This document shows, piece after piece, positions 1 through 64,000 of a DNA stretch of 64,000 bases. A model generated the notes under the pieces. The model was not told the DNA's origin. It saw nothing but the letters and a program-made list of their open reading frames with translations, and searched no databases. The number at the start of each line of letters is the position of its first letter. Positions within the stretch are counted from its first letter, which is position 1. Location of the stretch: NCBI GenBank assembly GCA_030425385.1, contig JAUIAH010000028.1, positions 1 to 64,000 of the forward strand, read 5' to 3'. This DNA is from Verrucomicrobiia bacterium (GTDB lineage Bacteria > Verrucomicrobiota > Verrucomicrobiia > Verrucomicrobiales > DEV007). The position numbers and the translations under genes are program-made.

Positions 1-179
1 GATGGTTCCCACCGGGACTCGATAGTGACTTTCGGTTACTCGCTTCTTTCCTTCGTTTCTCCTTTCGGTTTCGTTTCCGTTTCAGTTACGAGCAGCTTCC
101 CGCCACTCAAGGCTTGGGCTGGCGCCATGCGTCGTTTTGTTCGCTGGCTGATTTGCTGCTAACGCCAATGCCATGGCAT
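1..179. other. No gene seen at left edge
   Basis: Pyrimidine-rich sequence with repeated cgtttc/cggttt words at 30-85. I see no convincing coding frame or RNA gene. Confidence 0.4.
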
Positions 180-530
180 CTAGCTTCCGGAGTTATCAGG
201 AGCTGACCGGTAAGCGATGACCTTCGCATAGGTCGATGTGAACGGAAGTAGCAACCAAGTGTCTCTCTTGGTCCACTTAGATTGTATGAGTGCAAGATCG
301 CCTCCACGAGAGTGTGTAAAGTTCTTCGCTAGACGTTCGATAACTTCGTCTTTCTGCACAACCATCTCGCCTACCCTAAACGTCTTTGAATCCAATGTTT
401 CAGCGCCTCGAATCTGATCTTGGTGCGACGTCACTGTCACGGATTCAGATCCAGCCTTCATCCTTGGGACTGATGCGCAAGAAGCATGGAAGACGATAGG
501 GACTATTAGCATTAAAGTCAGTGTTCTCAT
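180..530 (-). CDS. Small putative lipoprotein, function unknown
   Basis: 116 residues. The N-terminus is a short hydrophobic signal (residues 1-17) ending at Cys18 in the context HASC, a weak match to a lipobox, so export and lipidation are plausible. The remainder is mixed alpha/beta-looking and ends in a polar tail. I do not recognise a family. It lies about 110 bases downstream of the repeat protein on the same strand. An alternative is an ordinary secreted protein. Confidence 0.5.
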   Translation of the reverse strand: MRTLTLMLIVPIVFHASCASVPRMKAGSESVTVTSHQDQIRGAETLDSKTFRVGEMVVQKDEVIERLAKNFTHSRGGDLALIQSKWTKRDTWLLLPFTSTYAKVIAYRSAPDNSGS

Positions 531-638
531 GGTACTTTATTGAAGCGAACGTCCAGCATGAGGCACGGCTGACCGGGAGCGCACGTTCGATGCAGGACTG
601 GGGTTGGAATTATGATTCATCTTTCGACTCAGCGCGGG

Positions 639-1070
639 TCAGCCGTTGCTCTCCATGCGCTTGTTCTGCGTTTTTCGTTGTTCGATGCGGCGTCGCGCTG
701 TGTCTCGAACGAAATCCTCCGAATCCTCGGCCAGTATCCTGAGGATTCCGTCAGACACCTTCGCATTGTTTGCCAGTGCGTTCCGAACTGATGGATCAAG
801 ATCGGCGGCTAGCTTCTGTTGAATATCCTCTGTGATCCTTCGCGTCATCGCAACTTCAGTCCGAACGACAACTCGGGAATCGGAGGAAATCTCTCTCAGA
901 ATCTCGACAGGAGCAGTCTTGTTCCGAGCTACCCACTCATTCGCGAGAGAATACTTGGTGATAAGTTCCCGCCAGACTTCGATTGGCGCTTCATCGTGTC
1001 GAAAGCGGCGGTAGTCGTCCGGATCTTTGCTCCGCATCAATGCAAGGAACTCCTGTGCGGTGCTGATCAT
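639..1070 (-). CDS. HEAT/variant leucine-rich-repeat-like protein
   Basis: 143 residues with degenerate helical repeats of about 24 residues from residue 45 onward. Each has a pattern like AxxPxxxLxxLAxDxxxxVRxxVA (for example around KTAPVEILREISSD and DLDPSVRNALANN). This resembles variant LRV/HEAT repeats, which act as protein-binding scaffolds. There is no signal peptide, so a cytoplasmic location is likely. The C-terminus is basic. The exact partner cannot be inferred. Confidence 0.6.
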   Translation of the reverse strand: MISTAQEFLALMRSKDPDDYRRFRHDEAPIEVWRELITKYSLANEWVARNKTAPVEILREISSDSRVVVRTEVAMTRRITEDIQQKLAADLDPSVRNALANNAKVSDGILRILAEDSEDFVRDTARRRIEQRKTQNKRMESNG

Positions 1071-2069
1071 TTCTTCGCAGAACGTCTAGGACCACTGAAT
1101 CCCGGCTGACGGGAAGCGTGAATCGCTGGGTTGATCTTCCTGGTTCATTGTCAGTGGTTTTGGCACGAGAAGTAGCCGGGGTTCAGTGCGTCCTCTTGTT
1201 CGGAAGTCGCCCACCCTGGCCATCTGTATCTGTAGTCTACTCGCCGCCTTCTCTTGCACAAGTCCTTTGAGGGCGATCTTCCTCGGCACGAGCGGCATTC
1301 GAACTACCAGATTCTTGGATGTCTGATGGTCTTCTCGTGACGTGGATCCGTTCGTCGTCTCGTGATATTGGCGGCGGATCCCTTCCTAGTAAGGTGTATG
1401 TTAGAACAGCGAACGACTTGCCTTGGTTTGATATATCACTTTCACTTTATTTGCCTGCGGAAGCCTCGGACGCATTCCGAACGTTGTATATACGACACGT
1501 GCGATATATCACCGGATATATGTGCAGGTCGTTTGGATTTCTTGAATATTTGGTTTTGTTAAACTCATAGTCACTACTTTTCTCGTTCGGCTGGAGTGTC
1601 CATTTGCTTATTATCTCTCCTGATTTGCACCCCTTCCTTGGCTCGGATTTGCCTCGCCCTGCGGCGTGGTTGGAGCGTCTTTTTGGATCGGGCGGACGGG
1701 GTGCTGGAGAAGAGGCGGGGTTGGATCACGCGTTTTCGATGCGCTTGCTATGGCGATCCTGTTCACACGGGGATGGTTTCCATTCCTCTTTGCCAAGCGT
1801 GTTTGCATCACTCGGAGTCTCGGCCTGATGCTCCCGATAGGCAAGCAGATCAGGTGCGCGAGGCGCTTCGTCTTTTTGCCGGGAAATTGGGCATTGGCGA
1901 TGCACGGCGGAGTAGATCTGCTTTCGGCTGTGGACGGCTGTTTCGGTCCGGACTTCCACTTCCCGATTCCAGCTGTGTAGCCGCGCTCTTTCTGAAGTCG
2001 CTCAAATAACCGGACGGTGGTGTGCCAGGCCGCGAGCGGTTGGGTTGCGGTGCTCTTGTGTCGTGCCAC
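1071..2069. other. About 1 kb without a supported gene
   Basis: Several overlapping open frames occur on both strands between 1086 and 2069. None shows a recognisable domain, signal peptide or consistent codon use, and they overlap one another in conflicting frames. The 1320-1570 part is AT-richer than its surroundings. It may be decayed or intergenic DNA. Confidence 0.5.
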
Positions 2070-2951
2070 TTATCGGGCCGGAACGATGGCGCGATAACAG
2101 CCGAGCATGACCAGGGCGGCTCCCACGAATTGCAGCGTCCCGAGGCGTTCATCGAAGAGCAACCACCCACCCATCGCCACCCAAACGGGAACGCTCAAAT
2201 GGAATGCACCCCCAACCGAGACGCTGAGGTGGCGGAACGCTTGTGTCATCGCTAGTTGCCCACAGGCGGAGAGCAACCCCGCCACGATGGCCCACCCCCA
2301 TTGATTCGCTCGCAGTTGGAGGAGTTCTGGAAAGGCGAACACGCTCGAGAAGAGCACTCCATAGACACATTGGGCCGCAAAGATCGTGGGACTGGCTTCG
2401 GTGGCGTGAAGGTGGCGGATGAGCACGATGACCACCCCAGCAGCAACTGCACCCAGGACAGCGATGCCTAGCGGATAGGTGAATCCGGCTCGCGCATCCG
2501 TGAGGAGGGCGATTCCTATCAAACTCACCATCAACCACATGAGTTGCGAGAGCGAGAGCGGCTCGTGGACAAAGAAGCGGGTCGCCAAGATTGCCCCAAA
2601 GACCACGTAAGTCGTGCTGATCAAGGTGGCCACGCCCACGCCCAAGGGCGGGATGGTCCAGTAATAGCAAATGAGCCCCACGGCCCCAATCATGCCACGC
2701 AAGATGAGTAAGGGACGTAGAAAGACGCGCCCGAGCTGGAGACTGCCTCGTTTCCCATAACACAAGGCCACAAAGAGCAGCCCAACCACGCCACGCGTGA
2801 AGACGAGAGACCAGACGTCAATGTCCAGGCGACTTCCGAGATACTTGATCAGGAGTGCATTGGCGGTGAAGAAGCCGACACAGAGACTCATGAGCCCGAG
2901 ACCAGCATAGGTAGGGCGCGAAAGGGGATGGTGTGATCGGGTGACAATCAT
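2070..2951 (-). CDS. EamA/DMT-family inner-membrane transporter
   Basis: 293 residues, almost entirely hydrophobic, with about ten predicted membrane segments in two tandem EamA-type repeats (roughly residues 15-145 and 160-290). The length and the repeat duplication are typical of drug/metabolite transporter superfamily carriers in the inner membrane. The substrate cannot be read from the sequence; nearness to the SAM-cycle genes is suggestive but not evidence. The start ATG precedes the first membrane segment directly. Confidence 0.88.
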   Translation of the reverse strand: MIVTRSHHPLSRPTYAGLGLMSLCVGFFTANALLIKYLGSRLDIDVWSLVFTRGVVGLLFVALCYGKRGSLQLGRVFLRPLLILRGMIGAVGLICYYWTIPPLGVGVATLISTTYVVFGAILATRFFVHEPLSLSQLMWLMVSLIGIALLTDARAGFTYPLGIAVLGAVAAGVVIVLIRHLHATEASPTIFAAQCVYGVLFSSVFAFPELLQLRANQWGWAIVAGLLSACGQLAMTQAFRHLSVSVGGAFHLSVPVWVAMGGWLLFDERLGTLQFVGAALVMLGCYRAIVPAR

Positions 2952-3152
2952 GAAGGTCGAGAGTGGGCTAGGCCACGGCCACCTCGACGTTTCGAAACTA
3001 ACGTTTCATGCTCACACTCAAGATCACCTTAGCCTATGCGTTAGGCACGCACGATCCAAAGCCATTCCAGGAGGACGGCCTTTATAGGATGCGCCATTCG
3101 GGTGATCATGTGAGGTGCATCCGTTAGGCCTCTATCCCGTTGTTGTCAACCG

Positions 3153-4091
3153 CTACTTGGTAGCAATCGCCAGGACGACCTGGAAATGCGGTTTCTCTTC
3201 TTCTTTGTGCACGATCGCCGCCTCCGGTTCACGGAATCCCGCCATTTCGAGAAAGCCCAGAAGTTCCAGCTCAGAAAAGCCTAACCAAATATCGGCATAG
3301 AGTTCGCGAGCATCTTCGAACTGATGCTTGAGAAGATCCAGAATGACAATGCGCCCTCCCGGCTTGAGAATGCGATAGGCCGCTTCGACCGCTCGTTGGG
3401 GCTTGGCGGCGTGATGCAAAGCCTGCGAGAAGAAAGCGAGATCGACCGATGCCTCATCGATTGGCGGATCCATGAGATCGCCTAACCGATACTCCAAATT
3501 GAGATAACCATGCTCTTTGGCAAGGTTGGCACCATAGTCGACCATCTTCTCAGAGTTATCGATGGCGATGACTTTCTCGGCCTTCTGAGCGAGGAGCTGA
3601 GAGAAGGTCCCCTCACCGGCTCCTAAATCGGCGATGACCATCGGTGGCATGAGTTTGAGGAGCGTCTCGGCCAGTCCTTTCCAGGATCGTCCAGGGCAGT
3701 AGTGGCGGCCGAACTTCCCGGCGAGTTCATTGAAATAGGCCCGGGCTTTGTCCTGACGCTTTTCCAAGATCAATTGGAGCGCCGCCCGATCTTGATCCAG
3801 TTCATCGAGTTCCTCGGCGGCTGCCGCAACCACTGCCCAGAGCTGATCCGTCTCCAGGGTCCCATGCTTCGCAAAGGGCTGCGCGGCGTAGATGCTGTGC
3901 TTGCCCGAGCGCCGGTCACTCACGAGTCCAGCCTGTTTCAGCTGCGCGAGTTGGGTGGAAATGCGGCTCTGCCCCATGGCGAGGATCTCCTGCAACTCCG
4001 CCACGGACAATTCTTCCTCTCGGAGGAGGGCCAGGATGCGCATGCGCGTGGGATCCGCGATGAGGCGCAGCGATTTAACGATTGACGGCAT
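3153..4091 (-). CDS. ArsR-type regulator fused to SAM-dependent methyltransferase (SahR-like)
   Basis: 312 residues. Residues 1-75 form a winged helix-turn-helix of ArsR type (DPTRMRILALL, recognition helix around SRISTQLAQLKQAG). Residues about 130-312 are a class I methyltransferase with motif I DLGAGEGT (155-162) and an acidic IDNSEKM after strand 2. Such fusions next to metK/ahcY are known in several phyla as regulators that sense SAH or SAM. Divergent transcription from metK across a shared palindrome (4109-4124) supports control of the SAM cycle. Methyltransferase activity itself is not proven; the domain may serve only as a ligand sensor. Confidence 0.87.
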   Translation of the reverse strand: MPSIVKSLRLIADPTRMRILALLREEELSVAELQEILAMGQSRISTQLAQLKQAGLVSDRRSGKHSIYAAQPFAKHGTLETDQLWAVVAAAAEELDELDQDRAALQLILEKRQDKARAYFNELAGKFGRHYCPGRSWKGLAETLLKLMPPMVIADLGAGEGTFSQLLAQKAEKVIAIDNSEKMVDYGANLAKEHGYLNLEYRLGDLMDPPIDEASVDLAFFSQALHHAAKPQRAVEAAYRILKPGGRIVILDLLKHQFEDARELYADIWLGFSELELLGFLEMAGFREPEAAIVHKEEEKPHFQVVLAIATK

Positions 4092-4108
4092 GGGCCTGCT
4101 TCCTATGT

Positions 4109-4124
4109 ATCAACATATCTTGAT
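4109..4124. promoter_or_regulatory. Palindromic operator between the ArsR-MTase gene and metK
   Basis: ATCAACATATCTTGAT is an imperfect 16-base inverted repeat (ATCAA..TTGAT arms with an ATAT core). It lies 17 bases upstream of the regulator start and 55 bases upstream of metK. Its form matches the kind of site bound by ArsR-family SAH-responsive regulators. The autoregulator and metK-ahcY would share it. Confidence 0.65.
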
Positions 4125-4179
4125 TTGTAAATATGTTCTCTTCTGAGGGCATTTCTTCCGCTCTAACCACACACATTCT

Positions 4180-5361
4180 ATGGCCAATCGCACCATCTTT
4201 AGCTCTGAATCCGTCACCGAGGGGCATCCCGACAAGGTAGCGGACACGATCAGCGACTTCATCGTCGACAAGTGCTTCGAGAACGATTCCTCCAGTCGCG
4301 TCGCATGCGAGACTCTGGTGAAGGACAATCTCGTCGTCTTGGCGGGGGAAATCACCACCAAGTCCTACTTCAACTACCACGACACGGTGGCGGAGGCGAT
4401 TCGTGAGATTGGCTATACCAACGACGACTGCATGTTCCATGCGGATACCTTCATGTTCGTGAATGCGCTCAGTCAGCAATCGCCTGATATCGCCCAAGGG
4501 GTGGATGCGGCGGCGGCGGAGGGAAAGGACACGTCCGAGCAGGGTGCCGGTGACCAAGGCCTCATGTTTGGGTACGCGGTGAATGAGACCCCACAGTTGA
4601 TGCCTGCTCCCATTGTCTATTCGCATCAGTTAGGCCGTGAACTCACTCGGTTGCGGAAAGATGGCGAGCTTACCTGGTTGCGTCCCGATTCGAAGACACA
4701 GGTATCTTGTGAATATGAGGGGGAGAAACTAGTCCGCGTTTCCGCGGTAGTCGTATCCACTCAGCACGCGGAAGGGGTCTCTCACGGAGAGATCAAATCC
4801 ACCCTCACCGAACGGCTCATCAAGAAAGTGCTTCCCGCCGAACTGATCGATGACAAGACCGAGATCCTGGTGAACCCGACAGGCAAATTCGTCGTCGGTG
4901 GTCCCCAGGGCGATTGCGGCCTTACGGGGCGGAAGATCATTGTCGATACTTACGGCGGCATGGGTCGCCACGGGGGTGGCGCGTTCTCTGGCAAAGATCC
5001 CAGCAAGGTGGATCGCTCAGCCGCCTACATGTGCCGCTGGGTGGCCAAGAACATCGTTGCTGCAGGACTCGCCGCACGCTGCGAGTTGCAGGTGGCTTAC
5101 GCAATTGGTTACCCGAATCCTGTGAGTGTGAGCGTCCAGACTTTTGGAACGAACACGATTGCAGACGACAAGATCGTGGACGCGGTCACCGAGGTCTTCT
5201 CTTTTAAGCCAGCAGACATCATCACCCAGCTCAATCTCCTACGTCCCATCTATCGTGAGACCACGAACTACGGACACTTTGGCCGCGAGGACAACACGGA
5301 TGCCCTCACCTGGGAAAAGACGGACAAGGTGGACGCCTTGAAAGCTGCCGCTGGAGTCTAG
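4180..5361 (+). CDS. metK: S-adenosylmethionine synthetase
   Basis: 393 residues, the usual length. It makes SAM from methionine and ATP in the cytoplasm. Signature sequences are GHPDKVAD near the N-terminus (residues 15-22), [12 protein letters not shown] around residue 121, and the glycine-rich [19 protein letters not shown] around residue 264. It starts at ATG with no clear Shine-Dalgarno, like most genes here. ahcY follows after 41 bases, so the two are very likely co-transcribed to make SAM and clear SAH. Confidence 0.98.
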
Positions 5362-5402
5362 AAACCTTAACATTCACACCCACCGACTCACACTCTTTCA
5401 CT

Positions 5403-6821
5403 ATGAGCGTTCCTGAGAACAACGACTACAAGGTTGCGGACCTATCCCTTGCCGATTTCGGCCGCAAAGAGATCGAAATTGCCGAGCAGGAAATGCCCGG
5501 ACTCATCGCTATCCGCGAGAAATACGCGGCCGACAAGCCGCTCCAAGGCGTCCGTATCATGGGCTCCTTGCACATGACCATTCAGACCGCGGTCTTGATT
5601 GAGACCCTCGTGGACCTGGGAGCCGATGTCCGCTGGTGCAGCTGCAACATCTTCTCGACTCAAGACCACGCCGCGGCGGCCATTGCGGAAGCTGGCGTGC
5701 CGGTCTTCGCCTGGAAGGGCGAAACGTTAGAAGAATACTGGTGGTGCACGGATCGCGCCCTTAGCTTTCCAGGGGGCAAAGGTCCACAATTGATCGTCGA
5801 CGATGGTGGCGATGCCACGCTGCTCATTCACAAAGGCTACGAACTCGAAGACGGTTCGGATTGGGTCAACGGGGCGTCTGGCAGTCATGAGGAAAGTGTG
5901 ATCAAAGACCTGCTCAAGCAGGTTCACAAAGACACTCCCAATCGTTGGCACGAAGTGGTCAGCGAATGGAAAGGCGTCTCTGAGGAGACCACCACGGGTG
6001 TGCATCGACTCTATCAAATGGTCGAAGCGGGCACGCTTCTCGTTCCCGCCATCAATGTGAACGACTCGGTGACCAAGTCGAAGTTCGACAACCTCTACGG
6101 CTGCCGCGAATCGCTCATCGATGGCATCAAACGCGCCACAGATGTGATGATCGCTGGCAAGGTCGCTGTCATTTGCGGCTACGGTGATGTGGGCAAAGGC
6201 TGTGCCCAAGCCATGCGTGGCATGGGTGCCCAAGTCGTCGTCACGGAGATCGATCCCATCTGCGCACTACAAGCCGCGATGGAAGGCTTCCGCGTGCTCC
6301 CTGTGGAGGATACGTTAGGATGGGGTGACATCTATGTCACCACGACGGGGAACAAAGACATCATCCGCATCGAGCACATGGAGAAGATGAAAGACCAAGC
6401 CACCGTCTGCAACATCGGCCACTTCGACAACGAAATCCAAATGGATGCGTTAGAGAAATACGACGGCATCAAGAAAGTGAACATCAAGCCGCAGGTGGAT
6501 CGCTATGAGTTTCCGCAAGGACACAGCATCTTCATGCTGGCCGAAGGCCGCCTCGTAAACCTTGGCTGTGCCACTGGCCATCCTAGCTTTGTCATGTCTA
6601 ACAGCTTTGCGAACCAAGTTCTCGCACAGCTCGACCTCTGGGCGAACAAGGATGATTACGAGAACAAGGTCTACCTCATTGCCAAGCACCTGGATGAGGA
6701 AGTGGCTCGCCTTCACCTGGAGAAGATCGGAGCCAAGCTCACGATTCTCTCCAATGATCAAGCCGACTACATCGGGGTGAAACCCGAAGGCCCCTACAAG
6801 CCCGAGCACTACCGCTACTAG
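5403..6821 (+). CDS. ahcY: S-adenosylhomocysteine hydrolase
   Basis: 472 residues, full length. It converts SAH to adenosine and homocysteine with bound NAD, relieving product inhibition of methyltransferases. The NAD-binding Rossmann motif [10 protein letters not shown] is near residue 258. The C-terminus [13 protein letters not shown] is diagnostic. The gene is in the metK operon and is followed by an intrinsic terminator. Confidence 0.98.
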
Positions 6822-6844
6822 GTCTGCGGAACAACGCGATTTCC

Positions 6845-6880
6845 GGAAAGCCGTCTCACAGTAGTGGGGCGGCTTTTCTT
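6845..6880 (+). terminator. Intrinsic terminator after ahcY
   Basis: AAAGCCG (6847-6853) pairs with CGGCTTT (6870-6876) around a 16-base loop and runs into TTTTCTT. Confidence 0.75.
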
Positions 6881-6956
6881 GTGCCCACTGAGCCAATCTT
6901 GCGACGAATCCGCCTCCTTGCAGAAACGAACTTGCGCCGCAGGGGTTCTTCGCTAC

Positions 6957-6971
6957 TGAGACTCAGTCTCA
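6957..6971. promoter_or_regulatory. Fur-type box upstream of feoA
   Basis: TGAGACTCAGTCTCA is a perfect 7-1-7 inverted repeat ending 8 bases before the feoA ATG. The 7-1-7 geometry and TGAGA/TCTCA arms match the common Fur-box form. Iron-dependent repression of feoAB is the natural reading. Confidence 0.7.
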
Positions 6972-6979
6972 ACTCCATC

Positions 6980-7213
6980 ATGACTGCCACCCTTTCCGAA
7001 CTTCCCATCGGGCAATCGGCCCGAATCAAAGCCTACGAGAAAGGCAGTCATACGGAACAACGCCTCATGGTGATGGGGCTGCTACCCGGAGTGGAAGTGC
7101 GTAAGATCCGGGTCGCTCCTCTAGGCGACCCCATCGCGGTGGAATTCGCAGGATCGTGTGTCTCGCTTCGCCGACGCGAAGCCATTGGCGTGTTGCTGGA
7201 AACACCCGCTTAA
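6980..7213 (+). CDS. feoA: Ferrous iron transport protein A
   Basis: 77 residues with an SH3-like FeoA fold (TLSELPIGQSARI, RLMVMGLLPGVEV, GDPIAVEF). It is a small cytosolic partner of FeoB. A longer frame opens at 6881, but homology begins at this ATG and the Fur-like palindrome lies immediately upstream, so I chose 6980. feoB begins within three bases of the stop codon. Confidence 0.92.
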   Translation: MTATLSELPIGQSARIKAYEKGSHTEQRLMVMGLLPGVEVRKIRVAPLGDPIAVEFAGSCVSLRRREAIGVLLETPA

Positions 7214-7215
7214 CG

Positions 7216-9435
7216 GTGACCCAGACCTCGACGGAGCCCCCTCAGATCGCGCTCGTCGGTAATCCCAATATCGGGAAAACGACGCTCTTCAACCTGCTGA
7301 CGGGCATGCGTCAGCGCGTCGGCAATTATCCCGGCGTCACCGTTTCCAAGAAGATTGGAACGCTTCGCCTTGGCGAACGCGACGCCCATCTGATTGATCT
7401 GCCAGGCACTTATAGCTTGGCCGCGGCGTCACTCGACGAGCGGGTGGTGGTCGATGTCTTATCGGGAAAACTGCCCGGGACGCAGAAACCTGATCTGGTG
7501 GTCTGTGTGGTGGATGCGACAAACCTCACCCGCAATCTCTTTCTCGCCGCTCAGATTGCCGAGCTGGCGATCCCCATGGTGATCGTCCTCAATCAGTGGG
7601 ACCTTGCCGAGCGTCAGGGCTTGCAGATCGACACGGATCGCTTGAGCGCACAGCTGCGCGTTCCGATTGTTCCGTGCGTCGCCACCCGCAAAGAGAGTGC
7701 GCAGCGAGTGAAGGATACCCTGGCTCAAGCACTCCTGTCGCCCGCGTGTTTGCCCCCGATCCAGTGGCCCGACGCCGTGGCAGCGGCCACCGCACACTTA
7801 CGCGCCGCGATGCCCAAGGGCGCGGCCGCCGATTTGGAAGACGCAGAGGTGCATCGACTGCTGTTCGATGCCAACTCAGCGCTCGCCGAACGGTTAGAGT
7901 GGCCGGAAGACGAACGCCGCAAGGCCGTCCAGGAAGCGCGTGCGATGGTGCAAGCGTCAGGGCTCAATCCGTTGGCCGCGGAGGCCTTGCTGCAATACGA
8001 CCATATCAATGGCCTCACGAAAGGCGTCCAAACGAAAGTGGGCGAGTTGGCCAAAGGCCAAACGGAGTCCATTGATCGCCTCTTGATGCATCGTGGGTGG
8101 GGATTGGCCATCTTTGCGGCCATCATGTATGTGGTCTTTCTTTCCGTCTACACCTGGGCTGGCCCCCTCATGGATGGGATCGAGTGGGCCAAAGGCGGCT
8201 TGCAGGATTGGATCTCGCCTTTCTTGGCAGGCACGCCAATGTTGCAAAGCCTGATGGTGGACGCCGTCATCGAAGGGGTGGGAGCCTTCCTCGTCTTTCT
8301 CCCCCAGATCCTGGTCCTCTTCTTCTTTATTTCTCTGTTAGAAGACACGGGCTACATGGCACGAGCGGCCTTCCTCATGGATAAAATGTTTGGATGGTGT
8401 GGCCTCAATGGAAAGAGCTTCGTGCCACTGCTATCGAGCTACGCGTGTGCCGTCCCTGGGATCATGGCCACGCGCACGATCGAGGATCCCAAAGCACGGC
8501 TGGCGACGATCCTCATCGCTCCGTTCATGAGTTGCTCCGCACGCCTGCCAGTTTATGTACTCTTGATAGGAGCCTTCGTCGAGCCAAGCCATGGCCCCCT
8601 CATCGCGAGTCTGACGCTCTTTGCCATGCACTTCGTCGGTCTGGCAGTGGCCTTGCCTACGGTGTGGATTCTCAACAAGTTCATCCTCAAGACTCGCCCG
8701 CAACCCTTTGTCCTAGAAATGCCTCGGTATCATGTGCCTCGGTTAGGCGATGTCGCCTGGCGCATGTGGGAAAGTGGGTGGGAATTCGTGAAACGGGCAG
8801 GTACGGTGATCTTTGCCATCACCATCATTATCTGGGCTCTCCTCTATTTCCCGCGGCCCGACGCGGTGGCGGAGGAGGCGCGGGCGCAGGTGATCGCCGA
8901 GCAGCAAGCCGCTGACCCAAGCATGAACCTAGAAGCAATCGAGGCACAACTACAGGAGGAAGACAGCGAGCTCGCTCACGTGTTAGAACGCCGCGAAAGC
9001 AGTGCCTATATAGAGCAAAGTTACATGGGGCGCATGGGCAAAGCTCTCCAACCCGTCTTCCATCCAGCCGGCTTTGACTGGAGGATCACCGTGGGTGTGC
9101 TCGCTAGTTTTCCCGCGAGAGAAGTCATCATTTCCACGCTGGGAGTGATCTACAGCCTCGGTGGGGACGTCGACGAAGAGAGCCCAGGCCTTCAGCAAGC
9201 CATGGCTAACGCGACCTGGCAGGAAGGCACGCGTGTGGGGATGAAGATCTTCACTTTGCCAGTGGTGTTCGGCATCATGATCTTCTTTGCCCTGTGTTCC
9301 CAGTGCGGCGCCACTCTAGCAATCATCAAGAAGGAAGCGGGCACCCGTTGGGCCATCTTCTCCTTTGTCTACATGACCGTGCTCGCCTGGATCGGCGCGG
9401 TCCTCTGCTTTCAGCTCGGGGGCGTGTTCGGATAA
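7216..9435 (+). CDS. feoB: Ferrous iron transporter B
   Basis: About 739 residues. The N-terminal G-protein domain has G1 GNPNIGKTT (residues 15-23), G3 DLPGTYSL and G4 NQWD. The membrane domain has gating segments and a late CSQCGATLA motif. It drives Fe(II) uptake across the inner membrane. I placed the start at GTG 7216, just after the feoA stop; an upstream ATG at 7156 in the same frame would overlap feoA and add 20 unlikely residues. Confidence 0.95.
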   Translation: MTQTSTEPPQIALVGNPNIGKTTLFNLLTGMRQRVGNYPGVTVSKKIGTLRLGERDAHLIDLPGTYSLAAASLDERVVVDVLSGKLPGTQKPDLVVCVVDATNLTRNLFLAAQIAELAIPMVIVLNQWDLAERQGLQIDTDRLSAQLRVPIVPCVATRKESAQRVKDTLAQALLSPACLPPIQWPDAVAAATAHLRAAMPKGAAADLEDAEVHRLLFDANSALAERLEWPEDERRKAVQEARAMVQASGLNPLAAEALLQYDHINGLTKGVQTKVGELAKGQTESIDRLLMHRGWGLAIFAAIMYVVFLSVYTWAGPLMDGIEWAKGGLQDWISPFLAGTPMLQSLMVDAVIEGVGAFLVFLPQILVLFFFISLLEDTGYMARAAFLMDKMFGWCGLNGKSFVPLLSSYACAVPGIMATRTIEDPKARLATILIAPFMSCSARLPVYVLLIGAFVEPSHGPLIASLTLFAMHFVGLAVALPTVWILNKFILKTRPQPFVLEMPRYHVPRLGDVAWRMWESGWEFVKRAGTVIFAITIIIWALLYFPRPDAVAEEARAQVIAEQQAADPSMNLEAIEAQLQEEDSELAHVLERRESSAYIEQSYMGRMGKALQPVFHPAGFDWRITVGVLASFPAREVIISTLGVIYSLGGDVDEESPGLQQAMANATWQEGTRVGMKIFTLPVVFGIMIFFALCSQCGATLAIIKKEAGTRWAIFSFVYMTVLAWIGAVLCFQLGGVFG

Positions 9436-9438
9436 TCC

Positions 9439-9621
9439 ATGGCTGCCTGGATCGATGCCATCATCGTCGCCGCCGTGGTCGCGGCGGCCGTCGGCTACCT
9501 CATTGCGCGCTATCGGCAGCATCGCGGGCAGAAAGGCTGCGCGAACAAGGGCTGCGCCTGCTCTCTCAAACGGTCTCCTATCAATGGCGCCGAAGCGGGC
9601 TCTTCTCGACGACATCCATGA
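9439..9621 (+). CDS. FeoB-associated Cys-rich membrane protein
   Basis: 60 residues beginning three bases after feoB. There is one N-terminal membrane helix (residues 5-24), then a short basic region and a cysteine cluster (GCANKGCAC). This is the layout of small FeoB-associated Cys-rich proteins often found third in feo operons. Its 3' end overlaps the convergent gene by about 41 bases. Confidence 0.8.
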   Translation: MAAWIDAIIVAAVVAAAVGYLIARYRQHRGQKGCANKGCACSLKRSPINGAEAGSSRRHP

Positions 9622-11224
9622 TCTCCACCTGCATGGGATCTTCGGCATTCTCCGGATGGCGCAGTTCTAACACTGCCGTGAGTAAAGTCGTGCGCTTTGT
9701 CAGGATCCGTGTCTCTACCAACTCAACCAATGTGCGCCCTACCTCGCTGTCCCGTTTGGAGTAGCCGTAGAACGACATGCCCTTCTCGGCTGGATCGAGC
9801 AGTTCCCAGCACTGGTAGACTTCCCGATCCATGAATTGGTAATTGTAATAGTGCCCCGGACGAAGAACGGCGAGGAGCACCGCTGGCGTGCTGTCTTCGC
9901 GCAAGCGAAAGCTTTCCCAAGGCACTTCCTGCCACAGTTCCGCGTATTCCCAATCGACGAGATACTCCCCTTCCTTGGTCACTTCTACGAGAATGGCGCG
10001 CTTCTCCTTGATAGGCTCGATCTCGACCAGGGCCAGGACCTGAGGGATGTCGTTGATGATCTCAAGGTTTGCCTGCAGCAGGGCGTAGTCCTTGTTCCAT
10101 CGAAAGCGCTGGGTCTCATGCATCTTCCGCATCTTGGGTGCCATCAACCCGGGCAATCGAATGTGATCACGTTGCGCCTCCCAATTCTCTGCCCCAATAA
10201 ATCCATCTAACACAGCCTCCAATTTATCGAAATCAGGTGAATCGTAGAGCGCCTCATCCACGAGGCTTTCTTCCTTAGGAGGCTCAGGCGCCAGCCGATG
10301 AATGGAGGCCACCATGACCATTCCGAGCAAGGCAAAGGCTGCCGCCCACACCCCCCAGCCCACGGATCCCCATAGCTTCGATCGGAACCGACCATCCTCG
10401 GAAAAGAACACCTTCCCCAAGCCTGGAATTCTCCGGACATCATCAATCACGGCTCGGCCTTCGTCGAACGTGACGACCGTATCTCCCAAATCGAAGGCAT
10501 TCTTGCCCCACCCACTCGACACCGATGCCATCGCCTCGCTCATTTCTGCCGGGATGGGCACTGGCCCCGCGTCGGCAGGGCGCACGTGCAAGGGCACGCC
10601 CTTTCCTCCTCCCTCTGTGGCAAGCTCTTCAGGCAAGACGTTTGGTTTCTCGCGGTCCAGATCTACCTGAAATCGCCGTCCAACCACGCTCTTCTGAGCT
10701 GAACCGATGGCATTGGCCACAAATTCCACCAGGAACTCTTTGTTAGAGTCGATGTCGATGGGCAACGCCTCCAAAGTGGAAGTCGCCAACTGGAGCATGT
10801 CCTCATGCGTGGGTGGCTGTCCCATTTCCACGCCATGCTTCTGCCGCAAACGGAGGGCCGTCTCCAAGATGACCAGGGACTTGAGAAACAAATCAGGATT
10901 CGATTGATAGGTCACCCGCTCTTGCGGCAACGGCCCATTTGCAGCCACTCGTGGAGCAGCATCTCTCGGAATCGGACCAGGAGCAGCGCCAGCCGCCGCA
11001 CGCACCTCCACGGGAGCCTCCGCCGCACGCACCTCCACGGGTTCCACCATCCCCTCAGGAATCCGCACCCGCGTCGCCTCCGCACGGCGCGCTCGGGCTT
11101 GCCGACTCAAGGCAACGGCCTCTTCGGGCTCCCAATCACCCAGATCCAAGGCATCAGAGTCAGCCGCGGCCGACGGCGCGGGCGGCTTTGGTGGTTTCTG
11201 CTTCTTCTTGGATCGCCTGGACAC
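9581..11224 (-). CDS. Membrane-anchored protein of unknown function
   Basis: About 547 residues. The N-terminus is basic and rich in Pro and Ala (RRSKKKQKPPKPPAP), with a low-complexity Ala/Glu/Val linker to about residue 110. One membrane helix (WGVWAAAFALLGMVMVA) lies about 60% along, and an extracytoplasmic charged domain follows. I chose GTG 11224; a TTG at 11269 in the same frame would lie against the upstream hairpin. No family is recognised. Confidence 0.68.
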   Translation of the reverse strand: MSRRSKKKQKPPKPPAPSAAADSDALDLGDWEPEEAVALSRQARARRAEATRVRIPEGMVEPVEVRAAEAPVEVRAAAGAAPGPIPRDAAPRVAANGPLPQERVTYQSNPDLFLKSLVILETALRLRQKHGVEMGQPPTHEDMLQLATSTLEALPIDIDSNKEFLVEFVANAIGSAQKSVVGRRFQVDLDREKPNVLPEELATEGGGKGVPLHVRPADAGPVPIPAEMSEAMASVSSGWGKNAFDLGDTVVTFDEGRAVIDDVRRIPGLGKVFFSEDGRFRSKLWGSVGWGVWAAAFALLGMVMVASIHRLAPEPPKEESLVDEALYDSPDFDKLEAVLDGFIGAENWEAQRDHIRLPGLMAPKMRKMHETQRFRWNKDYALLQANLEIINDIPQVLALVEIEPIKEKRAILVEVTKEGEYLVDWEYAELWQEVPWESFRLREDSTPAVLLAVLRPGHYYNYQFMDREVYQCWELLDPAEKGMSFYGYSKRDSEVGRTLVELVETRILTKRTTLLTAVLELRHPENAEDPMQVEIMDVVEKSPLRRH

Positions 11225-11268
11225 GGTAAGGGGAATGTGAATGGTCGTCGCGCGGCCTGGAAAGCACA

Positions 11269-11294
11269 AGGGCGGACCCGCAGGCCCGCCCTTG
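11269..11294 (-). terminator. Hairpin between the PEP-CTERM gene and the downstream gene
   Basis: On the minus strand AAGGGCGG and CCGCCCTT pair around a GC-rich loop. It lies just after the PEP-CTERM stop codon and is followed by only a short T-containing run, so it may terminate partially. Confidence 0.5.
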
Positions 11295-11320
11295 GCGAAA
11301 GTGATGTGAACGACGCTCGA

Positions 11321-11986
11321 CTACCGGCGGCGGCGAGCTGCCAACCCGAATCCGAGAAGCAAGAGCAACGCGGAGGAAGGCTCTGGGATAGGTGTGGTCG
11401 AGAAACTGATGTTGTAGTTTCGAGTTCCCAGGACACCAACACCGAAATAGTCACTGTAGGTTCCTCCAAAAGAAGAGAGATCACCAGCTTCTCCAGTCCC
11501 GGTGGGAGGCGCAGCGTTCCCTCCTGCACCCAACTGGCGCCATGCATGCTCTATCGGAATTCCCACATCCGAACCACTTGGAGCTGTGGTGCCCCACTTA
11601 ATCGCTTCGCTACTCGCAGCGAAACCCCAAAAGTAAGTTCCGGCGGACACTGTTCCAGGATTCCAATCTGCAAAGGTTCCTCCACCAGACTTTGCAGGAC
11701 CTGCGGAAACAACCTCCCAGTCTCCAGTTGTCGTTGATGCCTGGAAAAGAAGTGGCGTCACACTACCGCCAGCTCCCTGTGCCGTAGGACCCTCAGAATA
11801 CGACCATTCATCGATCACGAAATCGCTTCCCTCTGAAAAGCTAGAACTCAAGAACAGATACTCGGCACTTCCGTCCACGTTGTCGTTACTAGCAGTGTCA
11901 ACTAAACCATACACAGTAGCACCACTTGCTGGAAGGGCCGTAACACCTAAGAGAGCAGCCAAGAACAGGAACTTATTCTTCATCAC
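11321..11986 (-). CDS. PEP-CTERM sorting-domain protein
   Basis: 221 residues. An N-terminal signal peptide (residues 1-23, ending PASGA) is followed by a Gly/Ser/Thr-rich secreted domain. The C-terminal sorting signal PIPEPSSALLLLLGFG plus RRRR is the hallmark substrate signal for exosortase-type processing. It is presumably exported with exopolysaccharide or to the envelope. The matching exosortase is not in this window. Confidence 0.9.
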   Translation of the reverse strand: MMKNKFLFLAALLGVTALPASGATVYGLVDTASNDNVDGSAEYLFLSSSFSEGSDFVIDEWSYSEGPTAQGAGGSVTPLLFQASTTTGDWEVVSAGPAKSGGGTFADWNPGTVSAGTYFWGFAASSEAIKWGTTAPSGSDVGIPIEHAWRQLGAGGNAAPPTGTGEAGDLSSFGGTYSDYFGVGVLGTRNYNISFSTTPIPEPSSALLLLLGFGLAARRRR

Positions 11987-12108
11987 TCGGAATCGTGAGC
12001 CATCGGTTCCCGCTTGGCAAGCCCGATTTCACAGATTTCGAGCCCGAATGGGTCTGCTCGCCTCGGCGGTGCTTGGCGAGTCTCAAAGTTGCGGCTAGGG
12101 TCCGCGCT

Positions 12109-15100
12109 GTGAACGCACAATCCCGGTCTTTCCTGGTCTTCTGGATCGCTTGCCTCCTTGCTCCCCTATCCGCAGCGCCGCCCGATCTCCGCCCACAAGA
12201 GGGTTTGCGCGAGAATCCCTCCCAATCCCACGCCCTCAAGGGAGCCCGCGTGGTCGTCCGCCCTGGCGACGTTCTTGAGAACGGCACCATCATCGTCCGG
12301 GACGGGCGCATCGAAGCCGTGGGCATTGATTTGCCCGTGCCTGCGGACGCGCGGGTTTGGAATCTTGAGGGGAAGACCCTCTATCCGGGCTTCATCGATC
12401 CCTACGCAACCTTTGGCCAGACGAAGGCACCTGAGAAACCGGTCGACGCCGCCACTTGGCATCCACAGATCCACGCCGCCGAGGCCGTCTTGGATCACGT
12501 ACGCGTTTCCGCGGAGGACCTGAAGAAGCGTCGGGAGCTTGGCTTCACTTCGGCCCACCTCGTCCCCACTAATGGCATCTTTCGAGGTCGGGGCGCGTTG
12601 CTTCAGATGACCGATCCGCAGGAGCCGACTTTCGTCCTTCAACGCGAGGTCGGACAACATCTGGCCTTTGTGACTGGAAGCGATTATCCCAAATCCCTCA
12701 TGGGCTGCCTCGCTCTCATCCGGCAGACCTTGTCAGACGCTCGTTGGTACCAGGCCTATCGTCAAGCCTACCGTCAGCGCCGCCACGAAACCCGTCCTGG
12801 TGAGCGGGAGGCTCTGACTGCCTTGGGCCCTGTGGTGACGAAACGCCGCGTGCCCGCCTATTTCCGTATTGGAAACGAGGCCGACATCGATCGCGCGCTT
12901 TCCCTCAGTCAGGAATTCAAGCTGCGCCGGATCTTGGTCGATTCCGGCCATGGCTACCGCCGCTGGCAACGCCTCAAGCGGTCTGGCACTGATCTCATCC
13001 TGCCGCTTCGTTTCCCCGAGACGCCAGCCGTGGAAGATCCCGACCGCGCCTTGGATGTTTCGTTAGAGCATCTGCAGCATTGGGAACAAGCCCCCGCCGG
13101 GCCTGCGCTCTTGGAGAGGCAAAGAATTCCCTTTGCTCTTTCCACCCATCAGTTAGATGACCAGCTGCAGTCCTTCTGGCCCAATGTGAGGAAAGCGGTG
13201 AAGCGCGGATTGTCCGAGGAAGCCGCTCTCAAAGCTCTCACACAACACCCCGCGCGTTTGTTAGGAGAAAGCGAACGTTTGGGAGCGATCGAATACGGTC
13301 GCCTGGCCAACTTGGTCGTTGCGGAAGGCAACCTCTTCCGGGACAAGGATGCTAAGATTCTTCAAGTTTGGATCGAGGGCCACCCGTGGCACGACACCTT
13401 GGAGGAGAACACGACGTCGGCAGCCGGCCACTGGCGCACCGCCTGGACGGGCGTCGAAGGTCCCGAGTCCTTTCAGTTGCGCCAGGACGGCAAGAAACTG
13501 ACCGTTGAATTGGGAGGCGATGAAACGGAAGAACCGACCAAAGCGGAAGTGAAACGTCCCGGGAGAAACGAACTCCTATTCACTCTCCCCGCCACTCTCT
13601 TTGGGGCATCAGAGGGCAAGGTGCGCCTGAGTGCCTATCAGAACATCCAGACAATTGTTGGTCAGGGTGTCCTTCCCGATGGCTCGCGTTTCACCTGGTC
13701 CGCTCGGCGTGATGGCGAAATTCCTATCACAAATACTGAAACCAAGACCGTGGAGAAGTCAGAACCCTCGACGGCGGAAATGTCTCCCTTTGAGCAGTAT
13801 CCTGCCGGAGCCTTTCCTGGACGCGGCCCAGGGATGAACCCCTTGAAACGTCGCGTCTTCATTAAGAATGCCACCGTGTGGACTTGCGGGCCACAAGGGG
13901 TCTTACAGAACGCCAATGTCGTCATTGATGAAGGCCGCATTGTGGCGGTGGGGCGCGACATCCAGCCGTCGAAGCGCTCCCATGTGATCGATGGCACGGG
14001 CAAGCATGTCACGCCTGGCTTGATCGACTGTCATTCACACACGGCCATCAGCCGCGGCGTCAATGAAGGCTCACACGCCGTGACCTGTGAGGTGCGTATC
14101 GGTGATGTCATCGATCCGACCGACATCAATCTTTACCGCCAACTAGCGGGCGGCCTCACCGTGGCCAACCTGCTGCACGGGTCGGCCAATCCGATGGGCG
14201 GGCAGAACCAGGTCATCAAACTGCGCTGGGGTCAGAACGCCGATGGCTTGAAATTCAAAGGAGCCAAGCCCGGAGTGAAATTTGCTCTGGGTGAGAATGT
14301 GAAGCAAGCCAACTGGGGCGACCGTTTCACCACACGCTATCCTCAATCGCGCATGGGAGTGGAGCAACTCATGCGGGACACCTTTCTGGCGGCACGCGAA
14401 TATGGCGCCCGCAAGCAGTTGCATACCGAACAGGAGAAGGCCATGCCTTTCCGCACGGACTATCGCATGGAGGCTGTGTTAGAAATTCTTCAAGGCGAAC
14501 GTCTGGTGCACATCCACTCCTATCGGCAAGACGAGATCCTCATGTTTGTCCGGCTCGCACAGGAATTCGGATTCACCGTTGGCACATTTCAGCACGTGTT
14601 AGAAGGTTATAAAGTGCCCGAAGCGATTGCTGAGATCAATGCTGGTGCTTCTAGTTTTAGTGATTGGTGGGCATACAAGTTCGAAGTCTACGATGCGATC
14701 CCTCACAATGGTGCCCTCCTGCATCAGGCTGGCGTCCTGACCTCTTTCAATTCCGATGATGCGGAGCTCGCCACCCGCTTGAATACGGAGGCCGCCAAGG
14801 CGGTGAAGTATGGAGGCGTGCCTCCCGGGGAAGCCTTGAAGTTTGTCACTCTCAACCCAGCCCTACAGCTCCGCATTGCTCACCGTGTGGGTTCGTTAGA
14901 AGCTGGCAAAGACGCTGATTTCGTCATCTGGAGCGGACCGCCGCTGTCCACTCTGAGCCGCTGCGAAGAGACGTGGATTGAAGGCACCCGCTATTTCCAT
15001 CAGACCAGTCATCGCGAGCGCATGGTGTGGGTGGAAAGGGAACGACGGCGATTGATTCATCAGATCCTCACCGAGAACGACACACCTTCGAAAGACGAGA

Positions 15101-15273
15101 AGGCCTCCGAAGGGAAGGAGAAGGAGAAAGGCGATGAGGCACCCATGGATCTCGCACGGCGCCTTCGCCTCCTCAGTCCCTGGGGCCAATACGAACAGAT
15201 CGATCATCAAGCCCTCTACCATGATGGCCAAAGCCTCCACGTCTGCACCGGCTGTTATTGTGATTTCCGCTAG
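12109..15273 (+). CDS. Secreted tandem amidohydrolase
   Basis: About 1054 residues. The frame opens at 11995, but GTG 12109 puts a clean signal peptide (SFLVFWIACLLAPLSAAP) at the N-terminus. There are two amidohydrolase-type modules. The first (about residues 45-440) has LEGKTLYPGFIDPYA but lacks the metal-binding HxH. The second (about 580-1020) has GLIDCHSHTA and a late FNSDDAEL, so it looks catalytic. The pair probably arose by duplication with decay of the first site. The next amidohydrolase starts four bases later, so the two likely form one operon. Confidence 0.82.
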   Translation: MNAQSRSFLVFWIACLLAPLSAAPPDLRPQEGLRENPSQSHALKGARVVVRPGDVLENGTIIVRDGRIEAVGIDLPVPADARVWNLEGKTLYPGFIDPYATFGQTKAPEKPVDAATWHPQIHAAEAVLDHVRVSAEDLKKRRELGFTSAHLVPTNGIFRGRGALLQMTDPQEPTFVLQREVGQHLAFVTGSDYPKSLMGCLALIRQTLSDARWYQAYRQAYRQRRHETRPGEREALTALGPVVTKRRVPAYFRIGNEADIDRALSLSQEFKLRRILVDSGHGYRRWQRLKRSGTDLILPLRFPETPAVEDPDRALDVSLEHLQHWEQAPAGPALLERQRIPFALSTHQLDDQLQSFWPNVRKAVKRGLSEEAALKALTQHPARLLGESERLGAIEYGRLANLVVAEGNLFRDKDAKILQVWIEGHPWHDTLEENTTSAAGHWRTAWTGVEGPESFQLRQDGKKLTVELGGDETEEPTKAEVKRPGRNELLFTLPATLFGASEGKVRLSAYQNIQTIVGQGVLPDGSRFTWSARRDGEIPITNTETKTVEKSEPSTAEMSPFEQYPAGAFPGRGPGMNPLKRRVFIKNATVWTCGPQGVLQNANVVIDEGRIVAVGRDIQPSKRSHVIDGTGKHVTPGLIDCHSHTAISRGVNEGSHAVTCEVRIGDVIDPTDINLYRQLAGGLTVANLLHGSANPMGGQNQVIKLRWGQNADGLKFKGAKPGVKFALGENVKQANWGDRFTTRYPQSRMGVEQLMRDTFLAAREYGARKQLHTEQEKAMPFRTDYRMEAVLEILQGERLVHIHSYRQDEILMFVRLAQEFGFTVGTFQHVLEGYKVPEAIAEINAGASSFSDWWAYKFEVYDAIPHNGALLHQAGVLTSFNSDDAELATRLNTEAAKAVKYGGVPPGEALKFVTLNPALQLRIAHRVGSLEAGKDADFVIWSGPPLSTLSRCEETWIEGTRYFHQTSHRERMVWVERERRRLIHQILTENDTPSKDEKASEGKEKEKGDEAPMDLARRLRLLSPWGQYEQIDHQALYHDGQSLHVCTGCYCDFR

Positions 15274-15277
15274 AACC

Positions 15278-16594
15278 ATGAAGCCCATTCCTTTCCTCAT
15301 CCTCCTCGGTCTCCTCACCACTTCTTGGGCCAATGACATCCTTCCAGGGCACGATCCAGGGAAACCGATCGTCTTGCGAGGGGGCACCATTCACCCCATC
15401 AGCAGCGCCCCACTCACAGACAGCAAGCTCCTAATCGAGGCGGGTCGCATCACTCACCTCGCGCCTCTCACAGAGACACTACTAGGCGAAGAAGACGCCA
15501 TCGTGATCGATTGTGAGGGTCAACATGTCTATCCAGGTTTGCTCTCTGCCAATGGCGTGCTCGGCTTGGTCGAGATCAATGCCGTGCGCGCTACCCGTGA
15601 CTTGCAAGAGCCTGGGTTGATCAACCCAAGCGTGCGTGCCGAGGTCGCGGTGAATCCCGATAGCGAATTGCTGCCTGTCGCGCGCGCCAACGGCATCCTC
15701 ACCTCACTCAGCGTGCCTCAGGGTGGCCTCATCTCTGGAAAGTCTGCCCTCATCCACTTGGACGGTTGGACCTGGGAAGAGATGACCGTGCGCGCTCCCG
15801 TGGGCATGCATCTCCGCTGGCCACGCATGCGCCACAGCTCGACCGCGACGGACGAGTCGCGCAAGGCCCAACGCAAACGCTGGGAAGAGAGCCTTGAGAA
15901 GCTCGACCAGTTCTTCGACGACGCACGCGCCTATCAACGGGCCAAGGCCGCACCACGTCCTGACTTTCGATCAGACGTCCGTTTCGATGCCATGTTACCC
16001 GTCTTGGAAAAGCGTCTCCCACTCTACGTGCATGCGTTAGGTGCCATCGAGATTCAGAAAGCCTTGCAGTTTACCCAAGCGCAAGAGGTGACCACCGTTC
16101 TCGTTTCTGGGCAAGACGTCTGGCGGGTGGCCGATCTCCTCAAAGAACGCGACGTCCCTGTCATTCTCACCACGGTGCAAGAACTTCCCCTTCGCCGTTG
16201 GGAAAGTTACGATCAGGCCCACCGCGTTCCTGGCTTGTTAAAGCAAGCAGGCGTCCGCTTCTGCATCGCCAACGGCGAGGGCAATACTTCGGGAGCGAGC
16301 AATGCGCGGAACCTTCCCTACCTTGCGGCCTCGGTCGTCAATGAAGCCTTCTCCGCCGAGGACGCGCTGCGTTCCATCACCCTCTCCGCAGCCGAGATCC
16401 TCGGTGTCGGCGATCAACTCGGATCGCTGGAGCCTGGCAAAGAAGCCACGCTCATGATCACTGATGGCAATCCCTTGGAGATCACCACCAACGTCCAGCG
16501 AGCCTTTATTCGTGGCCGAGAGATCGATCTCTCCAGCAAGCACACCGAACTCTATCAGAAGTATCTGGAGAAACAACGCCGCGCGGATCCATGA
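15278..16594 (+). CDS. Secreted amidohydrolase-like protein
   Basis: About 438 residues from ATG 15278, which gives a signal peptide MKPIPFLILLGLLTTSWA. The amidohydrolase fold is visible: VLRGGTIHPI, VYPGLLSANG, and a C-terminal ITLSAAEILGVGDQLGSLEPGKEATLMI composite-domain signature. The usual HxH after PGL is replaced by SANG, so metal binding and catalysis are doubtful. It resembles the first module of the upstream gene and may be a paralogue. Confidence 0.8.
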   Translation: MKPIPFLILLGLLTTSWANDILPGHDPGKPIVLRGGTIHPISSAPLTDSKLLIEAGRITHLAPLTETLLGEEDAIVIDCEGQHVYPGLLSANGVLGLVEINAVRATRDLQEPGLINPSVRAEVAVNPDSELLPVARANGILTSLSVPQGGLISGKSALIHLDGWTWEEMTVRAPVGMHLRWPRMRHSSTATDESRKAQRKRWEESLEKLDQFFDDARAYQRAKAAPRPDFRSDVRFDAMLPVLEKRLPLYVHALGAIEIQKALQFTQAQEVTTVLVSGQDVWRVADLLKERDVPVILTTVQELPLRRWESYDQAHRVPGLLKQAGVRFCIANGEGNTSGASNARNLPYLAASVVNEAFSAEDALRSITLSAAEILGVGDQLGSLEPGKEATLMITDGNPLEITTNVQRAFIRGREIDLSSKHTELYQKYLEKQRRADP

Positions 16595-18066
16595 ACCCGC
16601 TCCAGTCCTATCACTCCTACCAGAGTTTGCCGCCGCTCGCGGGTGTAGGAACCTTTGAAGAGGCCGCTGCCGAGGGCCTTGGGGTGCAAGAATGTGTGCG
16701 CCGTCTGAAACGCTACCACTACGGTTTCCAACGCCTCTGGCAGACAGCCCTGGCACGCATCGCCTCCGAGCCCATCTACGAGATCAAGATGGGTCTCAGT
16801 CACCATGCGCATCTCGCCGCCGAACACATCGGCGCGCTCCGTGCCCGCGTCGCCGAGATGCGCCACCCACCTCTCGGACTCGACATCGTGCCCGATGCGC
16901 ACCTGCAGCGTTTCTTCGACGAGATTCTCGGCACCTCCGATCCTTTCGCTTATTTGTCAGGACTCTATCAGCACGCCCTACCGGCTCTGAGACGCGGCAT
17001 CGAGCGGCATTTGGACGAGACGAATCCCCTCGCCGACGCCCCCAGTGTGCGCCTTCTCAAACACGCCCTCACAGAAATCGATGCCATGCTTGTCTGGGGC
17101 CAGGAAGCCAGCGCTCGGCTTCGCGAACACGCCCCCGAGGACACGAAGATGGCGGTAGATGTTTGGTTAGGTGAGTTGGAAAGCTGGTTGCGAGCGGCGG
17201 GCGATCTCGATGGCACCCAAGAGCGCCCTGACACACCCCTACCCGAGCCTCGACACAGCGCTGTGCCGTTTGTCTTTGATCGTGTCCCGGCGCGCGATGA
17301 ACGCTTTCCGGACCCCTACAATATGGGCGTGCACGCGGAAGCATTTCTGCACGACGAGCGCTTCGCCGACCGCGACAAGGTCCTCATGATGTACTACCGC
17401 CGCCTGCGCGAGATCGATGTCCCCGAGATGATGGCTCCCATTCTCTACGAGATGCTCCAAGCTGCGGGCGATGAAGAACGCGGTGGGCATCCGTGGTTGT
17501 TTTATCAGGAAATGACCCGCCAACTCTGGGACGAAGCGCGCCACGCCATGATGGGCGAAGTCGGTTTCGCCAAGCTCGGGATCGACTGGCCCAAGCTCGT
17601 GCGCATCAATTTCACCTGGTCCAAAGGCCTCAACGAGCAGCTCACCCCGAAAGAGCGCCACGCCGTTCTCTGGTACATCGAGCAAGGGCAGATGGGTAAA
17701 TCAGGCAAACGCTATGAGTGGGAAGTGGGCCGCGATTCCGAAGATCCCTTCGCCGAACTCATCCAAGACTACGACTGGGCGGACGAAGTCTTGCACGCCC
17801 GCATCGGCCGCGATTGGTATGTGCAAGGTTTCGATACCGTTCACGAAGCGGCGGAATACGGAAGCGCCTGCTGGGACAAGGTGATGTCTGACTGGCACGC
17901 CTGGAAAGCGCAAGGCCTCACAGAACACTTCAATTGGTGGCCCGCCCTCTATCAAGAGGCATGCCGGCTACGAGGCGAAGATCCTGACACAACCACGGAA
18001 TCCTTTGACACCTCCTACGCCGAAACCCGCGCCGACCTCCAACGCATCGCCGCCGGATCAGGCTAG
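16591..18066 (+). CDS. Putative ferritin-like helical protein
   Basis: 491 residues, overlapping the previous gene by four bases (ATGA). It is mostly helical, with no signal peptide or membrane helix. An E-x-x-R-H pattern (DEARHAMMGEVGF, near residue 313) and acidic/His pairs such as MGLSHHAHLAAEHI resemble ferritin-like di-iron proteins. Several Trp/Tyr-rich stretches follow. The function is not known. Translational coupling suggests a job related to the secreted hydrolases, though it appears cytoplasmic. Confidence 0.65.
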   Translation: MNPLQSYHSYQSLPPLAGVGTFEEAAAEGLGVQECVRRLKRYHYGFQRLWQTALARIASEPIYEIKMGLSHHAHLAAEHIGALRARVAEMRHPPLGLDIVPDAHLQRFFDEILGTSDPFAYLSGLYQHALPALRRGIERHLDETNPLADAPSVRLLKHALTEIDAMLVWGQEASARLREHAPEDTKMAVDVWLGELESWLRAAGDLDGTQERPDTPLPEPRHSAVPFVFDRVPARDERFPDPYNMGVHAEAFLHDERFADRDKVLMMYYRRLREIDVPEMMAPILYEMLQAAGDEERGGHPWLFYQEMTRQLWDEARHAMMGEVGFAKLGIDWPKLVRINFTWSKGLNEQLTPKERHAVLWYIEQGQMGKSGKRYEWEVGRDSEDPFAELIQDYDWADEVLHARIGRDWYVQGFDTVHEAAEYGSACWDKVMSDWHAWKAQGLTEHFNWWPALYQEACRLRGEDPDTTTESFDTSYAETRADLQRIAAGSG

Positions 18067-18098
18067 CCGTAGGGGTGTCAACTTGCCAACGCGCACCC

Positions 18099-20528
18099 TC
18101 ACTCAAGACCACGATCCAGCGTGATGCGCAAGCGATAGAGCCCACGGGCTACGTCCCACGGAACGGACACCTCCCACACACTATCCACTTCCATCTCCAT
18201 GAGATCGATGGGGAGCCAACGGCGCTCGCCTGCATGCTGTTCCCAGCCCCACTCCAAATCGGTGCCATCGCGCCGCCGCCGATAGCGGAGCCGCTCTTTC
18301 CCATCCTCTCCCTTTCGCCAACGCGGCGCTAGGCTATCGGGAGATAGAGGATCGCCGTCCAGCGCATATTCTAACAGATTCGTGTAGCCATCACCATCCG
18401 GGTCCGCTTCAAACCCAGCGATGCGCTCACGATGCCAATGCCGTGGAAACATCCGCTTTCGCCACTGATCCGCTGGTGGGTCGAGCAGACGCACTTCTGC
18501 AAACGTCCCACGCGAGAGCCCAGCGTCCGCGTCCAAGACAAGCACGGCCGCGCGCGCTTCATCCAATTGATCATTCCCCAAAGCTTCCAATCTCAAGATC
18601 ACTTCCGTTTCTCCAGGCGGAAAGGTGATCTCAGATCCCACAGGCTTCACATCTACCTGGGGAACCACCCCCACAAGCGCAAACGACAAGGTTAGTGGCA
18701 TCTGCACATAGCCTCCCTCCCGACGGAAGCGAAAGCTCGCTCGATCGCTGCCAGCTTCATAAAAGACAGGGTCGATCGCCTCAACTGTCACTTTTGCTGA
18801 TTCTTGCTGCACAGCTGCCGCCCTTCCGGGCGCTCTCCATGCGGCCATCACCCCTCCACTCGCATTCCAATAAGTGCCGCTCGGCGTCGACTCTAGCCGC
18901 ACCACACGCACCATGTAGACGGCCTCTGCGGGTGCGCTCTCATCGGCGAACCCAGGCTCTGACAACGACCCCGAAGTCAACCGGGTGAAGGGCCCATCTT
19001 CAGTGGGTGCCCGATAAACGTGAAAGCGGTCTCCCGGATCATCGGAGGCTGCCCACGTGAGCGATGGAAGACCTTGCTGCTGTGCGCGGATCTCCAATCC
19101 ATTCACTGGCGGAATCACATGTAGGCGCAAGGTCGGGTCCCCCATCAGCGCGACGTGAACGCGTCCCTTGTGCAGGCCATCATCACGATAGAGTGAAGAG
19201 GCATCATTCTGCGCATGCCAGAGCACTTTCCCCAACGGCTCGCCCATCGCCAAACGATGCAGCGGCCAGATGGGGCGCCCGTAGAAGGCCGTGCCCACCA
19301 CATGATTCCCTGACGCTAACAACGCCCGCAAGATGTTGTTCTCGGAATCCCAATCACCCGCGTAACTCGCCATGGCAAAAGCGAACCCCACACGATAGTC
19401 ACGGCCTTCTGCCAAGGCTTGGGTGGTGCTGATGTGATCAAGAGAGGTATAGCCCCCACTGGTCATCGCCACGGCCATCGCACTGCCGTCGCCATCACCT
19501 AACAAATGCGTGTTCCAATCACTTCGAACCGTCATCTCGCGGCCAAAGCATCCGGGGAAAGCGCGCAGCGCTCCACTTCCAGGAGCTTCTCGCAAGGAGG
19601 TGAGATGGTCTTCAACAAGCCCCCGTCTTGGCAAACGAAAGTGCCCCCGCCGATAGGCATGATTCTTATCCAGATAGTGCCCTAACAAAGCCGTATCCGA
19701 AGCAGCAAAGGCCGGAAGATCAGAGAAATCGACACGTCCCACCGCCAGTGTCACCCCCGAAACAAGTGAGCGATCCCATTTGCCATCCCAGGGACGATTG
19801 TGATTCGCCTCGCGACGAGCGCCTATCACGTGCACCTGCCGATCCTTCCATTCGCGCTCCAACTCTCCGTAATAGACATCCGCTGGCCACGCCCCATGAT
19901 GATCCACCGCGTGCCCATCAGGCGAAAGCGCTCCAGAATAGGGCACGGCTAGGCGACCAATCAGAAAGACACAGCGCAACCGCTTCGACGGTTCGGCGTG
20001 CAGTGCCCGGAGCAGTTCCCGGAGGGCCACCGCGGACGTCTCCGCGGGCACATCGAAACGTCGCACCTGCCACCCTTCAGACACAAGATCTCGCCGCAAT
20101 CGCTCTAACCGATCTGCCAACGGCGCAGCTTGCCGCTCATCGACTAGCAAGACCACGGATCCCGCATCATCCTTCAGAGGCACCTCAATTCCACCTAGCA
20201 GTGTCCCATAGGCATTCTCACCATCTGCCGCCGTGGGCTCTCCAACGAGCAGGTATTCGTACGTCCGCCCCACCTTCAAGTCTTCATCAGTCACGTGATC
20301 CGTCCCTCCCGGCAACTCCATCCATCGCTGGCTGCCGTCATCCCCCAGAATCTTCAAGCGATACCGTCCAAGATGCTCAAGGCGGGGCCAATGAAGGGTC
20401 AAGAAACTCCCGTCAATGGTCGCCTCCAACGGAATGGCCCGGCGTTTGGCCCAGTCCTCCCCAAAGAGTGTCCCGATCCCTGCCATCACGCAGAAGGCGA
20501 ACAGAAGGGGAGCACGATTGCGACGCAT
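18099..20528 (-). CDS. Secreted C25 (gingipain)-like surface protein
   Basis: 809 residues with a signal peptide (residues 1-23). The middle region (roughly 130-440) has VVLLVDER, RCVFLIGRLAVPYSG and HGAWPADVYYG, and resembles peptidase C25-like folds. A fibronectin-III-like segment follows at about 480-560 and a Calx-beta-like stretch at about 590-690. Near the C-terminus DPDGDGYTNLLEYALDGDPL is a calcium-binding thrombospondin-3-like loop common in Verrucomicrobiota surface proteins. Whether the peptidase is active is uncertain. Confidence 0.72.
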   Translation of the reverse strand: MRRNRAPLLFAFCVMAGIGTLFGEDWAKRRAIPLEATIDGSFLTLHWPRLEHLGRYRLKILGDDGSQRWMELPGGTDHVTDEDLKVGRTYEYLLVGEPTAADGENAYGTLLGGIEVPLKDDAGSVVLLVDERQAAPLADRLERLRRDLVSEGWQVRRFDVPAETSAVALRELLRALHAEPSKRLRCVFLIGRLAVPYSGALSPDGHAVDHHGAWPADVYYGELEREWKDRQVHVIGARREANHNRPWDGKWDRSLVSGVTLAVGRVDFSDLPAFAASDTALLGHYLDKNHAYRRGHFRLPRRGLVEDHLTSLREAPGSGALRAFPGCFGREMTVRSDWNTHLLGDGDGSAMAVAMTSGGYTSLDHISTTQALAEGRDYRVGFAFAMASYAGDWDSENNILRALLASGNHVVGTAFYGRPIWPLHRLAMGEPLGKVLWHAQNDASSLYRDDGLHKGRVHVALMGDPTLRLHVIPPVNGLEIRAQQQGLPSLTWAASDDPGDRFHVYRAPTEDGPFTRLTSGSLSEPGFADESAPAEAVYMVRVVRLESTPSGTYWNASGGVMAAWRAPGRAAAVQQESAKVTVEAIDPVFYEAGSDRASFRFRREGGYVQMPLTLSFALVGVVPQVDVKPVGSEITFPPGETEVILRLEALGNDQLDEARAAVLVLDADAGLSRGTFAEVRLLDPPADQWRKRMFPRHWHRERIAGFEADPDGDGYTNLLEYALDGDPLSPDSLAPRWRKGEDGKERLRYRRRRDGTDLEWGWEQHAGERRWLPIDLMEMEVDSVWEVSVPWDVARGLYRLRITLDRGLE

Positions 20529-20663
20529 GACGGAGAACTATTATCATTCATGGGCAATTTCCAGACTAATCACAACTCATTCGTCTGGTTTGTCTAGCTG
20601 GTATCAATCTGGATCCCACAGGCCGCGACTTGCTGGATCCCGGTTCGCTCCCATAGTCGCAGG

Positions 20664-21650
20664 ATGCTCCCATGGTTTCGCAACGACTCCTTTCCTCTCT
20701 ACCTCGCCCCCATGGCAGGCGTGACGGACGTGGTCTTTCGCACCCTTTGCAAGGAGCTCGGCGCGGACGTGATGGTCACGGAATTTGTCTCGGCAGAAGG
20801 CATTCTCAAACGCGACGATCGCACGCGGAAATACACGGAGTTCAACGATGACCAGCGCCCGGTTGGTGTGCAGCTTTTCGGAGCCAACGGCACCAACATG
20901 GCGGAAGCAGCCAAGAAGATCATCGATTGGAAGCAACCTGATTTCATCGACATCAACTTCGGTTGCCCGGTGAACAAAGTGGTCAGTAAGAACGGCGGCT
21001 CGTCCTTGCTCAAAGACTGCCCCCTCCTCGCCGATGTCGCGGGCACCATCGCCCGCGAAGTCTCCATTCCCGTCACGGCCAAGATCCGCATTGGTTGGGA
21101 CGAACGATCCATCAACGCACTCACCGTCGTCAAAACGTTAGAAGATTGTGGCATGCAAGCCATCGCCATCCACGGACGCACGCGGTCCCAAGGATACAGC
21201 GGAGAAGCGAATTGGGATGTCATCGCGGCATGCGCGCAAGCCGCGAGTGTCCCTATCATTGGCAACGGAGATCTTGATAGTGGTGCCATCATCCAGCATC
21301 GTCGCGACACCGCTGGTGTCGACGCTGTCATGATCGGGCGCCACGCCATGGCGCACCCATGGATCTTTCAAGAAGCCAAGCACTTCCTACGCACAGGCCA
21401 GGAACTCCCGCCCGTCTCGATGGAAGACCGCTGGGCCCTGATCATTCGGCACGCCCGCATGGCTCTCGCCAGTAATCGCTATGGAGACGAGCGCCACACC
21501 ATGCAGGCCATGCGTTCCCGGCTCATGGCCTACAGCCGCGGCTTGCCCGCAGGCAAACGCCTTCGCCAACGTTTCGCCCAAGTGGCGAGCCTGTTAGAAC
21601 TGGAAGGCATCGCAGAAGACTACCTCGATCACCACCGGCAGGCTGCCTAA
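20664..21650 (+). CDS. dus: tRNA-dihydrouridine synthase
   Basis: 328 residues of DusB type. It reduces specific uridines in the tRNA D-loop using FMN and NADPH. Diagnostic parts are APMAGVTD near residue 15, the catalytic Cys in INFGCPVNKVVSKNGG near residue 100, AKIRIGWD, and AIHGRTRSQGY. It starts at ATG with no strong ribosome site. Array tRNAs further along have D-loops with few or no uridines, so they may be poor substrates. Confidence 0.94.
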   Translation: MLPWFRNDSFPLYLAPMAGVTDVVFRTLCKELGADVMVTEFVSAEGILKRDDRTRKYTEFNDDQRPVGVQLFGANGTNMAEAAKKIIDWKQPDFIDINFGCPVNKVVSKNGGSSLLKDCPLLADVAGTIAREVSIPVTAKIRIGWDERSINALTVVKTLEDCGMQAIAIHGRTRSQGYSGEANWDVIAACAQAASVPIIGNGDLDSGAIIQHRRDTAGVDAVMIGRHAMAHPWIFQEAKHFLRTGQELPPVSMEDRWALIIRHARMALASNRYGDERHTMQAMRSRLMAYSRGLPAGKRLRQRFAQVASLLELEGIAEDYLDHHRQAA

Positions 21651-21659
21651 CGATCGCAA

Positions 21660-23192
21660 TCAATCATCCATGCCAAGAGAGCCAATGGCGCTCAAGGCGT
21701 CCATCCCAGCACTCTTCGCGACATGTGCGTCCAGGCCCAAGGCTTCGTCGACCCAAATCTTGGACTCCTCCGGCTGTCCGTACGCCGCCGCACGCACGGC
21801 TTCAAGGATCATGATTTCTGGTAACATTGCGGAGTCCACGTGCTGTTCGAGGATTTGTCGCAACCATGGATACGTTGTCAGATGCACGGCCAGCCATCGG
21901 GACCAAGTCCACGAAAGGTGATCCTCTGCGGGATTGGCAGCCTGATACCATGCCAGAGAGTCTTCGTATTGCCCCGCTCTAAAGAGGAGGTCACCTTGAA
22001 ACGCAGCGATCCAAGGCGTTTCCTCAGACGAATGCTTGTAAACATCTAATAGCATTTGATGCGCCTCTTGCTTGTTTCCCAATGCGTAAAGTTCTTGTGC
22101 AGACAAATGATAGATTAAAGGAGATTCTTCCCCTACCTTCGCCGTCAAGGCAGCCAATGCGTCCCGCAGCTCCGCTTCACCTTCACCCTCGCGCCGTTGC
22201 CGTAGCCGTCGCATCACACGCTCCACCAGGATGCGCTCTTCCTGGTCCCCATAGTCTCTCTCGGGAATAGAAGGGATGTCATCGCTGACCATCGCTTCTC
22301 GAACGCGTAGCGCTTTGTTAGCATCTCGCATACTGGTACTCGCCTCTTGAAAGTAACGCTCGTTCCGATAACGCATGGCGTTGATCTCACCTTCCATCTT
22401 CTTCGCCTGCGCCACTTGCTTCTGAGCCTCTTCCGACTCACCCTTGCGCATCAGGTCTTGGTACTCTTCAAGGGTTGCCTTGTAGCGCGCCGTCTTCCAA
22501 GCGAGCACACGCTTAATCGCCTCTCTCGCATCAGTGATTCTTTCCTCCGCAGTCACGGCTCTCCATGTGCTCACTTGACGTGTCAATGATAGGGACCTTT
22601 CAACCACGCGATGCTCACTGGTAGTCGACGGGCTAGAGGCACTCGACGTTTCCGACGCCAGCTTCATCCACCCGAAACCCGCCACGACGGCTACAACAAT
22701 AGACGCCCATCCCGCCATCGCCCAAGAAGCAGCGGGCATCCAACTGGTAGCCGAGGTCTCCAGAGCAGATTGGCACGCCCTGCGCATGGTAGTTACGCGA
22801 TTTGAAGACACGCTTGAGACTCGGTGGTCTGCCAAGGCGTTTCCTAGCAAAGCCGCTGAACTCGTGATTCCAGAAGCGGCTAGACGCTTTCGTAGGTTCT
22901 CTATCGCTCGGGAAACACGCTTCTGCGCTGTGTCTTCACTAAAGCCGTATTCTTCACCGATACGCTTGAAACTTTTCTCTTCTAGATAGCGAGCAATCAC
23001 CAGCGATCGATCCAAGGCTGTCAGTTTCGCCAAGACCGTGGGCAGGGCCATGCTTACTTCACTTTGAAATGGATCGGGTTCATTCATCGATTGCGCATAG
23101 GAAGACTCGCGTTTCCGTCGACGGCGCTCACTCCGCGACAGCTTCATCGCCGTGTGACAAGCATGGCGGTAGAGCCAGGCGCTCAGGGGCAC
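21660..23192 (-). CDS. Truncated sigma-70-family factor with membrane and helical-repeat extension
   Basis: 510 residues from GTG 23192. Residues about 1-115 carry the end of sigma region 2 (SAWLYRHACHTAMK, then a basic stretch) and region 4 (LTALDRSLVIARYLEEKSFKRIGEEYGFSEDTAQKRV). A membrane helix follows near residue 165 and then a long helical TPR-like periplasmic part. The same frame reads upstream as LSAISLISKKAKRLPNDV, typical region 2 sequence, but meets a TGA at 23251-23253. The promoter-recognising first half of region 2 is therefore missing. It is either a 5'-deleted gene or one restored by frameshifting. Confidence 0.65.
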   Translation of the reverse strand: MPLSAWLYRHACHTAMKLSRSERRRRKRESSYAQSMNEPDPFQSEVSMALPTVLAKLTALDRSLVIARYLEEKSFKRIGEEYGFSEDTAQKRVSRAIENLRKRLAASGITSSAALLGNALADHRVSSVSSNRVTTMRRACQSALETSATSWMPAASWAMAGWASIVVAVVAGFGWMKLASETSSASSPSTTSEHRVVERSLSLTRQVSTWRAVTAEERITDAREAIKRVLAWKTARYKATLEEYQDLMRKGESEEAQKQVAQAKKMEGEINAMRYRNERYFQEASTSMRDANKALRVREAMVSDDIPSIPERDYGDQEERILVERVMRRLRQRREGEGEAELRDALAALTAKVGEESPLIYHLSAQELYALGNKQEAHQMLLDVYKHSSEETPWIAAFQGDLLFRAGQYEDSLAWYQAANPAEDHLSWTWSRWLAVHLTTYPWLRQILEQHVDSAMLPEIMILEAVRAAAYGQPEESKIWVDEALGLDAHVAKSAGMDALSAIGSLGMDD

Positions 23193-23349
23193 ATCATTCG
23201 GCAGACGCTTTGCCTTCTTTGAAATGAGTGAGATGGCGCTCAGCGTCTGTCATAATATCCGAACCTTTCGTTCTAGAATCCCCGCACAGACGCTCTTTCC
23301 GACATCTTTATGAAGCGATGTTTCGCTGAGAATCGCCATCGCCCACGCA
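23193..23349 (-). pseudogene. Remnant 5' region of the sigma factor
   Basis: In frame with the downstream CDS there is sigma-like coding sequence up to a TGA. In another frame an ATG begins MTDAERHLTHFKEGKASAE then stop, which resembles the usual sigma N-terminus. This pattern fits an out-of-frame internal deletion of region 2. Confidence 0.45.
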
Positions 23350-23379
23350 AGAAGGCCGGTTCGTCTGAACCGGCCTTCT
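23350..23379. terminator. Bidirectional hairpin terminator
   Basis: A perfect 13-bp stem: AGAAGGCCGGTTC (23350-23362) and its complement (23367-23379) around GTCT. It lies just after the minus-strand propeller gene, which ends at 23423. Confidence 0.75.
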
Positions 23380-23422
23380 CATTACCCTAACAATGGATAG
23401 GTTCCTCAGAAATGGTCGGCGA

Positions 23423-24910
23423 TCAATCGATCGCGCGGAAGCGGTAGAAGCGCGTGGGCGCGTCGATCCGGGTGAGGTTGAAGCCTTGGCGATTGCCGTT
23501 CCCGTCCACAATGGCGCCTTCAATCGGCACCCATTCAATCATGTCAGACGAGACGTCGATCTGATAGGTCGTGCCAGGACGTGAGATCAATGTCAGTTGC
23601 CATTTGTCCTCAAATGGGAAGAAATGTGAGGTGGTGTTGTTCGCGGCACCAGGAATGTAATCCGTGAAGTCCTTCTGAGGGTGCCAACGAGCGAAGGTGT
23701 ATTTCGCAGAGCCGGCGTTCTTGTAGCCTTCATTGAAGACCCCGCCCACATAGAGGTCGCCCTCGCGACCAAGAGCCAGGCAGTTGATGATCTGACTCCC
23801 GGTGGTGCCCACGCCAGATCCTAACGCTTGCCAAGCACCGTCCTTCCACATGGCCACATGACGGAGATCCGTGTTGGTCCGACCCGCGGTGGCATCGAAG
23901 TCTCCTCCGGCGTAAACCCGCCCGAAGGCGTCCACGGCAATGTCGTAGACACCATCGGAATTGAAGGTGGTTCCGTTCGATTGCACGTAGTTGGCATCGA
24001 AGCCCCCGCCCATGACATCCCACACGCCATCTTTGTAGCCCGCAATGTCTCTGACACTATTCCCACTTCCCGCGGTACCGACTTCATCAAAGTCGCCTGC
24101 GAGGTAGAGGGTACCGTCACGGCTGTAGGCAACGTCTCTGACAATGCCATTACGCCCAATCTCGCGAACGCCTCCGCCGATGAGACTCCAGGCGTTGCCG
24201 TCGAACTGAGCGACCGCCCCTTCAAAGGCGCCGCCAGCCACCAGGTGGCCTTCGGGCGAGACCGTGAGGGTTCGCACATCGGAATCGAGGCCTCCACCGA
24301 CCTTGGCCCATTGCTGGGTACGCACATTGTAGGAGCGGATGTATTTCTCATCGGTGGGAGAATTCCGAGGTCCGGTGTACTCACCGCCAACATAGATGAG
24401 ATCACCGATCTTCTGAATGGCAAAGACGCGGCCGTTGGTGGGGCCGATTTGTTGATCGGGAGTGACCAATGTTGGGGCGGGGTCCGTGAGCGCGGACCAC
24501 GTCTCTGTCGCGGGGTCAAAGCGTGCGATACCGCCGACATCAAGATCACCGATACGAGTGAAATTGCCGCCAATGTAGATGAACCCATCGTCGGCGTGGT
24601 GAATGTCCCAGACGCCCCCATTGAAGGTGTCCGTGATCCCGGGAACCGTCTCCCAGGTTTCCGTGTCGAGATCAAAGCGCGAGAAATTCTTCCCGTCATT
24701 ATCACCAGCAGTGGAGAGAAAGAGACCACCTGCATAGAGGTAGTCGCCCGCCTGCTGGAGGACAAAGGGTTCCGAGCGCTCGGGGCCTCCGTAGGTGTAG
24801 AACCAGTGGACATCTTCCGGCTGAAATTCCGCCCGGGCCACGGGGAGTCCCAGCAAGGCGACGAGTCCGAGTCTCTGAAGAGTTGAGGTGAATAGGTGAC
24901 GTTTCATCAT
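23423..24910 (-). CDS. Secreted beta-propeller (delta-60/kelch-like repeat) protein
   Basis: 495 residues with a signal peptide (residues about 1-27, ending VARA). At least seven repeats of the type LYVGGxFxxVGxxxxxNIARFD (for example FIYIGGNFTRIG, YLAGDFDEVG, VYAGGDFDAT) predict a beta-propeller. The last 75 residues form a small beta domain (TYQIDVSSDMIEWVPI) common at the C-termini of secreted proteins in this group. It is probably extracellular; no enzyme activity is evident. Confidence 0.75.
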   Translation of the reverse strand: MMKRHLFTSTLQRLGLVALLGLPVARAEFQPEDVHWFYTYGGPERSEPFVLQQAGDYLYAGGLFLSTAGDNDGKNFSRFDLDTETWETVPGITDTFNGGVWDIHHADDGFIYIGGNFTRIGDLDVGGIARFDPATETWSALTDPAPTLVTPDQQIGPTNGRVFAIQKIGDLIYVGGEYTGPRNSPTDEKYIRSYNVRTQQWAKVGGGLDSDVRTLTVSPEGHLVAGGAFEGAVAQFDGNAWSLIGGGVREIGRNGIVRDVAYSRDGTLYLAGDFDEVGTAGSGNSVRDIAGYKDGVWDVMGGGFDANYVQSNGTTFNSDGVYDIAVDAFGRVYAGGDFDATAGRTNTDLRHVAMWKDGAWQALGSGVGTTGSQIINCLALGREGDLYVGGVFNEGYKNAGSAKYTFARWHPQKDFTDYIPGAANNTTSHFFPFEDKWQLTLISRPGTTYQIDVSSDMIEWVPIEGAIVDGNGNRQGFNLTRIDAPTRFYRFRAID

Positions 24911-24987
24911 GTAGAGATAGGTCCACTAGGTGCGAAACCTTACGCGTCCTCCACATTTCTTTGAGAATATGTCTCTGAAATGCGAAA

Positions 24988-25017
24988 GGGCTGGAGGCGC
25001 CCATGCGCGTCCAGCCC
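24988..25017 (-). terminator. Hairpin terminator after the 252-residue secreted protein gene
   Basis: GGGCTGGA and TCCAGCCC pair (8 bp). On the minus strand the stem is followed by TTTCGCATTTC. It lies 26 bases beyond the stop codon. Confidence 0.6.
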
Positions 25018-25042
25018 CGAAATGAGACAGAAGACCTACCGT

Positions 25043-25801
25043 TCAGTCTTCGAGCGCCTTCTTGGCATCGTCACCGAGATCGATCGTGGTTGCTCCGGCG
25101 TCTTTGATCTGGATTGTCGTGACGCGTGAGAGATCGCGTTCGTTTCCGTTGAATGCGATGGCTCCCGCCACGCTGGTCTCGAATTTGGTCAGGACACCCT
25201 CGCTAACCCAGAAGGTGACCGTGGCCTTCACGCCAGTGGGCTCGGGCCGATCCCCGCCATCATCACCTCCACGACGTCCGCGCCCACCGAAGCTGAGAAG
25301 TGAAGTCGCATCTTCTTTGGAAAGTTCAGCGGTATAGGTATCGCCATCCTTCTTGAGTCCCGCACATTTGCCTAACAGTTCTTCAGCCTGGGCAGCGGGG
25401 GCTTTGAAATCGCGATAGCGCCGTGCGAATCCACCGCGGCGACGCCGTTCACCACCGTCCCCGGAAGCTTCTTCCTCGACCGCGATCCAACCTTCATCCC
25501 GTTTCACGGCAATCTTCTTGCCTTTGATGAGGGTCTCCGTTGTGCGATCGCCAAAGGTCGACTGTAAGTGAACGATCCCACTGGCAGTCTTGCCCATGGT
25601 GGGGCCCGAACGCCAACGCCGGCGGCCCTCCTGATCGCCGTTGTCGTCCACGCCAGGGCGCGTCGTTGTGGAGGTCCAGCCATAGCTGCCTTTCTCTGCC
25701 AATTGCTTGATGGCAGCCTGCAGGGCGTCTTTGTCCTCGGCAGACGCATAAGCAAGGAGGCCGCTCAGAAGTGCCGCCGTGAGGATGAGTTGTTTCGTCA
25801 T
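25043..25801 (-). CDS. Secreted protein of unknown function
   Basis: 252 residues with a clear signal peptide (MTKQLILTAALLSGLLAYASA). There are Arg/Gly/Asp-rich low-complexity patches (GGERRRRGGF, GGRGRRGGDDGGDRPE). The arrangement of beta strands with LxKFETSVAGA and VTTIQIKDAG resembles periplasmic lipid-carrier-like folds (LolA/LppX type), but only loosely. No operon partner. Confidence 0.7.
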   Translation of the reverse strand: MTKQLILTAALLSGLLAYASAEDKDALQAAIKQLAEKGSYGWTSTTTRPGVDDNGDQEGRRRWRSGPTMGKTASGIVHLQSTFGDRTTETLIKGKKIAVKRDEGWIAVEEEASGDGGERRRRGGFARRYRDFKAPAAQAEELLGKCAGLKKDGDTYTAELSKEDATSLLSFGGRGRRGGDDGGDRPEPTGVKATVTFWVSEGVLTKFETSVAGAIAFNGNERDLSRVTTIQIKDAGATTIDLGDDAKKALED

Positions 25802-25970
25802 GCTACAATTACATTAGTGTTGGAATAGCCCCTGAATCGAGATCGCCCGTCTCATCGAAACGGTCAGGGTGCAGCCTCACATGCGTTGTCCGCCAATCGA
25901 ATCCGCAAACTTAACGCTGATCGTTCAGATTTGTCATCAATACGCGCTCGCGGTACCATGGCGATTGATT

Positions 25971-26924
25971 ATGATCAATTTCGAGTATCTCTATCGCGGA
26001 CTCTGTGGCATGGCCCAAGCACCCAAGGCGAGCAGCATGGCCGGGCACCTCGGTGCAGCCGTGATCGCTGGGTATTTCTTTGGCGAAGACTACCCACAGC
26101 TCGATACCGGTGTCTTCCAAGGCATCGAACGTGACCTTGACCGTATCGCCGGCGGAGAGGAATCCATTTGGTTCGATCCTACAAAAGCTGGGATCTCAGC
26201 GGCCGACCTATTCAAGCCACTTCCCAAAGAGGAACCGAAGGCTTCATTAATCAACAGCCTATCACAAGCCTTAGAGGCTAACATCGGCAAAGCGCGACAA
26301 TCTGGGCACAACGTGATCTTCACCTCAATCGCCATTCGCGCTCTGAAGAGTCACGAAACTTACACGACTCCAAAGCTGGTCCTCGGTATTCGGAAGCTCA
26401 TTCAGAGCTTTGATCGTCAGCACGCAGGACGGGGCTATTATGGAAAGAAACGAGGGTGGCTTATCGGGAACAAAGCCCCCCTCGCAGACCCCGCCACGAC
26501 TCCTGATTATGAATCTTTGGACGCCATGGTCGAAACCGTGATCGATCAACTCATCGCCACCGCCGCTGAACGTCGGCGAGGATTCGGAGGTTTATTCCAC
26601 CTCATCAATCACGCGGCCGCTCTCATCGAGCTTGCCAGGCAAGGATATCAGGAATTGGCGTCCCAAGGACTTCCAGCTCACCGCCAGCATCTACGACTCT
26701 ATCGAGCGCTTCCCAACCTCGAGGAAGAACTTGGGAAACTGGTGGCCTCTCCGCTAGATCCTCTCGAGGCACCCTATTGGGAGAAGACGGAGTCCGCACA
26801 ATGGGGAGCCTGGCTCACTCATCGGATCAAGACGCTCTATGGGTTCCACACACTATTGCCATTGATCGACGATGAAGCGAAACGGGTCCGCGCTCTGGAG
26901 CAGTTTCGCTTCCTCATGGGCTGA
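25971..26924 (+). CDS. Conserved-looking helical protein of unknown function
   Basis: 317 residues from ATG 25971 (MINFEYLYRGLCGMAQ). The open frame begins at 25869, but the first 34 residues look non-coding. The protein is largely helical and hydrophilic, with no signal peptide. I see motifs such as AGHLGAAVIAGYFFGEDYP and a C-terminal WGAWLTHRIKTLYGFHTLLPLID, but recognise no family. Confidence 0.65.
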   Translation: MINFEYLYRGLCGMAQAPKASSMAGHLGAAVIAGYFFGEDYPQLDTGVFQGIERDLDRIAGGEESIWFDPTKAGISAADLFKPLPKEEPKASLINSLSQALEANIGKARQSGHNVIFTSIAIRALKSHETYTTPKLVLGIRKLIQSFDRQHAGRGYYGKKRGWLIGNKAPLADPATTPDYESLDAMVETVIDQLIATAAERRRGFGGLFHLINHAAALIELARQGYQELASQGLPAHRQHLRLYRALPNLEEELGKLVASPLDPLEAPYWEKTESAQWGAWLTHRIKTLYGFHTLLPLIDDEAKRVRALEQFRFLMG

Positions 26925-26962
26925 CATGGCAGCCTCTATCATCGTTACCGATTTCCATGACC

Positions 26963-29900
26963 TCAAACCCACAGGCGTGTCACCACCCTCTTGACGTCGG
27001 CGAGAATGAGATAAAGCGCGGGCACGAGAATCAGCGTGATGAGGGTCGCAAAGAGGACGCCGAACGCGAGCGAGGTTGCCATGGGAATGAGGAACTGCGC
27101 CTGAAGGCTGCGCTCTAACAAGATCGGAATGAGACCGGCAAAGGTGGTCAAGGAAGTGAGAATGATTGGTCGGAAACGTCGACTCCCTGCTGTCCAGGCC
27201 GCGTCCAGCACCTTGACCCCATGAGCCGCTTCTTTGTTCACATAATCCACCAGGACAAGACTATCATTCACCACCACACCCGTCAGCGCCACGATACCGA
27301 AGAGACTGAGCATGCTAAGGCTCTGACCAGTCACAAAGTGCCCTCCGATGGCACCGATGAGGCCAAACGGGATCACGCTCATGACGATGAAGGGTTGCAG
27401 ATAGGAACGGAAAGGGATGGCGAGCAATCCATAGATGATCACGAGGGCGATGACACCATTCTTGGAAAGGCTTTCTAACATTTCGGCATTCGCCTTGGCT
27501 TCACCTTCCAGACTGGACCGGACCTCCGGGTAACGCTCCAGAATCGCGGGGATGATCGTCTTCTTCAGTTCCGCGTTGAGCTGCTGCACATCAGTGGCCT
27601 GCTTGTCCGCGTCCGCCGTGATATTGACGACGCGTTGCTGGTTGACCCGCTTGATCGTGGGATAACTCTCACCAAATTGCAAATCAGCCACTTCGTGAAA
27701 GGCCACCGCTCGCCCATCGGGCAGACGGATGCGGAGATTCTCCAGGTCCGCGAGGGAATCGCGTTCATCTCTCGGATAACGCACCATCACCTTGAGTTCA
27801 TCCCGTCCACGGATGATGCGCTCCGCCTCCGCGCCATAGAACGCCTGACGCACTTGCGACCCTAACTCAACGGCAGTGACACCGAGCGCTTCCGCCTCTG
27901 GCTTCACTCGCATCCGTAGTTCCAGTTTCCCGCCGCTGTAGTTGTCCGTGATGTCAAAGACACCCGCATAGGTGCGCAGCTTGCCCACCACATCGGTCCG
28001 TGCGGCCAGTAAGTCTCCGAAGGATCCGCCTGACAATTGCACATTGATCGGCTTCTCGTCATTCAGCGCCGCCGTGGAGATCAATTGCATGGATTTGACA
28101 CCCGGAATAACGCCAATGGCCTCGCGCCACCGGTCCCCTAGCGCCACCGCCGAGAGAGTCCGCTCCTCCGACTTGGTCAGTTCCAGAATGAAGACCGCCC
28201 GATTGCTGGAAGCACCGATGGTCTGCTGATTGAATCCCTGATTCCCCCCAAGACTGATGCTAAGGTGCTTCGTAATCCGTCCCACTTGCTCATTCTCCAA
28301 ATCGACGAGCATGGCCTCGTAGGCGTCCTGAATCTGCTGAGCCGCAATCGTGGTCCGTTCAAGAGAGGTGCCCACTGGCATCTCAAGTTGGATGACAATG
28401 AAATCGCTCGGCACGACCGGAAAGGGGATGAACCGTACCCAACCGCCTCCGATGAGCGCCATGGAAATCGCTAGCAAACCGACGAAGAATGCTACCGTCA
28501 CATAGCGCATGCGCAGTGCCACATCGAGGATGGGCTTGTAGGTCCCTTCCACAAAGCGCTCTAGCGCATCGGCGATCGCGCGCTGGACTCGCAGGATCCA
28601 CGATTGCGTGGCACCCTCATCTTTGCCCACGCGACAAAAGGTAAGATGATAGGGCAGGACAATCTTTGATTGGATGAGCGACCAGAACAATGTCAGAACG
28701 ACGATGGCCGCGATCGGTGTGAAGAAATCGCCTGAAGCCCCCGGAACCATGAGTAAGGGGCCGAAGGCCACCATGGTTGTCAGCACGGCAAAGACAACCG
28801 GTACTGCCACATACTCCGCGCCCCGAATCGCCGCTTCCGTGCCGTGCCCAACCCGCTGGAACTCCGAGAACACACTCTCTCCCACGACAATGGCATCATC
28901 GACCACGATTCCCAACACAAGAATGAAAGCGAAGAGGGAGATGATATTGATCGAGATGCCAAAGAGCGGCATCACAAACAGCGTCCCCAGGAACGAGAAG
29001 GGAATGCCCATGGCGACAAAGAAGGCCAGTGACGGCCTTAAGAACAGTGTCAGAACCACCATCACAAGCAAGAAACCTGCGCCCCCATTCACGAGCATCG
29101 TCCGCAGCCGTCCGCGAAGATAGAAGGAGCTATCCACGTAGGTGGAGAATTGAAAGGCCTCTGGATACCGCTCGCGCGTCTGGTCGACGAACGCGTTCAC
29201 TTTGTTAGAGACATCGATCGGTGTTTCCGTACCCACGGCATACACCACGAGAAAGGCCGCAGGAAGGCCATCAAAGAGACTGACACTGCGGTCATCCGTG
29301 AATCCATCGCGGATCGTCGCCACGTCCCCTAGCGTAATGCGCGTGCCATCAGGCAGAGATCGCAGGACGATCTTCTCAAATTCGTGTCCTTCATACGCTT
29401 GCTGCTTCACGCGGAGCAAGATCTCGCTCGACCGTGTCTTGACAGATCCTCCCGGGATGTCTTCAGAGCTGCGCCGGACGGCATTCGCCACTTCTTCAAA
29501 CGTGAGCCCCTGGCGCCGCAAAGTCTCCTCACTCACTTCGATCGCCAACTCCAAATCTGGAAGGCCATCGATCTTCACCTGGGATATGCCTGGCACCCGC
29601 AGCAGCTCATCGCGCGCCTGTGCCGCCACCCGTCGAAGCGTGAGCTGATCGGTGTCTGCCTCGATGGCAATCCGAATGATCTCCTCTGCCAGTACCAACT
29701 CTTCCACCGTCGGTCGTTCGGCTTCGTTAGGAAATGTGAGGATCGCATCCACGCGCGTCTTCACGTTCTCCTTCAACTTGTCTAACGGATAGTTGCGCTC
29801 TGCCTCCAGAAAGACGGAGGCGATGCCTTCCTGGGCTTCTGAACGCAGTTCCTTGATCCCTTCAAGGCCTTGCACAGCCTCTTCCACCGGCAGCACCAGC

Positions 29901-30079
29901 GCTCGCTCCACCTCCTCCGGAGCCGCCCCTGGATAGAGAATGGACACGACCACTGTGCGGAGATCCACTTTAGGAAACATCCTCACATTGACCGATTGAA
30001 TACCCACAACCCCGCCCGCGAGGATCAGCAACATCAACAGATTGGCAGCAACGCCATTGCGAACAAACCACGCAATCAC
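26963..30079 (-). CDS. RND efflux transporter permease
   Basis: 1038 residues, full length for the AcrB/MdtB family. There are twelve membrane helices with two large periplasmic loops. The TM4 proton-relay stretch GIVVDDAIVVGE is present, as is a mirrored second half (ALTGVVVNDSLVLVDYVN). It forms the inner-membrane pump of a tripartite efflux system. Its start overlaps the adaptor gene stop by four bases, so the two are co-translated. No outer-membrane TolC-like gene is adjacent. Confidence 0.95.
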   Translation of the reverse strand: MIAWFVRNGVAANLLMLLILAGGVVGIQSVNVRMFPKVDLRTVVVSILYPGAAPEEVERALVLPVEEAVQGLEGIKELRSEAQEGIASVFLEAERNYPLDKLKENVKTRVDAILTFPNEAERPTVEELVLAEEIIRIAIEADTDQLTLRRVAAQARDELLRVPGISQVKIDGLPDLELAIEVSEETLRRQGLTFEEVANAVRRSSEDIPGGSVKTRSSEILLRVKQQAYEGHEFEKIVLRSLPDGTRITLGDVATIRDGFTDDRSVSLFDGLPAAFLVVYAVGTETPIDVSNKVNAFVDQTRERYPEAFQFSTYVDSSFYLRGRLRTMLVNGGAGFLLVMVVLTLFLRPSLAFFVAMGIPFSFLGTLFVMPLFGISINIISLFAFILVLGIVVDDAIVVGESVFSEFQRVGHGTEAAIRGAEYVAVPVVFAVLTTMVAFGPLLMVPGASGDFFTPIAAIVVLTLFWSLIQSKIVLPYHLTFCRVGKDEGATQSWILRVQRAIADALERFVEGTYKPILDVALRMRYVTVAFFVGLLAISMALIGGGWVRFIPFPVVPSDFIVIQLEMPVGTSLERTTIAAQQIQDAYEAMLVDLENEQVGRITKHLSISLGGNQGFNQQTIGASSNRAVFILELTKSEERTLSAVALGDRWREAIGVIPGVKSMQLISTAALNDEKPINVQLSGGSFGDLLAARTDVVGKLRTYAGVFDITDNYSGGKLELRMRVKPEAEALGVTAVELGSQVRQAFYGAEAERIIRGRDELKVMVRYPRDERDSLADLENLRIRLPDGRAVAFHEVADLQFGESYPTIKRVNQQRVVNITADADKQATDVQQLNAELKKTIIPAILERYPEVRSSLEGEAKANAEMLESLSKNGVIALVIIYGLLAIPFRSYLQPFIVMSVIPFGLIGAIGGHFVTGQSLSMLSLFGIVALTGVVVNDSLVLVDYVNKEAAHGVKVLDAAWTAGSRRFRPIILTSLTTFAGLIPILLERSLQAQFLIPMATSLAFGVLFATLITLILVPALYLILADVKRVVTRLWV

Positions 30080-31281
30080 AATCCCTGCACGCGTTGAATG
30101 AGTGCCCCTTTAGCAGGCTCTTGAGTCACCGGCTGCACTCGCATGCCTTCCGCGTAGAAGTTCAATCGTGTCACACTAACCATATCCCCATCCGCCAATC
30201 CCTCGGTAATCAAGACTCGGACGCTCTCACGACGAGCCACGTTCACCTCACGAATAGCGATCACCTGATCCTTGATCACAAGAACACGATCATCCGGCAA
30301 AAGCGCCTCCCTCGGCAACTCAATGGCTCGTTCCAACATCCGCCCAGGCACCGTCACTTCGACAAATTGGCCAATCTGCAAGGGGGGTGCAGAACGCTCG
30401 TTCTCGAAGCCATACGGATCCTCGACACGCACAATCACATTCACAAAGCGATTCTGCGGATCGATGAGTCCCGTGGAACGATCAACATACCCTTCCCAAA
30501 CAGCGGCCTCTTTCCCTCCCACCTTTCCCGAGATCGTCACCTTGAGACGACTGTCAGGCGAGCGCGATTCGCCAAGGGCTGGCAGATCGAGAAACCACGC
30601 ATCCTCGCTCGGTAGCGGGACGACCACTTCCGCATAGTCGATGGCATAAATGTCAGCCAACACGGAACCAAGCGCCGACACACTCTGCCCCACATCGGCC
30701 ATCTTAGCCCGTATACGGCCTGTGTAAGGGGCGAGAATCTCCGTCTGCGACAAATCATGACGTGCTGCCTTCAGAGTCGCCTCTGCCGCCTTCACATCCG
30801 CCTGCGCCTTTGCTAGTTGAGGCGCATTTGCCGCCAATCCTTGGGGTTCACCTTTACCCAAGCGCTTCCAATCACGGCGATTCCGCTTCGCCAAGGCTTC
30901 TTCGCGTTCCAACGCCAAGCGCGCCGTGGCCAGTTGCGACTCCGCCGTCGCTACTTGGGTCTCATACCGAATAGGGTCAATGCGCAGCAGGCGATCACCC
31001 TCACGAAAGAACCCACCCTCCTCGAACGCCGCACTGACCTCAACGATCTGGCCCGACACCTGCGGCGTCAGCTGTGTGGTAGTGCGTGCGCGCACGGTTC
31101 CGTTCGCCCGGATGGTCACGGGAATATCCGCCACCGCCACCTTCACCACACGCACGGCAGGAATCACCGGATCAGGCGTCACCAATTCCGGCTGCTTCCG
31201 TAGATGGACGAGAAGAGAACTCACTCCTCCTAACAGAAGCAACGTCAGAACTGTCAGGGCAAAGTGCTTACGCTTGGTCAC
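30076..31281 (-). CDS. RND efflux membrane-fusion (adaptor) protein
   Basis: About 401 residues. A short cytoplasmic stub and a membrane anchor (HFALTVLTLLLLGGVSSLLV) precede HlyD-type barrel-sandwich halves (TIRANGTVRARTTTQLTPQVSGQIVEV and APYTGRIRAKMADVGQSV), which flank a helical hairpin. GTG 31281 is preferred over a TTG at 31314. It bridges the permease to an outer-membrane channel. Confidence 0.92.
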   Translation of the reverse strand: MTKRKHFALTVLTLLLLGGVSSLLVHLRKQPELVTPDPVIPAVRVVKVAVADIPVTIRANGTVRARTTTQLTPQVSGQIVEVSAAFEEGGFFREGDRLLRIDPIRYETQVATAESQLATARLALEREEALAKRNRRDWKRLGKGEPQGLAANAPQLAKAQADVKAAEATLKAARHDLSQTEILAPYTGRIRAKMADVGQSVSALGSVLADIYAIDYAEVVVPLPSEDAWFLDLPALGESRSPDSRLKVTISGKVGGKEAAVWEGYVDRSTGLIDPQNRFVNVIVRVEDPYGFENERSAPPLQIGQFVEVTVPGRMLERAIELPREALLPDDRVLVIKDQVIAIREVNVARRESVRVLITEGLADGDMVSVTRLNFYAEGMRVQPVTQEPAKGALIQRVQGL

Positions 31282-31316
31282 CGCGAACCATCGACGATTC
31301 CCTTCAACCGTCAAGG

Positions 31317-34300
31317 TCAGGGCGAACGCGGTGTCAGCCGGACCCTGTAAAACGCGTTCGGCAGCGCAGACACGTGGAGGAAGCTCCGGGAAACCACCAT
31401 TTCCGATTCATCACCGATGGGCTGAATCTGCAAGGTCTCGACATTGGACAAGGCTTCCCAAGCATCGCCATCGATCGAGGATTCGATTGCAAAGTGATAG
31501 AAGTTCGGTGCCGCCAAATGCCGCTCATAGGTGATCAAAGGATGGTCCTCATCATCCAGAGTGATCGCAACAGGAAGCGTGTGATTCGTGAACAAGGGAG
31601 CCGTGGCGAACGCGAATTCGATATTGTTAGCCAAGGCATCCGTGTCCGGGTCCGCCGAAGCCTGCACGTTCTCGGGAGGCATCCCAAATGCATTCATCTC
31701 CCAAGAATCCTGCACGAGATCACCATCCGCGTCTTCAGGTGCCGGTGGAGCCTTGGGCTCCCCTTCCGTCGCCTTCACATGAAGGTGACCACTGGTGATC
31801 GGAGAGAATACACCACTGTCAGTGAAGATGCTGATCGTGAGTGTCGAGATTTCGCCATCGAGTGTGTTCTGCACTTGAATCTCATTGGCGCTCGCCATGC
31901 CTCCTTGCACGAAGGCAGCCTTCAACACCCGTTGAATACGCTGGGCGCAATCTTCGGCAGATCCGTTGAGCGTGAAACAAAGCTCCGGAGCATACGAATC
32001 CAACTGCACGAGTTCGGTGCTGGCCGTGAACGAGATGGAAACCGTGGCATTGTCAGGCCACGCCTCATCTAGCTTGAGTTCCAAACTGCCGTCCTTCATT
32101 TCCGCCGCCATGAATACTTGAGCGCCCTGTCCCAAGGCCGGCTGCAAGATGTTAGGCGCAGAAGCCGCGGGAATCCCACGTCCGCGCCACACCCAGATGC
32201 CTTGAGCCTGGATGACATCAGGAAAGCCGAGCGCCACCGGCCGGGTCGCTCCAATTCCCCGAGCAATCATCGCCCGCAGCGGTTGCGCCGTTGGAATCCG
32301 ACCGACCACGCGCCCTATCAAGGTATTCCCATCTTCACTCAGAGAAAGAGGGCGCACAGGGATGGTCATGCCACTGCCATCCTCAGAGGCTAACACAATG
32401 CAGAGATCATCGAGCCGTCTGCCGAAATTGCCTCCTTCAATGGTGATCAATCCCCCCTCCATGACGGTGCCAGAGGTGGCCACGATCTCAGGCGACGGCA
32501 CAGGCCGCATCGCACAAAGGTCTACTTTGCCCATGCGGACTGGCGACCCGAAATCGATGACAAGGTCAACCGCTCTGTCAGGGCGTGGAGCGGTGATTAC
32601 CTGCAGGCCATTCGGCGAAGCTAGCCCTCGCTCTAGCAAGGCCACCCGTAGCATCCGCGCCAAAGCATTGGCGAACGCTTGCGGATCCAGGTCCTCTTGA
32701 AGGCGCACCTGAGGGAAATGCAAGGCCCGCTTCCGGTTGTCTTCCGTCGCCACGATGAGATCGAGTTCTAACAAAGTGTCCGCCTGCCAAGTAGCCGTTC
32801 CCAGATTCACCACCAGTTGCCGAGCCGCGTTGATCGTACTGAAGAATCGCGACTCTTGCTCACGCAACTCAGGATCTGGCAGACGCGCACGATAAGCGAG
32901 GGCCTCAGGGATGGATTCGTCGCTGCGAAAACTCCGCACGGATAGTTCCGCCACAAGAGGACCCGCACTTGCGAAGGGAGCGATGATGCCCTGCCCGCTC
33001 ACAATCACAACACCATCCGTCGTGACGTTGGGAGGATGTTTGCCCACGCGCACGACCGCGCGACCAGTCGTGGTCTCCTGCACATGCAAGGAGATGGGCC
33101 GATCGTCGTCATGTACCAGAAAAGCGCAGGTGCACTCGGGTGGCCCGATGTCCGACCCTAACAGACCACGCACACCATCTTCGGCAAGCGCCAGGAAAGG
33201 CGGGGGCTGAAGTTTGGCAAAGACCACAGGCGCAGGCTCTTCGGGTTCTTGTGGCTGCTCGTCTTCCTTCGTCTCTGGTAGCAGTTCGAAGGCGAAATCC
33301 TCCACCGCAATGATCTCAAAAGCTCCGGGCACGCGGATGGTTTCGGGCCGCACGATGGTTCGCGTGTCCAGGGCATACCAATCCCCTTCTTCGGAGAGGA
33401 CGTAGCGCGCCCCGGTCACGGGATTGCCGAAGGCATCCGTCTTGAGATCGACAAAGGCGGTGGGCTGGTCGGGTCGCGGCGCCTCCACTCGGCGAGTGAT
33501 CTCTTCTTTGGGCAAGCGATGAAAGACTGCCTTCAATGGCATCTCCGCTAGGGTCAGGGCATCATCGAAGACGCGATTGAACACATTCACTCCAGCCCGC
33601 ACGTCAAAGCGGGCAGGCTCGGTACGGGGAACCCCTTCGATGACGAAGGCGCCACCCGGTGCCGCCTTTCCTAACTCGATCAAAACTCCACTGGTGTAGG
33701 CCCATCGGAAATCGTCGGCACCGCGCCCGGTATCGGCATCAAACCACTCGGAAGTCTGGGGACGTGGAGAATCCCCAGCATAAGCGAAACGCCGCCACTG
33801 GTTCTCCACGTGCACCCACACCATCACCCCTTCCGTGAAGAGCTTGGTGGCTTGGCTAAAGACTTCGGGAAGCGTTAGGATCTCATTCGGCACCCCACGA
33901 ATGTTAGGGAATCGCGTGATAGGAATCGCATTGCGCCCCGGACCGAGCACCACTTCCTGAGGTCCCACCGGCGGGCTAGCGGACGTTTCTTCGTCTCCGA
34001 TCTGAAAGGCAAATGCCTTCAAGGCGTGGATCCCAAAGGTGCCCGGCACCATCACCACACGAGCGTCCACCCGCCGACGACTCTCCACCGCATACCAAAT
34101 ACCATTCTCAGCCAAGACGTAGCGCGCCTCGGTGACGGGATGGAAGAACCAATCCACCTCCAACTGTTCCAACGGTGGCCCCTCTGCTGGCGAGCCATCG
34201 GGATTGCGTGGAAAGATCTGTTCCAAAGGCACGCGATGGAAATGAGCTTCCAAACCCAGATCAGCCAAGGCTAAACGCCGATCAGTCACGCGATTGAAGT

Positions 34301-34760
34301 GGTTCTCTCCCGCTTGGGCGACGAAGTCGTGAGGCTCACTCCGCTCGACACCTGGCAGGGTGATGGCCAGCGGTTCGGCGCGCTGGAGTTCCATGAGAAT
34401 GCCATTCTGATAGGGCCAGCGATACCCTGACACATTGACATTACCTGTATCCACATCCATCCACTGACGACCATCGGCAGCCCCGGGCACTTCTGTATAG
34501 GCGAAACGTCGCCATTGGCGTTCCTCCCAAATCCAGATGACGACGTCTCGGAACCGGTCGGCAGCCTCACGGACACCAAAGAATTCGCCCAGTGTCAGGG
34601 TCTCTGTGTCAGGCGTTGGAAAGCGCGTGATCGCGACCGCGTTGAGCCCGGGACGAAGCACCAGCTGCTGTGGCTCAGTTTCCTGCAGCGCAGGGGATTC
34701 GGCTCCGGCGTGCGCGAGCCAAGCGCCCAAGGTGAGAACAAAGATGAAGGCGAGTTTCAT
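31317..34760 (-). CDS. Very large secreted surface protein
   Basis: About 1147 residues from ATG 34760 (an in-frame ATG lies nine codons upstream). The signal peptide is MKLAFIFVLTLGAWLAHA. The N-terminal half holds three similar modules starting LRPGLNAVAITRFP, LGPGRNAIPITRFP and VRAGVNVFNRVF. A middle part has beta-rich segments. The C-terminal part has DADGDLVQDSWEMNAFG, a calcium-loop motif, and ends in a small beta domain. It overlaps the kinase stop codon by four bases, so kinase and surface protein are probably made together. The role is unknown. Confidence 0.72.
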   Translation of the reverse strand: MKLAFIFVLTLGAWLAHAGAESPALQETEPQQLVLRPGLNAVAITRFPTPDTETLTLGEFFGVREAADRFRDVVIWIWEERQWRRFAYTEVPGAADGRQWMDVDTGNVNVSGYRWPYQNGILMELQRAEPLAITLPGVERSEPHDFVAQAGENHFNRVTDRRLALADLGLEAHFHRVPLEQIFPRNPDGSPAEGPPLEQLEVDWFFHPVTEARYVLAENGIWYAVESRRRVDARVVMVPGTFGIHALKAFAFQIGDEETSASPPVGPQEVVLGPGRNAIPITRFPNIRGVPNEILTLPEVFSQATKLFTEGVMVWVHVENQWRRFAYAGDSPRPQTSEWFDADTGRGADDFRWAYTSGVLIELGKAAPGGAFVIEGVPRTEPARFDVRAGVNVFNRVFDDALTLAEMPLKAVFHRLPKEEITRRVEAPRPDQPTAFVDLKTDAFGNPVTGARYVLSEEGDWYALDTRTIVRPETIRVPGAFEIIAVEDFAFELLPETKEDEQPQEPEEPAPVVFAKLQPPPFLALAEDGVRGLLGSDIGPPECTCAFLVHDDDRPISLHVQETTTGRAVVRVGKHPPNVTTDGVVIVSGQGIIAPFASAGPLVAELSVRSFRSDESIPEALAYRARLPDPELREQESRFFSTINAARQLVVNLGTATWQADTLLELDLIVATEDNRKRALHFPQVRLQEDLDPQAFANALARMLRVALLERGLASPNGLQVITAPRPDRAVDLVIDFGSPVRMGKVDLCAMRPVPSPEIVATSGTVMEGGLITIEGGNFGRRLDDLCIVLASEDGSGMTIPVRPLSLSEDGNTLIGRVVGRIPTAQPLRAMIARGIGATRPVALGFPDVIQAQGIWVWRGRGIPAASAPNILQPALGQGAQVFMAAEMKDGSLELKLDEAWPDNATVSISFTASTELVQLDSYAPELCFTLNGSAEDCAQRIQRVLKAAFVQGGMASANEIQVQNTLDGEISTLTISIFTDSGVFSPITSGHLHVKATEGEPKAPPAPEDADGDLVQDSWEMNAFGMPPENVQASADPDTDALANNIEFAFATAPLFTNHTLPVAITLDDEDHPLITYERHLAAPNFYHFAIESSIDGDAWEALSNVETLQIQPIGDESEMVVSRSFLHVSALPNAFYRVRLTPRSP

Positions 34761-37621
34761 GGAATTGATAGGGGTGTGGTCTTCCAAATCTCAACGTTAC
34801 CCGAATGATAACCTAACAAGGTGGCTCCATTGGCACTAAAGGCAAGGTGTTCCCAGAGATGGTTGCCCAGGTTCAGGAGAACGTCGCCCGTGGGCACGTG
34901 CCACAAGCGAAGCTCTCCTTCCGTATGAACCGCTGCCATGGTGCGCCCATCTGGACTCAAGACATACTGCGCCACAGGCGACCCCTCACCGAAGCGGTAG
35001 TGATCCATTCCCCCAGCATGTGCAATGTGTATGGTCGTTTCTTCCATCATGGAACAAAACGCATTCGCGTGTCCAAAGATACGGACCTTCTCCCCTGCCC
35101 ATGGAGCCTTGGAGGTCTGAAGGCTGCCTGGAGCCCGCAAGTCCACGACCACCTGCCGCCCATCCTTGAGCAGGAGATGCCAATGACTGCCCACAACTGC
35201 AGAATCCTGCCATTGCGACAACGATGGGAAGTTTCCATGCGTGGCTTGAAGCGTGACCGCGTCCCGCGTCGCCAGATAGATCCGAAGCTCATCTTGTGTG
35301 ATTCCAACCGCCCCGATGTGGCAAGCGTTGGAATCAAGCACGGCCACCGCTTGCAAGGCCATCCCATCGGGCACCTCTGGCAAGGCAATTCCCCCCATGT
35401 CCTCCACGGAAACGAATAGAAATCGCGATGGCTGGGAGGTGGTGAGACAAGCAAAGTGCCTGCCATCAGAGGCCAAGCCGAATGGCGGATGATATCTCGC
35501 TGAAGAGCTCTCTCCGCGGATCTCCCAGGCGCGCACGACACCGTCTCCGTCCGCAGCGGCCACCCAGTGTTCTGACAGATGTCCCAAGAAACTCGTGATG
35601 GCATGGATACCACCCTGATGCTGCCTCTCCATGACAACGGCGCCCGGCGCCGAGCGATTGCGAGCGATGACCTTTCCTGTAGAATCGCCCAGCAACAATA
35701 GGCGTCCGTTAGGGCTAAAGCAGAGACGCGCTCCGGAGGTAGGTGCCGCCCGACTGAAGACATCTTTCTTGAAGAAGACATCCCCTTCCCATTGCCAAAT
35801 CTCAATCGTGGCGCGGTAACAGAAGGCGATGCGATACTTGGTGGCATTCTGTGAGCGGGGCGAAACGGCCACATCGAGCAACGTGTCAGAAAGCCGGAAG
35901 CGTTCACGCCCGGCGGTCCACGGGGCTTCCCAGGTGAGCACTGGATCACCTGCACGTCCTGACGTCGTCACAAAGACCGTAGGCCGCTCTCCCGGAGCCG
36001 ACGCGAGAAAGCCGTCGGCATGGGCCGCCAAGGCACGTGCGAGAGTCCCCTGGCGCGGTGGCTGCGTGGGCAGAATCAACCGCGGATCCTCATCGGATTC
36101 TCCAGCGAGGAGAAAGGCATTCCCCCCCCGAAAGGCCGTGGCTGGAGGCGGGGCGAATGCAAAGCCCTCCGCAAGCTGGCCGCTGTCGAGGTCCCAACGC
36201 TTCACCTGACCATTTCTCTGCTGAATGAGGAGGCGACCCAACCCATCGGGATCCTGACAAAGCGCGTGCGCATTGCCCTCACCAAGGTTGACCGAATGAT
36301 AGTCTGGAAAACTCAAATGATGCAGCCAATGCCATGCGAATTCGCGAAGCGCTTCTGGCTGAGCGATCAGAACAGCCCGCGCTTCCTCCGGACGTCCTCC
36401 ACTGAGGAGTTGATCGGCACGGTGAATCCCTTCCACATAGGCCTCACGCGCGCGGGTCGACGCCGCCTGATCATGCCGCCAACTGAGTCCCGCTACGACA
36501 GCCACCGCGATGAGTGTCGTGGCAATCAGTCCCGCGATCGCAGGCTTCCGTCGCACCCACTTCGATACCTTCCGCAAGGGGCCTGACGGTTTCGCCACAA
36601 TGGGACGCCCATCCAACCAACGCTCCAAATCTTCCGCCAAGGCTTCCGCTGAGGCATAGCGATCCCCGGGTGCCTTTTCCAGGCAGCACAAAGTGATCGT
36701 CTCCAGGTCCACGTCCAGGCGCGGCTGCCATTTCCTCGGCGGGACGGGTTCTTTGGTGAGGGTTTCTTGTAAGAGAGCCATGGGAGAAGGCCCATCAAAG
36801 GGCAGCTTTCCCGTGAAACTCTGATAGAGCATCACGCCGATCGCATAGACGTCTGTAGCCGGCGTCAGGTCGTGGTTCATCCCTTCCGCTTGCTCTGGTG
36901 ACATGTAGGCGGGCGAGCCTAACAATTGCCCACTCGCGGTGAGATGCGTGTCCTCGGTCACGCGTTTGGCCAAACCGAAATCACTGATCTGCGGCTCGCC
37001 TCGCTGATCGATGAGGATATTGGCAGGCTTGAGATCCCGATGAAGGATGCCCTGAGTATGCGCGTGATGGACGGCGCGGGCGACCTTGATCATGAAACGC
37101 ACCATCGCCGTTTGCCGTTCGCGCAATGCCCCCGACCGGCTCGCACTGCTATCCGTCAGGAGGTCACGCTCGAACTGATCTGCCAGGCTGCCTCCCGTGA
37201 CGAGCCGCATGCTGAAGAAGTACTGCCCGTCATCCTCACCCACTTCGTAAATGGGGACAATGTTGGGATGATCCAATTCACCCGCTGCACGAGCCTCCAT
37301 GAGAAAGCGCTCTTTATCCGTTGTGCTCGCCAGTTTCCCCTCCGCCACGAGCTTGAGCGCCACGAGTCGATCAAGTTGGCGTTGACGGGCGCGATAGACC
37401 ACGCCCATCGCTCCCGCGGCGATCCTCTCAAGAATCTCATAGTCACCAATGGTGCCCAAGCCTTCCGCAGGCGCCTCGTCGTCAGCCAGCAAGTCATCAT
37501 CCCGCGTGTCAAAGTCGAGCATCACTGCCATGACGCACTTTGGGCAAAGGCCCTCCGTCGCCGCTGCCTGCATGGGGCCGCCACACACCGGACAGGCCGC
37601 CGCGTCCTCAGATTCGCTCAT
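34757..37621 (-). CDS. Membrane Ser/Thr protein kinase with propeller sensor domain
   Basis: 954 residues. An N-terminal zinc ribbon (CPVCGG...CPKC, residues 9-34) precedes a Hanks-type kinase at about 63-330 with all key motifs: AAGAMGVVYRA, HRDLKPANIL, SDFGLAK, GSPAYMSPEQA. A membrane helix (AGLIATTLIAVAVVAGLSW) lies near residue 365. The C-terminal half reads as WD40/quinoprotein-like beta-propeller repeats. This sensor-kinase type is typical of the Planctomycetes-Verrucomicrobia group and is encoded with its ECF sigma factor immediately upstream. Confidence 0.92.
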   Translation of the reverse strand: MSESEDAAACPVCGGPMQAAATEGLCPKCVMAVMLDFDTRDDDLLADDEAPAEGLGTIGDYEILERIAAGAMGVVYRARQRQLDRLVALKLVAEGKLASTTDKERFLMEARAAGELDHPNIVPIYEVGEDDGQYFFSMRLVTGGSLADQFERDLLTDSSASRSGALRERQTAMVRFMIKVARAVHHAHTQGILHRDLKPANILIDQRGEPQISDFGLAKRVTEDTHLTASGQLLGSPAYMSPEQAEGMNHDLTPATDVYAIGVMLYQSFTGKLPFDGPSPMALLQETLTKEPVPPRKWQPRLDVDLETITLCCLEKAPGDRYASAEALAEDLERWLDGRPIVAKPSGPLRKVSKWVRRKPAIAGLIATTLIAVAVVAGLSWRHDQAASTRAREAYVEGIHRADQLLSGGRPEEARAVLIAQPEALREFAWHWLHHLSFPDYHSVNLGEGNAHALCQDPDGLGRLLIQQRNGQVKRWDLDSGQLAEGFAFAPPPATAFRGGNAFLLAGESDEDPRLILPTQPPRQGTLARALAAHADGFLASAPGERPTVFVTTSGRAGDPVLTWEAPWTAGRERFRLSDTLLDVAVSPRSQNATKYRIAFCYRATIEIWQWEGDVFFKKDVFSRAAPTSGARLCFSPNGRLLLLGDSTGKVIARNRSAPGAVVMERQHQGGIHAITSFLGHLSEHWVAAADGDGVVRAWEIRGESSSARYHPPFGLASDGRHFACLTTSQPSRFLFVSVEDMGGIALPEVPDGMALQAVAVLDSNACHIGAVGITQDELRIYLATRDAVTLQATHGNFPSLSQWQDSAVVGSHWHLLLKDGRQVVVDLRAPGSLQTSKAPWAGEKVRIFGHANAFCSMMEETTIHIAHAGGMDHYRFGEGSPVAQYVLSPDGRTMAAVHTEGELRLWHVPTGDVLLNLGNHLWEHLAFSANGATLLGYHSGNVEIWKTTPLSIP

Positions 37622-37630
37622 CGGAGCACC

Positions 37631-38374
37631 CTACCCTCCACCCAGCGCATTGAGCAAATGCCGCACTTCTTCGTCCACCTCACTTGGCTGACTCACAGTG
37701 AGGGCGACCTCCGCACGAAAGATCTCGCCATAACGTTTGCGCATCCGATGAACCGTCGCCTTGAGAGCATTCTCAGACGTGCCCAGATCAGAGGCCATGT
37801 CCGCAAAGGGCACACTTCCTTTCGCGCCTAACAAATAGATCTTGAGCTTCTCAAACGGCTTCCCCTGATTCTCCCATTCCGTCTTCAAACGTTGAATGGC
37901 ACGCCCAACGAGGGTCTGAGCCCACTGACGTTCATACAATTGATCCGGCGTGACCGTGTCTTCCGGTTCGCAGCGGTAGCGGCCTTCAGGATCCTGCTCA
38001 TCGATCGAGAGGATCACGTGCCCGCCTCCACGTTTCTGCGCGTTGGCCCGACGCCACTCCGTTGTGATGAGATTCTTGAAGGTCGCGAGGAGAAAACTAC
38101 GGAATTTGCCTTTGCTAGGATGCACCGAATCGAGAAACTGCTTCTCGAGCAGTTGCACAAAGAACTGCTGGGTCAGGTCCTGAGCTTCCTCCGGCGAAAT
38201 CCCCGATCGCCGCGCGAAAGCATATAGAGGATACCAGTAAGCACGACACAGCTCTTCCAAGGCCGCATCCGCCGCCTGGTTGCTGCCCTCTTTCGCCTCC
38301 AAGACGAGGCTCCAGTGCGTCGTCGCAAACTTAGCCCCCGCAGGAGAGATACTGTCGCCGTAGTCAGCCATCAC
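37631..38374 (-). CDS. ECF RNA polymerase sigma factor
   Basis: 247 residues with sigma region 2 (ALEELCRAYWYPLYAFARRSGISPEEAQDLTQQFF) and region 4 (FEKLKIYLLGAKGSVPFADMASDLGTSENALKATVHRMRKRYG). It lies 9 bases before the kinase start on the same strand. Sigma factors of this group are partners of membrane kinases and are thought to be controlled by them. Complete, unlike the truncated sigma gene at 21660-23192. Confidence 0.9.
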   Translation of the reverse strand: MMADYGDSISPAGAKFATTHWSLVLEAKEGSNQAADAALEELCRAYWYPLYAFARRSGISPEEAQDLTQQFFVQLLEKQFLDSVHPSKGKFRSFLLATFKNLITTEWRRANAQKRGGGHVILSIDEQDPEGRYRCEPEDTVTPDQLYERQWAQTLVGRAIQRLKTEWENQGKPFEKLKIYLLGAKGSVPFADMASDLGTSENALKATVHRMRKRYGEIFRAEVALTVSQPSEVDEEVRHLLNALGGG

Positions 38375-38501
38375 AAGGTCATGAGGCTCAGAGCATAACC
38401 GGCCAGGGAACGGACCACAACCTCACCGAGTAGGCAGAATCGATCTTTCTTGAGAATCCCTATTGATAACTCGTTTAAATATGATAATTATTATAAACCC
38501 A

Positions 38502-41500
38502 ATGAACCAGTCCAACACCGGCATGCTTCTCCTTCTGGTGGTGACATCCGCCCTCACGGCGATGGTGTCGGGGCAGGTGGATACTGTCCGCTGGGTAAAT
38601 CATCGAGGATCCCTCGCCAAACCCGGCTACACGAGCGGCGCCGCGCACCATTCCGTGGCCTCGGATGCTGGCAGCAATCGCCTCACCTTCACCCTGAGAC
38701 ACCTGGGAACCTCGAGGCAGCTCTCCACCTACTCGAAATGGGAGGTGAATCGTTGGGGGGATCCCTTCGCCGAGGCGCACCAGGGCGGATCCTGGCGAGT
38801 AGCCTCCAATCAGGCGAACGCCGTCGTCCTCGGTCTTTGGGGTGATTGGGGTTGGGATGGGGCTGCCCTCGCCTCTCGCCCGCAACCAGGCGACACCACT
38901 CGCTATGAACTCACCATTGCCTTTGACCAGCCAGTTTCCGATCTAACCCTTCCTCTTTGCGGGATCAATGCCCTCTTCGAAGCCGGGCGCTACAATAATG
39001 CTGATCAGCTAGAGATCGAAAGTTTCAATGGGCAAAGGCCAGGCCCAACCATGACCTACCATCACATGGGGAACAGCATTCTCGCGCAGGGCGCGAGCAT
39101 CGAAGGCGACACCAGCCGCCCTCACCACGACCCCACAAGCAACGACACCGCGGTGACGCTGAGGAGTGATGGTCCCCTCGATCAACTCATCATTCGTTTC
39201 ACCAATCGCGCCCTCCGTACGGCTTCCGGCGACTTTGCCGATGGCAAGCAACCCTGGGCATTCTCTCTGGGCGACCTCTCATTCGCAACCCAACCGCGCG
39301 AAGAATCGCTGCAACCCACGGCGATTCGTTGGCATCAACGTCAGGGCACACTCTTCAAAGAAGGCTACAATCCTGACACCGCCACCTACCAAGCTCCTTC
39401 CGAGGACGGCCTGGTCGACATGACCCTATCACTCGAACACAATCACACCACTCCAGGACTGACAACATACTCTAAATGGGAGATTGATCGCTGGGGAGAT
39501 CCCTCGGGACAACACTACGCCGAAGGCTCCTGGCAGGTCGTCACATCCGCAGTCAATGACGTCGTGTTAGGACTCTGGGGCTACTGGGGAGGTCCCGGCG
39601 AAACGGTTGCCCTGGGAGACACCACATCATACCGGCTCGTCCTCACATTCAATCATCCTGTCTCGAATCTAGAGTTTCCACTCTACGGCATCAATGGATT
39701 TCTCAAACCTAGCGCTGGATTCAATTCAGGTGACGAGCTGAGCGTGCAAGGCGCTCTGGAACACACGCCGGTGGCCTACACCTTCGCCGAGACGGGCCCG
39801 GCGATGACACGCGTTGCCAACGGCTTGGTGGGCAACTACGCACATCAGATTGACGATGGCATCTCAGGACAACACATGAGCCAAGACGGCGCCGTCCGCG
39901 TGCATTTCCAAGATCCCGTGGACCGCGTCGTCCTCACACTTATCAATCGTGCGGGGCACCTTCATCCTGCATCCTTTCAGAATGGCCTGCAAACGTGGTC
40001 CATGTCTCTAGGTGATCTCACCTTCCAACACAACGCTCCTCACCCTACCAATCTTGCCAGAATTCAGGGGGTGCACATCAGTCAATCATCCACCTTGCAG
40101 CCACACACCGGGGCACACCTGCTCACGGATGGCCTCGCCAACGGCAATCTCTGGGATCGCGGTGTCAGTCATACGTCGGTGGAAACGCAACCCTGGATCA
40201 CTATCGACCTTGGTGCCATCCGCTCCTTGGACGCCATCAAACTCTGGCACCGGACAGACACTCTCGCACAAATGCCAGACGATCTCGTCCTCTTCCTGTC
40301 ATCACACCCCTTCACCACCACAGACGTTTCTCTCACCGCCACCCAATCGGGGGTCGTCACGAAACGTGATCTCGGATTGATGGGAGACGCCACCACCATC
40401 CCCCTTCAGGTCGCGGCCCGCTACATTCGGCTCCAACGAGAAGGCACGGGAGCACTTAGCTTTGCCGAAATCGAACTCATCGGCCCATCGAGTCCAGCCG
40501 TCCCTGTCGTTGTGTCAACGACAACATCCGATCCTAATCTCCAGCCGAATGATCCTTCACCCAATCCATTGTTAGATCAGTTGGGCGCGCTCGCCCTCGA
40601 TACCGCAACCTTTCCCGCCGGACTCGACATCGTTCCCGGCCAAGCAGGCGGCTTCGACCTTCTCTTCGAACGCGCCCTGCTTGGTAGCGACGCCGTGACG
40701 CACACCATCGAGCTCAGTTCTAATCTGGTCGATTGGCAACCACACGCCTTCGCCTTCGGATCGCATCCACTAGTACACGTGATCGGGATCGACCAACGCA
40801 TCCCGGCTCTGCGCGAGCGTGGGTTTGCCCGCTTGCGGATCACGGCGGGCTCTGAGATGACGCACACGGGAGCCGTCGGCTGGTATCGAACCGCCCTTCG
40901 AGAGGGCTACCAGACACATGGTATCAGCCTCACGCGTGCCCCCGTTGCCGTGGGACAGATCGTTGCCGTGGCCGAAGACGGCGGCTTCGTCCTCGAAATG
41001 GAAACTGGTGCACCGATTCCCCATACCTCTGCCTATGTGGAAGTGGTGGCCGGGCCATTGGAAGGCCACCGCTTTGATCTCAAGCGTGCTGAAATTCGCA
41101 ACGAGCGTTGGCACATCCACACGGACCTCGTCCACAGCACCCTGCCCATTCTCAATGACGACATTCTTGGCGCACCGATCGTCGTCCGTCCCCATTGGAC
41201 CCTATCACAAGCCTATACCATCCCCGCCATGCGCCCGGGCCGTGAAGCCGCCTTGGCAGGCCAAGTACTGTGCTTCCGTGAGGATCACTACGAATCCTTC
41301 TACCGCGTCGCTGCCCCGACGGGTCCCTACTGGGTGCGCGCGGGCGATGATCGATTGGAGGATGCGGGCCAACGAATTCTCCGCCCGGGAGAAGGTGTCT
41401 TCCTCGCCCTTCCTCCCGATGTCTCGGGCGAATGCGCCATCGCCGGTCATGTCCGTGCTCATCGTTTCCACCAACCATTGACCGCCGGGCATCATCTGCT

Positions 41501-41810
41501 CGCTCAACCCTTTCCCGTCACTCAATCCCCGTTTGAACGTGAGCTCAACCGGGCGCGCGGCTTCGAGCCTGCGCTCGATCCGACACAGGCCGATGTGATT
41601 CAGCGGTGGCTAGGCGACTTGGCTACAGAGGTGGAAGCCTTTGACAGCTACTTCTACTTCCGCGCCAATCCCTCCACTGCCTATTGGGTCAAAGAAGCGG
41701 ACACCCTGCTCACGCCACATAGCCTCGCTCCGCTCTTCGTCCACGACCGAGCCGTGTTTCTGCAAGTGCGAGAAGATCGCCCTGACTATCATCTCAACAA
41801 CCTTCGATAG
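38502..41810 (+). CDS. Large secreted surface protein with discoidin-like domain
   Basis: About 1102 residues from ATG 38502, which gives the signal peptide MNQSNTGMLLLLVVTSA. Two tandem beta-rich repeats (about residues 30-280 and 285-540) share TYSKWEVNRWGDP / TYSKWEIDRWGDP and VVLGLWG. A discoidin-like (F5/8 type C) segment follows near residues 540-680 (WITIDLGAIRSLDAIKLWHRTD). The C-terminal third is unassigned. It likely binds carbohydrate outside the cell and is divergent from the sigma-kinase cluster. Confidence 0.75.
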   Translation: MNQSNTGMLLLLVVTSALTAMVSGQVDTVRWVNHRGSLAKPGYTSGAAHHSVASDAGSNRLTFTLRHLGTSRQLSTYSKWEVNRWGDPFAEAHQGGSWRVASNQANAVVLGLWGDWGWDGAALASRPQPGDTTRYELTIAFDQPVSDLTLPLCGINALFEAGRYNNADQLEIESFNGQRPGPTMTYHHMGNSILAQGASIEGDTSRPHHDPTSNDTAVTLRSDGPLDQLIIRFTNRALRTASGDFADGKQPWAFSLGDLSFATQPREESLQPTAIRWHQRQGTLFKEGYNPDTATYQAPSEDGLVDMTLSLEHNHTTPGLTTYSKWEIDRWGDPSGQHYAEGSWQVVTSAVNDVVLGLWGYWGGPGETVALGDTTSYRLVLTFNHPVSNLEFPLYGINGFLKPSAGFNSGDELSVQGALEHTPVAYTFAETGPAMTRVANGLVGNYAHQIDDGISGQHMSQDGAVRVHFQDPVDRVVLTLINRAGHLHPASFQNGLQTWSMSLGDLTFQHNAPHPTNLARIQGVHISQSSTLQPHTGAHLLTDGLANGNLWDRGVSHTSVETQPWITIDLGAIRSLDAIKLWHRTDTLAQMPDDLVLFLSSHPFTTTDVSLTATQSGVVTKRDLGLMGDATTIPLQVAARYIRLQREGTGALSFAEIELIGPSSPAVPVVVSTTTSDPNLQPNDPSPNPLLDQLGALALDTATFPAGLDIVPGQAGGFDLLFERALLGSDAVTHTIELSSNLVDWQPHAFAFGSHPLVHVIGIDQRIPALRERGFARLRITAGSEMTHTGAVGWYRTALREGYQTHGISLTRAPVAVGQIVAVAEDGGFVLEMETGAPIPHTSAYVEVVAGPLEGHRFDLKRAEIRNERWHIHTDLVHSTLPILNDDILGAPIVVRPHWTLSQAYTIPAMRPGREAALAGQVLCFREDHYESFYRVAAPTGPYWVRAGDDRLEDAGQRILRPGEGVFLALPPDVSGECAIAGHVRAHRFHQPLTAGHHLLAQPFPVTQSPFERELNRARGFEPALDPTQADVIQRWLGDLATEVEAFDSYFYFRANPSTAYWVKEADTLLTPHSLAPLFVHDRAVFLQVREDRPDYHLNNLR

Positions 41811-41892
41811 CGCCTAACGAAATAAGATTGAATTCAAACTTGATTCCCCGCGTCACTGTGTTAAGCTTGGCGCACCACAAAAACACGAAACA

Positions 41893-42051
41893 ATGCTTTC
41901 AAGAAACAACATACCAAACACCAACTCCCAGCAAGGAGTGGATCCGTTGAGTCGGATGCCGCATATTGCGCAAGTTGGTTGTGCCCTTGAGGGTCTCCGT
42001 TGGTATGAAGATTTTGAGGGTAAACTGACAGCGGTAAGGAGGTTCATGTAA
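41893..42051 (+). CDS. Possible 52-residue small protein
   Basis: ATG 41893 opens a 52-codon frame ending TAA at 42049-42051. Its C-terminal half has protein-like composition (HIAQVGCALEGLRWYEDFEG). An intrinsic terminator follows 26 bases later, which fits a short independent transcript. No Shine-Dalgarno and no family recognised. It could also be non-coding. Confidence 0.35.
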   Translation: MLSRNNIPNTNSQQGVDPLSRMPHIAQVGCALEGLRWYEDFEGKLTAVRRFM

Positions 42052-42077
42052 GTAGTTCTTCAATAGAACGTTATGTG

Positions 42078-42113
42078 AACCCTGCTTACCGGAAGGTAAC
42101 AGGGTTTTTTCAT
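42078..42113 (+). terminator. Intrinsic terminator
   Basis: AACCCTG pairs with CAGGGTT and TTACC with GGTAA around a GGAA loop, followed by six T residues. It is a strong rho-independent signal and closes any transcript from the surface protein or the 52-residue frame before the tRNA island begins. Confidence 0.85.
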
Positions 42114-42626
42114 GTCCATCGCTCGGTCGATGCGACCCTCAACTCCGAGATCTACGCTTCACCCAACCCACATTTTAACCAATTTGACATAGCCACAAAC
42201 GAAGAAGCCCGCTAGCAGCGGCAACTGCTAGCGGGCGGAGAGGCAAACCGATCGATAATGACTATCGATGCGATCAGGACTCAAGTCTGGCGACTAGAAC
42301 CTAGCACCGCATCTTTCATAGTCAAGGCACCTTGGTGCCTCGTTCCCTAACGGAACACAATCATCGCTTTCCTCTCATTTCTTCAAATCATGGCGAAATG
42401 AGAGGCTTCCCCCTGGGAGGTGTGCCGGAAACACCGAAACGTCCGTCGAGAAATCCTGCGGCTGTCCATCATGGGCAACGGTGTTCGTTCTTTATCTCTA
42501 AGTGAAAGTAGAGTGAAGGGCGGGCGCGACCCCACCGGCATGGCGAGGTCCGTCCGCCCTTCCATTCATTTTACCTAACCAACAAGCTCAGCCTACATTG
42601 GCAGAGCTTGTCTTCTTCTTTCATGC
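42114..42626 (+). ncRNA. Hairpin-rich non-coding leader of the tRNA island
   Basis: No coding frame is credible. At least four perfect hairpins are strung together: a 12-bp stem at 42207-42236 (loop CGGCAA), an 11-bp stem at 42371-42405, a 9-bp stem at 42515-42562, and an 8-bp stem at 42582-42611 followed by CTTCTTCTTTC. Smaller ones include GGCACCTTGGTGCC and CTCTA/TAGAG (42496-42513). This density suggests one or more structured RNAs rather than spacer. Confidence 0.5.
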
Positions 42627-42700
42627 ATGCCGCGCACCAGCCTGTGCACTCTGGTCTCCAAAACCGGATGCTCTCGGGGCAGCACCGAGGCGGCATGCCA
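42627..42700 (+). tRNA. tRNA-Trp(CCA), non-canonical
   Basis: Acceptor ATGCCGC/GCGGCAT is perfect, with G73 and encoded CCA. Anticodon loop CTCCAAA. T-loop GGCAGCA has G55-C56 and lacks TTCRA. The D-arm is GCAC/GTGC with loop CAGCCT, directly abutting the acceptor with no bases 8-9. Confidence 0.75.
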
Positions 42701-43577
42701 AACCTTTAACCCACTTTGATCTAACGATCATGGTGGCCTGGCATCACCAGATACCACACCTGTCGCAAGGCAGGGAAAGGAAACAACGTGCTCTGACGTT
42801 GTTCGCCTCTGAAACCTCGTTTCCGGGGACACCCAGGCAAACCCAGTCCTGTAAGCGTCGACGCCCTGTTCGGGATCGGCGCTATGTTGGAAGATGGGAG
42901 ACGCTCCCGCCGCGGATGGCAAATGCTCACGCGGCGGTCGGGGGTAGCACCCTGAAGACTCTCCACGCCAAACATCGACAACCGAGGACCAAGGGCAGTC
43001 ATGCAGTGCGAGGCGTTGCCGCCAAGAGCCGCATGGCAGTTGATCGGTAAGAGCGGAAACGGCTTCCAAGCCATCACGTTTCCGCTCAAGTCGCGTAAAC
43101 CGTTCGAGACCTGCCAGCAACAGGCCGGACAAGAGGCGTGTGGCATTCCGTGATCCAAACGATCATGGACCCACCGGACGTGCACGTCTCTCTCAGAAGC
43201 GCCAACTGCACATTGGTCTAACGCAAAGACGCGTCCACGATCATGACGAGAAATGGCTTAATGCCTGGGCACTCACGGGTGCAATCAGGTGGCAAGGGAG
43301 CCCGCAAAGCTCCTGAGCCTCGACGTCACGCCGCACGGTGGGGTAGCCCCCCTTCATGGCCCGCGAGGGTCGACGGTAGGCCGACCGTTGAGTAGTCATG
43401 ATCGCATGGGAGACTCGCCACTCCCGAAAAACAAAGGCAGTCATGTCGTGAGACGTGGTGTGGGCTCCGGCCCTGCCACGTGGAAGAGTTGGCAACGCGA
43501 GGCCCGCAAGCCTCCGCGGTAATCCAACGCACGTCGCGATCGAAACGGGTGGCCTTCTCAACCCGTTCTAACACAAG
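42701..43577 (+). ncRNA. Structured non-coding interval with recurring words
   Basis: Open frames here conflict and show no domains. Paired elements include GCCTGG (42735) with CCAGGC (42832) enclosing AACAACGT/ACGTTGTT and GGAAAC/GTTTCC, a 10-bp hairpin at 43052-43086, CCGCCGCG/CGCGGCGG near 42910, and ACGTGG/CCACGT near 43456. The word ACGATCATG occurs three times (about 42724, 43159, 43238) and GGCAGTCATG twice (42994 and 43436). I read this as several related structured RNAs, possibly decayed tRNA-like units. Confidence 0.45.
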
Positions 43578-43654
43578 CGTGTCGAGGTCGAAGTAGACGA
43601 GATGCGTGCCTTGGAAGCACGAGAAAGCAGGTGCGAGTCCTGCCGACGCGACCA
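43578..43654 (+). tRNA. tRNA-Pro(TGG), non-canonical
   Basis: Acceptor CGTGTCG/CGACGCG, A73, encoded CCA. Anticodon stem CGTGC/GCACG with loop CTTGGAA. T-loop TGCGAGT (G55). The D-arm is short (GTC/GAC) without GG. Confidence 0.87.
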
Positions 43655-43660
43655 ATTTCC

Positions 43661-43735
43661 TGTGGGATAAGTGTTGGTACTTGTCTCGGTCTCATAAGCC
43701 GAGGTTCGAGGGTTCGATTCCCTCTCCCGCAACCA
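43661..43735 (+). tRNA. tRNA-Met(CAT), canonical elbow
   Basis: Acceptor TGTGGGA/TCCCGCA, A73, CCA encoded. Loop CTCATAA. The D-loop has GG (GTTGGT) and the T-loop is TTCGATT, both canonical, unlike most neighbours. The anticodon stem lacks the three G:C pairs of an initiator. Elongator Met or Ile2 cannot be told apart. Confidence 0.93.
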
Positions 43736-43850
43736 TTACATTGCGCAATTCCAGTTGGCGGAGCGCCCGCAAATCACTCGGCGAATGACGCCCCTAGAGC
43801 AGCACTGCTGCTCAAATCCCAATCATCATTCATCATTCATCAATGCCTAG
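43736..43850 (+). other. Intergenic spacer in the tRNA array
   Basis: Contains a short hairpin (gagcagCACTgctgctc) and a simple repeat of atcattc/catcattcat near 43821-43840. No gene seen. Confidence 0.5.
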
Positions 43851-43925
43851 TCTCCTGTGGTGAAACAGTATCACACGGCCCTGTTAAGGCCTGAGTTCTT
43901 GGTGCGAATCCAAGTGGGAGAGCCA
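43851..43925 (+). tRNA. tRNA-Asn(GTT), non-canonical
   Basis: Acceptor TCTCCTG/TGGGAGA with wobbles, G73, CCA. D-stem GTGA/TCAC with loop AACAGTA (no GG). Anticodon loop CTGTTAA. T-loop TGCGAAT (G55). Confidence 0.9.
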
Positions 43926-43949
43926 TTTCATCGCCACAACGATAGAGCC

Positions 43950-44047
43950 GGGAGGGTAAGCCGAGAATCATAGGTCTATCGGCAACTGTCTTGAAAACAG
44001 TCGGTCCTTCAACGGGTGTGCAGGTTCGAGTCCTGTCCCTCCCGCCA
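43950..44047 (+). tRNA. tRNA-Ser(TGA)
   Basis: Class II. Acceptor GGGAGGG/CCCTCCC, G73, CCA. Anticodon loop CTTGAAA. Long variable region. T-loop TTCGAGT is canonical. The D-arm is unusually long (GCCGA/TCGGC) with a 14-base loop. Confidence 0.92.
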
Positions 44048-44060
44048 ACATCCTTTCCAT

Positions 44061-44134
44061 GGTCGCATAGCTCACGTAGGAGAGCGCTAGCCTGAAGAGC
44101 TTGAGGGCAGGGTGCAACTCCCTAGCGGCCACCA
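44061..44134 (+). tRNA. tRNA-Phe(GAA), non-canonical T-arm
   Basis: D-arm GCTC/GAGC keeps GG (loop ACGTAGGA). Anticodon loop CTGAAGA. The T-stem is only four pairs (AGGG/CCCT) with loop TGCAACT (G55). A73, CCA. The 7:66 position is A:A and the 28:42 position is T:T. Confidence 0.85.
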
Positions 44135-44150
44135 ATCTCCTTTCCTTTCT

Positions 44151-44224
44151 TGCCCTGTAGCTCAAAAGCAGAGCACCCGGCCGATAACCGGAAGACCTCG
44201 GAGCGTTACCGAGCAGGGCGACCA
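44151..44224 (+). tRNA. tRNA-Ile(GAT), non-canonical, C33
   Basis: Acceptor TGCCCTG/CAGGGCG, A73, CCA. D-loop AAAAGCA without GG. T-loop AGCGTTA (no U54, G55, no A58). Anticodon loop CCGATAA has C33 in place of the near-universal U33. Confidence 0.85.
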
Positions 44225-44237
44225 CACTTCTAACAGA

Positions 44238-44311
44238 GGTCCATTGGTGTAATAGCAACATGCCTGTCTGTCGAACAGGAGCCACCGGAGCATAACCGGT
44301 ATGGACCGCCA
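44238..44311 (+). tRNA. tRNA-Asp(GTC), non-canonical
   Basis: Perfect acceptor GGTCCAT/ATGGACC, G73, CCA. D-loop AATAGCA. Anticodon loop CTGTCGA. T-loop AGCATAA. Confidence 0.9.
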
Positions 44312-44324
44312 TCTCATTTCAATT

Positions 44325-44398
44325 GTCCTCGTGGTGTAACAGAAGCATGACTCTGTGCGAAGGAGTCGGATCAGGTGCAAATCCTGGCGAGGATACCA
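44325..44398 (+). tRNA. tRNA-Arg(GCG), non-canonical
   Basis: Acceptor GTCCTCG/CGAGGAT, A73, CCA. D-loop AACAGAA. Anticodon loop GTGCGAA (G32), reading CGC/CGU; bacteria normally use ACG here. T-loop TGCAAAT. Confidence 0.85.
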
Positions 44399-44401
44399 TA
44401 T

Positions 44402-44476
44402 GCTGGCCATGATGTAAGAGTCGCATTACGCCCTGTGAAGGCGTCCGTACGGGTGCAAATCCCGTTGGCCAGCCCA
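44402..44476 (+). tRNA. tRNA-His(GTG), non-canonical elbow with G-1:C73
   Basis: The HisRS identity pair G-1 (44402) and C73 (44473) is encoded. Perfect acceptor CTGGCCA/TGGCCAG, CCA. D-loop AAGAGTC (no GG). Anticodon loop CTGTGAA. T-loop TGCAAAT (G55). Confidence 0.92.
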
Positions 44477-44483
44477 CTTTCAT

Positions 44484-44556
44484 GCCTCTCGACCGAGCAA
44501 GTGAACGGCCTGGATTGCAAATCCATGGTCGGTGGGAGCATTACCCACGAGAGGCT
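44484..44556 (+). tRNA. tRNA-Cys(GCA), non-canonical, U73
   Basis: Perfect acceptor GCCTCTC/GAGAGGC. U73 (CysRS identity base) is followed by CAC, so CCA is not encoded. Anticodon loop TTGCAAA. D-arm CCG/CGG with a 10-base loop. T-loop AGCATTA. Confidence 0.88.
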
Positions 44557-44574
44557 CACTTCTATCTAGCAAAC

Positions 44575-44648
44575 GTACCATTCGTCCAACAGCAAGATGC
44601 CTGGCTTCCACCCAGGAGACGCCGGGGCAGCACCGGCATGGTACACCA
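44575..44648 (+). tRNA. tRNA-Gly(TCC), non-canonical
   Basis: Perfect acceptor GTACCAT/ATGGTAC, A73, CCA. Anticodon arm CCTGG/CCAGG with loop CTTCCAC. T-loop GGCAGCA, the same as in tRNA-Trp. Weak D-stem, no GG. Confidence 0.88.
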
Positions 44649-44659
44649 GTTTCAACCAA

Positions 44660-44763
44660 CAGCCGCCGTCGCAAGGAAGGCAGATGTCTCTGGGAAGGGG
44701 AATCATCACATCTGTCAGCAAATCGTCTTGAGGATGGTCATGGTTCAAAGACGGCGGCGGCTG
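44660..44763 (+). ncRNA. Candidate Y-RNA-like structured RNA inside the array
   Basis: The ends pair over 11 bases (44660-44670 with 44750-44763, one three-base slip). Inside, CAGATGT (44681-44687) pairs with ACATCTG (44708-44714). About 104 nucleotides with end-pairing is the size and shape of Ro-associated Y RNAs, and a Ro60-like gene lies 1.8 kb downstream. The identity is inferred from shape and context only. Confidence 0.5.
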
Positions 44764-44814
44764 ACGGGCCGAGACCGGATTCCCCACAAGCGGAATCCTG
44801 CCAGCATTCAAAAC

Positions 44815-44885
44815 GGGGGATTAGTTCAATAGAAGAACACCTGTCTTACAAACAGGAGGCGGTGGAGCATAACCACCATTCCCTA
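44815..44885 (+). tRNA. tRNA-Val(TAC), non-canonical
   Basis: Acceptor GGGGGAT/ATTCCCT, A73, then CGC so no encoded CCA. D-stem GTTC/GAAC with loop AATAGAA. Anticodon loop CTTACAA. T-loop AGCATAA. Confidence 0.88.
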
Positions 44886-44903
44886 CGCCTTTTCGAGATT
44901 CAC

Positions 44904-44977
44904 GCGGCATTCGTTCAATAGTAGGATACGGGTATGCCAAGCCTGAGACCCCGGAGCGTTACCGGGATGCCGCACCA
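44904..44977 (+). tRNA. tRNA-Gly(GCC), non-canonical
   Basis: Perfect acceptor GCGGCAT/ATGCCGC, A73, CCA. D-loop AATAGTA. Anticodon loop ATGCCAA. T-loop AGCGTTA. Confidence 0.88.
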
Positions 44978-44985
44978 CATTCCAT

Positions 44986-45073
44986 ACGAGGTGCTCCCAC
45001 AGCGGCCTTCTAAGCCGCCGACATCAAACCGTGGGCAGGAAGTCAGGAGGTTCGAGTCCTCCACCTCGTGCCA
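44986..45073 (+). tRNA. tRNA-Arg(TCT)-like, D-arm replaced
   Basis: Perfect acceptor ACGAGGT/ACCTCGT, G73, CCA, canonical T-arm (loop TTCGAGT) and a good anticodon arm GCGGC/GCCGC with loop CTTCTAA. There is no D-arm. Instead CCCAC before and GTGGG after the anticodon arm can pair, enclosing it. 88 bases. Confidence 0.75.
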
Positions 45074-45099
45074 ACGCATCACTTAAATCAAATTTCCAC

Positions 45100-45176
45100 G
45101 CTTCTGTAGCTCAACGGACGAGAGCGTCTGGCTTCGAACCAGAAGGTTGTAGGTTCGAATCCTACCAGAAGTGCCA
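45100..45176 (+). tRNA. tRNA-Arg(TCG), canonical elbow
   Basis: Acceptor GCTTCTG/CAGAAGT, G73, CCA. D-arm GCTC/GAGC with GG. Anticodon loop CTTCGAA. T-loop TTCGAAT. Confidence 0.93.
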
Positions 45177-45201
45177 GTCACCGAAGCATCAACTTTCCAA
45201 T

Positions 45202-45277
45202 TCCTCCGTGGCCGAGAAAGAAAGGCACTCCTCTCGTAAAGGAGCCCATGCCGGTGCAACGCCGGCCGGAGGATCCA
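45202..45277 (+). tRNA. tRNA-Thr(CGT), non-canonical
   Basis: Perfect acceptor TCCTCCG/CGGAGGA, T73, CCA. D-loop AGAAAGAA without GG. Anticodon loop CTCGTAA. T-loop TGCAACG (G55). Confidence 0.88.
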
Positions 45278-45288
45278 CTTTAAACGTC

Positions 45289-45361
45289 GCTCGCGTAGCC
45301 CAATAGCAGAGGCCACCGACTTAAAATCGGTTCAGTGCGGGTGCAACTCCCGCCGCGAGCA
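45289..45361 (+). tRNA. tRNA-Leu(TAA) with short variable loop
   Basis: Perfect acceptor GCTCGCG/CGCGAGC, A73, then GCA (no CCA). Anticodon arm ACCGA/TCGGT with loop CTTAAAA. The variable region is only TCAGT, although bacterial tRNA-Leu is normally class II. T-loop TGCAACT. Confidence 0.87.
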
Positions 45362-45367
45362 GCAAAC

Positions 45368-45444
45368 GGCCATGTAGCCCAACCAGCAGAGGCGCCGGTC
45401 TTAGAAACCGGAGGTTGTGGGTGCAAATCCCACCATGGCTACCA
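45368..45444 (+). tRNA. tRNA-Leu(TAG) with short variable loop
   Basis: Acceptor GGCCATG/CATGGCT, A73, CCA. Anticodon loop CTTAGAA. Variable region AGGTT, class I length. T-loop TGCAAAT. Confidence 0.9.
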
Positions 45445-45455
45445 CTTTCCTTGGA

Positions 45456-45629
45456 TCACGCTTCCAACTCAGCCCCATCAGGGCGATCAGCCATCGACGG
45501 CCGTTTCCCGGCAAGGGAAAGGAGGGTCTGCACGCCAAAGTAAGCTCCAATGAGCATCAAAAGCGGAACAAACACGACACTTAGGAAGACTGTGATATCT
45601 ATGAAAAGCTGTTTAATTTCGGGATGCAT
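45456..45629 (-). CDS. Possible 57-residue single-pass membrane protein
   Basis: An ATG on the minus strand (45629-45627) opens a 57-codon frame with one strong membrane helix (FLSVVFVPLLMLIGAYFGVQTLL, about residues 15-37). A basic then acidic tail follows (GKRPSMADRPDGAELEA). It sits in the largest gap of the array and is opposite in strand to every tRNA. Small one-helix proteins inside accessory islands are often toxins or regulators, but nothing proves that here. No Shine-Dalgarno. Confidence 0.5.
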   Translation of the reverse strand: MHPEIKQLFIDITVFLSVVFVPLLMLIGAYFGVQTLLSLAGKRPSMADRPDGAELEA

Positions 45630-45738
45630 GACTATCGATTGGGAGGATCACTGTCTAAGAGCACGATGATGGCATGAAAGTCACGTACTTTTGTAGTTAT
45701 TCTCATACAAGCTCTCGCGTGTTCCGAAAAGTTTAGAG

Positions 45739-45814
45739 GGGCGCCCATGTTCCAAAGGGGCGATGCTGCCTTGCAAGCAGCGTGTGGCGGGTGCAAGTCC
45801 CGTGGCGTCCACCA
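45739..45814 (+). tRNA. tRNA-Ala(TGC), non-canonical elbow with G3:U70
   Basis: The AlaRS identity pair G3:U70 is present (45741 with 45808). Acceptor GGGCGCC/GGCGTCC, A73, CCA. Anticodon arm GCTGC/GCAGC with loop CTTGCAA. T-loop TGCAAGT. D-arm degenerate. Confidence 0.9.
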
Positions 45815-45835
45815 ATCGCAGACCCGCTCATTTCG

Positions 45836-45928
45836 GGAGTCTTAACCGGGCAAGCGTACCGGCATCGTCTGCTAAGCGAATGGTCCCACCCATCGTGGGA
45901 TGGGGTGCAAGTCCTCAGGACTCCGCCA
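45836..45928 (+). tRNA. tRNA-Ser(GCT), non-canonical
   Basis: Class II with variable arm TCCCAC/GTGGGA. Acceptor GGAGTCT/GGACTCC, G73, CCA. Anticodon loop CTGCTAA. T-loop TGCAAGT. D-stem CCGG/CCGG with loop GCAAGCGTA. Confidence 0.88.
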
Positions 45929-45937
45929 ATTTAACTC

Positions 45938-46013
45938 AGGCTCGTAGCTCAAACAGTGGAGCAGCGGTCTTTTAATCCGCTGGGTGAGAGTGCAAGTCTC
46001 TCCGAGCCTACCA
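45938..46013 (+). tRNA. tRNA-Lys(TTT), non-canonical
   Basis: Perfect acceptor AGGCTCG/CGAGCCT, A73, CCA. D-stem GCTC/GAGC with loop AAACAGTG. Anticodon loop CTTTTAA. T-loop TGCAAGT. Confidence 0.9.
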
Positions 46014-46041
46014 CTTTCCGCAATTGCTTGGAAGCTTGGAG

Positions 46042-46117
46042 TCCCCTGTGGCAGAAATAGTAATGCGCCGGCCTTTGAAGCCGGAGTGTGTGGGTGCAAG
46101 TCCCTCCGGGGGTGCCA
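46042..46117 (+). tRNA. tRNA-Gln(TTG), non-canonical
   Basis: Acceptor TCCCCTG/CGGGGGT with an open 1:72 (T:T), G73, CCA. A weak first pair is typical of tRNA-Gln. D-loop AAATAGTA. Anticodon loop CTTTGAA. T-loop TGCAAGT. Confidence 0.88.
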
Positions 46118-46125
46118 CTTTGTCA

Positions 46126-46200
46126 GTCCCTGTAGTGTAGTGGCCAGCACGACAGACTTTCGATCTGTAGTCGCGGGTTCGATTCCCGCCAGGGATGCCA
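46126..46200 (+). tRNA. tRNA-Glu(TTC), canonical elbow
   Basis: Acceptor GTCCCTG/CAGGGAT, G73, CCA. D-arm GTGT/GCAC with loop AGTGGCCA. Anticodon loop CTTTCGA. T-loop TTCGATT. Confidence 0.94.
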
Positions 46201-46261
46201 CATTTCCAATGAGTCAATGGATGATCGATGATGCCCTCTTCGATCATGTGATCTCGCATTG

Positions 46262-46336
46262 GTCCGGGTCGTTCAATAGTGAGGACGTCGGTCTCTGAAA
46301 CCGAAGATGATGGTGCAACTCCATCCCCGGATGCCA
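46262..46336 (+). tRNA. tRNA-Gln(CTG), non-canonical
   Basis: Acceptor GTCCGGG/CCCGGAT, G73, CCA. D-loop AATAGTGA. Anticodon arm TCGGT/ACCGA with loop CTCTGAA. T-loop TGCAACT. Confidence 0.9.
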
Positions 46337-46347
46337 CTCAAGAACAA

Positions 46348-46423
46348 AGGTCCGTAGCTCAACAGTGAGAGCAACCGCCTCTTAAGCGGAAGGTTGCGGG
46401 TGCGAATCCCGCCGGGCCCACCA
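46348..46423 (+). tRNA. tRNA-Lys(CTT), non-canonical
   Basis: Acceptor AGGTCCG/CGGGCCC with 1:72 A:C, A73, CCA. D-loop AACAGTGA. Anticodon loop CTCTTAA. T-loop TGCGAAT (G55). Last tRNA of the array, 146 bases before the Ro-like gene. Confidence 0.89.
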
Positions 46424-46552
46424 GTTTCATAGCGCCCGGCGCCTCAGATATCCCCAAAGCCATCTGTGTCTTCGGTGACATCTGTGGTCCACCGGAACGC
46501 TTTGATCGCACATGGCCATCATCAATCCCCCCATTCTAACACATCAACTCGA

Positions 46553-46559
46553 AAGGAGG
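46553..46559 (+). promoter_or_regulatory. Strong ribosome binding site of the Ro-like gene
   Basis: AAGGAGG lies 10 bases before ATG 46570 and fixes this start. It stands out because most genes in the window have no Shine-Dalgarno. Confidence 0.7.
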
Positions 46560-46569
46560 CTCTTTCCTC

Positions 46570-48351
46570 ATGCACCCTAACAACACACTCTCTCCCGAAT
46601 CTCTTGGTCCAGCCGAGAAACTCCTGGATTTGATCATCAACTTTCCTGATCACCTCTGGCACCACCGCCCCGGCGTGATCGTTGAGGGCAAATGGCGCGC
46701 GGCTCGCCCAGAAGAGATTCGCACGTTTCGAACGCAGGGACGTCTCCGCGCGGGAACGTTTCGGCCGCCTGGCCCTAACACCGAAGCCATCGAGCAGGTA
46801 TACGCGACGCTTGGCGACATCTGGCAAACGAACAACGATCTGGCAGCCCGCTTAGCTTCCTATGTGATGCATCACACGGATTGGCGCGACATGAAAGTCG
46901 TTTGCGCAGCCTTCATGCTCGTGCAATCACGCTGTGGCCAACCCGTGACCGAGGACCTTCATGGCGAACGCCATGTTCTCTTCCACGATGACGATTTCCG
47001 AGAAATCGGTGAAGCCATGGTCAAGGCCTACGAGCGTGGTTCTGCGAAGATGCTGAACCCGAAACTGATCCGGCGAATCGGTGATGTGTTAGCGCTTCCT
47101 GGCGTCGTAGAAATCAATCGTCTGTTAGGCTTCGGCCACGCGCAGAAGCGCAAGCCCTTCACTGGCCGCTATGACAAAGCGGTCCGCGACTGGCTGGCCT
47201 TTCGCGAGGCGAACCCTTCGCTTCTCGAGGGACTCCGCAAAGGCGGCTATGCGTCTACGGTGCGCGTTCTCGCCCGAAGAGTGGGTTACAAGCCCAAGTC
47301 ACAAGCCTTCTTTGAAGCGCTGGCCTGGCCTCAGAAGCAACACGCGAACGGTCACCGAACAATTGGCCTTGAAGGCTTACAGATCCACAAGATCTCGTTT
47401 GAGGGACTCACCGAAACGCAGATCTGTGAGATCATCGATCGTGAGACGCTGGGGTGGAAACAGGTCATGGGGCTTTTGCCCAAAGACATCGGTCTGACGC
47501 CGGCGATCTTTGTCGCGCTGATTGATAGGATGTCTGACAAAGACCTCGTGATTCTCACCCCAACCCTTGACGAGTTCCAACTGCTCAAGCATGCTCCCAT
47601 CCGGGAGCGTTGGGAAGCCGCCCTACGCGGACAAGAGGATCAACGCGCACGCAACGTGGCGAAGAACCTGAAAGATCGCGAAACGGCATTAGCGCTAGAG
47701 AATGCGGCCGATGGAGTTGTCACCAAGGCCGTGCAAGAAGCCACGAAAGATCGTGATGTTCACGTCATGTTCCTCATCGACGTCAGCGCCTCTATGGAAG
47801 GCGCCATCGCGCTTTCTCGTGAAGCGCTCTCGATGATGGTGCAAGGGTTTCCGCAAGAGAAGCTCTACATCTCGTGCTTCAACACGGTGGGCAACTGGCT
47901 CAAACCACGCCACTACTCAGCAGCGGGCATCGCACACATGCTAGGGCACGTGCGCGCCGCAGGCGGGACCAACCACAGTGTGGGTGTGCAAGTGTTCCAG
48001 ATGAATCGTGTTCGGATTCCCCAAGACGCGGAGTTGATCCTCTTCGTCGTCGGTGATGAAGCAGGCGAATCGGGACGTCAGTTCGCCCGGGCCATACGGG
48101 ATTCCGGCTACCATCCGACCGCCTTCGCCCACATGGTAAACGTGGCGCCCGGTTGGGCCCGTGGATCCACCGTGCGAGATGCGGCTTCCGAACTCGGCTT
48201 GCCTTACACCGAAGTCGTCGTGGACCAGTTCTGCGATGTCTATCAAGTGCAACGCACGCTTAAAGCAGTGCTCGAAGCCACGCCTCATCGGACGGGAATC
48301 TCGCTCGTAGAGAAGATCCTCCAGACCGAGTTGCTCGTGAAACCTTACTAA
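46570..48351 (+). CDS. Ro60/TROVE-like RNA-binding protein with von Willebrand A domain
   Basis: 593 residues. The N-terminal about 390 residues are all-helical, as in the HEAT-like ring of Ro60 proteins (segments around LAARLASYVMHHTDWRD and LGWKQVMGLLPKDIGLTPA). The C-terminal vWA domain (about 400-590) has the metal site DVSASM, a later GGTNHS and VVGDEAGE. Ro proteins bind misfolded RNAs and Y RNAs and feed RNA decay or repair. The array ends 146 bases upstream on the same strand. The overall order matches Ro family proteins, but sequence similarity in the ring is weak, so the family is inferred. Confidence 0.68.
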   Translation: MHPNNTLSPESLGPAEKLLDLIINFPDHLWHHRPGVIVEGKWRAARPEEIRTFRTQGRLRAGTFRPPGPNTEAIEQVYATLGDIWQTNNDLAARLASYVMHHTDWRDMKVVCAAFMLVQSRCGQPVTEDLHGERHVLFHDDDFREIGEAMVKAYERGSAKMLNPKLIRRIGDVLALPGVVEINRLLGFGHAQKRKPFTGRYDKAVRDWLAFREANPSLLEGLRKGGYASTVRVLARRVGYKPKSQAFFEALAWPQKQHANGHRTIGLEGLQIHKISFEGLTETQICEIIDRETLGWKQVMGLLPKDIGLTPAIFVALIDRMSDKDLVILTPTLDEFQLLKHAPIRERWEAALRGQEDQRARNVAKNLKDRETALALENAADGVVTKAVQEATKDRDVHVMFLIDVSASMEGAIALSREALSMMVQGFPQEKLYISCFNTVGNWLKPRHYSAAGIAHMLGHVRAAGGTNHSVGVQVFQMNRVRIPQDAELILFVVGDEAGESGRQFARAIRDSGYHPTAFAHMVNVAPGWARGSTVRDAASELGLPYTEVVVDQFCDVYQVQRTLKAVLEATPHRTGISLVEKILQTELLVKPY

Positions 48352-48449
48352 CAATCCTTCAATCTTACCTTAGGCACATGCCGGGGCGGAGAATCGGCTC
48401 CGTCCCGGCGAACACGACTCTTTCCTGCGGGATGCAATCGGCCGGAAGT

Positions 48450-48525
48450 TACAAGCTAGCTCATTCGGTAGAGCATCTGATCAGAACTCAGAATGTGGTT
48501 GGTTCGAATCCAACGCTGATACAAA
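48450..48525 (+). ncRNA. tRNA-like element with defective acceptor stem
   Basis: D-arm GCTC/GAGC with canonical GG and T-arm GTTGG/CCAAC with canonical TTCGAAT. The anticodon stem TCTGA/TCAGA has loop TCAGAAC (C33). The acceptor TACAAGC/GCTGATA has two internal mismatches and there is no CCA. It lies between the Ro-like gene and the next gene and reads as a tRNA mimic rather than a working tRNA. Confidence 0.55.
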
Positions 48526-48588
48526 CACTTCTCTCCACTCGCATCCCGCAGACTCTTTCCTCAGAACGCTAACGAAAACCACGACACC

Positions 48589-49413
48589 ATGAACTACACC
48601 GCCTTTCTCCAAACAGGGATCCAGGAACAAATCCTCCCCTACTTCGAAGGGAAGACAGTGTGTGACCGCGAGCGCACCTATCGCTTGCGTCAACGCCTTG
48701 CTCCCGGCTGGTATCGCTTTCACATCTCGGGACGTTACGCAGACGCTCTCAGCCCTGCCGATTCCGATGCGGAGACCTGGAGTCTGCGCACGACGCAAGG
48801 CTACATGGTCCAGGATCGACTGATCACACAGACGCAGTCCGAGAAGCTTCACGGGATTCCCGTAGACGAGCATCTGCCTCGATTCGCGCCCGTCGTAGCG
48901 TGGCGCTGGTTTGATGGCCACCTGTTCTTCGCCCATCAAGCCTTTGAAACGGAAGTCGACCTCGCCGTCCGCATCGCCTACGAAGATGAACTAGCCATCA
49001 CCGCGATCAAAGGTGTGACGCCAGCACTGGCTCAGGCGTTTGTGTTAGAAACCGCGCGACGCACCTTGCAACGAGAACTCGCCGCACGCCAGCGTCAGGA
49101 AAGCATTCTCCGCGATCAACGGAAGGCCATACGGCGTGCTCACACCACGCTGCAGGATCGCCTCACTCTGGCACTCGCACATTCGGGAGCCCAGCTCATG
49201 GATTTCCGATCCGCACAGGGCACAGAAGTGGTGGTTCGCTACCGGCTAGACCGCCAGCGCTACGAATGCGTCGTCGACACCGAGTCCCTTCAGATCCTCG
49301 ATGCTGGCATCTGCCTGGAAGGCGCGGACCGGGAGCTCAGCCTCTCGAGCCTCCCCTCTGCCGTCCGTGAAGCCTCACAAAGCGGCGAACTCCATGTCTT
49401 TCGGCATGGCTAA
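48589..49413 (+). CDS. Unknown protein of the Ro/E1-like operon
   Basis: 274 residues. The N-terminal half is beta-rich with aromatic residues (APGWYRFHISGRY, APVVAWRWFDGHLFF). A strongly charged helical or coiled-coil segment covers about 155-195 (ARRTLQRELAARQRQESILRDQRKAIRRAH). The C-terminal part is beta-rich with RYRLDRQRYECVVDTESLQILDAGICL. No signal peptide, so likely cytoplasmic. I recognise no family. Its position between the Ro-like gene and the small Gly-ending/E1-like pair suggests a role as an E2-like or adaptor partner, but no catalytic Cys motif is visible. Confidence 0.75.
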   Translation: MNYTAFLQTGIQEQILPYFEGKTVCDRERTYRLRQRLAPGWYRFHISGRYADALSPADSDAETWSLRTTQGYMVQDRLITQTQSEKLHGIPVDEHLPRFAPVVAWRWFDGHLFFAHQAFETEVDLAVRIAYEDELAITAIKGVTPALAQAFVLETARRTLQRELAARQRQESILRDQRKAIRRAHTTLQDRLTLALAHSGAQLMDFRSAQGTEVVVRYRLDRQRYECVVDTESLQILDAGICLEGADRELSLSSLPSAVREASQSGELHVFRHG

Positions 49414-49439
49414 CTCAACAAGACTCACACAATCCATCT

Positions 49440-49679
49440 ATGAAATCAGCAACGATCAACATCACCTATCAAGGCCTCAGCGCCAACTACCTCACCCCAC
49501 TTCCCAAGAACGCGAGCGATGCCATGATTCGACGTGTCTGTGAGGAAGCGATCCGCGGCGGCGAGGTACCAGAGCTTCCTCGCGCCATTCCCGCCAACGC
49601 CTTCGCCGCTCACGTGGTGGACCGCTTCCAGGGCGCCAAGAACCAGTTCATCGTGCGCCCGCAAGTGCCGTTCGGCTAA
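49440..49679 (+). CDS. Small protein ending in Gly, possible ubiquitin-like modifier
   Basis: 79 residues. An N-terminal strand (SATINITYQG) leads to a helix (DAMIRRVCEEAI) and a final strand ending NQFIVRPQVPFG. Small beta-grasp proteins ending in Gly next to ThiF/E1 proteins are the usual layout of prokaryotic ubiquitin-like or sulfur-carrier systems. Here the terminal residue is a single Gly rather than Gly-Gly, so the assignment is tentative. The E1-like gene begins 22 bases downstream. Confidence 0.65.
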   Translation: MKSATINITYQGLSANYLTPLPKNASDAMIRRVCEEAIRGGEVPELPRAIPANAFAAHVVDRFQGAKNQFIVRPQVPFG

Positions 49680-49701
49680 CATTGAACCACTAACCACCCG
49701 C

Positions 49702-50283
49702 ATGAAGATCACCATCTGCGGCGGGGGAGCCCTCGGCTCTCACGTCCTCTACCTGTCCCGCAGCCTCTCCAATGCTCGCTTTGGAGTCATCGATAACGAC
49801 CGCGTGGAGACGAAGAATTTGGCAGCTCAATGGTTTGTGAAACCGATGCTCGGCAAGAACAAGGCCACCGCCCTGAAGTTGCAGATGGCCAACTTCTTCG
49901 GCTGCGCGATCGATGCCTCCCCTGTCCGACTCAGCAAAGTGAACATGCAGGAATTGTTAGGGTCCACCGATCTCGTCGTTGATTGTTTCGACAACGGCGC
50001 TAGCCGCCAGTTAATTCAGGACTTTGTCAGAGAAACGTCCACACCCTGTGTCCACGCGGGGCTGGCAGCGGATGGGACCTTCGGAGCCGTCCGCTGGGAC
50101 CGCGACTTCGTCATCGATCACGAACCGGTGGAAGGACAGGCCACCTGCGAAGGAGGCGCGTTTCTGCCTCTTATCGTGCAGGCGTCAGTGTCTTTAGTCG
50201 AAGCGATTCGCACGTTTCAAACGGAGCGTTCCGAAACCAACTGGAACATCCGACCAGGGAGAACGGAGAAGCTCGAAACGTGA
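49702..50283 (+). CDS. ThiF/E1-like adenylyl-transferase
   Basis: 193 residues from ATG 49702; the longer open frame from 49534 overlaps the small gene and is not needed. The Rossmann ATP site is GGGALGSH (residues 6-13). E1-type residues follow: IDNDRVETKNLAAQWF, the Lys in LGKNKA, and the acidic VDCFDNGASR. It would adenylate the C-terminus of a small modifier. It lacks the zinc CxxC pairs of ThiF/MoeB, and the catalytic Cys is uncertain (CVHAG or ATCEGG). It resembles the compact E1-like proteins of plasmid PRTRC-type clusters. Confidence 0.83.
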   Translation: MKITICGGGALGSHVLYLSRSLSNARFGVIDNDRVETKNLAAQWFVKPMLGKNKATALKLQMANFFGCAIDASPVRLSKVNMQELLGSTDLVVDCFDNGASRQLIQDFVRETSTPCVHAGLAADGTFGAVRWDRDFVIDHEPVEGQATCEGGAFLPLIVQASVSLVEAIRTFQTERSETNWNIRPGRTEKLET

Positions 50284-50739
50284 GACAACTCCGAAGGGGC
50301 GACATTCCTGTCGCCCACCTGTGGGTTTACCTAACAGAAGGAAGCGAAGGGAAACGTGTCAGTCTTCGTTTCCTTTGCTGCCTTCTGTTAGACCCTCACT
50401 AGCGAGCGCTTGGGAGAACACTATTTCTTTCCAATGCTCTAGCCGAGGAGATCCTATCACTGCCCGAGGTCATCGCACGCGATTTCGATGAGCAATTCTG
50501 CGATGGACGCCCGCGGCTTCGTTTAGAGCTTTACTCGCAGCATGGGCTTGCCCCCCTTACCGGGATTCTTCTCAGCATATCGCAAGGCGCTTCCTGATGT
50601 CGTGATCCAAGTGCGCAACGGCACCGGTGATCTTGACCATTCCTTTCATTCTAACAAACCACTTTCGGTAGCCTGCGGCCTGGAAAGCATCCTGGAAAGG
50701 TCCCGCGTATCGGTCCCGGAAACTACGGGGACTTCAAAT
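50284..50739 (+). other. Hairpins and possible coding remnant
   Basis: GGGCGACA/TGTCGCCC forms a hairpin near 50297-50316. A 61-base near-perfect hairpin fills 50331-50391 (CTAACAGAAGG with its complement, then AAGGGAAACG with its complement). From 50400 to 50597 an open frame without a start codon reads AEEILSLPEVIARDFDEQF and similar protein-like sequence, possibly a fragment of a lost gene. Confidence 0.45.
50331..50391 (+). ncRNA. Long hairpin after the E1-like gene
   Basis: 11-bp outer stem (50331-50341 with 50381-50391), an internal loop, then about a 10-bp inner stem and a 10-base loop. No T-run follows, so it looks like a processing or structural element rather than an intrinsic terminator. 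Confidence 0.55.
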
Positions 50740-50813
50740 CCTCCAGTAGCTCATTGGTAGAGCATCTGACTCATCATCAGAAGGTAGCTGGTTCGAATCC
50801 AGCCGTACATCCA
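50740..50813 (+). ncRNA. tRNA-Met(CAT)-like element without acceptor pairing
   Basis: Canonical D-arm (GCTC/GAGC, loop ATTGGTA), anticodon arm TCTGA/TCAGA with loop CTCATCA, and T-arm GCTGG/CCAGC with TTCGAAT. The seven bases before T8 (CCTCCAG) do not pair with CGTACAT on the 3' side. CCA follows. It shares the D-arm and anticodon stem with the element at 48450. A tRNA mimic or relic; a working tRNA is unlikely. Confidence 0.55.
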
Positions 50814-50984
50814 TTCGTTTGGCGACGCGGCCTGCGTTGCCTCGCGCAGCGCAACCGTGCGTGGTGCCTTGCAAAGTGGGCCTCTCGGGCGCGGCCGATG
50901 CCTCGTCTGGAAACAGACAAGGCGTTTCCCCTGCCATGACGCCCGCTTTCCGCATGCACGGCGGGGTCTGCGTCGCCAAGCGAA
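50814..50984 (+). ncRNA. Candidate 171-nt structured RNA with paired ends
   Basis: 50814-50828 pairs with 50970-50984 over 15 positions (one G:U). Inside are GTTGC/GCAAC and a hairpin GCCTcGTCTG-GAAA-CAGACaAGGC with a GNRA tetraloop (about 50907-50930). It begins right after the tRNA-like element and ends 50 bases before the slipin gene. A closed terminal stem joined to a tRNA mimic recalls bacterial Y RNAs (YrlA type), but this is shape-based inference. Confidence 0.55.
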
Positions 50985-51034
50985 CCCTTTCAAACACACC
51001 ATCTACTCAATAACTATCAACCACAACCACTATC

Positions 51035-51835
51035 ATGAACACGATCCAACTCCTTCTTTTCGTGGTGGTAGCGCTCGTGTTATGGGGCGCGGCCCACGCT
51101 GCTCTCCGACATTGGTGCCAAAGCCATACCATCTGGGACTACCAGACCGCCTTACATTACAAGAACGGCCAGTTTGTCCAAACTTTGACGCCGGGGCGCC
51201 ACCGCCTTTGGGGGCGTGGGCACACGGTTGTCGTCTACGAGAATCGCGTGATGGAGCTCGTCGTCCAGAGCCAGGAACTCATCACGAGTGATTCGGCGAC
51301 GATCAAGCTAAGCGCGGTGGCCCACTATCGCATCGGCGATGCACGGCGTTTCCACGAAACCGTCGCCGATGGACACCAGGCGCTCTACACGCAGGTCCAG
51401 CTGGCCCTGCGCGAGGTGCTGGGTTCTCTCGACCTCGATGCCGTCCTGGCGGAGAAAGGGGGCTTTTCCAAGCCGCTCCTGGAGGCTATCTGCAAGAGCG
51501 GCGTGCCTGAAGCCATGGGCATCGAACTGCAACGCGTCGTGTTGCGCGATCTCATGCTGAGCGGTGAATTGAAAGCCGCCTTCGCCAGTGTGCTAGGTGC
51601 ACGCAAAGAAGCCCAGGCCAAGCAGGAACGTGCTCGCGGAGACGCGGCCGCCCTGCGCACCATGGCCAATGCGGCTCGTGTCCTGGAGAACAATCCAGAA
51701 CTGTTGCGCCTACGCTACCTCGACACGCTCAAGGAGTTGGGCGCCGGCTACGGCAGCTCGCTCTTCATCGGGCTTCCTGACGATTTGGCCAAAGCGGCTC
51801 TTGTCGACTCAGGAAAGCGTCAGGGTTCGGTTTAG
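51035..51835 (+). CDS. SPFH/Band 7 slipin-like membrane protein
   Basis: 266 residues. An N-terminal membrane helix (LLLFVVVALVLWGAAHAAL) is followed by an SPFH domain: TPGRHRLWGRGHTVVVYENRVME, ITSDSATIKLSAVAHYRI and ALREVLGSLDLDAVL. A helical C-terminus (ARKEAQAKQERARGDAAALR) would oligomerise. Slipins form membrane scaffolds and are recurrent neighbours of bacterial RNA-repair genes. Here it follows Ro-like and E1-like genes on the same strand. No partner NfeD protease is present. Confidence 0.88.
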   Translation: MNTIQLLLFVVVALVLWGAAHAALRHWCQSHTIWDYQTALHYKNGQFVQTLTPGRHRLWGRGHTVVVYENRVMELVVQSQELITSDSATIKLSAVAHYRIGDARRFHETVADGHQALYTQVQLALREVLGSLDLDAVLAEKGGFSKPLLEAICKSGVPEAMGIELQRVVLRDLMLSGELKAAFASVLGARKEAQAKQERARGDAAALRTMANAARVLENNPELLRLRYLDTLKELGAGYGSSLFIGLPDDLAKAALVDSGKRQGSV

Positions 51836-51956
51836 GTCCCGGTTGGGTCAGTGGACCCGCACGGCCGCGTCTTCGTGAGTGCGCTCACGGGGCGCGGTCG
51901 TGCGTTTCATCGATAAATCCTGCGGAGATCGCAGTGGGATCACGCGTATCACACCA

Positions 51957-52820
51957 ATGAAGTTCATTCACACTTGGTGTATTCTCGGCTGCAGTTGCGT
52001 GGCCCTGTTAAGTTGCGATCAATCGGAGAAGGCTCCCGAGGGGCCTACCCCAGAGGAGCTCGCTGAAAGGCAGGCGGAAGAACGCGCTCTCCGAGAGGCG
52101 CAGCGCGAAGAACGGGAGGCCGCGAGGCGCGAGAAGGTGATGGAGGAGATGCGTCAGAAAGAATTGGCACGCACCAAGGCCCGCGAAGAGGCCAAGCAAC
52201 GGAAGGCCGAGCGTGAACAAGCGGCTGCGGAAGCGAAGGCGGAGGCGGCCAAGAGCGAGGAAGGATCCGACATCGATTGGGAAGCCTGGGAAGATAAGAT
52301 GGTGATGCGGCTGGGATCACGCGGCATGGATCTGGGAACGGTGCGCACCGTGCGCGGGAAAGTCTTTCGCGAAGCAGTCGTCCAAGGGGCGACCGCCAAG
52401 GCCCTCACGCTATACCATTCCAAGGGGGTGGATGAGATTCCTTACGGGGATCTGCAAGGCAACTTGCAGGAGAAATTTCTCTTTGATGCGGAAGAGCGCG
52501 CCATGCTAGCGGCTGGCGGCGAGCCACCCAATCTGCGCGGTGAGGTCTATCATCGCGTCAAGGAGCGCGTGGAAATGGCACAACGCGCTTCTTTGGACGA
52601 AGCACTCGCAAACGAAGAGCCACCCGCAGGCGAAACCGCCCTTGAACGCCGACGTCGCCTCGCTAATGAGGTGAATCAACAGCGCGTCCGCCTGACCCGC
52701 ATGAAAGAAGCCGGAAGCCGCGAGGTCGGCGACCAGCAGCGCTTGGTAGCTCAGTTGGAACAGCAACTGAAGACGGCAGCCCAAGAGGTCATCCGTCAGC
52801 GTAAAGCGCAAGTCCGCTAG
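51957..52820 (+). CDS. Coiled-coil lipoprotein
   Basis: About 287 residues from ATG 51957 (an in-frame start 26 codons upstream is unlikely). The signal ends in the lipobox LLSC near residue 20. Residues about 28-105 are a near-continuous Glu/Arg/Lys/Ala helix predicted as coiled coil. A middle beta-like part (MDLGTVRTVRGKVFREAVVQGATAKALTLYHSKG) is followed by a second helical region. Membership in the Ro/slipin group is uncertain. Confidence 0.72.
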   Translation: MKFIHTWCILGCSCVALLSCDQSEKAPEGPTPEELAERQAEERALREAQREEREAARREKVMEEMRQKELARTKAREEAKQRKAEREQAAAEAKAEAAKSEEGSDIDWEAWEDKMVMRLGSRGMDLGTVRTVRGKVFREAVVQGATAKALTLYHSKGVDEIPYGDLQGNLQEKFLFDAEERAMLAAGGEPPNLRGEVYHRVKERVEMAQRASLDEALANEEPPAGETALERRRRLANEVNQQRVRLTRMKEAGSREVGDQQRLVAQLEQQLKTAAQEVIRQRKAQVR

Positions 52821-53023
52821 AGGACGCAAATCCCTTTCCACGGATTTGCGGCTAGAATACGCAGCGATGTAGGCAGCGGATTCCAACCGCCGTCCCAACT
52901 TTCGAAACAGGCTCTCACCTGTGATTGGCAGCCCTTGAAGAACGAACACCAACCCGCGAAGAAGCGCCGAGGCGATGCATTCATTCTTCTAACATCACCA
53001 TTACCTTCAACTACCATCATCAC

Positions 53024-53608
53024 ATGAGCTGCCTGCACAAGCATATCGTCCTCGTTCTCAACCGGAACTGGCAAGCCATCAACACGACCAGCCCAGCCAT
53101 GGCGTTCGCCCAGATGGCGACGGATGTGGCCACCGCCTTGGACATCCAGGGCACGGACTCGATGGTTCCCACTCCGTGGGAGGACTGGCAGGACTTGCCC
53201 GTGCGCAACACGGATGCCTTCATTGGAACGGTGCATGGCAGCGTGCGCGTGCCCACGGTGATCGTGCTGGCCAACTTCAACCGGGTGCCGCTCAAACGTC
53301 CCAAGTTCAGTGCTCGCGCCATCCGCGAACGCGATGGTGGTCGCTGCCAATACACGGGACGACCGTTGGCTCCCGAAGAGGGGAACATCGACCACGTCGT
53401 CCCGCGCTCGCGCGGTGGTGCCACCTCCTGGGACAACTGCGTGCTCGCCGCCAAGGACGTGAATTCGCGAAAAGCAGATCGCCTTCCCAAGGAAGCGGGC
53501 CTGCGGCTCCTCGCCGAACCTCGCGCCCCTCGGGAAGTGCCCATGACCTTTCTGCTCCGCAATTTCCACGGCATCTCCGACTGGGACCCCTTCCTGGTCA
53601 GGCGTTGA
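53024..53608 (+). CDS. HNH-family nuclease
   Basis: 194 residues from ATG 53024. The C-terminal part has the HNH fold: ERDGGRCQYTG (first zinc half-knuckle), NIDHVVPRSRGGATSWDNCV (catalytic His) and the conserved VNSRKADRLPKEAGL. The N-terminal third (LNRNWQAINTTSPAMAFAQM) is typical of a widespread bacterial HNH subgroup. It could be a housekeeping or defence nuclease. It closes the accessory region on the same strand. Confidence 0.88.
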   Translation: MSCLHKHIVLVLNRNWQAINTTSPAMAFAQMATDVATALDIQGTDSMVPTPWEDWQDLPVRNTDAFIGTVHGSVRVPTVIVLANFNRVPLKRPKFSARAIRERDGGRCQYTGRPLAPEEGNIDHVVPRSRGGATSWDNCVLAAKDVNSRKADRLPKEAGLRLLAEPRAPREVPMTFLLRNFHGISDWDPFLVRR

Positions 53609-53758
53609 CGCGGATCTCTCGGGCTGGCCCGCCCCCCCGGGCCAGCCCGATCGCGGTGCTCGATCATGGAAATCTGCCAATTCAGTAACTTTCCTAGAAA
53701 GTCCGGCCTTGTTCTTGCTTCCTCTGCCAATGGTTGCTGAGCTGGCAGCCTCGGAACC

Positions 53759-56700
53759 ATGAGAGATCCCAAGACAACCATCGGACTAAATCAGGGCTAC
53801 ACCCCAGAAGGCAAGGACACCCAAACGATCAAAGAATACGTCAATTTGAAGCTGGCCGCCCGCGGCTTCAGCATCGTTGGCGACGAAGCGGACTTTCCCT
53901 TCCTTGAGATGGGACGTTCGCTTCTGGCAAATTTCCAGGAGCGGATGCGTCTGTTGTCCGATCGTCTGGCGCCCGTGGATCAGCGGATCGATCAATTCCT
54001 CCGCGACTACCTGACAGGCATCCCGGACGACATCTTTGACAAGGACACGCCGCGAATTCCTAACAATGCTCTTATCCTAGAGAAGCACGGCATTGCGCGG
54101 ATGCTCAGTTTGCCTGCCAATGAGGATCGCTTCACGTCTGACATTGTCTCCTCTTTCCGCGTGGACCAGGGAGTCATTCACAATCCGGCAAAGGATCGAC
54201 GTACGACCAAAGGCGTCTTCCATGTGACGGAAGGTGGGTTGCCCATTCCAGCTGACAAGAAGGCCATTCCCAAAGTGACCTTTGCCCACCTGCTTAAAGC
54301 CGCTCTGAATCCGCCAGAATCGCTGCTCACCGTACCCTATACGGTCAATCAGGAAAAGCCTGCCCACGCGTTTCTAGGCCTCCTCCTCCGCCCTATCGTC
54401 ACTCCCGAGGTCCCTGGCATTCATCCACAACGCAGCATGGAAATGCGTTTCTTTGCCCCAGGCAACCTCGTCAGCAATCTCGACTTTGTGGAATCGATCT
54501 TTGGCAATGCAGGCGATCCCTTTCTTCCGGAGAATAATGCCGCCCTGGATTCGGAACAGTGGACCGGGCACACGGGGTGCGCCATCCTCGCGCCCCATCT
54601 CATCTATTTGCGCAAGAAAGATGTGGGCCTACCCCACATCAACGACGCCACGGATCGCCAGAAACGCGACGGCATGTGCTGGGAGAATGAGGACGAACTC
54701 TACAATGATGGCGGCGCTTTCAAGATCACCTGCCGCGACAAGACCGGCGTGATGGTGACCATCATTGCCGATAACTACTTTGGCTACTGCAAGAAGGAGG
54801 TGAAGACCCAGATCAGCTACGCCGCCAATTTGTTAGGCAACGCCGAAGAGGAACATGCGGGGGGCGCCATTGCGTTTCCTTGCTTTGATCATGGCGAATA
54901 CTTTGCCCTCAATCGTCGCGACTCCGCGCTCGACCATTCTTATGAAGATGCTCTTAGCATTCTCGGCGATTCGGCCGATGTGCGCCCCGAGGGATACGCC
55001 ATCGACAAGCGATTTCCCGAGATCTTCTATGTGAGTGAGAACACCGAGATCGATCTCCATCAGCAACGGGTCACGTGGACAGACAGCCAGGGCATTGAGC
55101 ATGAAATGCGCCTCCGCCCCAATGGGCACTATGTGTATCCGTCAGGTTACAAAGTCTCCATGAGGCAGCCCATGGAGGGAGCGCGTTGGCGCTTGGTGGG
55201 CACGCAGGCAGAAGGCACCTTCTGTCATAAGCCCTGCACGGTATCCGGTGGAGGGAAATCAGAGATCTCCAAATCGCTCGCCGATGCGATGAATTCCGGT
55301 CCTGTCATCATCCCTAATTTCCACTCGGTGATGGAGAAAGTGAAAGAGGTCTTGGAACGCAATTACTGGGATCGTTATCCCAATCCGCGCAAGAATGCCG
55401 AGGAGAGCCGCTCCATTCTCGATACCAAACGCTCTCTTGGCTCCGTGCTACGCCTTCTGACGCCGCACGAAGAGTGCACGGATGAGCACAATCAATACAT
55501 CAGATCGTTGCCAAAGGAGGTCATTGAAATGGCGCTGATCATCAAGCGTTTCTACAAAGACGACTGGGGTGATTGGGATCAATGGCATCACCGCTTCAGC
55601 GTTGATGTCATTGATGGTTCACCGGGTTATGAACTCAAGTATCAGAATCAACTCCTGCTGAATCGTTATCTCCGCGTGGGTTATGATCCTCAAGGCGGTG
55701 CCTGGCGCACCTTTCGTCTGCGCAAAGACTTTCTCCCTGCGCAAAAGCTGCAACGAGAAGATGATATTTCGGCGAGCATGGTGCTTCCCGTCAGCGGTGA
55801 TGATGGGCTCCACCCCGAGCTGCCGGCGGGCACTTACAAATTCATCGCCAACTGCGAATGCCGTTTCTTCCAGCGTCCCGACGACGCCATCCATCGCGGC
55901 TATGATAAAGTGACCGAACAAGACTTTTCCAAGCCAGGAAATTTCTTCTCCAACTACGAACCCATCACTCGGGAGCAGGCCCGCAAGATGGTGGCGGATA
56001 CCATCCGCTTTGGACATTTCACCAAGCCAGTCAAACGACGTATTCGCGCCTTTGTGAAAGCGGATTCGCCCGAGTATGTGGCCTCGCCAGACCAGCCGCG
56101 TTTGGTCGAAGGCAAGCCGTCCAAGAACCCACGCTATTTGCAAGACCGCCTCGATCTTCACGATGAGGAGGGCGAATACTTGGCAGATGTCGGCATGCGC
56201 CTTTATCGACGCTTGCCCGCGGGCAAGCCAGCACTCACGCCCGTGAATGCGGTCCTCCCCGGCAGACGCAACAATCCCCCCAATGTCGACCAGGGCATCC
56301 GCGCGCTCGCCGTCTTTAATCCTATCCATTACCAAGAGCTGCCTGAGCTCTTTATGGACTTCATTGCCAGCCTGACCGGCAAGTCGCCCTCGACGACCGG
56401 AGCGGGATCAGAGGGCGCCCTCACTAAAGGCCCCTTCAATGCGCTCTTGCCCATTGTGGACCTGAATAACGCCCTCTTGGCTTTCATTCTCACCAAACAA
56501 GCTTGTTATGTCAGCGCCGCTGCCTATATCGGCCCCAAATACCGGGTGGACCATGATATCAGCCTCCTGGTGCCAGAAGTATGGTCGCGTATGCACATCC
56601 GCGAACGCGATCCGCAGCATTTGATCGAGCACGGCATGCTCGAACTCTGTGAGGACTTCGAGCATCAAGGCAAGACCGTGCTTGCGAGCCGCTTGGGCTA

Positions 56701-57241
56701 CCGCATCACGGAGAAATTTGTCGATCGTTTCTTCGGACGTCTCTTTAGCGATCCTTTATCAGTCTTTCCTGAAGAAATGCTCCGGCCCGAGAAGCAAGAT
56801 GCAGACGCTTTCGCTGATGGCGTGGCCAATATCGTTGAAGCGCAACAGCGGGTGGCCAAGCTCTATTTCGATGACCAAGCCGTCCGCGATGCCTGCCCGC
56901 CTCTCAAAGCCCTGCTCACTATCATGGCCCATGGCGATTGCGATGGCATGACGGCGACTAGTCCTGAATTGCGTGCGCTCTTTGACTATGACGCCGTCAT
57001 TGAGAGTGATTGGTATCGCCACCGTCTCGCCGCCAAAGTACAAGTCGACGCTCAACTCTGGCGACGCCATATCGAGAACTTGCAGAATTTCTCACGACAA
57101 GGCGTCTACCAGAAAGAGATCGAACGCCTCGGCATTCAATCCCGATTGGAAAGCGCTCGGCTTCACCTAGCAAAGGTTGAAAGCACTGAGTATCTCGAAT
57201 CGCTGCGAGGAACGATTGGAGCCGACCCGTCCGTTGTATAA
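53759..57241 (+). CDS. Giant cytoplasmic enzyme, possibly PPi-type PEP carboxykinase
   Basis: 1160 residues with no signal or membrane segment. Stretches such as ITCRDKTGVMVTIIADNYFGYCKKEVKTQ, EEEHAGGAIAFPCFDHGEYF, HKPCTVSGGGKSEISKSL and SGYKVSMRQPMEGARWRLVGT look like a well-conserved enzyme. The length and glycine/serine-rich phosphate-loop-like GGGKSE fit the roughly 1100-residue PPi-dependent phosphoenolpyruvate carboxykinases known from Propionibacterium and Entamoeba. I am recalling that family rather than comparing sequences, so treat it as a lead. Confidence 0.8.
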   Translation: MRDPKTTIGLNQGYTPEGKDTQTIKEYVNLKLAARGFSIVGDEADFPFLEMGRSLLANFQERMRLLSDRLAPVDQRIDQFLRDYLTGIPDDIFDKDTPRIPNNALILEKHGIARMLSLPANEDRFTSDIVSSFRVDQGVIHNPAKDRRTTKGVFHVTEGGLPIPADKKAIPKVTFAHLLKAALNPPESLLTVPYTVNQEKPAHAFLGLLLRPIVTPEVPGIHPQRSMEMRFFAPGNLVSNLDFVESIFGNAGDPFLPENNAALDSEQWTGHTGCAILAPHLIYLRKKDVGLPHINDATDRQKRDGMCWENEDELYNDGGAFKITCRDKTGVMVTIIADNYFGYCKKEVKTQISYAANLLGNAEEEHAGGAIAFPCFDHGEYFALNRRDSALDHSYEDALSILGDSADVRPEGYAIDKRFPEIFYVSENTEIDLHQQRVTWTDSQGIEHEMRLRPNGHYVYPSGYKVSMRQPMEGARWRLVGTQAEGTFCHKPCTVSGGGKSEISKSLADAMNSGPVIIPNFHSVMEKVKEVLERNYWDRYPNPRKNAEESRSILDTKRSLGSVLRLLTPHEECTDEHNQYIRSLPKEVIEMALIIKRFYKDDWGDWDQWHHRFSVDVIDGSPGYELKYQNQLLLNRYLRVGYDPQGGAWRTFRLRKDFLPAQKLQREDDISASMVLPVSGDDGLHPELPAGTYKFIANCECRFFQRPDDAIHRGYDKVTEQDFSKPGNFFSNYEPITREQARKMVADTIRFGHFTKPVKRRIRAFVKADSPEYVASPDQPRLVEGKPSKNPRYLQDRLDLHDEEGEYLADVGMRLYRRLPAGKPALTPVNAVLPGRRNNPPNVDQGIRALAVFNPIHYQELPELFMDFIASLTGKSPSTTGAGSEGALTKGPFNALLPIVDLNNALLAFILTKQACYVSAAAYIGPKYRVDHDISLLVPEVWSRMHIRERDPQHLIEHGMLELCEDFEHQGKTVLASRLGYRITEKFVDRFFGRLFSDPLSVFPEEMLRPEKQDADAFADGVANIVEAQQRVAKLYFDDQAVRDACPPLKALLTIMAHGDCDGMTATSPELRALFDYDAVIESDWYRHRLAAKVQVDAQLWRRHIENLQNFSRQGVYQKEIERLGIQSRLESARLHLAKVESTEYLESLRGTIGADPSVV

Positions 57242-57607
57242 ATAGAGCGCCCCTCACTCGACTCCATCCAGTCGTCTATGGTCAGTGCTCGATGGCGCGA
57301 AATGCGCCTGAAGGGCAATGGTCTCGCGCCACCCACGACTGCGGCCCGCACATCGTTGTCATCTACCGAGTCTGCATCCATGTGAGGACCTCCTGTGGAA
57401 TTATCGGGCTGCGGCAATCCATGCTCTTCGGTTTGATTGTGGCACCAACAGTAGGCTATCCACAAGACTCAACTGTTCCACTGTGTCTCTCACCGTTTCT
57501 CACCATCCATTTGGAACTGGAAGGAATATAAGACGCAGCGGTGCCATCGCACCGTGAGGGACTGTTTCCAACTTGAGGGTATCATGAGTGCAATCTAGCT
57601 TGAATGC
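57242..57607. other. Intergenic, no gene seen
   Basis: 366 bases with short conflicting frames only. It probably holds the promoter of the PQQ-propeller gene, but I could not fix one. Confidence 0.5.
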
Positions 57608-60600
57608 ATGAATAGGTTTTTGATTATCGTTGCGCTGATAGCTCCTTCGGTTGGAATCTGCGCGCCAGGAGACTTGCTCTGGGAAAAGCAACTTGCCCAA
57701 GAAAGCATCATCACTAGCCCGGCCATCGATGACGATGGCAATCTGTATATCTGCTCGATCGACTACCTCCACGCGGTTGATAGCAATGGCAATGATCTTT
57801 GGAAATATCACGCGGATGGAATCTTACGCGGGCCTGCCCTGCATGCTGCTGGCAATTCTCTCTTTGTCGCGAGTCAGGAAGGAATGATCCACGCTGTGGA
57901 GCAAGATAGCGGCAAGCGCTTATGGACATTTGAAGGGGGGAAGCCTTTCCGGAGCAATCTGACAATCGGCTCAAATAGCACTTTATTCGCAAGCGATTCA
58001 GGAGGGACTGTCTTTGCGCTTCGTACCAGCGATGGATCTATCGTTTGGGAAACCGTCACTCAAAGCTTTGGAGCCACCATCGTCGTTGATCGTGATGGTC
58101 GGCTGTATGCAGGTGGCGACATTGTTCTCACAGCCCTTGATGCTGCAAATGGGGAAGCAATCTGGGAGCTTCCTTTTTCATTTACGGAGTCCATTTTTAC
58201 CGATATCGCCATTGGGAATCGTGCTCTCTATTTTGGCGGGCCTCGATCCCTCTTTAGTGTAGATAAAGATTCAGGGAAGCCAAACTGGACACTCGGAGAT
58301 TTCTTCTCTGATTGGTCGTCACCTACAATTGGCCCTGGAGGAACGCTGTATATTGCCGGGCAGCGACATCTTCACGCTCTCGATGGAGATACTGGGACAT
58401 CCATTTGGAAGACTCCTATTCATGGGTTGACGTTCTCGGCGTGTCCTGCTGTGACTACTGGAGGTATTATCTATATAGGATCGAGAAATGGGATCAAGGC
58501 TATTGAGGCTGAAGGTGGCGCTGAGGTTTGGAGTCACGCACTCGATGATGATCTTGAGGCAGGCGTCGCCGTCGGCGCAAACGGAACCGTATATATCGGT
58601 TCCGAGTCAGGGAAGCTTTATGCTTTTGAAGGTGACAATCCTCTAGCCGAGGGAGGGTGGCCCAAGCAGAACCGGGATTTGACGAATTCGAATTCGGCAC
58701 TTGCTGACGGCAGTCCCTTACAAATCCACGATCAATCGCGCGATCAGACGGTGATTCACGGTGATTCGGTTCATTTCTTTGTTTCTGCGTCAGGTGGAGA
58801 ATCTCTTGACTTTCAATGGTATCACAATGGGAATCTGTTGGACGGCGAAACGGCTCCAGACCTGCGCATTCCTATCTTCGAGGAACGCCACATAGGCAGT
58901 TATGAGGTCGAGATGCGATCTGGGAATACCATCCTGCGAGGAGATCCTTTTGAAGCTAAATTGGCGTTTCGAGTAACTACCCGAGTCGTGGGCCGAGGAT
59001 CAATCGATATCTCCGATGCGATTGTTCCTGCGGGGAATAGTCTTGAGCTGACGGCCACTGCAGCTGAGGGCTATGTGTTTGAGGGTTGGACAACGTCGAC
59101 CAGAGGCGGTAGCTTCATCTCAGATACACCCATCTTGCACCTTGTTCCGACTTCCACCATGGAGGTGATTCCTGTTTTCACGCTTCCGGTTGGAGAAGAA
59201 CGTTGGAGGCTTCGAGTCGGCGACGCTATTAATGGCTTCCCCGCAGCTTCTGTTCAAGGAGACCGCGTCTTTATTGCTTCTGGCAATGATATAGTGGCGG
59301 TTGATGCAACGACTGGAATCATCGCATGGCGGCATCAATTTGATCTCGCTGTTGTAGCGGTTTCAGTCGGCGCAGACGAAAAGGTGTATGCTCAATTGGC
59401 CGATGGAAGATTGGCGACTTTAGATCCAAATGGGAAGGTTCTTTGGAAGACGAGCCATGAATTGACGTCAATTCCTGCCATAGGTGGCAATGGAAACGTC
59501 TATGGCGGTATCAAGGACGAGTTCGTGTCACTTTCCAGTATGGAGGGCCTGGAGAATTGGAGAATCAAGTTCGAATCGCAGGTGCTTTCGCAGCCAGTTT
59601 TACGTGAGGATGGGAAGCTGATTGTCAGTACGGATTCGAATCGAATCTATGTCCTCTCAGCGTCTTCAGGGGAGATTCTGAACAGATTACTCGGAGGAGC
59701 CGTTCCTTTTGAGACCCCATCTTTAGCCATTGACGGGGATCAGGCTGTTTTTCAGTTCTCACCATTGAATGCTTCCATGACGAAGTATGCGCCTGACCTG
59801 ACAAAGATTCTTTGGTATGACAATCTCCATTTTTCTAGGCTCTATACGGTTAATCCGATCGGTGAATTGAGTGGCATTGGTTTCCCGAACGACTCCACGT
59901 TGCTTAGCTACGATACCGACCTCCCTGACAATCGATCACCAGGGATCGGCTGGGGAACGGTCAGCTTCACCTCTTCATATGGCTATGGGTTGATTGATCG
60001 ACAATTAGTAACCTATTCGATTGAAACTGGGAACGAAGTCGCTCGTCGACGACTCACTGGGGAAGTTAGGGATTTTTATGGTTCTCCCGTCGTTGCTGGC
60101 GACGGCACGGTAGTTTGTGCGAGCACGGACGGCTGGCTCTACGCCGTCTCTGGGGAGGAAGCTCTCGCGGTGAATGGGTGGCCAAGGGTCCGAGGCGCAG
60201 GCAATCGTGGGTCTAATGAAGTCGTTAAGGGTCCTCCGAGCGTTGTTCCTATTCGTCAAACCCTATCCCTTGAATCTGAAGGACCGACTACGATCACTGT
60301 GATTGTCCGAGGGCAGCGGCCGATAGACTATCGTTGGTTCCGAGATGGCGTGGAGCTGGAAGCCACTGTGAGTTCACTACAGGTGGAACAACCTGGAAGT
60401 TTCACGGTTGAGATTCAGAACGCTCTCGGCGTGGCTCGAAGCGAGCGAGTGGTAGTGACCCCCGAGATCAAACTAGACCTGACGATCGAAGGGGATGGCC
60501 AGGTGAGCCGATTCCCTTTCATCCATGAGGAGACGGGAGCGCCCGCTCTAACGCTTCATGCCTTCCCTGAAGATTCCTTTCTTGGTTGGGAAGGAACAGT

Positions 60601-61990
60601 TAAGAGCAGTCAACCCATAGTCACTCTGTCAGGGCCAGGGCCTCACGCCGTGAGAGCAACGTTTTCTTTCTTGCCTGGCCATCTCAAGTGGGCTTTTGAG
60701 ACAGAGGCGCCCATCACTGCATCGCCTGCCTTGGGTGGGGATGGACGTTTGTATGTCGGTTCTCACGATGGCAAGCTTTACGCGCTGGACGAGGCATCGG
60801 GAGAGTTGCAGTGGCAGTTCCAGTCCATGGAATCTATCACAAATTCTCCAATTGTGTATGATGGCCTTGTCTTGTTCAGTGTTCCTTCAGGATGGCTTTA
60901 TGCACTTAAGGCCGAGGATGGAAGTGTCGTTTGGTCAATGGCTCCTGCTGATGGTGCATTTCAGGGTCCGGTTGAGTTTGATGTCTCATCACCTGTCACC
61001 GAGCTGACGGTAAGCGAAGAGGGGGTGTTATTTGTATCAACAGCACGGGGCATTCTAGCCCGCAGCGCTGGTAGTGGGGAAATCCTCTGGGAGGTCGCTA
61101 CGGACACAATTTCGGCTGGATGCGCACTAACAACTGAGGGGCTATTGCTTGTGCCACAAGAATCTGGGGAATTGATTGCCATCGATACGGACGAGCAAGT
61201 GGTTGCGTGGCGCAACGAGGCGATCGCTGGACCGGCGAGTGCACCAACAGTAGGGAACAATGATTGGATACTTCTTGGAAGGGGAGAGAATGGAAGCATT
61301 GGACTTTTGAGCGACGGTAGTCCCGTTTGGGAATCCTTTAGTGGATCTAATGGAAGAAATGGTTCCACTTTCGCGATAGATCCCCGGGGGAGAGTCTATC
61401 GAGGATTGTGGTCGCGATTGAGTAGCCTAAAGGGTTGGAGTGGTGTAGGGAGCGGAGGCAGTTTCAATGTAGGGGGAACTGTTCGTTCAACGCCTGCAGT
61501 CGCCGCTGACGGGATCGTTTATTTCGGCTGTGATGATTGGTGGCTTTACGCATTTGACTCGATTCGAAAGGAGGTGGCTTGGCGCTTTCCTACTGGAGGC
61601 GTGATCGTCTCATCCCCGAACGTTGGGCGTGATGGAACCGTGTATGTGGGATCAATGGACGGGATGCTTTACGCCGTACGTGGCAAGGCTGGCCTCGCAG
61701 AAAGTTCTTGGCCGCGCTACCGTGGAAACCCTGGAAATACGGGAATGCCGTATCGTCAGCAACGGGGAAAGCTTCCTAACATGAACATTATATTCACAGC
61801 ACCACAGACGTATGGTTTACAATCGGATGCCACTCTCCCCGTTCCATGCGTCTTGCAACGATGCCGGATTCAACTACACAATTTCTACTTCGAAGACGTC
61901 GAAGAGTCGCTTTCAATGGAAAGGCTTTCGAGAATCCGCATTCGGCCTTCGTGGCCTTTCGAACTTTATAGATTGGTGACCAAGCCATAG
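57608..61990 (+). CDS. Secreted PQQ-like beta-propeller protein
   Basis: 1460 residues with a signal peptide (MNRFLIIVALIAPSVGICA). Three propeller blocks of repeats such as LYICSIDYLHAVDSNGNDLWKY and GTVYIGSESGKLYAFEGDNPL (about residues 20-370, 520-870, 1020-1380) are separated by Ig-like segments. The last about 80 residues after GNPGNTGMPYRQQRGK do not resemble a propeller and may arise from a lost stop codon. The gene is AT-richer than its neighbours and its TTA codons are used freely, unlike the rest of the window, suggesting horizontal transfer. Confidence 0.83.
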   Translation: MNRFLIIVALIAPSVGICAPGDLLWEKQLAQESIITSPAIDDDGNLYICSIDYLHAVDSNGNDLWKYHADGILRGPALHAAGNSLFVASQEGMIHAVEQDSGKRLWTFEGGKPFRSNLTIGSNSTLFASDSGGTVFALRTSDGSIVWETVTQSFGATIVVDRDGRLYAGGDIVLTALDAANGEAIWELPFSFTESIFTDIAIGNRALYFGGPRSLFSVDKDSGKPNWTLGDFFSDWSSPTIGPGGTLYIAGQRHLHALDGDTGTSIWKTPIHGLTFSACPAVTTGGIIYIGSRNGIKAIEAEGGAEVWSHALDDDLEAGVAVGANGTVYIGSESGKLYAFEGDNPLAEGGWPKQNRDLTNSNSALADGSPLQIHDQSRDQTVIHGDSVHFFVSASGGESLDFQWYHNGNLLDGETAPDLRIPIFEERHIGSYEVEMRSGNTILRGDPFEAKLAFRVTTRVVGRGSIDISDAIVPAGNSLELTATAAEGYVFEGWTTSTRGGSFISDTPILHLVPTSTMEVIPVFTLPVGEERWRLRVGDAINGFPAASVQGDRVFIASGNDIVAVDATTGIIAWRHQFDLAVVAVSVGADEKVYAQLADGRLATLDPNGKVLWKTSHELTSIPAIGGNGNVYGGIKDEFVSLSSMEGLENWRIKFESQVLSQPVLREDGKLIVSTDSNRIYVLSASSGEILNRLLGGAVPFETPSLAIDGDQAVFQFSPLNASMTKYAPDLTKILWYDNLHFSRLYTVNPIGELSGIGFPNDSTLLSYDTDLPDNRSPGIGWGTVSFTSSYGYGLIDRQLVTYSIETGNEVARRRLTGEVRDFYGSPVVAGDGTVVCASTDGWLYAVSGEEALAVNGWPRVRGAGNRGSNEVVKGPPSVVPIRQTLSLESEGPTTITVIVRGQRPIDYRWFRDGVELEATVSSLQVEQPGSFTVEIQNALGVARSERVVVTPEIKLDLTIEGDGQVSRFPFIHEETGAPALTLHAFPEDSFLGWEGTVKSSQPIVTLSGPGPHAVRATFSFLPGHLKWAFETEAPITASPALGGDGRLYVGSHDGKLYALDEASGELQWQFQSMESITNSPIVYDGLVLFSVPSGWLYALKAEDGSVVWSMAPADGAFQGPVEFDVSSPVTELTVSEEGVLFVSTARGILARSAGSGEILWEVATDTISAGCALTTEGLLLVPQESGELIAIDTDEQVVAWRNEAIAGPASAPTVGNNDWILLGRGENGSIGLLSDGSPVWESFSGSNGRNGSTFAIDPRGRVYRGLWSRLSSLKGWSGVGSGGSFNVGGTVRSTPAVAADGIVYFGCDDWWLYAFDSIRKEVAWRFPTGGVIVSSPNVGRDGTVYVGSMDGMLYAVRGKAGLAESSWPRYRGNPGNTGMPYRQQRGKLPNMNIIFTAPQTYGLQSDATLPVPCVLQRCRIQLHNFYFEDVEESLSMERLSRIRIRPSWPFELYRLVTKP

Positions 61991-62032
61991 GGGCCTTGGC
62001 GGACGGCCATCTCTGCCATTATTCTTAGTATT

Positions 62033-62791
62033 TCAGATCTGCAGAAGGGCTTCGATGACGACGGCAGCGGCGGTGAAGCCGAGGGTGCCGGTGACGGCGG
62101 CGGCGGTGCCGAAACCACTGGCGCAGTCGAGTTGGAGACTGGATCCGGGCTCTGGTCGGTCGCAGATGCGACCGTCGCTCCAGGGGAAGACGGGGTTCTC
62201 CGTCGTGAAGACCGCCGGAACGCCGAAGGGTTCACGGAGATCTCGGGAAAAGCCGTGCTCTTGGCGGAGCTTCTTGCGAAGACGCTTGAGCAAGGGGTCG
62301 TTGGTGGCTTTGCCGAGATCAGCAGTCGCCACTTTGCTAGGATCACGTTTCCCGCCGCCGCCTCCCGAGACCACAAGAGGGATGCCTTGCTGGCGGCAGG
62401 CGCACACGAGCTGACATTTGTCCCGAATGCTGTCGATGGCGTCAACGCAATGATCGATGCCTGGCTCTAACAATGCGGTGGCGTTGGCGGCGGTAAGATA
62501 GGTTTTGTGAACATGGATGGTGGCTTCTGGGTGGATGAGAGCGGTGCGATCGGCGAGGGCTTGGGCTTTCGATTGGCCGATGGTCCCGTCATGCGCATGA
62601 ATTTGCCTGTTGACGTTGGTGACGCAGATGTCATCGAGATCGATAAGCGTTAGGGTGCCAACACCCGATCGCGCGAGGGCTTCCACGGCCCAGGACCCGA
62701 CGCCGCCCAGACCGATGACGGCCACGTGTGCCGACTGGAGGCGTTCGAGAGCGCCTTTCCCGTAGAGACGTTCAATGCCCCCAAAGCGCAT
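62033..62791 (-). CDS. tcdA: tRNA threonylcarbamoyladenosine dehydratase
   Basis: 252 residues. An E1-like ATPase that cyclises t6A at tRNA position 37 to ct6A. Motifs are GLGGVGSWAVEALARSGVG, IDLDDICVTNVNRQI, CVDAIDSIRDKCQLV and the C-terminal CASGFGTAAAVTG. It is distinct from the E1-like gene at 49.7 kb, being longer and with the TcdA C-terminus. It is 8 bases from the next gene on the same strand. Confidence 0.94.
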   Translation of the reverse strand: MRFGGIERLYGKGALERLQSAHVAVIGLGGVGSWAVEALARSGVGTLTLIDLDDICVTNVNRQIHAHDGTIGQSKAQALADRTALIHPEATIHVHKTYLTAANATALLEPGIDHCVDAIDSIRDKCQLVCACRQQGIPLVVSGGGGGKRDPSKVATADLGKATNDPLLKRLRKKLRQEHGFSRDLREPFGVPAVFTTENPVFPWSDGRICDRPEPGSSLQLDCASGFGTAAAVTGTLGFTAAAVVIEALLQI

Positions 62792-62799
62792 GGGCGAGA

Positions 62800-64000
62800 C
62801 TACTTCTCGATGACGAACTCGTCGCGGAGCTTGCCGTCGATATCGTAAGCTTTGTAGACGAGGCGATCGCCATCAATCATGAGATCGAGCGCTTGGAAGG
62901 TTGGCGTGTTCGTCATGCCGAATTCGGTGTAATCGCGTTTGTCTTGCTGGTACATCTTGGTGCCAGAAACGGAGACGACGTAGATGGTGCCTTCCTTGGC
63001 GGAACCGACGCGTTTGCCATCTTTCATCGGGAAGGTGCGCAGGTAAGCGTGGTCGTGGCCTTGGAGCGCGACGTCCACATGATGCTTGTCAAAGAGATCC
63101 CCCCACAGCTTGCGGATGTCCGCATTGTCCCGGGACGGCGCGGAGGAATACGCGGGGTGGTGGTAGATGGCGAATTTCCAAGTGGCATCGCTCTCACCAA
63201 GCGTGCGATCAAGCCAAGCGGTCTGCGTCTTGGGATCAATGTTGGTGTCGAGGACGACAAAGAGGGCGTTGCTGTATTCGAAGGAATAGGCTCGCTCTTT
63301 CTCCACGTCATCTGGCCCATTCTCTAACAAATTCATGAGTTCGAGATACATGGTAGGATGGCCGCCCTGATTCTCGTGGTTTCCGATGGCGGGAACGAGC
63401 TGTTTGTGCTCGTAAACACCCTTACAATTATACCAGAAGGCATCCCAATCATCACGGTCATTGCCTCGATCCACAAGATCTCCGGCCATGATGTAGAAGG
63501 AAGCATCCGGGCGCATGCGATTGGCTAGATCAAGGAGGGATCCCCAGCGATAGAGCCCATTCTGCGCATCGCCCATGTAGATGAAGGAGAACGGCTGGGT
63601 CTTGGATGGTGCGGTGGTGAATTCAGCGAGTTCCGTCCACCCATCTTCGGATCCATCGCCGATGGAATACACGTAAGTCGTGTTTGGCTCCAGCCCGTTG
63701 AGATCGACCCGGTGCAGATGAATGATAGGGTCATTGATAATGTCAGGTGTTTCCATGGTGCGCGTGACGGCTTCAAGACGCTGGAGTGGCTTGGGCTGGA
63801 AGCGATTGTAGAGTGCCTTCTTCTGATAGAGGATCGCGCCCTGTTTCACCTTGGGAGAGGTTCGCCACTGGATGGTCTGCGTGGTTTGCGGATCACTGGT
63901 CCAGTTGAGGAAGACTTGATCCGGTTGAGTGCTGCTCACATGATTCGTCCAGCGGAAATACTGGACGAGGCGAGCATCCTTCGCACTTTGAGATTCGGTG
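62800..64000 (-). CDS. Purple-acid-phosphatase-like metallophosphoesterase (partial)
   Basis: At least 400 residues; the frame stays open to the window edge (upstream residues read ESQSAKDARLVQYFRWTNHV), so the N-terminus is missing. A fibronectin-like N-terminal domain precedes a metallophosphoesterase core with MGDAQN, AGDLVDRGND, IGNHENQGG, YHHPAYSS and QGHDHAYLR. It probably hydrolyses phosphoesters outside the cytoplasm. Confidence 0.9.
   Translation of the reverse strand, partial: TESQSAKDARLVQYFRWTNHVSSTQPDQVFLNWTSDPQTTQTIQWRTSPKVKQGAILYQKKALYNRFQPKPLQRLEAVTRTMETPDIINDPIIHLHRVDLNGLEPNTTYVYSIGDGSEDGWTELAEFTTAPSKTQPFSFIYMGDAQNGLYRWGSLLDLANRMRPDASFYIMAGDLVDRGNDRDDWDAFWYNCKGVYEHKQLVPAIGNHENQGGHPTMYLELMNLLENGPDDVEKERAYSFEYSNALFVVLDTNIDPKTQTAWLDRTLGESDATWKFAIYHHPAYSSAPSRDNADIRKLWGDLFDKHHVDVALQGHDHAYLRTFPMKDGKRVGSAKEGTIYVVSVSGTKMYQQDKRDYTEFGMTNTPTFQALDLMIDGDRLVYKAYDIDGKLRDEFVIEK

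Follow-up and report, generated by a model that had tools for sequence, protein, structure and literature searches.

Within the 64,000-nucleotide stretch of DNA analysed here (the window), we found, in this order, a tRNA array, a Ro-like gene, a tRNA-like RNA, the genes for a 274-aa and a 79-aa protein, an E1-like gene and an SPFH gene (Table 1). MetK, SAH hydrolase and FeoB are encoded among the neighbours, indicating a chromosomal setting for this cassette. The open reading frame of the 274-aa protein was confirmed, as were the two that underlie the observation, made in an earlier note on this DNA, of a 79-residue protein ending in Gly (…VRPQVPFG, then the stop) just before an E1-like gene. 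For the latter, the list of open reading frames gives a GTG start at 49534 that overlaps the 79-aa gene out of frame; starting from the ATG at 49702 yields the conserved protein of 193 aa.

Table 1. Features of the locus; positions are those of the window unless a related locus (L number) is named
Feature	Position	Strand	Evidence
Ro/TROVE-like protein, 593 aa: helical N-terminal region and C-terminal VWA	46570..48351	+	hhalign, VWA matches, MIDAS
Candidate Y-RNA-like RNA	48428..48548	+	ARAGORN/Rfam tRNA match 48450-48522; L055 counterpart; phage covariation
274-aa putative transfer (E2-like) protein	48589..49413	+	Invariant G240/C242/D247; AF2
Ubiquitin-like modifier (predicted), 79 aa, mature C-terminus …RPQVPFG	49440..49679	+	AF2; R73, P74, G79 invariant
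Compact E1/ThiF-like adenylating enzyme (predicted), 193 aa	49702..50283	+	PF00899; invariant residues
Array of tRNA genes (associated cargo), upstream of the cassette	43578..46423	+	ARAGORN and Rfam
GOLLD-like large RNA, head of the tRNA array, associated	43131..43564	+	RF02032
HNH nuclease, associated, recurs in tRNA-array loci	53018..53608	+	PF13395
Insert-bearing tRNA genes	L013:10682-10821, L013:11094-11233, L013:11508-11646, L021:10649-10775, L033:10899-11029 and 23 others		

The SPFH gene encodes a slipin, a genuine PF01145 match that the earlier note had named as a possible target of conjugation. It lies outside the conserved set, being kept at 0/35 phage and 1/59 cellular loci, and slipin conjugates are therefore a lower-priority target. 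The window also encodes a second, ordinary ThiF-family protein outside the cassette (62036-62791, minus strand; E = 9.9e-34) and a 1160-aa protein (53759-57241) with no Pfam or NCBIfam match and no homologue in any related locus.

Distribution and gene order of the cassette

The first relatives found were Virus Rctr197k (KX853510) and a 595-kb phage (LR756511), both carrying homologues of the E1, the Ro-like protein and the 274-aa protein, together with a JAMM-motif protein and a ubiquitin-like protein (Ubl) that has …RPxxxFG at its end or within it. Searching with the E1 profile recovered further relatives in IMG/VR (37 strong loci, many on contigs of 70-620 kb) and in bacterial genomes (80 loci, Myxococcota predominating), and all loci were then scanned with iterated profiles for each family. 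IMG/VR scans with the 274-aa protein or with the Ro profile gave no matches, because short degenerate patterns miss divergent proteins.

The genes for Ro, the 274-aa protein, Ubl and E1 occur together in 70 loci, on jumbo-phage contigs and in Myxococcota, Verrucomicrobiales and others. They lie on one strand in 70/70 of these full loci, and the order Ro-274-JAB-Ubl-E1 is found in 61, the JAB/JAMM gene, usually present in the relatives, completing the set. The gap between the Ubl and E1 genes has a median of 61 nt (n = 99 loci). The co-occurrence of the four genes is far beyond chance. The closest cassette relative of the window is that of a Verrucomicrobiales MAG (L055), whose E1 is 58% identical.

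Two variants of this organization were observed. Several myxobacteria (L059:3638-9643, L063 and L061) have the Ro-274-JAB and Ubl-E1 halves ~6 kb apart, with apparently unrelated genes between them, e.g. a glycosidase-like gene. A divergent branch (L047-L054 and L007), comprising phage contigs and the cyanobacterial plasmid pAfl69, has homologues of Ro, the 274-aa protein and E1 in several loci; the Ubl profile finds no Ubl in this branch, where a diverged one may be hidden.

Predicted folds and invariant residues

The Ubl family has no match in Pfam, PHROGs, PADLOC or NCBIfam. The AlphaFold2 model of the 79-aa protein, obtained with 85 relatives in the alignment, has the topology strand-strand-helix-strand-strand (pLDDT 93.1), and a ubiquitin-like β-grasp fold is thus predicted with high confidence. 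The folds matching the model are ubiquitin-like, with Z up to 6.7 (the PI3K adaptor-binding domain and ubiquitin, the latter at 6.1-6.4 with Gly79 at ubiquitin's C-terminus), values that are all below 8 and would be weak alone, but with which topology, size and C-terminus concur. The Foldseek list includes SAMP1, UFM1 and MOCS2A. The family ends in RPxxx(F/Y)G, with R73, P74 and G79 invariant in 101/101 relatives and the last two residues FG in 99 and YG in 2. A β-grasp fold and a conserved C-terminal Gly had been set beforehand as the two tests of the modifier proposal, and both came out in its favour. After the Gly, most Ubl genes encode 1-3 extra residues and some up to 61; ubiquitin precursors likewise carry a tail beyond their final Gly. 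In Atg8/UFM1-type Ubls the mature end is FG or VG, exposed once a very short tail has been removed. With these the resemblance is one of analogy only, there being no detectable sequence relation.

In the JAB family, HxHP and SxxD are present in 69/69 members and the Glu in 68/69, giving the E…HxHP…SxxD signature of JAMM proteases, and 45/46 match PF14464 (Prok-JAB). The gene is absent from the window, and no member of the family was detected in the window genome (8.0 Mb, 95.5% complete), where reversal of tagging may consequently be unavailable. Five other full loci lack it as well (L008, L080, L098, L115 and L117). The Ubl is Gly-terminated in 6/6 full loci without JAB versus 16/64 with it (Fisher p = 5.7e-4, uncorrected for shared ancestry, the loci not being fully independent), as expected if JAB matures the Ubl.

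The E1-like protein falls in the ThiF/E1 superfamily, matching PF00899 with E = 3.1e-20 (72.8 bits; cut-off 28.1). Residues G7, G9, G12, D31, D33, N39, Q43, K54, D94, D97, R102, H118, W132 and C149 are invariant (116/116), a set that includes the nucleotide-binding and adenylation residues. The catalytic-type Cys149 lies within TCEGGAFLP, at a position that we take to correspond to the TCxxaGVxGP-type site of ThiF, and is a candidate catalytic cysteine for thioester formation. CxxC occurs in 0/116 relatives, so the lack of zinc ligands already pointed out for the window protein holds family-wide.

The 274-residue protein had been described as unassigned, and it stays so: its family has no match in Pfam, NCBIfam, PHROGs or PADLOC. 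The only invariant residues are G240, C242 and D247 (G-x-C-x4-D, 81/81). The AF2 model (pLDDT 93.2) consists of an OB-like N half, a long coiled helix and a C-terminal domain in which a helix, four strands, Cys242 and a helix follow one another in the order of the elements of an E2. E2 homology gave no signal by PDB profile search or by hhalign against human E2s, Prok-E2_B and Prok-E2_D; the hhalign tests are low-powered, a human E2 reaching only E = 0.004 against Prok-E2_B itself, with the human E2 queries approximate. The full-length fold search with the model listed no E2, the N half dominating the matches, which are to OB folds of the IF1/S17/Mpa type (Z ≤ 5.7); Foldseek gave weak matches to dsRNA-binding domains (E = 0.13). 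Since E2 homology was not established, we keep "E2-like" as a functional hypothesis. The proposal that this protein is the transfer partner is made more likely by the invariant Cys, the E2-like order of elements and the constant synteny, and it finds no backing in E2 homology.

The Ro-like protein and its candidate RNA partners

Taken alone, the window Ro-like sequence matches VWA only, and PF05731 gives no match. Comparing the Ro family with TROVE by hhalign gives a probability of 97.5 (E = 6.8e-12, 498 columns), and the MIDAS residues D-S-S-T-D are intact in 68/68 members. On this profile-profile comparison, the family is a divergent TROVE/VWA homologue, in keeping with the Ro-like label given to the window protein earlier, and thus a bacterial counterpart of Ro60, an RNA-binding protein of humans.

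ARAGORN detects 14 tRNAs in the array (43661-46423), and Rfam tRNA matches add more. The tRNA density per 20 kb is 13.9 at phage loci and 4.8 at cellular loci, against 0.10 at control loci, i.e. generic ThiF gene loci from the same scan. HNH homologues are present at 8/35 phage, 14/59 cellular and 0/13 control loci. The GOLLD match, which here lies on a bacterial chromosome, is full-length (RF02032, E = 3.8e-23, 91 bits, below the gathering score of 150); GOLLD was not found in L002, L003, L055, L064, L075 and L105, and is therefore not a constant part. The HNH nuclease of the window is close to the HNH domains of Cas9d/IscB. On jumbo-phage contigs, bacterial class A RNase P RNA and tmRNA were seen near the cassette (L021:14197-14561; L010:18737-19089).

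The candidate RNA next to the Ro-like gene is a tRNA-like module that lacks an acceptor stem; UUACAAGC precedes it, and GGAAGU/ACUUC and CGGGAUGC/GCAUCCCG helices enclose it. In both the window and L055, the Ro-adjacent tRNA-like RNA has no normal acceptor stem and is framed by GAAGUUACAAGC and CACUUC, and RNAs of the same type are found in phages. Bacterial Y RNAs have a tRNA-like domain (PMC7790460), which makes these RNAs good candidates for the Ro-bound RNA. Downstream of the E1-like gene, at 50746-50804, lies a second sequence of tRNA-like type; it has the D, anticodon and T arms and no clear acceptor stem.

A related element of ~50-65 nt is found in jumbo-phage tRNA genes, in the variable region between the anticodon arm and the T arm, with the pattern CCAG…CCUCG-hairpin-…CUUACAAGC. 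In 28/50 cases the insert is bridged by a perfect acceptor stem of 7 bp, versus 1.4% with shuffled partners. Excising the insert and rerunning ARAGORN on the interrupted tRNAs discriminated weakly (34/50 versus 14-22/50 shuffled), and the acceptor-stem test was used instead. The first (basal) helix of the insert covaries strongly (score 0.655 versus 0.225 shuffled, 0/500; slid versions ≤0.19). The insert may be spliced out, bind Ro or form a giant variable arm.

Proposed mechanism, alternatives and known systems

The gene set, its synteny, the predicted folds, the active-type residues, the TROVE homology and the RNA association were computed, and from them we infer the chemical steps, the target and the purpose. 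On balance, the cassette is probably a Ubl protein-conjugation system that specifically serves a TROVE/Ro ribonucleoprotein. Where the Ubl precursor has a tail, the JAB metalloprotease would trim it and expose …FG; the window Ubl gene already stops at the Gly, making JAB unnecessary for maturation there. The compact E1 would use ATP to adenylate the C-terminal Gly79 of the Ubl, hold it as a Cys149 thioester, and hand it to Cys242 in the E2-like C-terminal domain of the 274-aa protein. The OB-like N half of that protein, with the coiled segment, may position it at the Ro particle or at the RNA of the particle. Conjugation of the Ubl would follow, to a target that Ro and the Y-RNA-like/tRNA-like RNA hold; the likeliest targets are Ro itself or one of its partners, e.g. 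a nuclease or a translation component that has been damaged. JAB, where encoded, would undo the conjugation. The purpose may be tRNA/RNA quality control in conflicts, e.g. with host nucleases cutting tRNAs; such cleavage would account for the cassette travelling with tRNA arrays in giant phages. We offer only tentatively, as the less likely case, a more specific version: a phage/host Ubl pathway with a TROVE/Y-RNA-like particle as client, in which Ro would bind the insert-bearing tRNAs of jumbo phages directly and tagging would gate their storage, repair or destruction when the host attacks tRNAs. Counting against conjugation are the single-Gly FG end of the Ubl in place of GG, the absence of the Arg that E1 enzymes usually carry in the motif NLxRQ, and the gene set itself, in which no E3-like gene was recognised.

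It is conceivable, if rather unlikely, that Ubl, E1 and JAB conjugate with the E1 transferring directly, the 274-aa protein serving the Ro particle as an RNA-binding or scaffold subunit. Its OB-like N half, the weak dsRNA-binding-domain matches, the place of its gene after Ro and the missing sequence-level E2 homology all suit such a role, but it would leave aside that G-x-C-x4-D holds the sole invariants of the family, that the C-terminal domain has the element order of an E2, and that the gene is kept in every full locus (by definition of the set) and in most partial ones. A sulfur relay, with the Ubl as a carrier of ThiS/Urm1/TtuB type and the E1 and its Cys149 making a thiocarboxylate that thiolates the tRNAs of the array, seems to us improbable. 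The best matches of the E1 are indeed the ThiF/MoeB families, the tRNA linkage is constant, and Urm1 serves sulfur transfer and conjugation alike (PMC5349211). The constant five-gene set, however, includes no rhodanese, thiouridylase, ThiG or MoaE-like gene, the Ubl C-terminus is FG, not GG, and a JAB and a Cys-bearing 274-aa protein are better suited to conjugation. Finally, Ro, tRNAs and Ubl genes could be independent cargo, passively hitchhiking at a mobile tRNA-array hotspot. Such arrays gather mobile genes such as HNH and GOLLD, and the split halves of some myxobacteria, with unrelated genes between, would fit; yet this reading is very unlikely, because gene order is fixed in most full loci, across phage contigs and bacteria of several groups, and the strand is always shared, while the slipin gene, the gene for the 1160-aa protein and others located there lack conservation.

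Read as a conjugation system, the cassette resembles several known ones. Ubl conjugation in bacteria has already been described for the Bil operon, in which BilD is a large, pseudodimeric E1 and BilB an E2 with a CEHH motif (PMC11354881). Bil (BilA-D: Ubl, E2, JAB and E1) assembles in one operon the roles predicted for the cassette, namely a JAB-processed Ubl, an E1 thioester and a Cys-bearing transfer protein. The cassette differs in its E1 of 193 aa, in a putative E2 that carries G-x-C-x4-D and whose N half is OB-like, and in its TROVE/tRNA linkage; membership in Bil was rejected on the size of the E1 and on the 274-aa invariants, which are G-C-D with no conserved E/H/H. CBASS Cap2/3 and Bub also represent bacterial Ubl conjugation. 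With CBASS Cap2/Cap3 and other E1-E2 fusion systems the cassette has a ThiF-fold E1 and a JAB in common, and PADLOC E1-E2 models match its E1 at E = 1e-10, whereas the cassette E1 is separate, small and unfused, with a dedicated Ubl and no CD-NTase. Type II CBASS was excluded, as no CD-NTase with an E1-E2 fusion was present among the scanned neighbouring proteins. The cassette JAB profile matches BubCD of Citrobacter weakly (E = 0.022); the Bub gene set differs, and the TROVE companion also sets the cassette apart. PRTRC, made up of the Ubl PRTRC-C, the E2-like PRTRC-B/Prok-E2_D and a ThiF, likewise places a small Ubl-like protein beside ThiF. PRTRC membership was rejected, TIGR03736 scoring 40.9 bits against the E1, far under its cut-off of 144.75, and profile comparison did not link the 274-aa protein to Prok-E2_D. 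On the RNA side, the rsr-yrlBA-rtcBA RNA repair operon (Ro60/Rsr, Y RNAs, RtcBA) has, as here, a Ro protein with an adjacent tRNA-like Y-type RNA (PMC7790460). The partners in the cassette are Ubl, E1, JAB and the 274-aa protein instead of RtcBA.

The expectation that such conjugation would be new in bacteria must therefore be narrowed: Ubl conjugation itself is known from Bil, CBASS Cap2/3 and Bub, and the part that seems new is the constant link to TROVE/Ro and tRNA arrays, with Ubl and transfer-protein families of its own. A survey of jumbo phages mentions TROVE, with no Ubl, ThiF or JAB partner (PMC7824862), and earlier notice elsewhere is possible. Bacterial Ubl conjugation has so far been linked chiefly to anti-phage defence; here, many giant phages carry a complete-looking set, as do myxobacteria, with Archangium, Corallococcus and Myxococcus as cultured carriers. 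Overall, the cassette suggests that bacteria and viruses couple protein tagging to RNA surveillance. If this is true, giant phages would own a ubiquitin-like system, and partners would be at hand for the bacterial Ro proteins, homologues of Ro60 whose regulation is poorly understood.

What the first reader, a model, noticed from the sequence alone, without database searches (positions are those of the whole stretch)
50740..50984. tRNA mimic joined to a 171-nt end-paired RNA before the slipin gene
A tRNA-Met-like element with good D, anticodon and T arms but no acceptor pairing is followed at once by an RNA closed by a 15-bp helix with a GNRA hairpin inside. Bacterial Y RNAs combine a Ro-binding stem with a tRNA-like module, and a Ro-like gene lies about 2.4 kb upstream.
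Basis: partly seen in the sequence, partly recalled or inferred. Interest (0 to 1): 0.78.

Follow-up and report, generated by a model that had tools for sequence, protein, structure and literature searches.

The report
Phage-type Ro60 with nearby Y RNA
The flagged tRNA-like piece is real but is probably not a Y RNA itself; the convincing Y RNA, a tRNA look-alike held in a long stem that should bind the Ro60 protein, lies 2.3 kb upstream next to the Ro60 gene and belongs to a multi-copy RNA family found here in very large phages.

Summary
Observation confirmed: at 50746-50803 there is a tRNA-Met-like body (Rfam tRNA 47.7 bits, model 7-64) with no acceptor stem, followed by a 15-bp helix (50814-50828/50970-50984). 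That helix closes the most structured 180-nt stretch of the 64 kb. Interpretation only partly supported. The upstream gene (46570-48351) is a divergent Ro60: Pfam's TROVE model misses it, but profiles and the predicted fold of its phage relatives match Ro60. A Y RNA is present elsewhere, at 48425-48551, 74 nt after the Ro60 gene. It has an 11-bp terminal helix, the conserved ACUC and UACAAGC motifs, and encloses a tRNA-like body with no U33 and no CCA. Fifty-six elements of this family, in 12 loci (mostly phage), share the motifs and covarying stems; shuffled controls gave none. The stem occurs in three layouts: around a tRNA, around a permuted tRNA as in YrlA, and inserted inside tRNAs. The flagged element lacks this stem and these motifs. 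Within the window its body most resembles the true Y RNA (47/57), so I read it as an acceptor-less copy beside an unrelated one-off structure. No homologue of the 171-nt domain was found, so covariation there is untestable.

The parts
50749..50803 (+). flagged tRNA-Met-like body (D-arm 50749-50763, anticodon arm 50765-50781 CAT, T-arm 50787-50803), acceptor strands unpaired
   Evidence: Rfam RF00005 47.7 bits, model 7-64; 2/7 acceptor pairs; 47/57 match to the body at 48457-48513
50814..50984 (+). 171-nt domain closed by a 15-bp helix (50814-50828/50970-50984), GAAA hairpin at 50905-50918
   Evidence: no homologue found
46570..48351 (+). divergent Ro60 (alpha-helical N-terminal part plus vWA domain, DxSxS motif)
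   Evidence: profile of the 9-member family: human RO60 E 1e-7; relative's model vs Ro60 Foldseek 1e-11; profile-profile between the two clades E 1.8e-20; Pfam TROVE no match
48425..48551 (+). Y RNA (best candidate): tRNA-like body enclosed by its own 5' and 3' ends
48425..48435 (+). S1, 5' strand of the 11-bp terminal helix; 3' strand 48541-48551
48444..48449 (+). S3, inner stem 5' strand GGAAGU; 3' strand 48527-48532 ACUUCU
   Evidence: same offsets as in relatives
48450..48456 (+). UACAAGC motif, also the tRNA-like acceptor 5' strand (partner 48515-48521 pairs 5 of 7)
48537..48540 (+). ACUC motif directly before the S1 3' strand
48589..49413 (+). conserved module protein E, next to Ro60 in related phages
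49440..49679 (+). conserved module protein C (79 aa)
49702..50283 (+). ThiF-family adenylyltransferase of the module
   Evidence: Pfam ThiF 3e-20; PRTRC_ThiF 1.5e-10, below its cut-off
43578..46423 (+). tRNA array upstream of the Ro60 gene
43131..43564 (+). GOLLD-like RNA at the head of the tRNA array
   Evidence: RF02032 91 bits, E 6e-23, below its gathering score of 150

Best explanation
The locus is a phage-type Ro60/Y RNA module placed after a tRNA array. The working Y RNA is 48425-48551: its ends pair into an 11-bp helix that, with the ACUC internal loop and a second stem, should form the Ro60 binding site, and this stem holds out a tRNA-like body. The body probably cannot act as a tRNA (no U33, two mismatches in the acceptor, no CCA), so the most likely mechanism is tRNA mimicry: the Ro60-Y particle tethers, or is a decoy for, a protein that handles tRNAs (nuclease, modification enzyme or processing enzyme). 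The flagged element 50746-50984 is most likely an acceptor-less paralogue of that tRNA-like body lying next to an unrelated, locally unique structured domain; I do not expect it to bind Ro60. Shown: the sequences, stems, covariation in relatives and Ro60 homology. Inferred: transcription, Ro60 binding, mimicry as the mode of action, and paralogy of the flagged body.
For: Ro60 homology. Synteny Ro60-E-C-ThiF in nine loci with window-clade Ro60, complete except in the short L166 and L173. One descriptor hit in 42-52 kb of the window and one in 19.5 kb of the Rctr197k locus, exactly at the tRNA-like bodies enclosed by a helix; 0 hits in 12 shuffled controls. 56 elements in 12 loci with several pair types at every stem position. 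RNAalifold on 15 elements including the window's: 19 pairs, 15 with compensatory changes; UACA and the CU of ACUY invariant. Flagged body closest to the Y RNA body (47/57 against at most 40 for the array tRNAs) and without an enclosing stem.
Against: No expression or binding data. The window's Y RNA does not reach Rfam YrlA and is scored as a poor tRNA. The profile of the window-clade Ro60 alone finds only vWA domains in the PDB; the link to Ro60 runs through the other phage clade. AlphaFold on the window protein itself was poor (pLDDT 54). The pairs were selected for pairing, so only the pair types and the empty controls carry weight.
Confidence: 0.72

Rival explanations
1. The flagged 50740-50984 RNA is itself a second, rearranged Y RNA: the tRNA-like body sits 5' of its Ro-binding stem instead of inside it, and the 15-bp helix is the Ro60 site.
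For: Body is nearest to the true Y RNA body in the window. In L165, L172, L174 and L176 Y elements follow the ThiF gene, the position where the flagged element lies. Strong structure. Stem position in this RNA family is flexible.
Against: No ACUY or UACAAAC motif, no inner stem, no descriptor hit; no related element with the stem wholly 3' of the body; no homologue for covariation.
Confidence: 0.15
2. The flagged tRNA-like body is only a decayed tRNA-Met gene of the array, and the 171-nt domain is an unrelated 3' or 5' untranslated structure of the neighbouring genes.
For: A tRNA-Met(CAT) is the next tRNA after ThiF in the Rctr197k and LR756511 loci. The domain lies 50 nt before the SPFH start codon. 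No homologues.
Against: D, anticodon and T arms are intact with only the acceptor lost, which is odd for plain decay. Body closer to the Y RNA than to any array tRNA.
Confidence: 0.3
3. The 171-nt domain is a miniature inverted-repeat transposable element inserted beside a tRNA.
For: 15-bp terminal inverted repeats 171 nt apart next to a tRNA-like sequence. Three other single-mismatch copies of one arm in the genome.
Against: None of those three has a partner arm or similarity beyond 16 nt; no target-site duplication; no second copy of the element.
Confidence: 0.05

Closest known systems
YrlA bacterial Y RNA (Rfam RF02553)
   Same: Encoded beside a Ro60 gene; tRNA-like module held by a stem made of the RNA's own ends. 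The permuted layout of the phage family (T-arm, capped acceptor, D-arm) is the order in the Rfam YrlA model.
   Different: The window's Y RNA has normal tRNA order, different stem motifs and no RF02553 match. The phage family has many copies per genome, and in one layout the stem is inserted within tRNAs.
Ro60 / Rsr (TROVE; D. radiodurans 2nvo, human 9nen, Thermus phage phiLo 9l5y)
   Same: Predicted fold of the relative L158 matches over the whole length (Foldseek 1.3e-11, TM 0.5-0.65); MIDAS-like DxSxS in the vWA domain.
   Different: About 12-16% identity; not detected by Pfam PF05731; encoded with E, C and ThiF genes. No RtcB was found in the six phage records searched or on the window's contig.
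tRNA
   Same: Flagged body and Y RNA body both score as tRNA (47.7 and 44.7 bits).
   Different: Flagged body: no acceptor stem. Y RNA body: no U33, no CCA, acceptor with two mismatches.
PRTRC cassette (ParB-related, ThiF-related)
   Same: ThiF with a weak PRTRC_ThiF match, JAB protein in LR756511.
   Different: No NCBIfam PRTRC match above cut-off, and no PRTRC match for the E and C proteins.

Membership tests
Bacterial Y RNA, candidate 50740-50984 | Encoded with a Ro60 gene | tested here: met
   Ro60 gene ends 2.39 kb upstream
Bacterial Y RNA, candidate 50740-50984 | tRNA-like module | tested here: met
Bacterial Y RNA, candidate 50740-50984 | Stem formed by the RNA's 5' and 3' ends that carries the module | tested here: not met
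   No enclosing helix; the 15-bp helix lies wholly 3' of the module
Bacterial Y RNA, candidate 50740-50984 | Ro-stem motifs shared by relatives (ACUY before S1 3' strand, UACAAAC, inner stem) | tested here: not met
Bacterial Y RNA, candidate 50740-50984 | Compensatory changes across homologues | tested here: inconclusive
   No homologue found
Bacterial Y RNA, candidate 48425-48551 | Encoded with a Ro60 gene | tested here: met
   74 nt after the Ro60 stop codon
Bacterial Y RNA, candidate 48425-48551 | End-paired stem carrying a tRNA-like module, with covariation in relatives | tested here: met
Bacterial Y RNA, candidate 48425-48551 | Match to Rfam YrlA above gathering score | tested here: not met
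Bacterial Y RNA, candidate 48425-48551 | Binds Ro60 | not testable with these tools
   needs protein and RNA
Ro60/TROVE (46570-48351) | Helical-repeat ring plus vWA fold | tested here: met
   Met for the relative L158 (pLDDT 75; 13 best PDB hits all Ro60/TROVE) and carried to the window by profile-profile E 1.8e-20; direct model of the window protein too poor
Ro60/TROVE (46570-48351) | Pfam TROVE PF05731 match | tested here: not met
Functional tRNA (50746-50804) | Seven-pair acceptor stem and CCA end | tested here: not met
   2 of 7 pairs; no CCA at the expected place
Miniature inverted-repeat transposable element (50814-50984) | Several copies with both terminal repeats | tested here: not met

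The most novel reading that the evidence does not exclude
Huge phages and related islands carry a divergent Ro60 with a whole set of Y stems (up to 13 in one tRNA field). The stems enclose tRNAs, enclose circularly permuted tRNAs, or are inserted between the D and anticodon arms of tRNAs, so that Ro60 takes part in maturation or storage of phage tRNAs; the flagged element is a further, rearranged member of this set.
Probability: 0.2. Interest if true: 0.88.

Novelty: new variant of a known kind. Interest (0 to 1): 0.66.

Why it matters
Phage Ro60 and YrlA-like RNAs are known, but this Ro60 family escapes the Pfam TROVE model and its RNAs escape Rfam, so the system is probably under-counted. 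The mixture of Y stems with tRNAs, including stems placed inside tRNAs and permuted tRNAs, offers natural variants for testing what bacterial Y RNAs do with their tRNA-like part: tether, decoy for anticodon nucleases, or a step in tRNA maturation.

Tried and rejected
Single-protein scan of viral contigs with the window Ro60 and two-sequence alignment A1: nothing. Pattern GTCCCCNAN{6,14}TTACAAAC in viral contigs: mostly noise, but it held the true relative L136. AlphaFold of the window Ro60: low confidence, not used for fold search. Profile comparison A10 against A7 is circular because A7 holds the window sequence; it was repeated without it, and only that is used. Profile of the other clade alone against the PDB is weak (TROVE 0.018), so the sequence link to Ro60 needs both clades together plus the fold. 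Transposon reading of the 171-nt domain rejected. RtcB in the phage records searched: none. Excising the inserted stem restores an ARAGORN tRNA in 9 of 22 cases (0 of 100 controls), so the other 13 'inserted' cases are not proven to be tRNAs.

Full report
Check of the observation. The finding is accurately described. The tRNA-like body 50749-50803 scores 47.7 bits as a tRNA over model positions 7-64 of 71, with 2 of 7 acceptor pairs at best. The 15-bp helix 50814-50828/50970-50984 is there. The domain it closes folds with z -6.9 and is the most structured of 425 windows of 180 nt. Only one other helix of that length and spacing exists in 64 kb, and none in ten Markov controls. Whether body and domain are one RNA is not shown.

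The neighbouring gene is a Ro60. The 593-aa protein at 46570-48351 gives only weak vWA matches in Pfam, and the TROVE model misses it and its relatives in two phages. It has a 36% identical relative in Virus Rctr197k and more distant ones in huge phages: LR756511 (595 kb) and viral contigs L152, L158-L162. A profile of nine members finds human RO60 (E 1e-7) and TROVE proteins (3e-7) first in the PDB, the match reaching from the helical region into the vWA domain. The model of the relative L158 (pLDDT 75) has Ro60/TROVE structures as its 13 best Foldseek matches, from 1.3e-11, including Ro60 of Thermus phage phiLo (9l5y). The window clade and that clade align over 441 columns at E 1.8e-20 with no shared sequence. 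Limits: the window clade alone finds only vWA domains and its own model is poor.

The Y RNA is elsewhere. ARAGORN's 'tRNA-Ser' at 48450-48522 has two mismatches in the acceptor, C in place of U33 and no CCA, and is enclosed by an 11-bp Watson-Crick helix 48425-48435/48541-48551. The same layout occurs in Rctr197k at 21967-22099 of L007. In LR756511 the tRNA field holds 13 copies of a motif GUCYCCNA...UACAAAC on one strand, with none for the reversed pattern. Each copy that passes the descriptor pairs with a second strand that begins after ACUY.

A descriptor built from these (S1 helix, ACUY, inner stem S3 at fixed offsets, UACA) finds 56 elements in 12 loci: one in the window (48425-48551), one in the Rctr197k locus, and none in 12 shuffled controls. 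All stem positions show several pair types; for example the second S3 pair is C-G 25, G-C 18, A-U 10, U-A 2. RNAalifold on 15 elements that enclose a tRNA in normal order gives 19 pairs, 15 with compensatory changes; the UACA and the CU of ACUY are invariant. Caveat: elements were selected for pairing, so the empty controls and pair types are the evidence, not the percentage paired.

Layouts. (A) The stem encloses a tRNA-like cloverleaf in normal order (window, L007, L009 and others). (B) The stem is a hairpin inserted between D and anticodon arms; removing it restores an ARAGORN tRNA in 9 of 22 cases against 0 of 100 random excisions. (C) The stem encloses a circularly permuted tRNA; re-joining gave an ARAGORN tRNA in all eight cases where the descriptor found the arms (of ten tried), none in native order. 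Layout C has the order of Rfam YrlA: T-arm, capped acceptor, D-arm. So the family is a divergent, multi-copy form of bacterial Y RNA. Some loci also have a bare stem-loop.

The gene module Ro60-E-C-ThiF is conserved in the window clade: Rctr197k, a Kofleriaceae MAG contig, and viral contigs of 436, 452 and 200 kb. In L165, L172, L174 and L176 Y elements follow the ThiF gene, the place where the flagged element lies in the window.

The flagged element tested as a Y RNA. No helix joins its flanks around the body, no ACUY or UACAAAC motif is present, and the descriptor does not find it. Its 171-nt domain has no homologue in phages, plasmids or 191 related genomes beyond 25-33 nt, so covariation cannot be tested. 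It is not a repeated mobile element. Its tRNA body is nearest, within the window, to the Y RNA body (47/57; the best array tRNA scores 40). The simplest reading is a copy of the Y RNA's tRNA-like module that lost its acceptor and stem, beside an unrelated structured domain upstream of the SPFH gene. A rearranged Y RNA keeps a probability of about 0.15.

Mechanism. By analogy with known Ro60-Y particles, where Y RNA tethers Ro60 to PNPase in Deinococcus (PMC8058203, PMC7790460) and the YrlA tRNA-like domain has been proposed as a competitive inhibitor of an anticodon nuclease (PMC7790460), I infer that the window's particle presents a tRNA mimic to a tRNA-handling protein. Its place behind a tRNA array suits a role in protecting or processing element-encoded tRNAs. 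None of this is shown here.

Relation to the literature. Ro/TROVE proteins in jumbo phages are reported (PMC7824862), and YrlA in phages is mentioned (PMC7765460). The primary Y RNA papers were not held, so statements about them rest on those reviews and on the Rfam model. Searches for permuted tRNA with phage, and for Ro60 with Y RNA and phage, returned no paper whose title or abstract describes this family; I did not open all of them.

Noticed in passing
window 43131-43564: GOLLD-like RNA (RF02032, E 6e-23, 91 bits, below the gathering score of 150) directly before a tRNA array of more than 20 tRNA matches (43578-46423), several of them with poor acceptors.
   Followed up: partly
L009 13908-13945 and L162 9955-9980: The S1/ACUUG/CC(A)AC hairpin stands directly before the Shine-Dalgarno region of the Ro60 gene in two huge phages, which suggests that Ro60 may regulate its own mRNA.
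   Followed up: partly
L176 14228-14725, L174 27-188 and 13310-13460, L009 10352-10499, L152 5690-5835, L154: Circularly permuted tRNA sequences inside Y stems; some carry ACCA after the acceptor (able to become tRNAs), others cap the acceptor with a GCAA tetraloop (mimics).
   Followed up: yes
L009, L158, L162, L159, L154: Y stem hairpins inserted between D and anticodon arms of tRNAs; excision restores a tRNA in 9 of 22 cases tried over all loci.
   Followed up: yes
contig G000:C38 (window plus L180-L182): The island with tRNA array, Ro60 and ThiF lies in a contig with ordinary bacterial genes (S-adenosylmethionine synthetase, AcrB-type pump; ORFs in L181 look like IMP dehydrogenase and xylose isomerase, by eye only), so it looks chromosomally integrated rather than a free phage.
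   Followed up: partly
window 44669-44755: Another end-paired stretch inside the tRNA array (GCCGCCGTC/GACGGCGGC, seen by eye, not tested); no tRNA-like body and no ACUY motif.
   Followed up: no
window 50331-50391: Strong hairpin with 23-nt arms (87% complementary) after the ThiF gene, unexplained.
   Followed up: no
window 1093-1188: The only other helix of 15 bp in the window (96-nt span).
   Followed up: no
L158 3974-4172 and 4977-5164, L159 1369-1558: Group I introns in the tRNA fields of Ro60-bearing phages.
   Followed up: no
window 53759-57241 and 57608-61990: Two very large proteins (1160 and 1460 aa) downstream; the first had no Pfam, NCBIfam match, the second was not searched in family libraries.
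   Followed up: no
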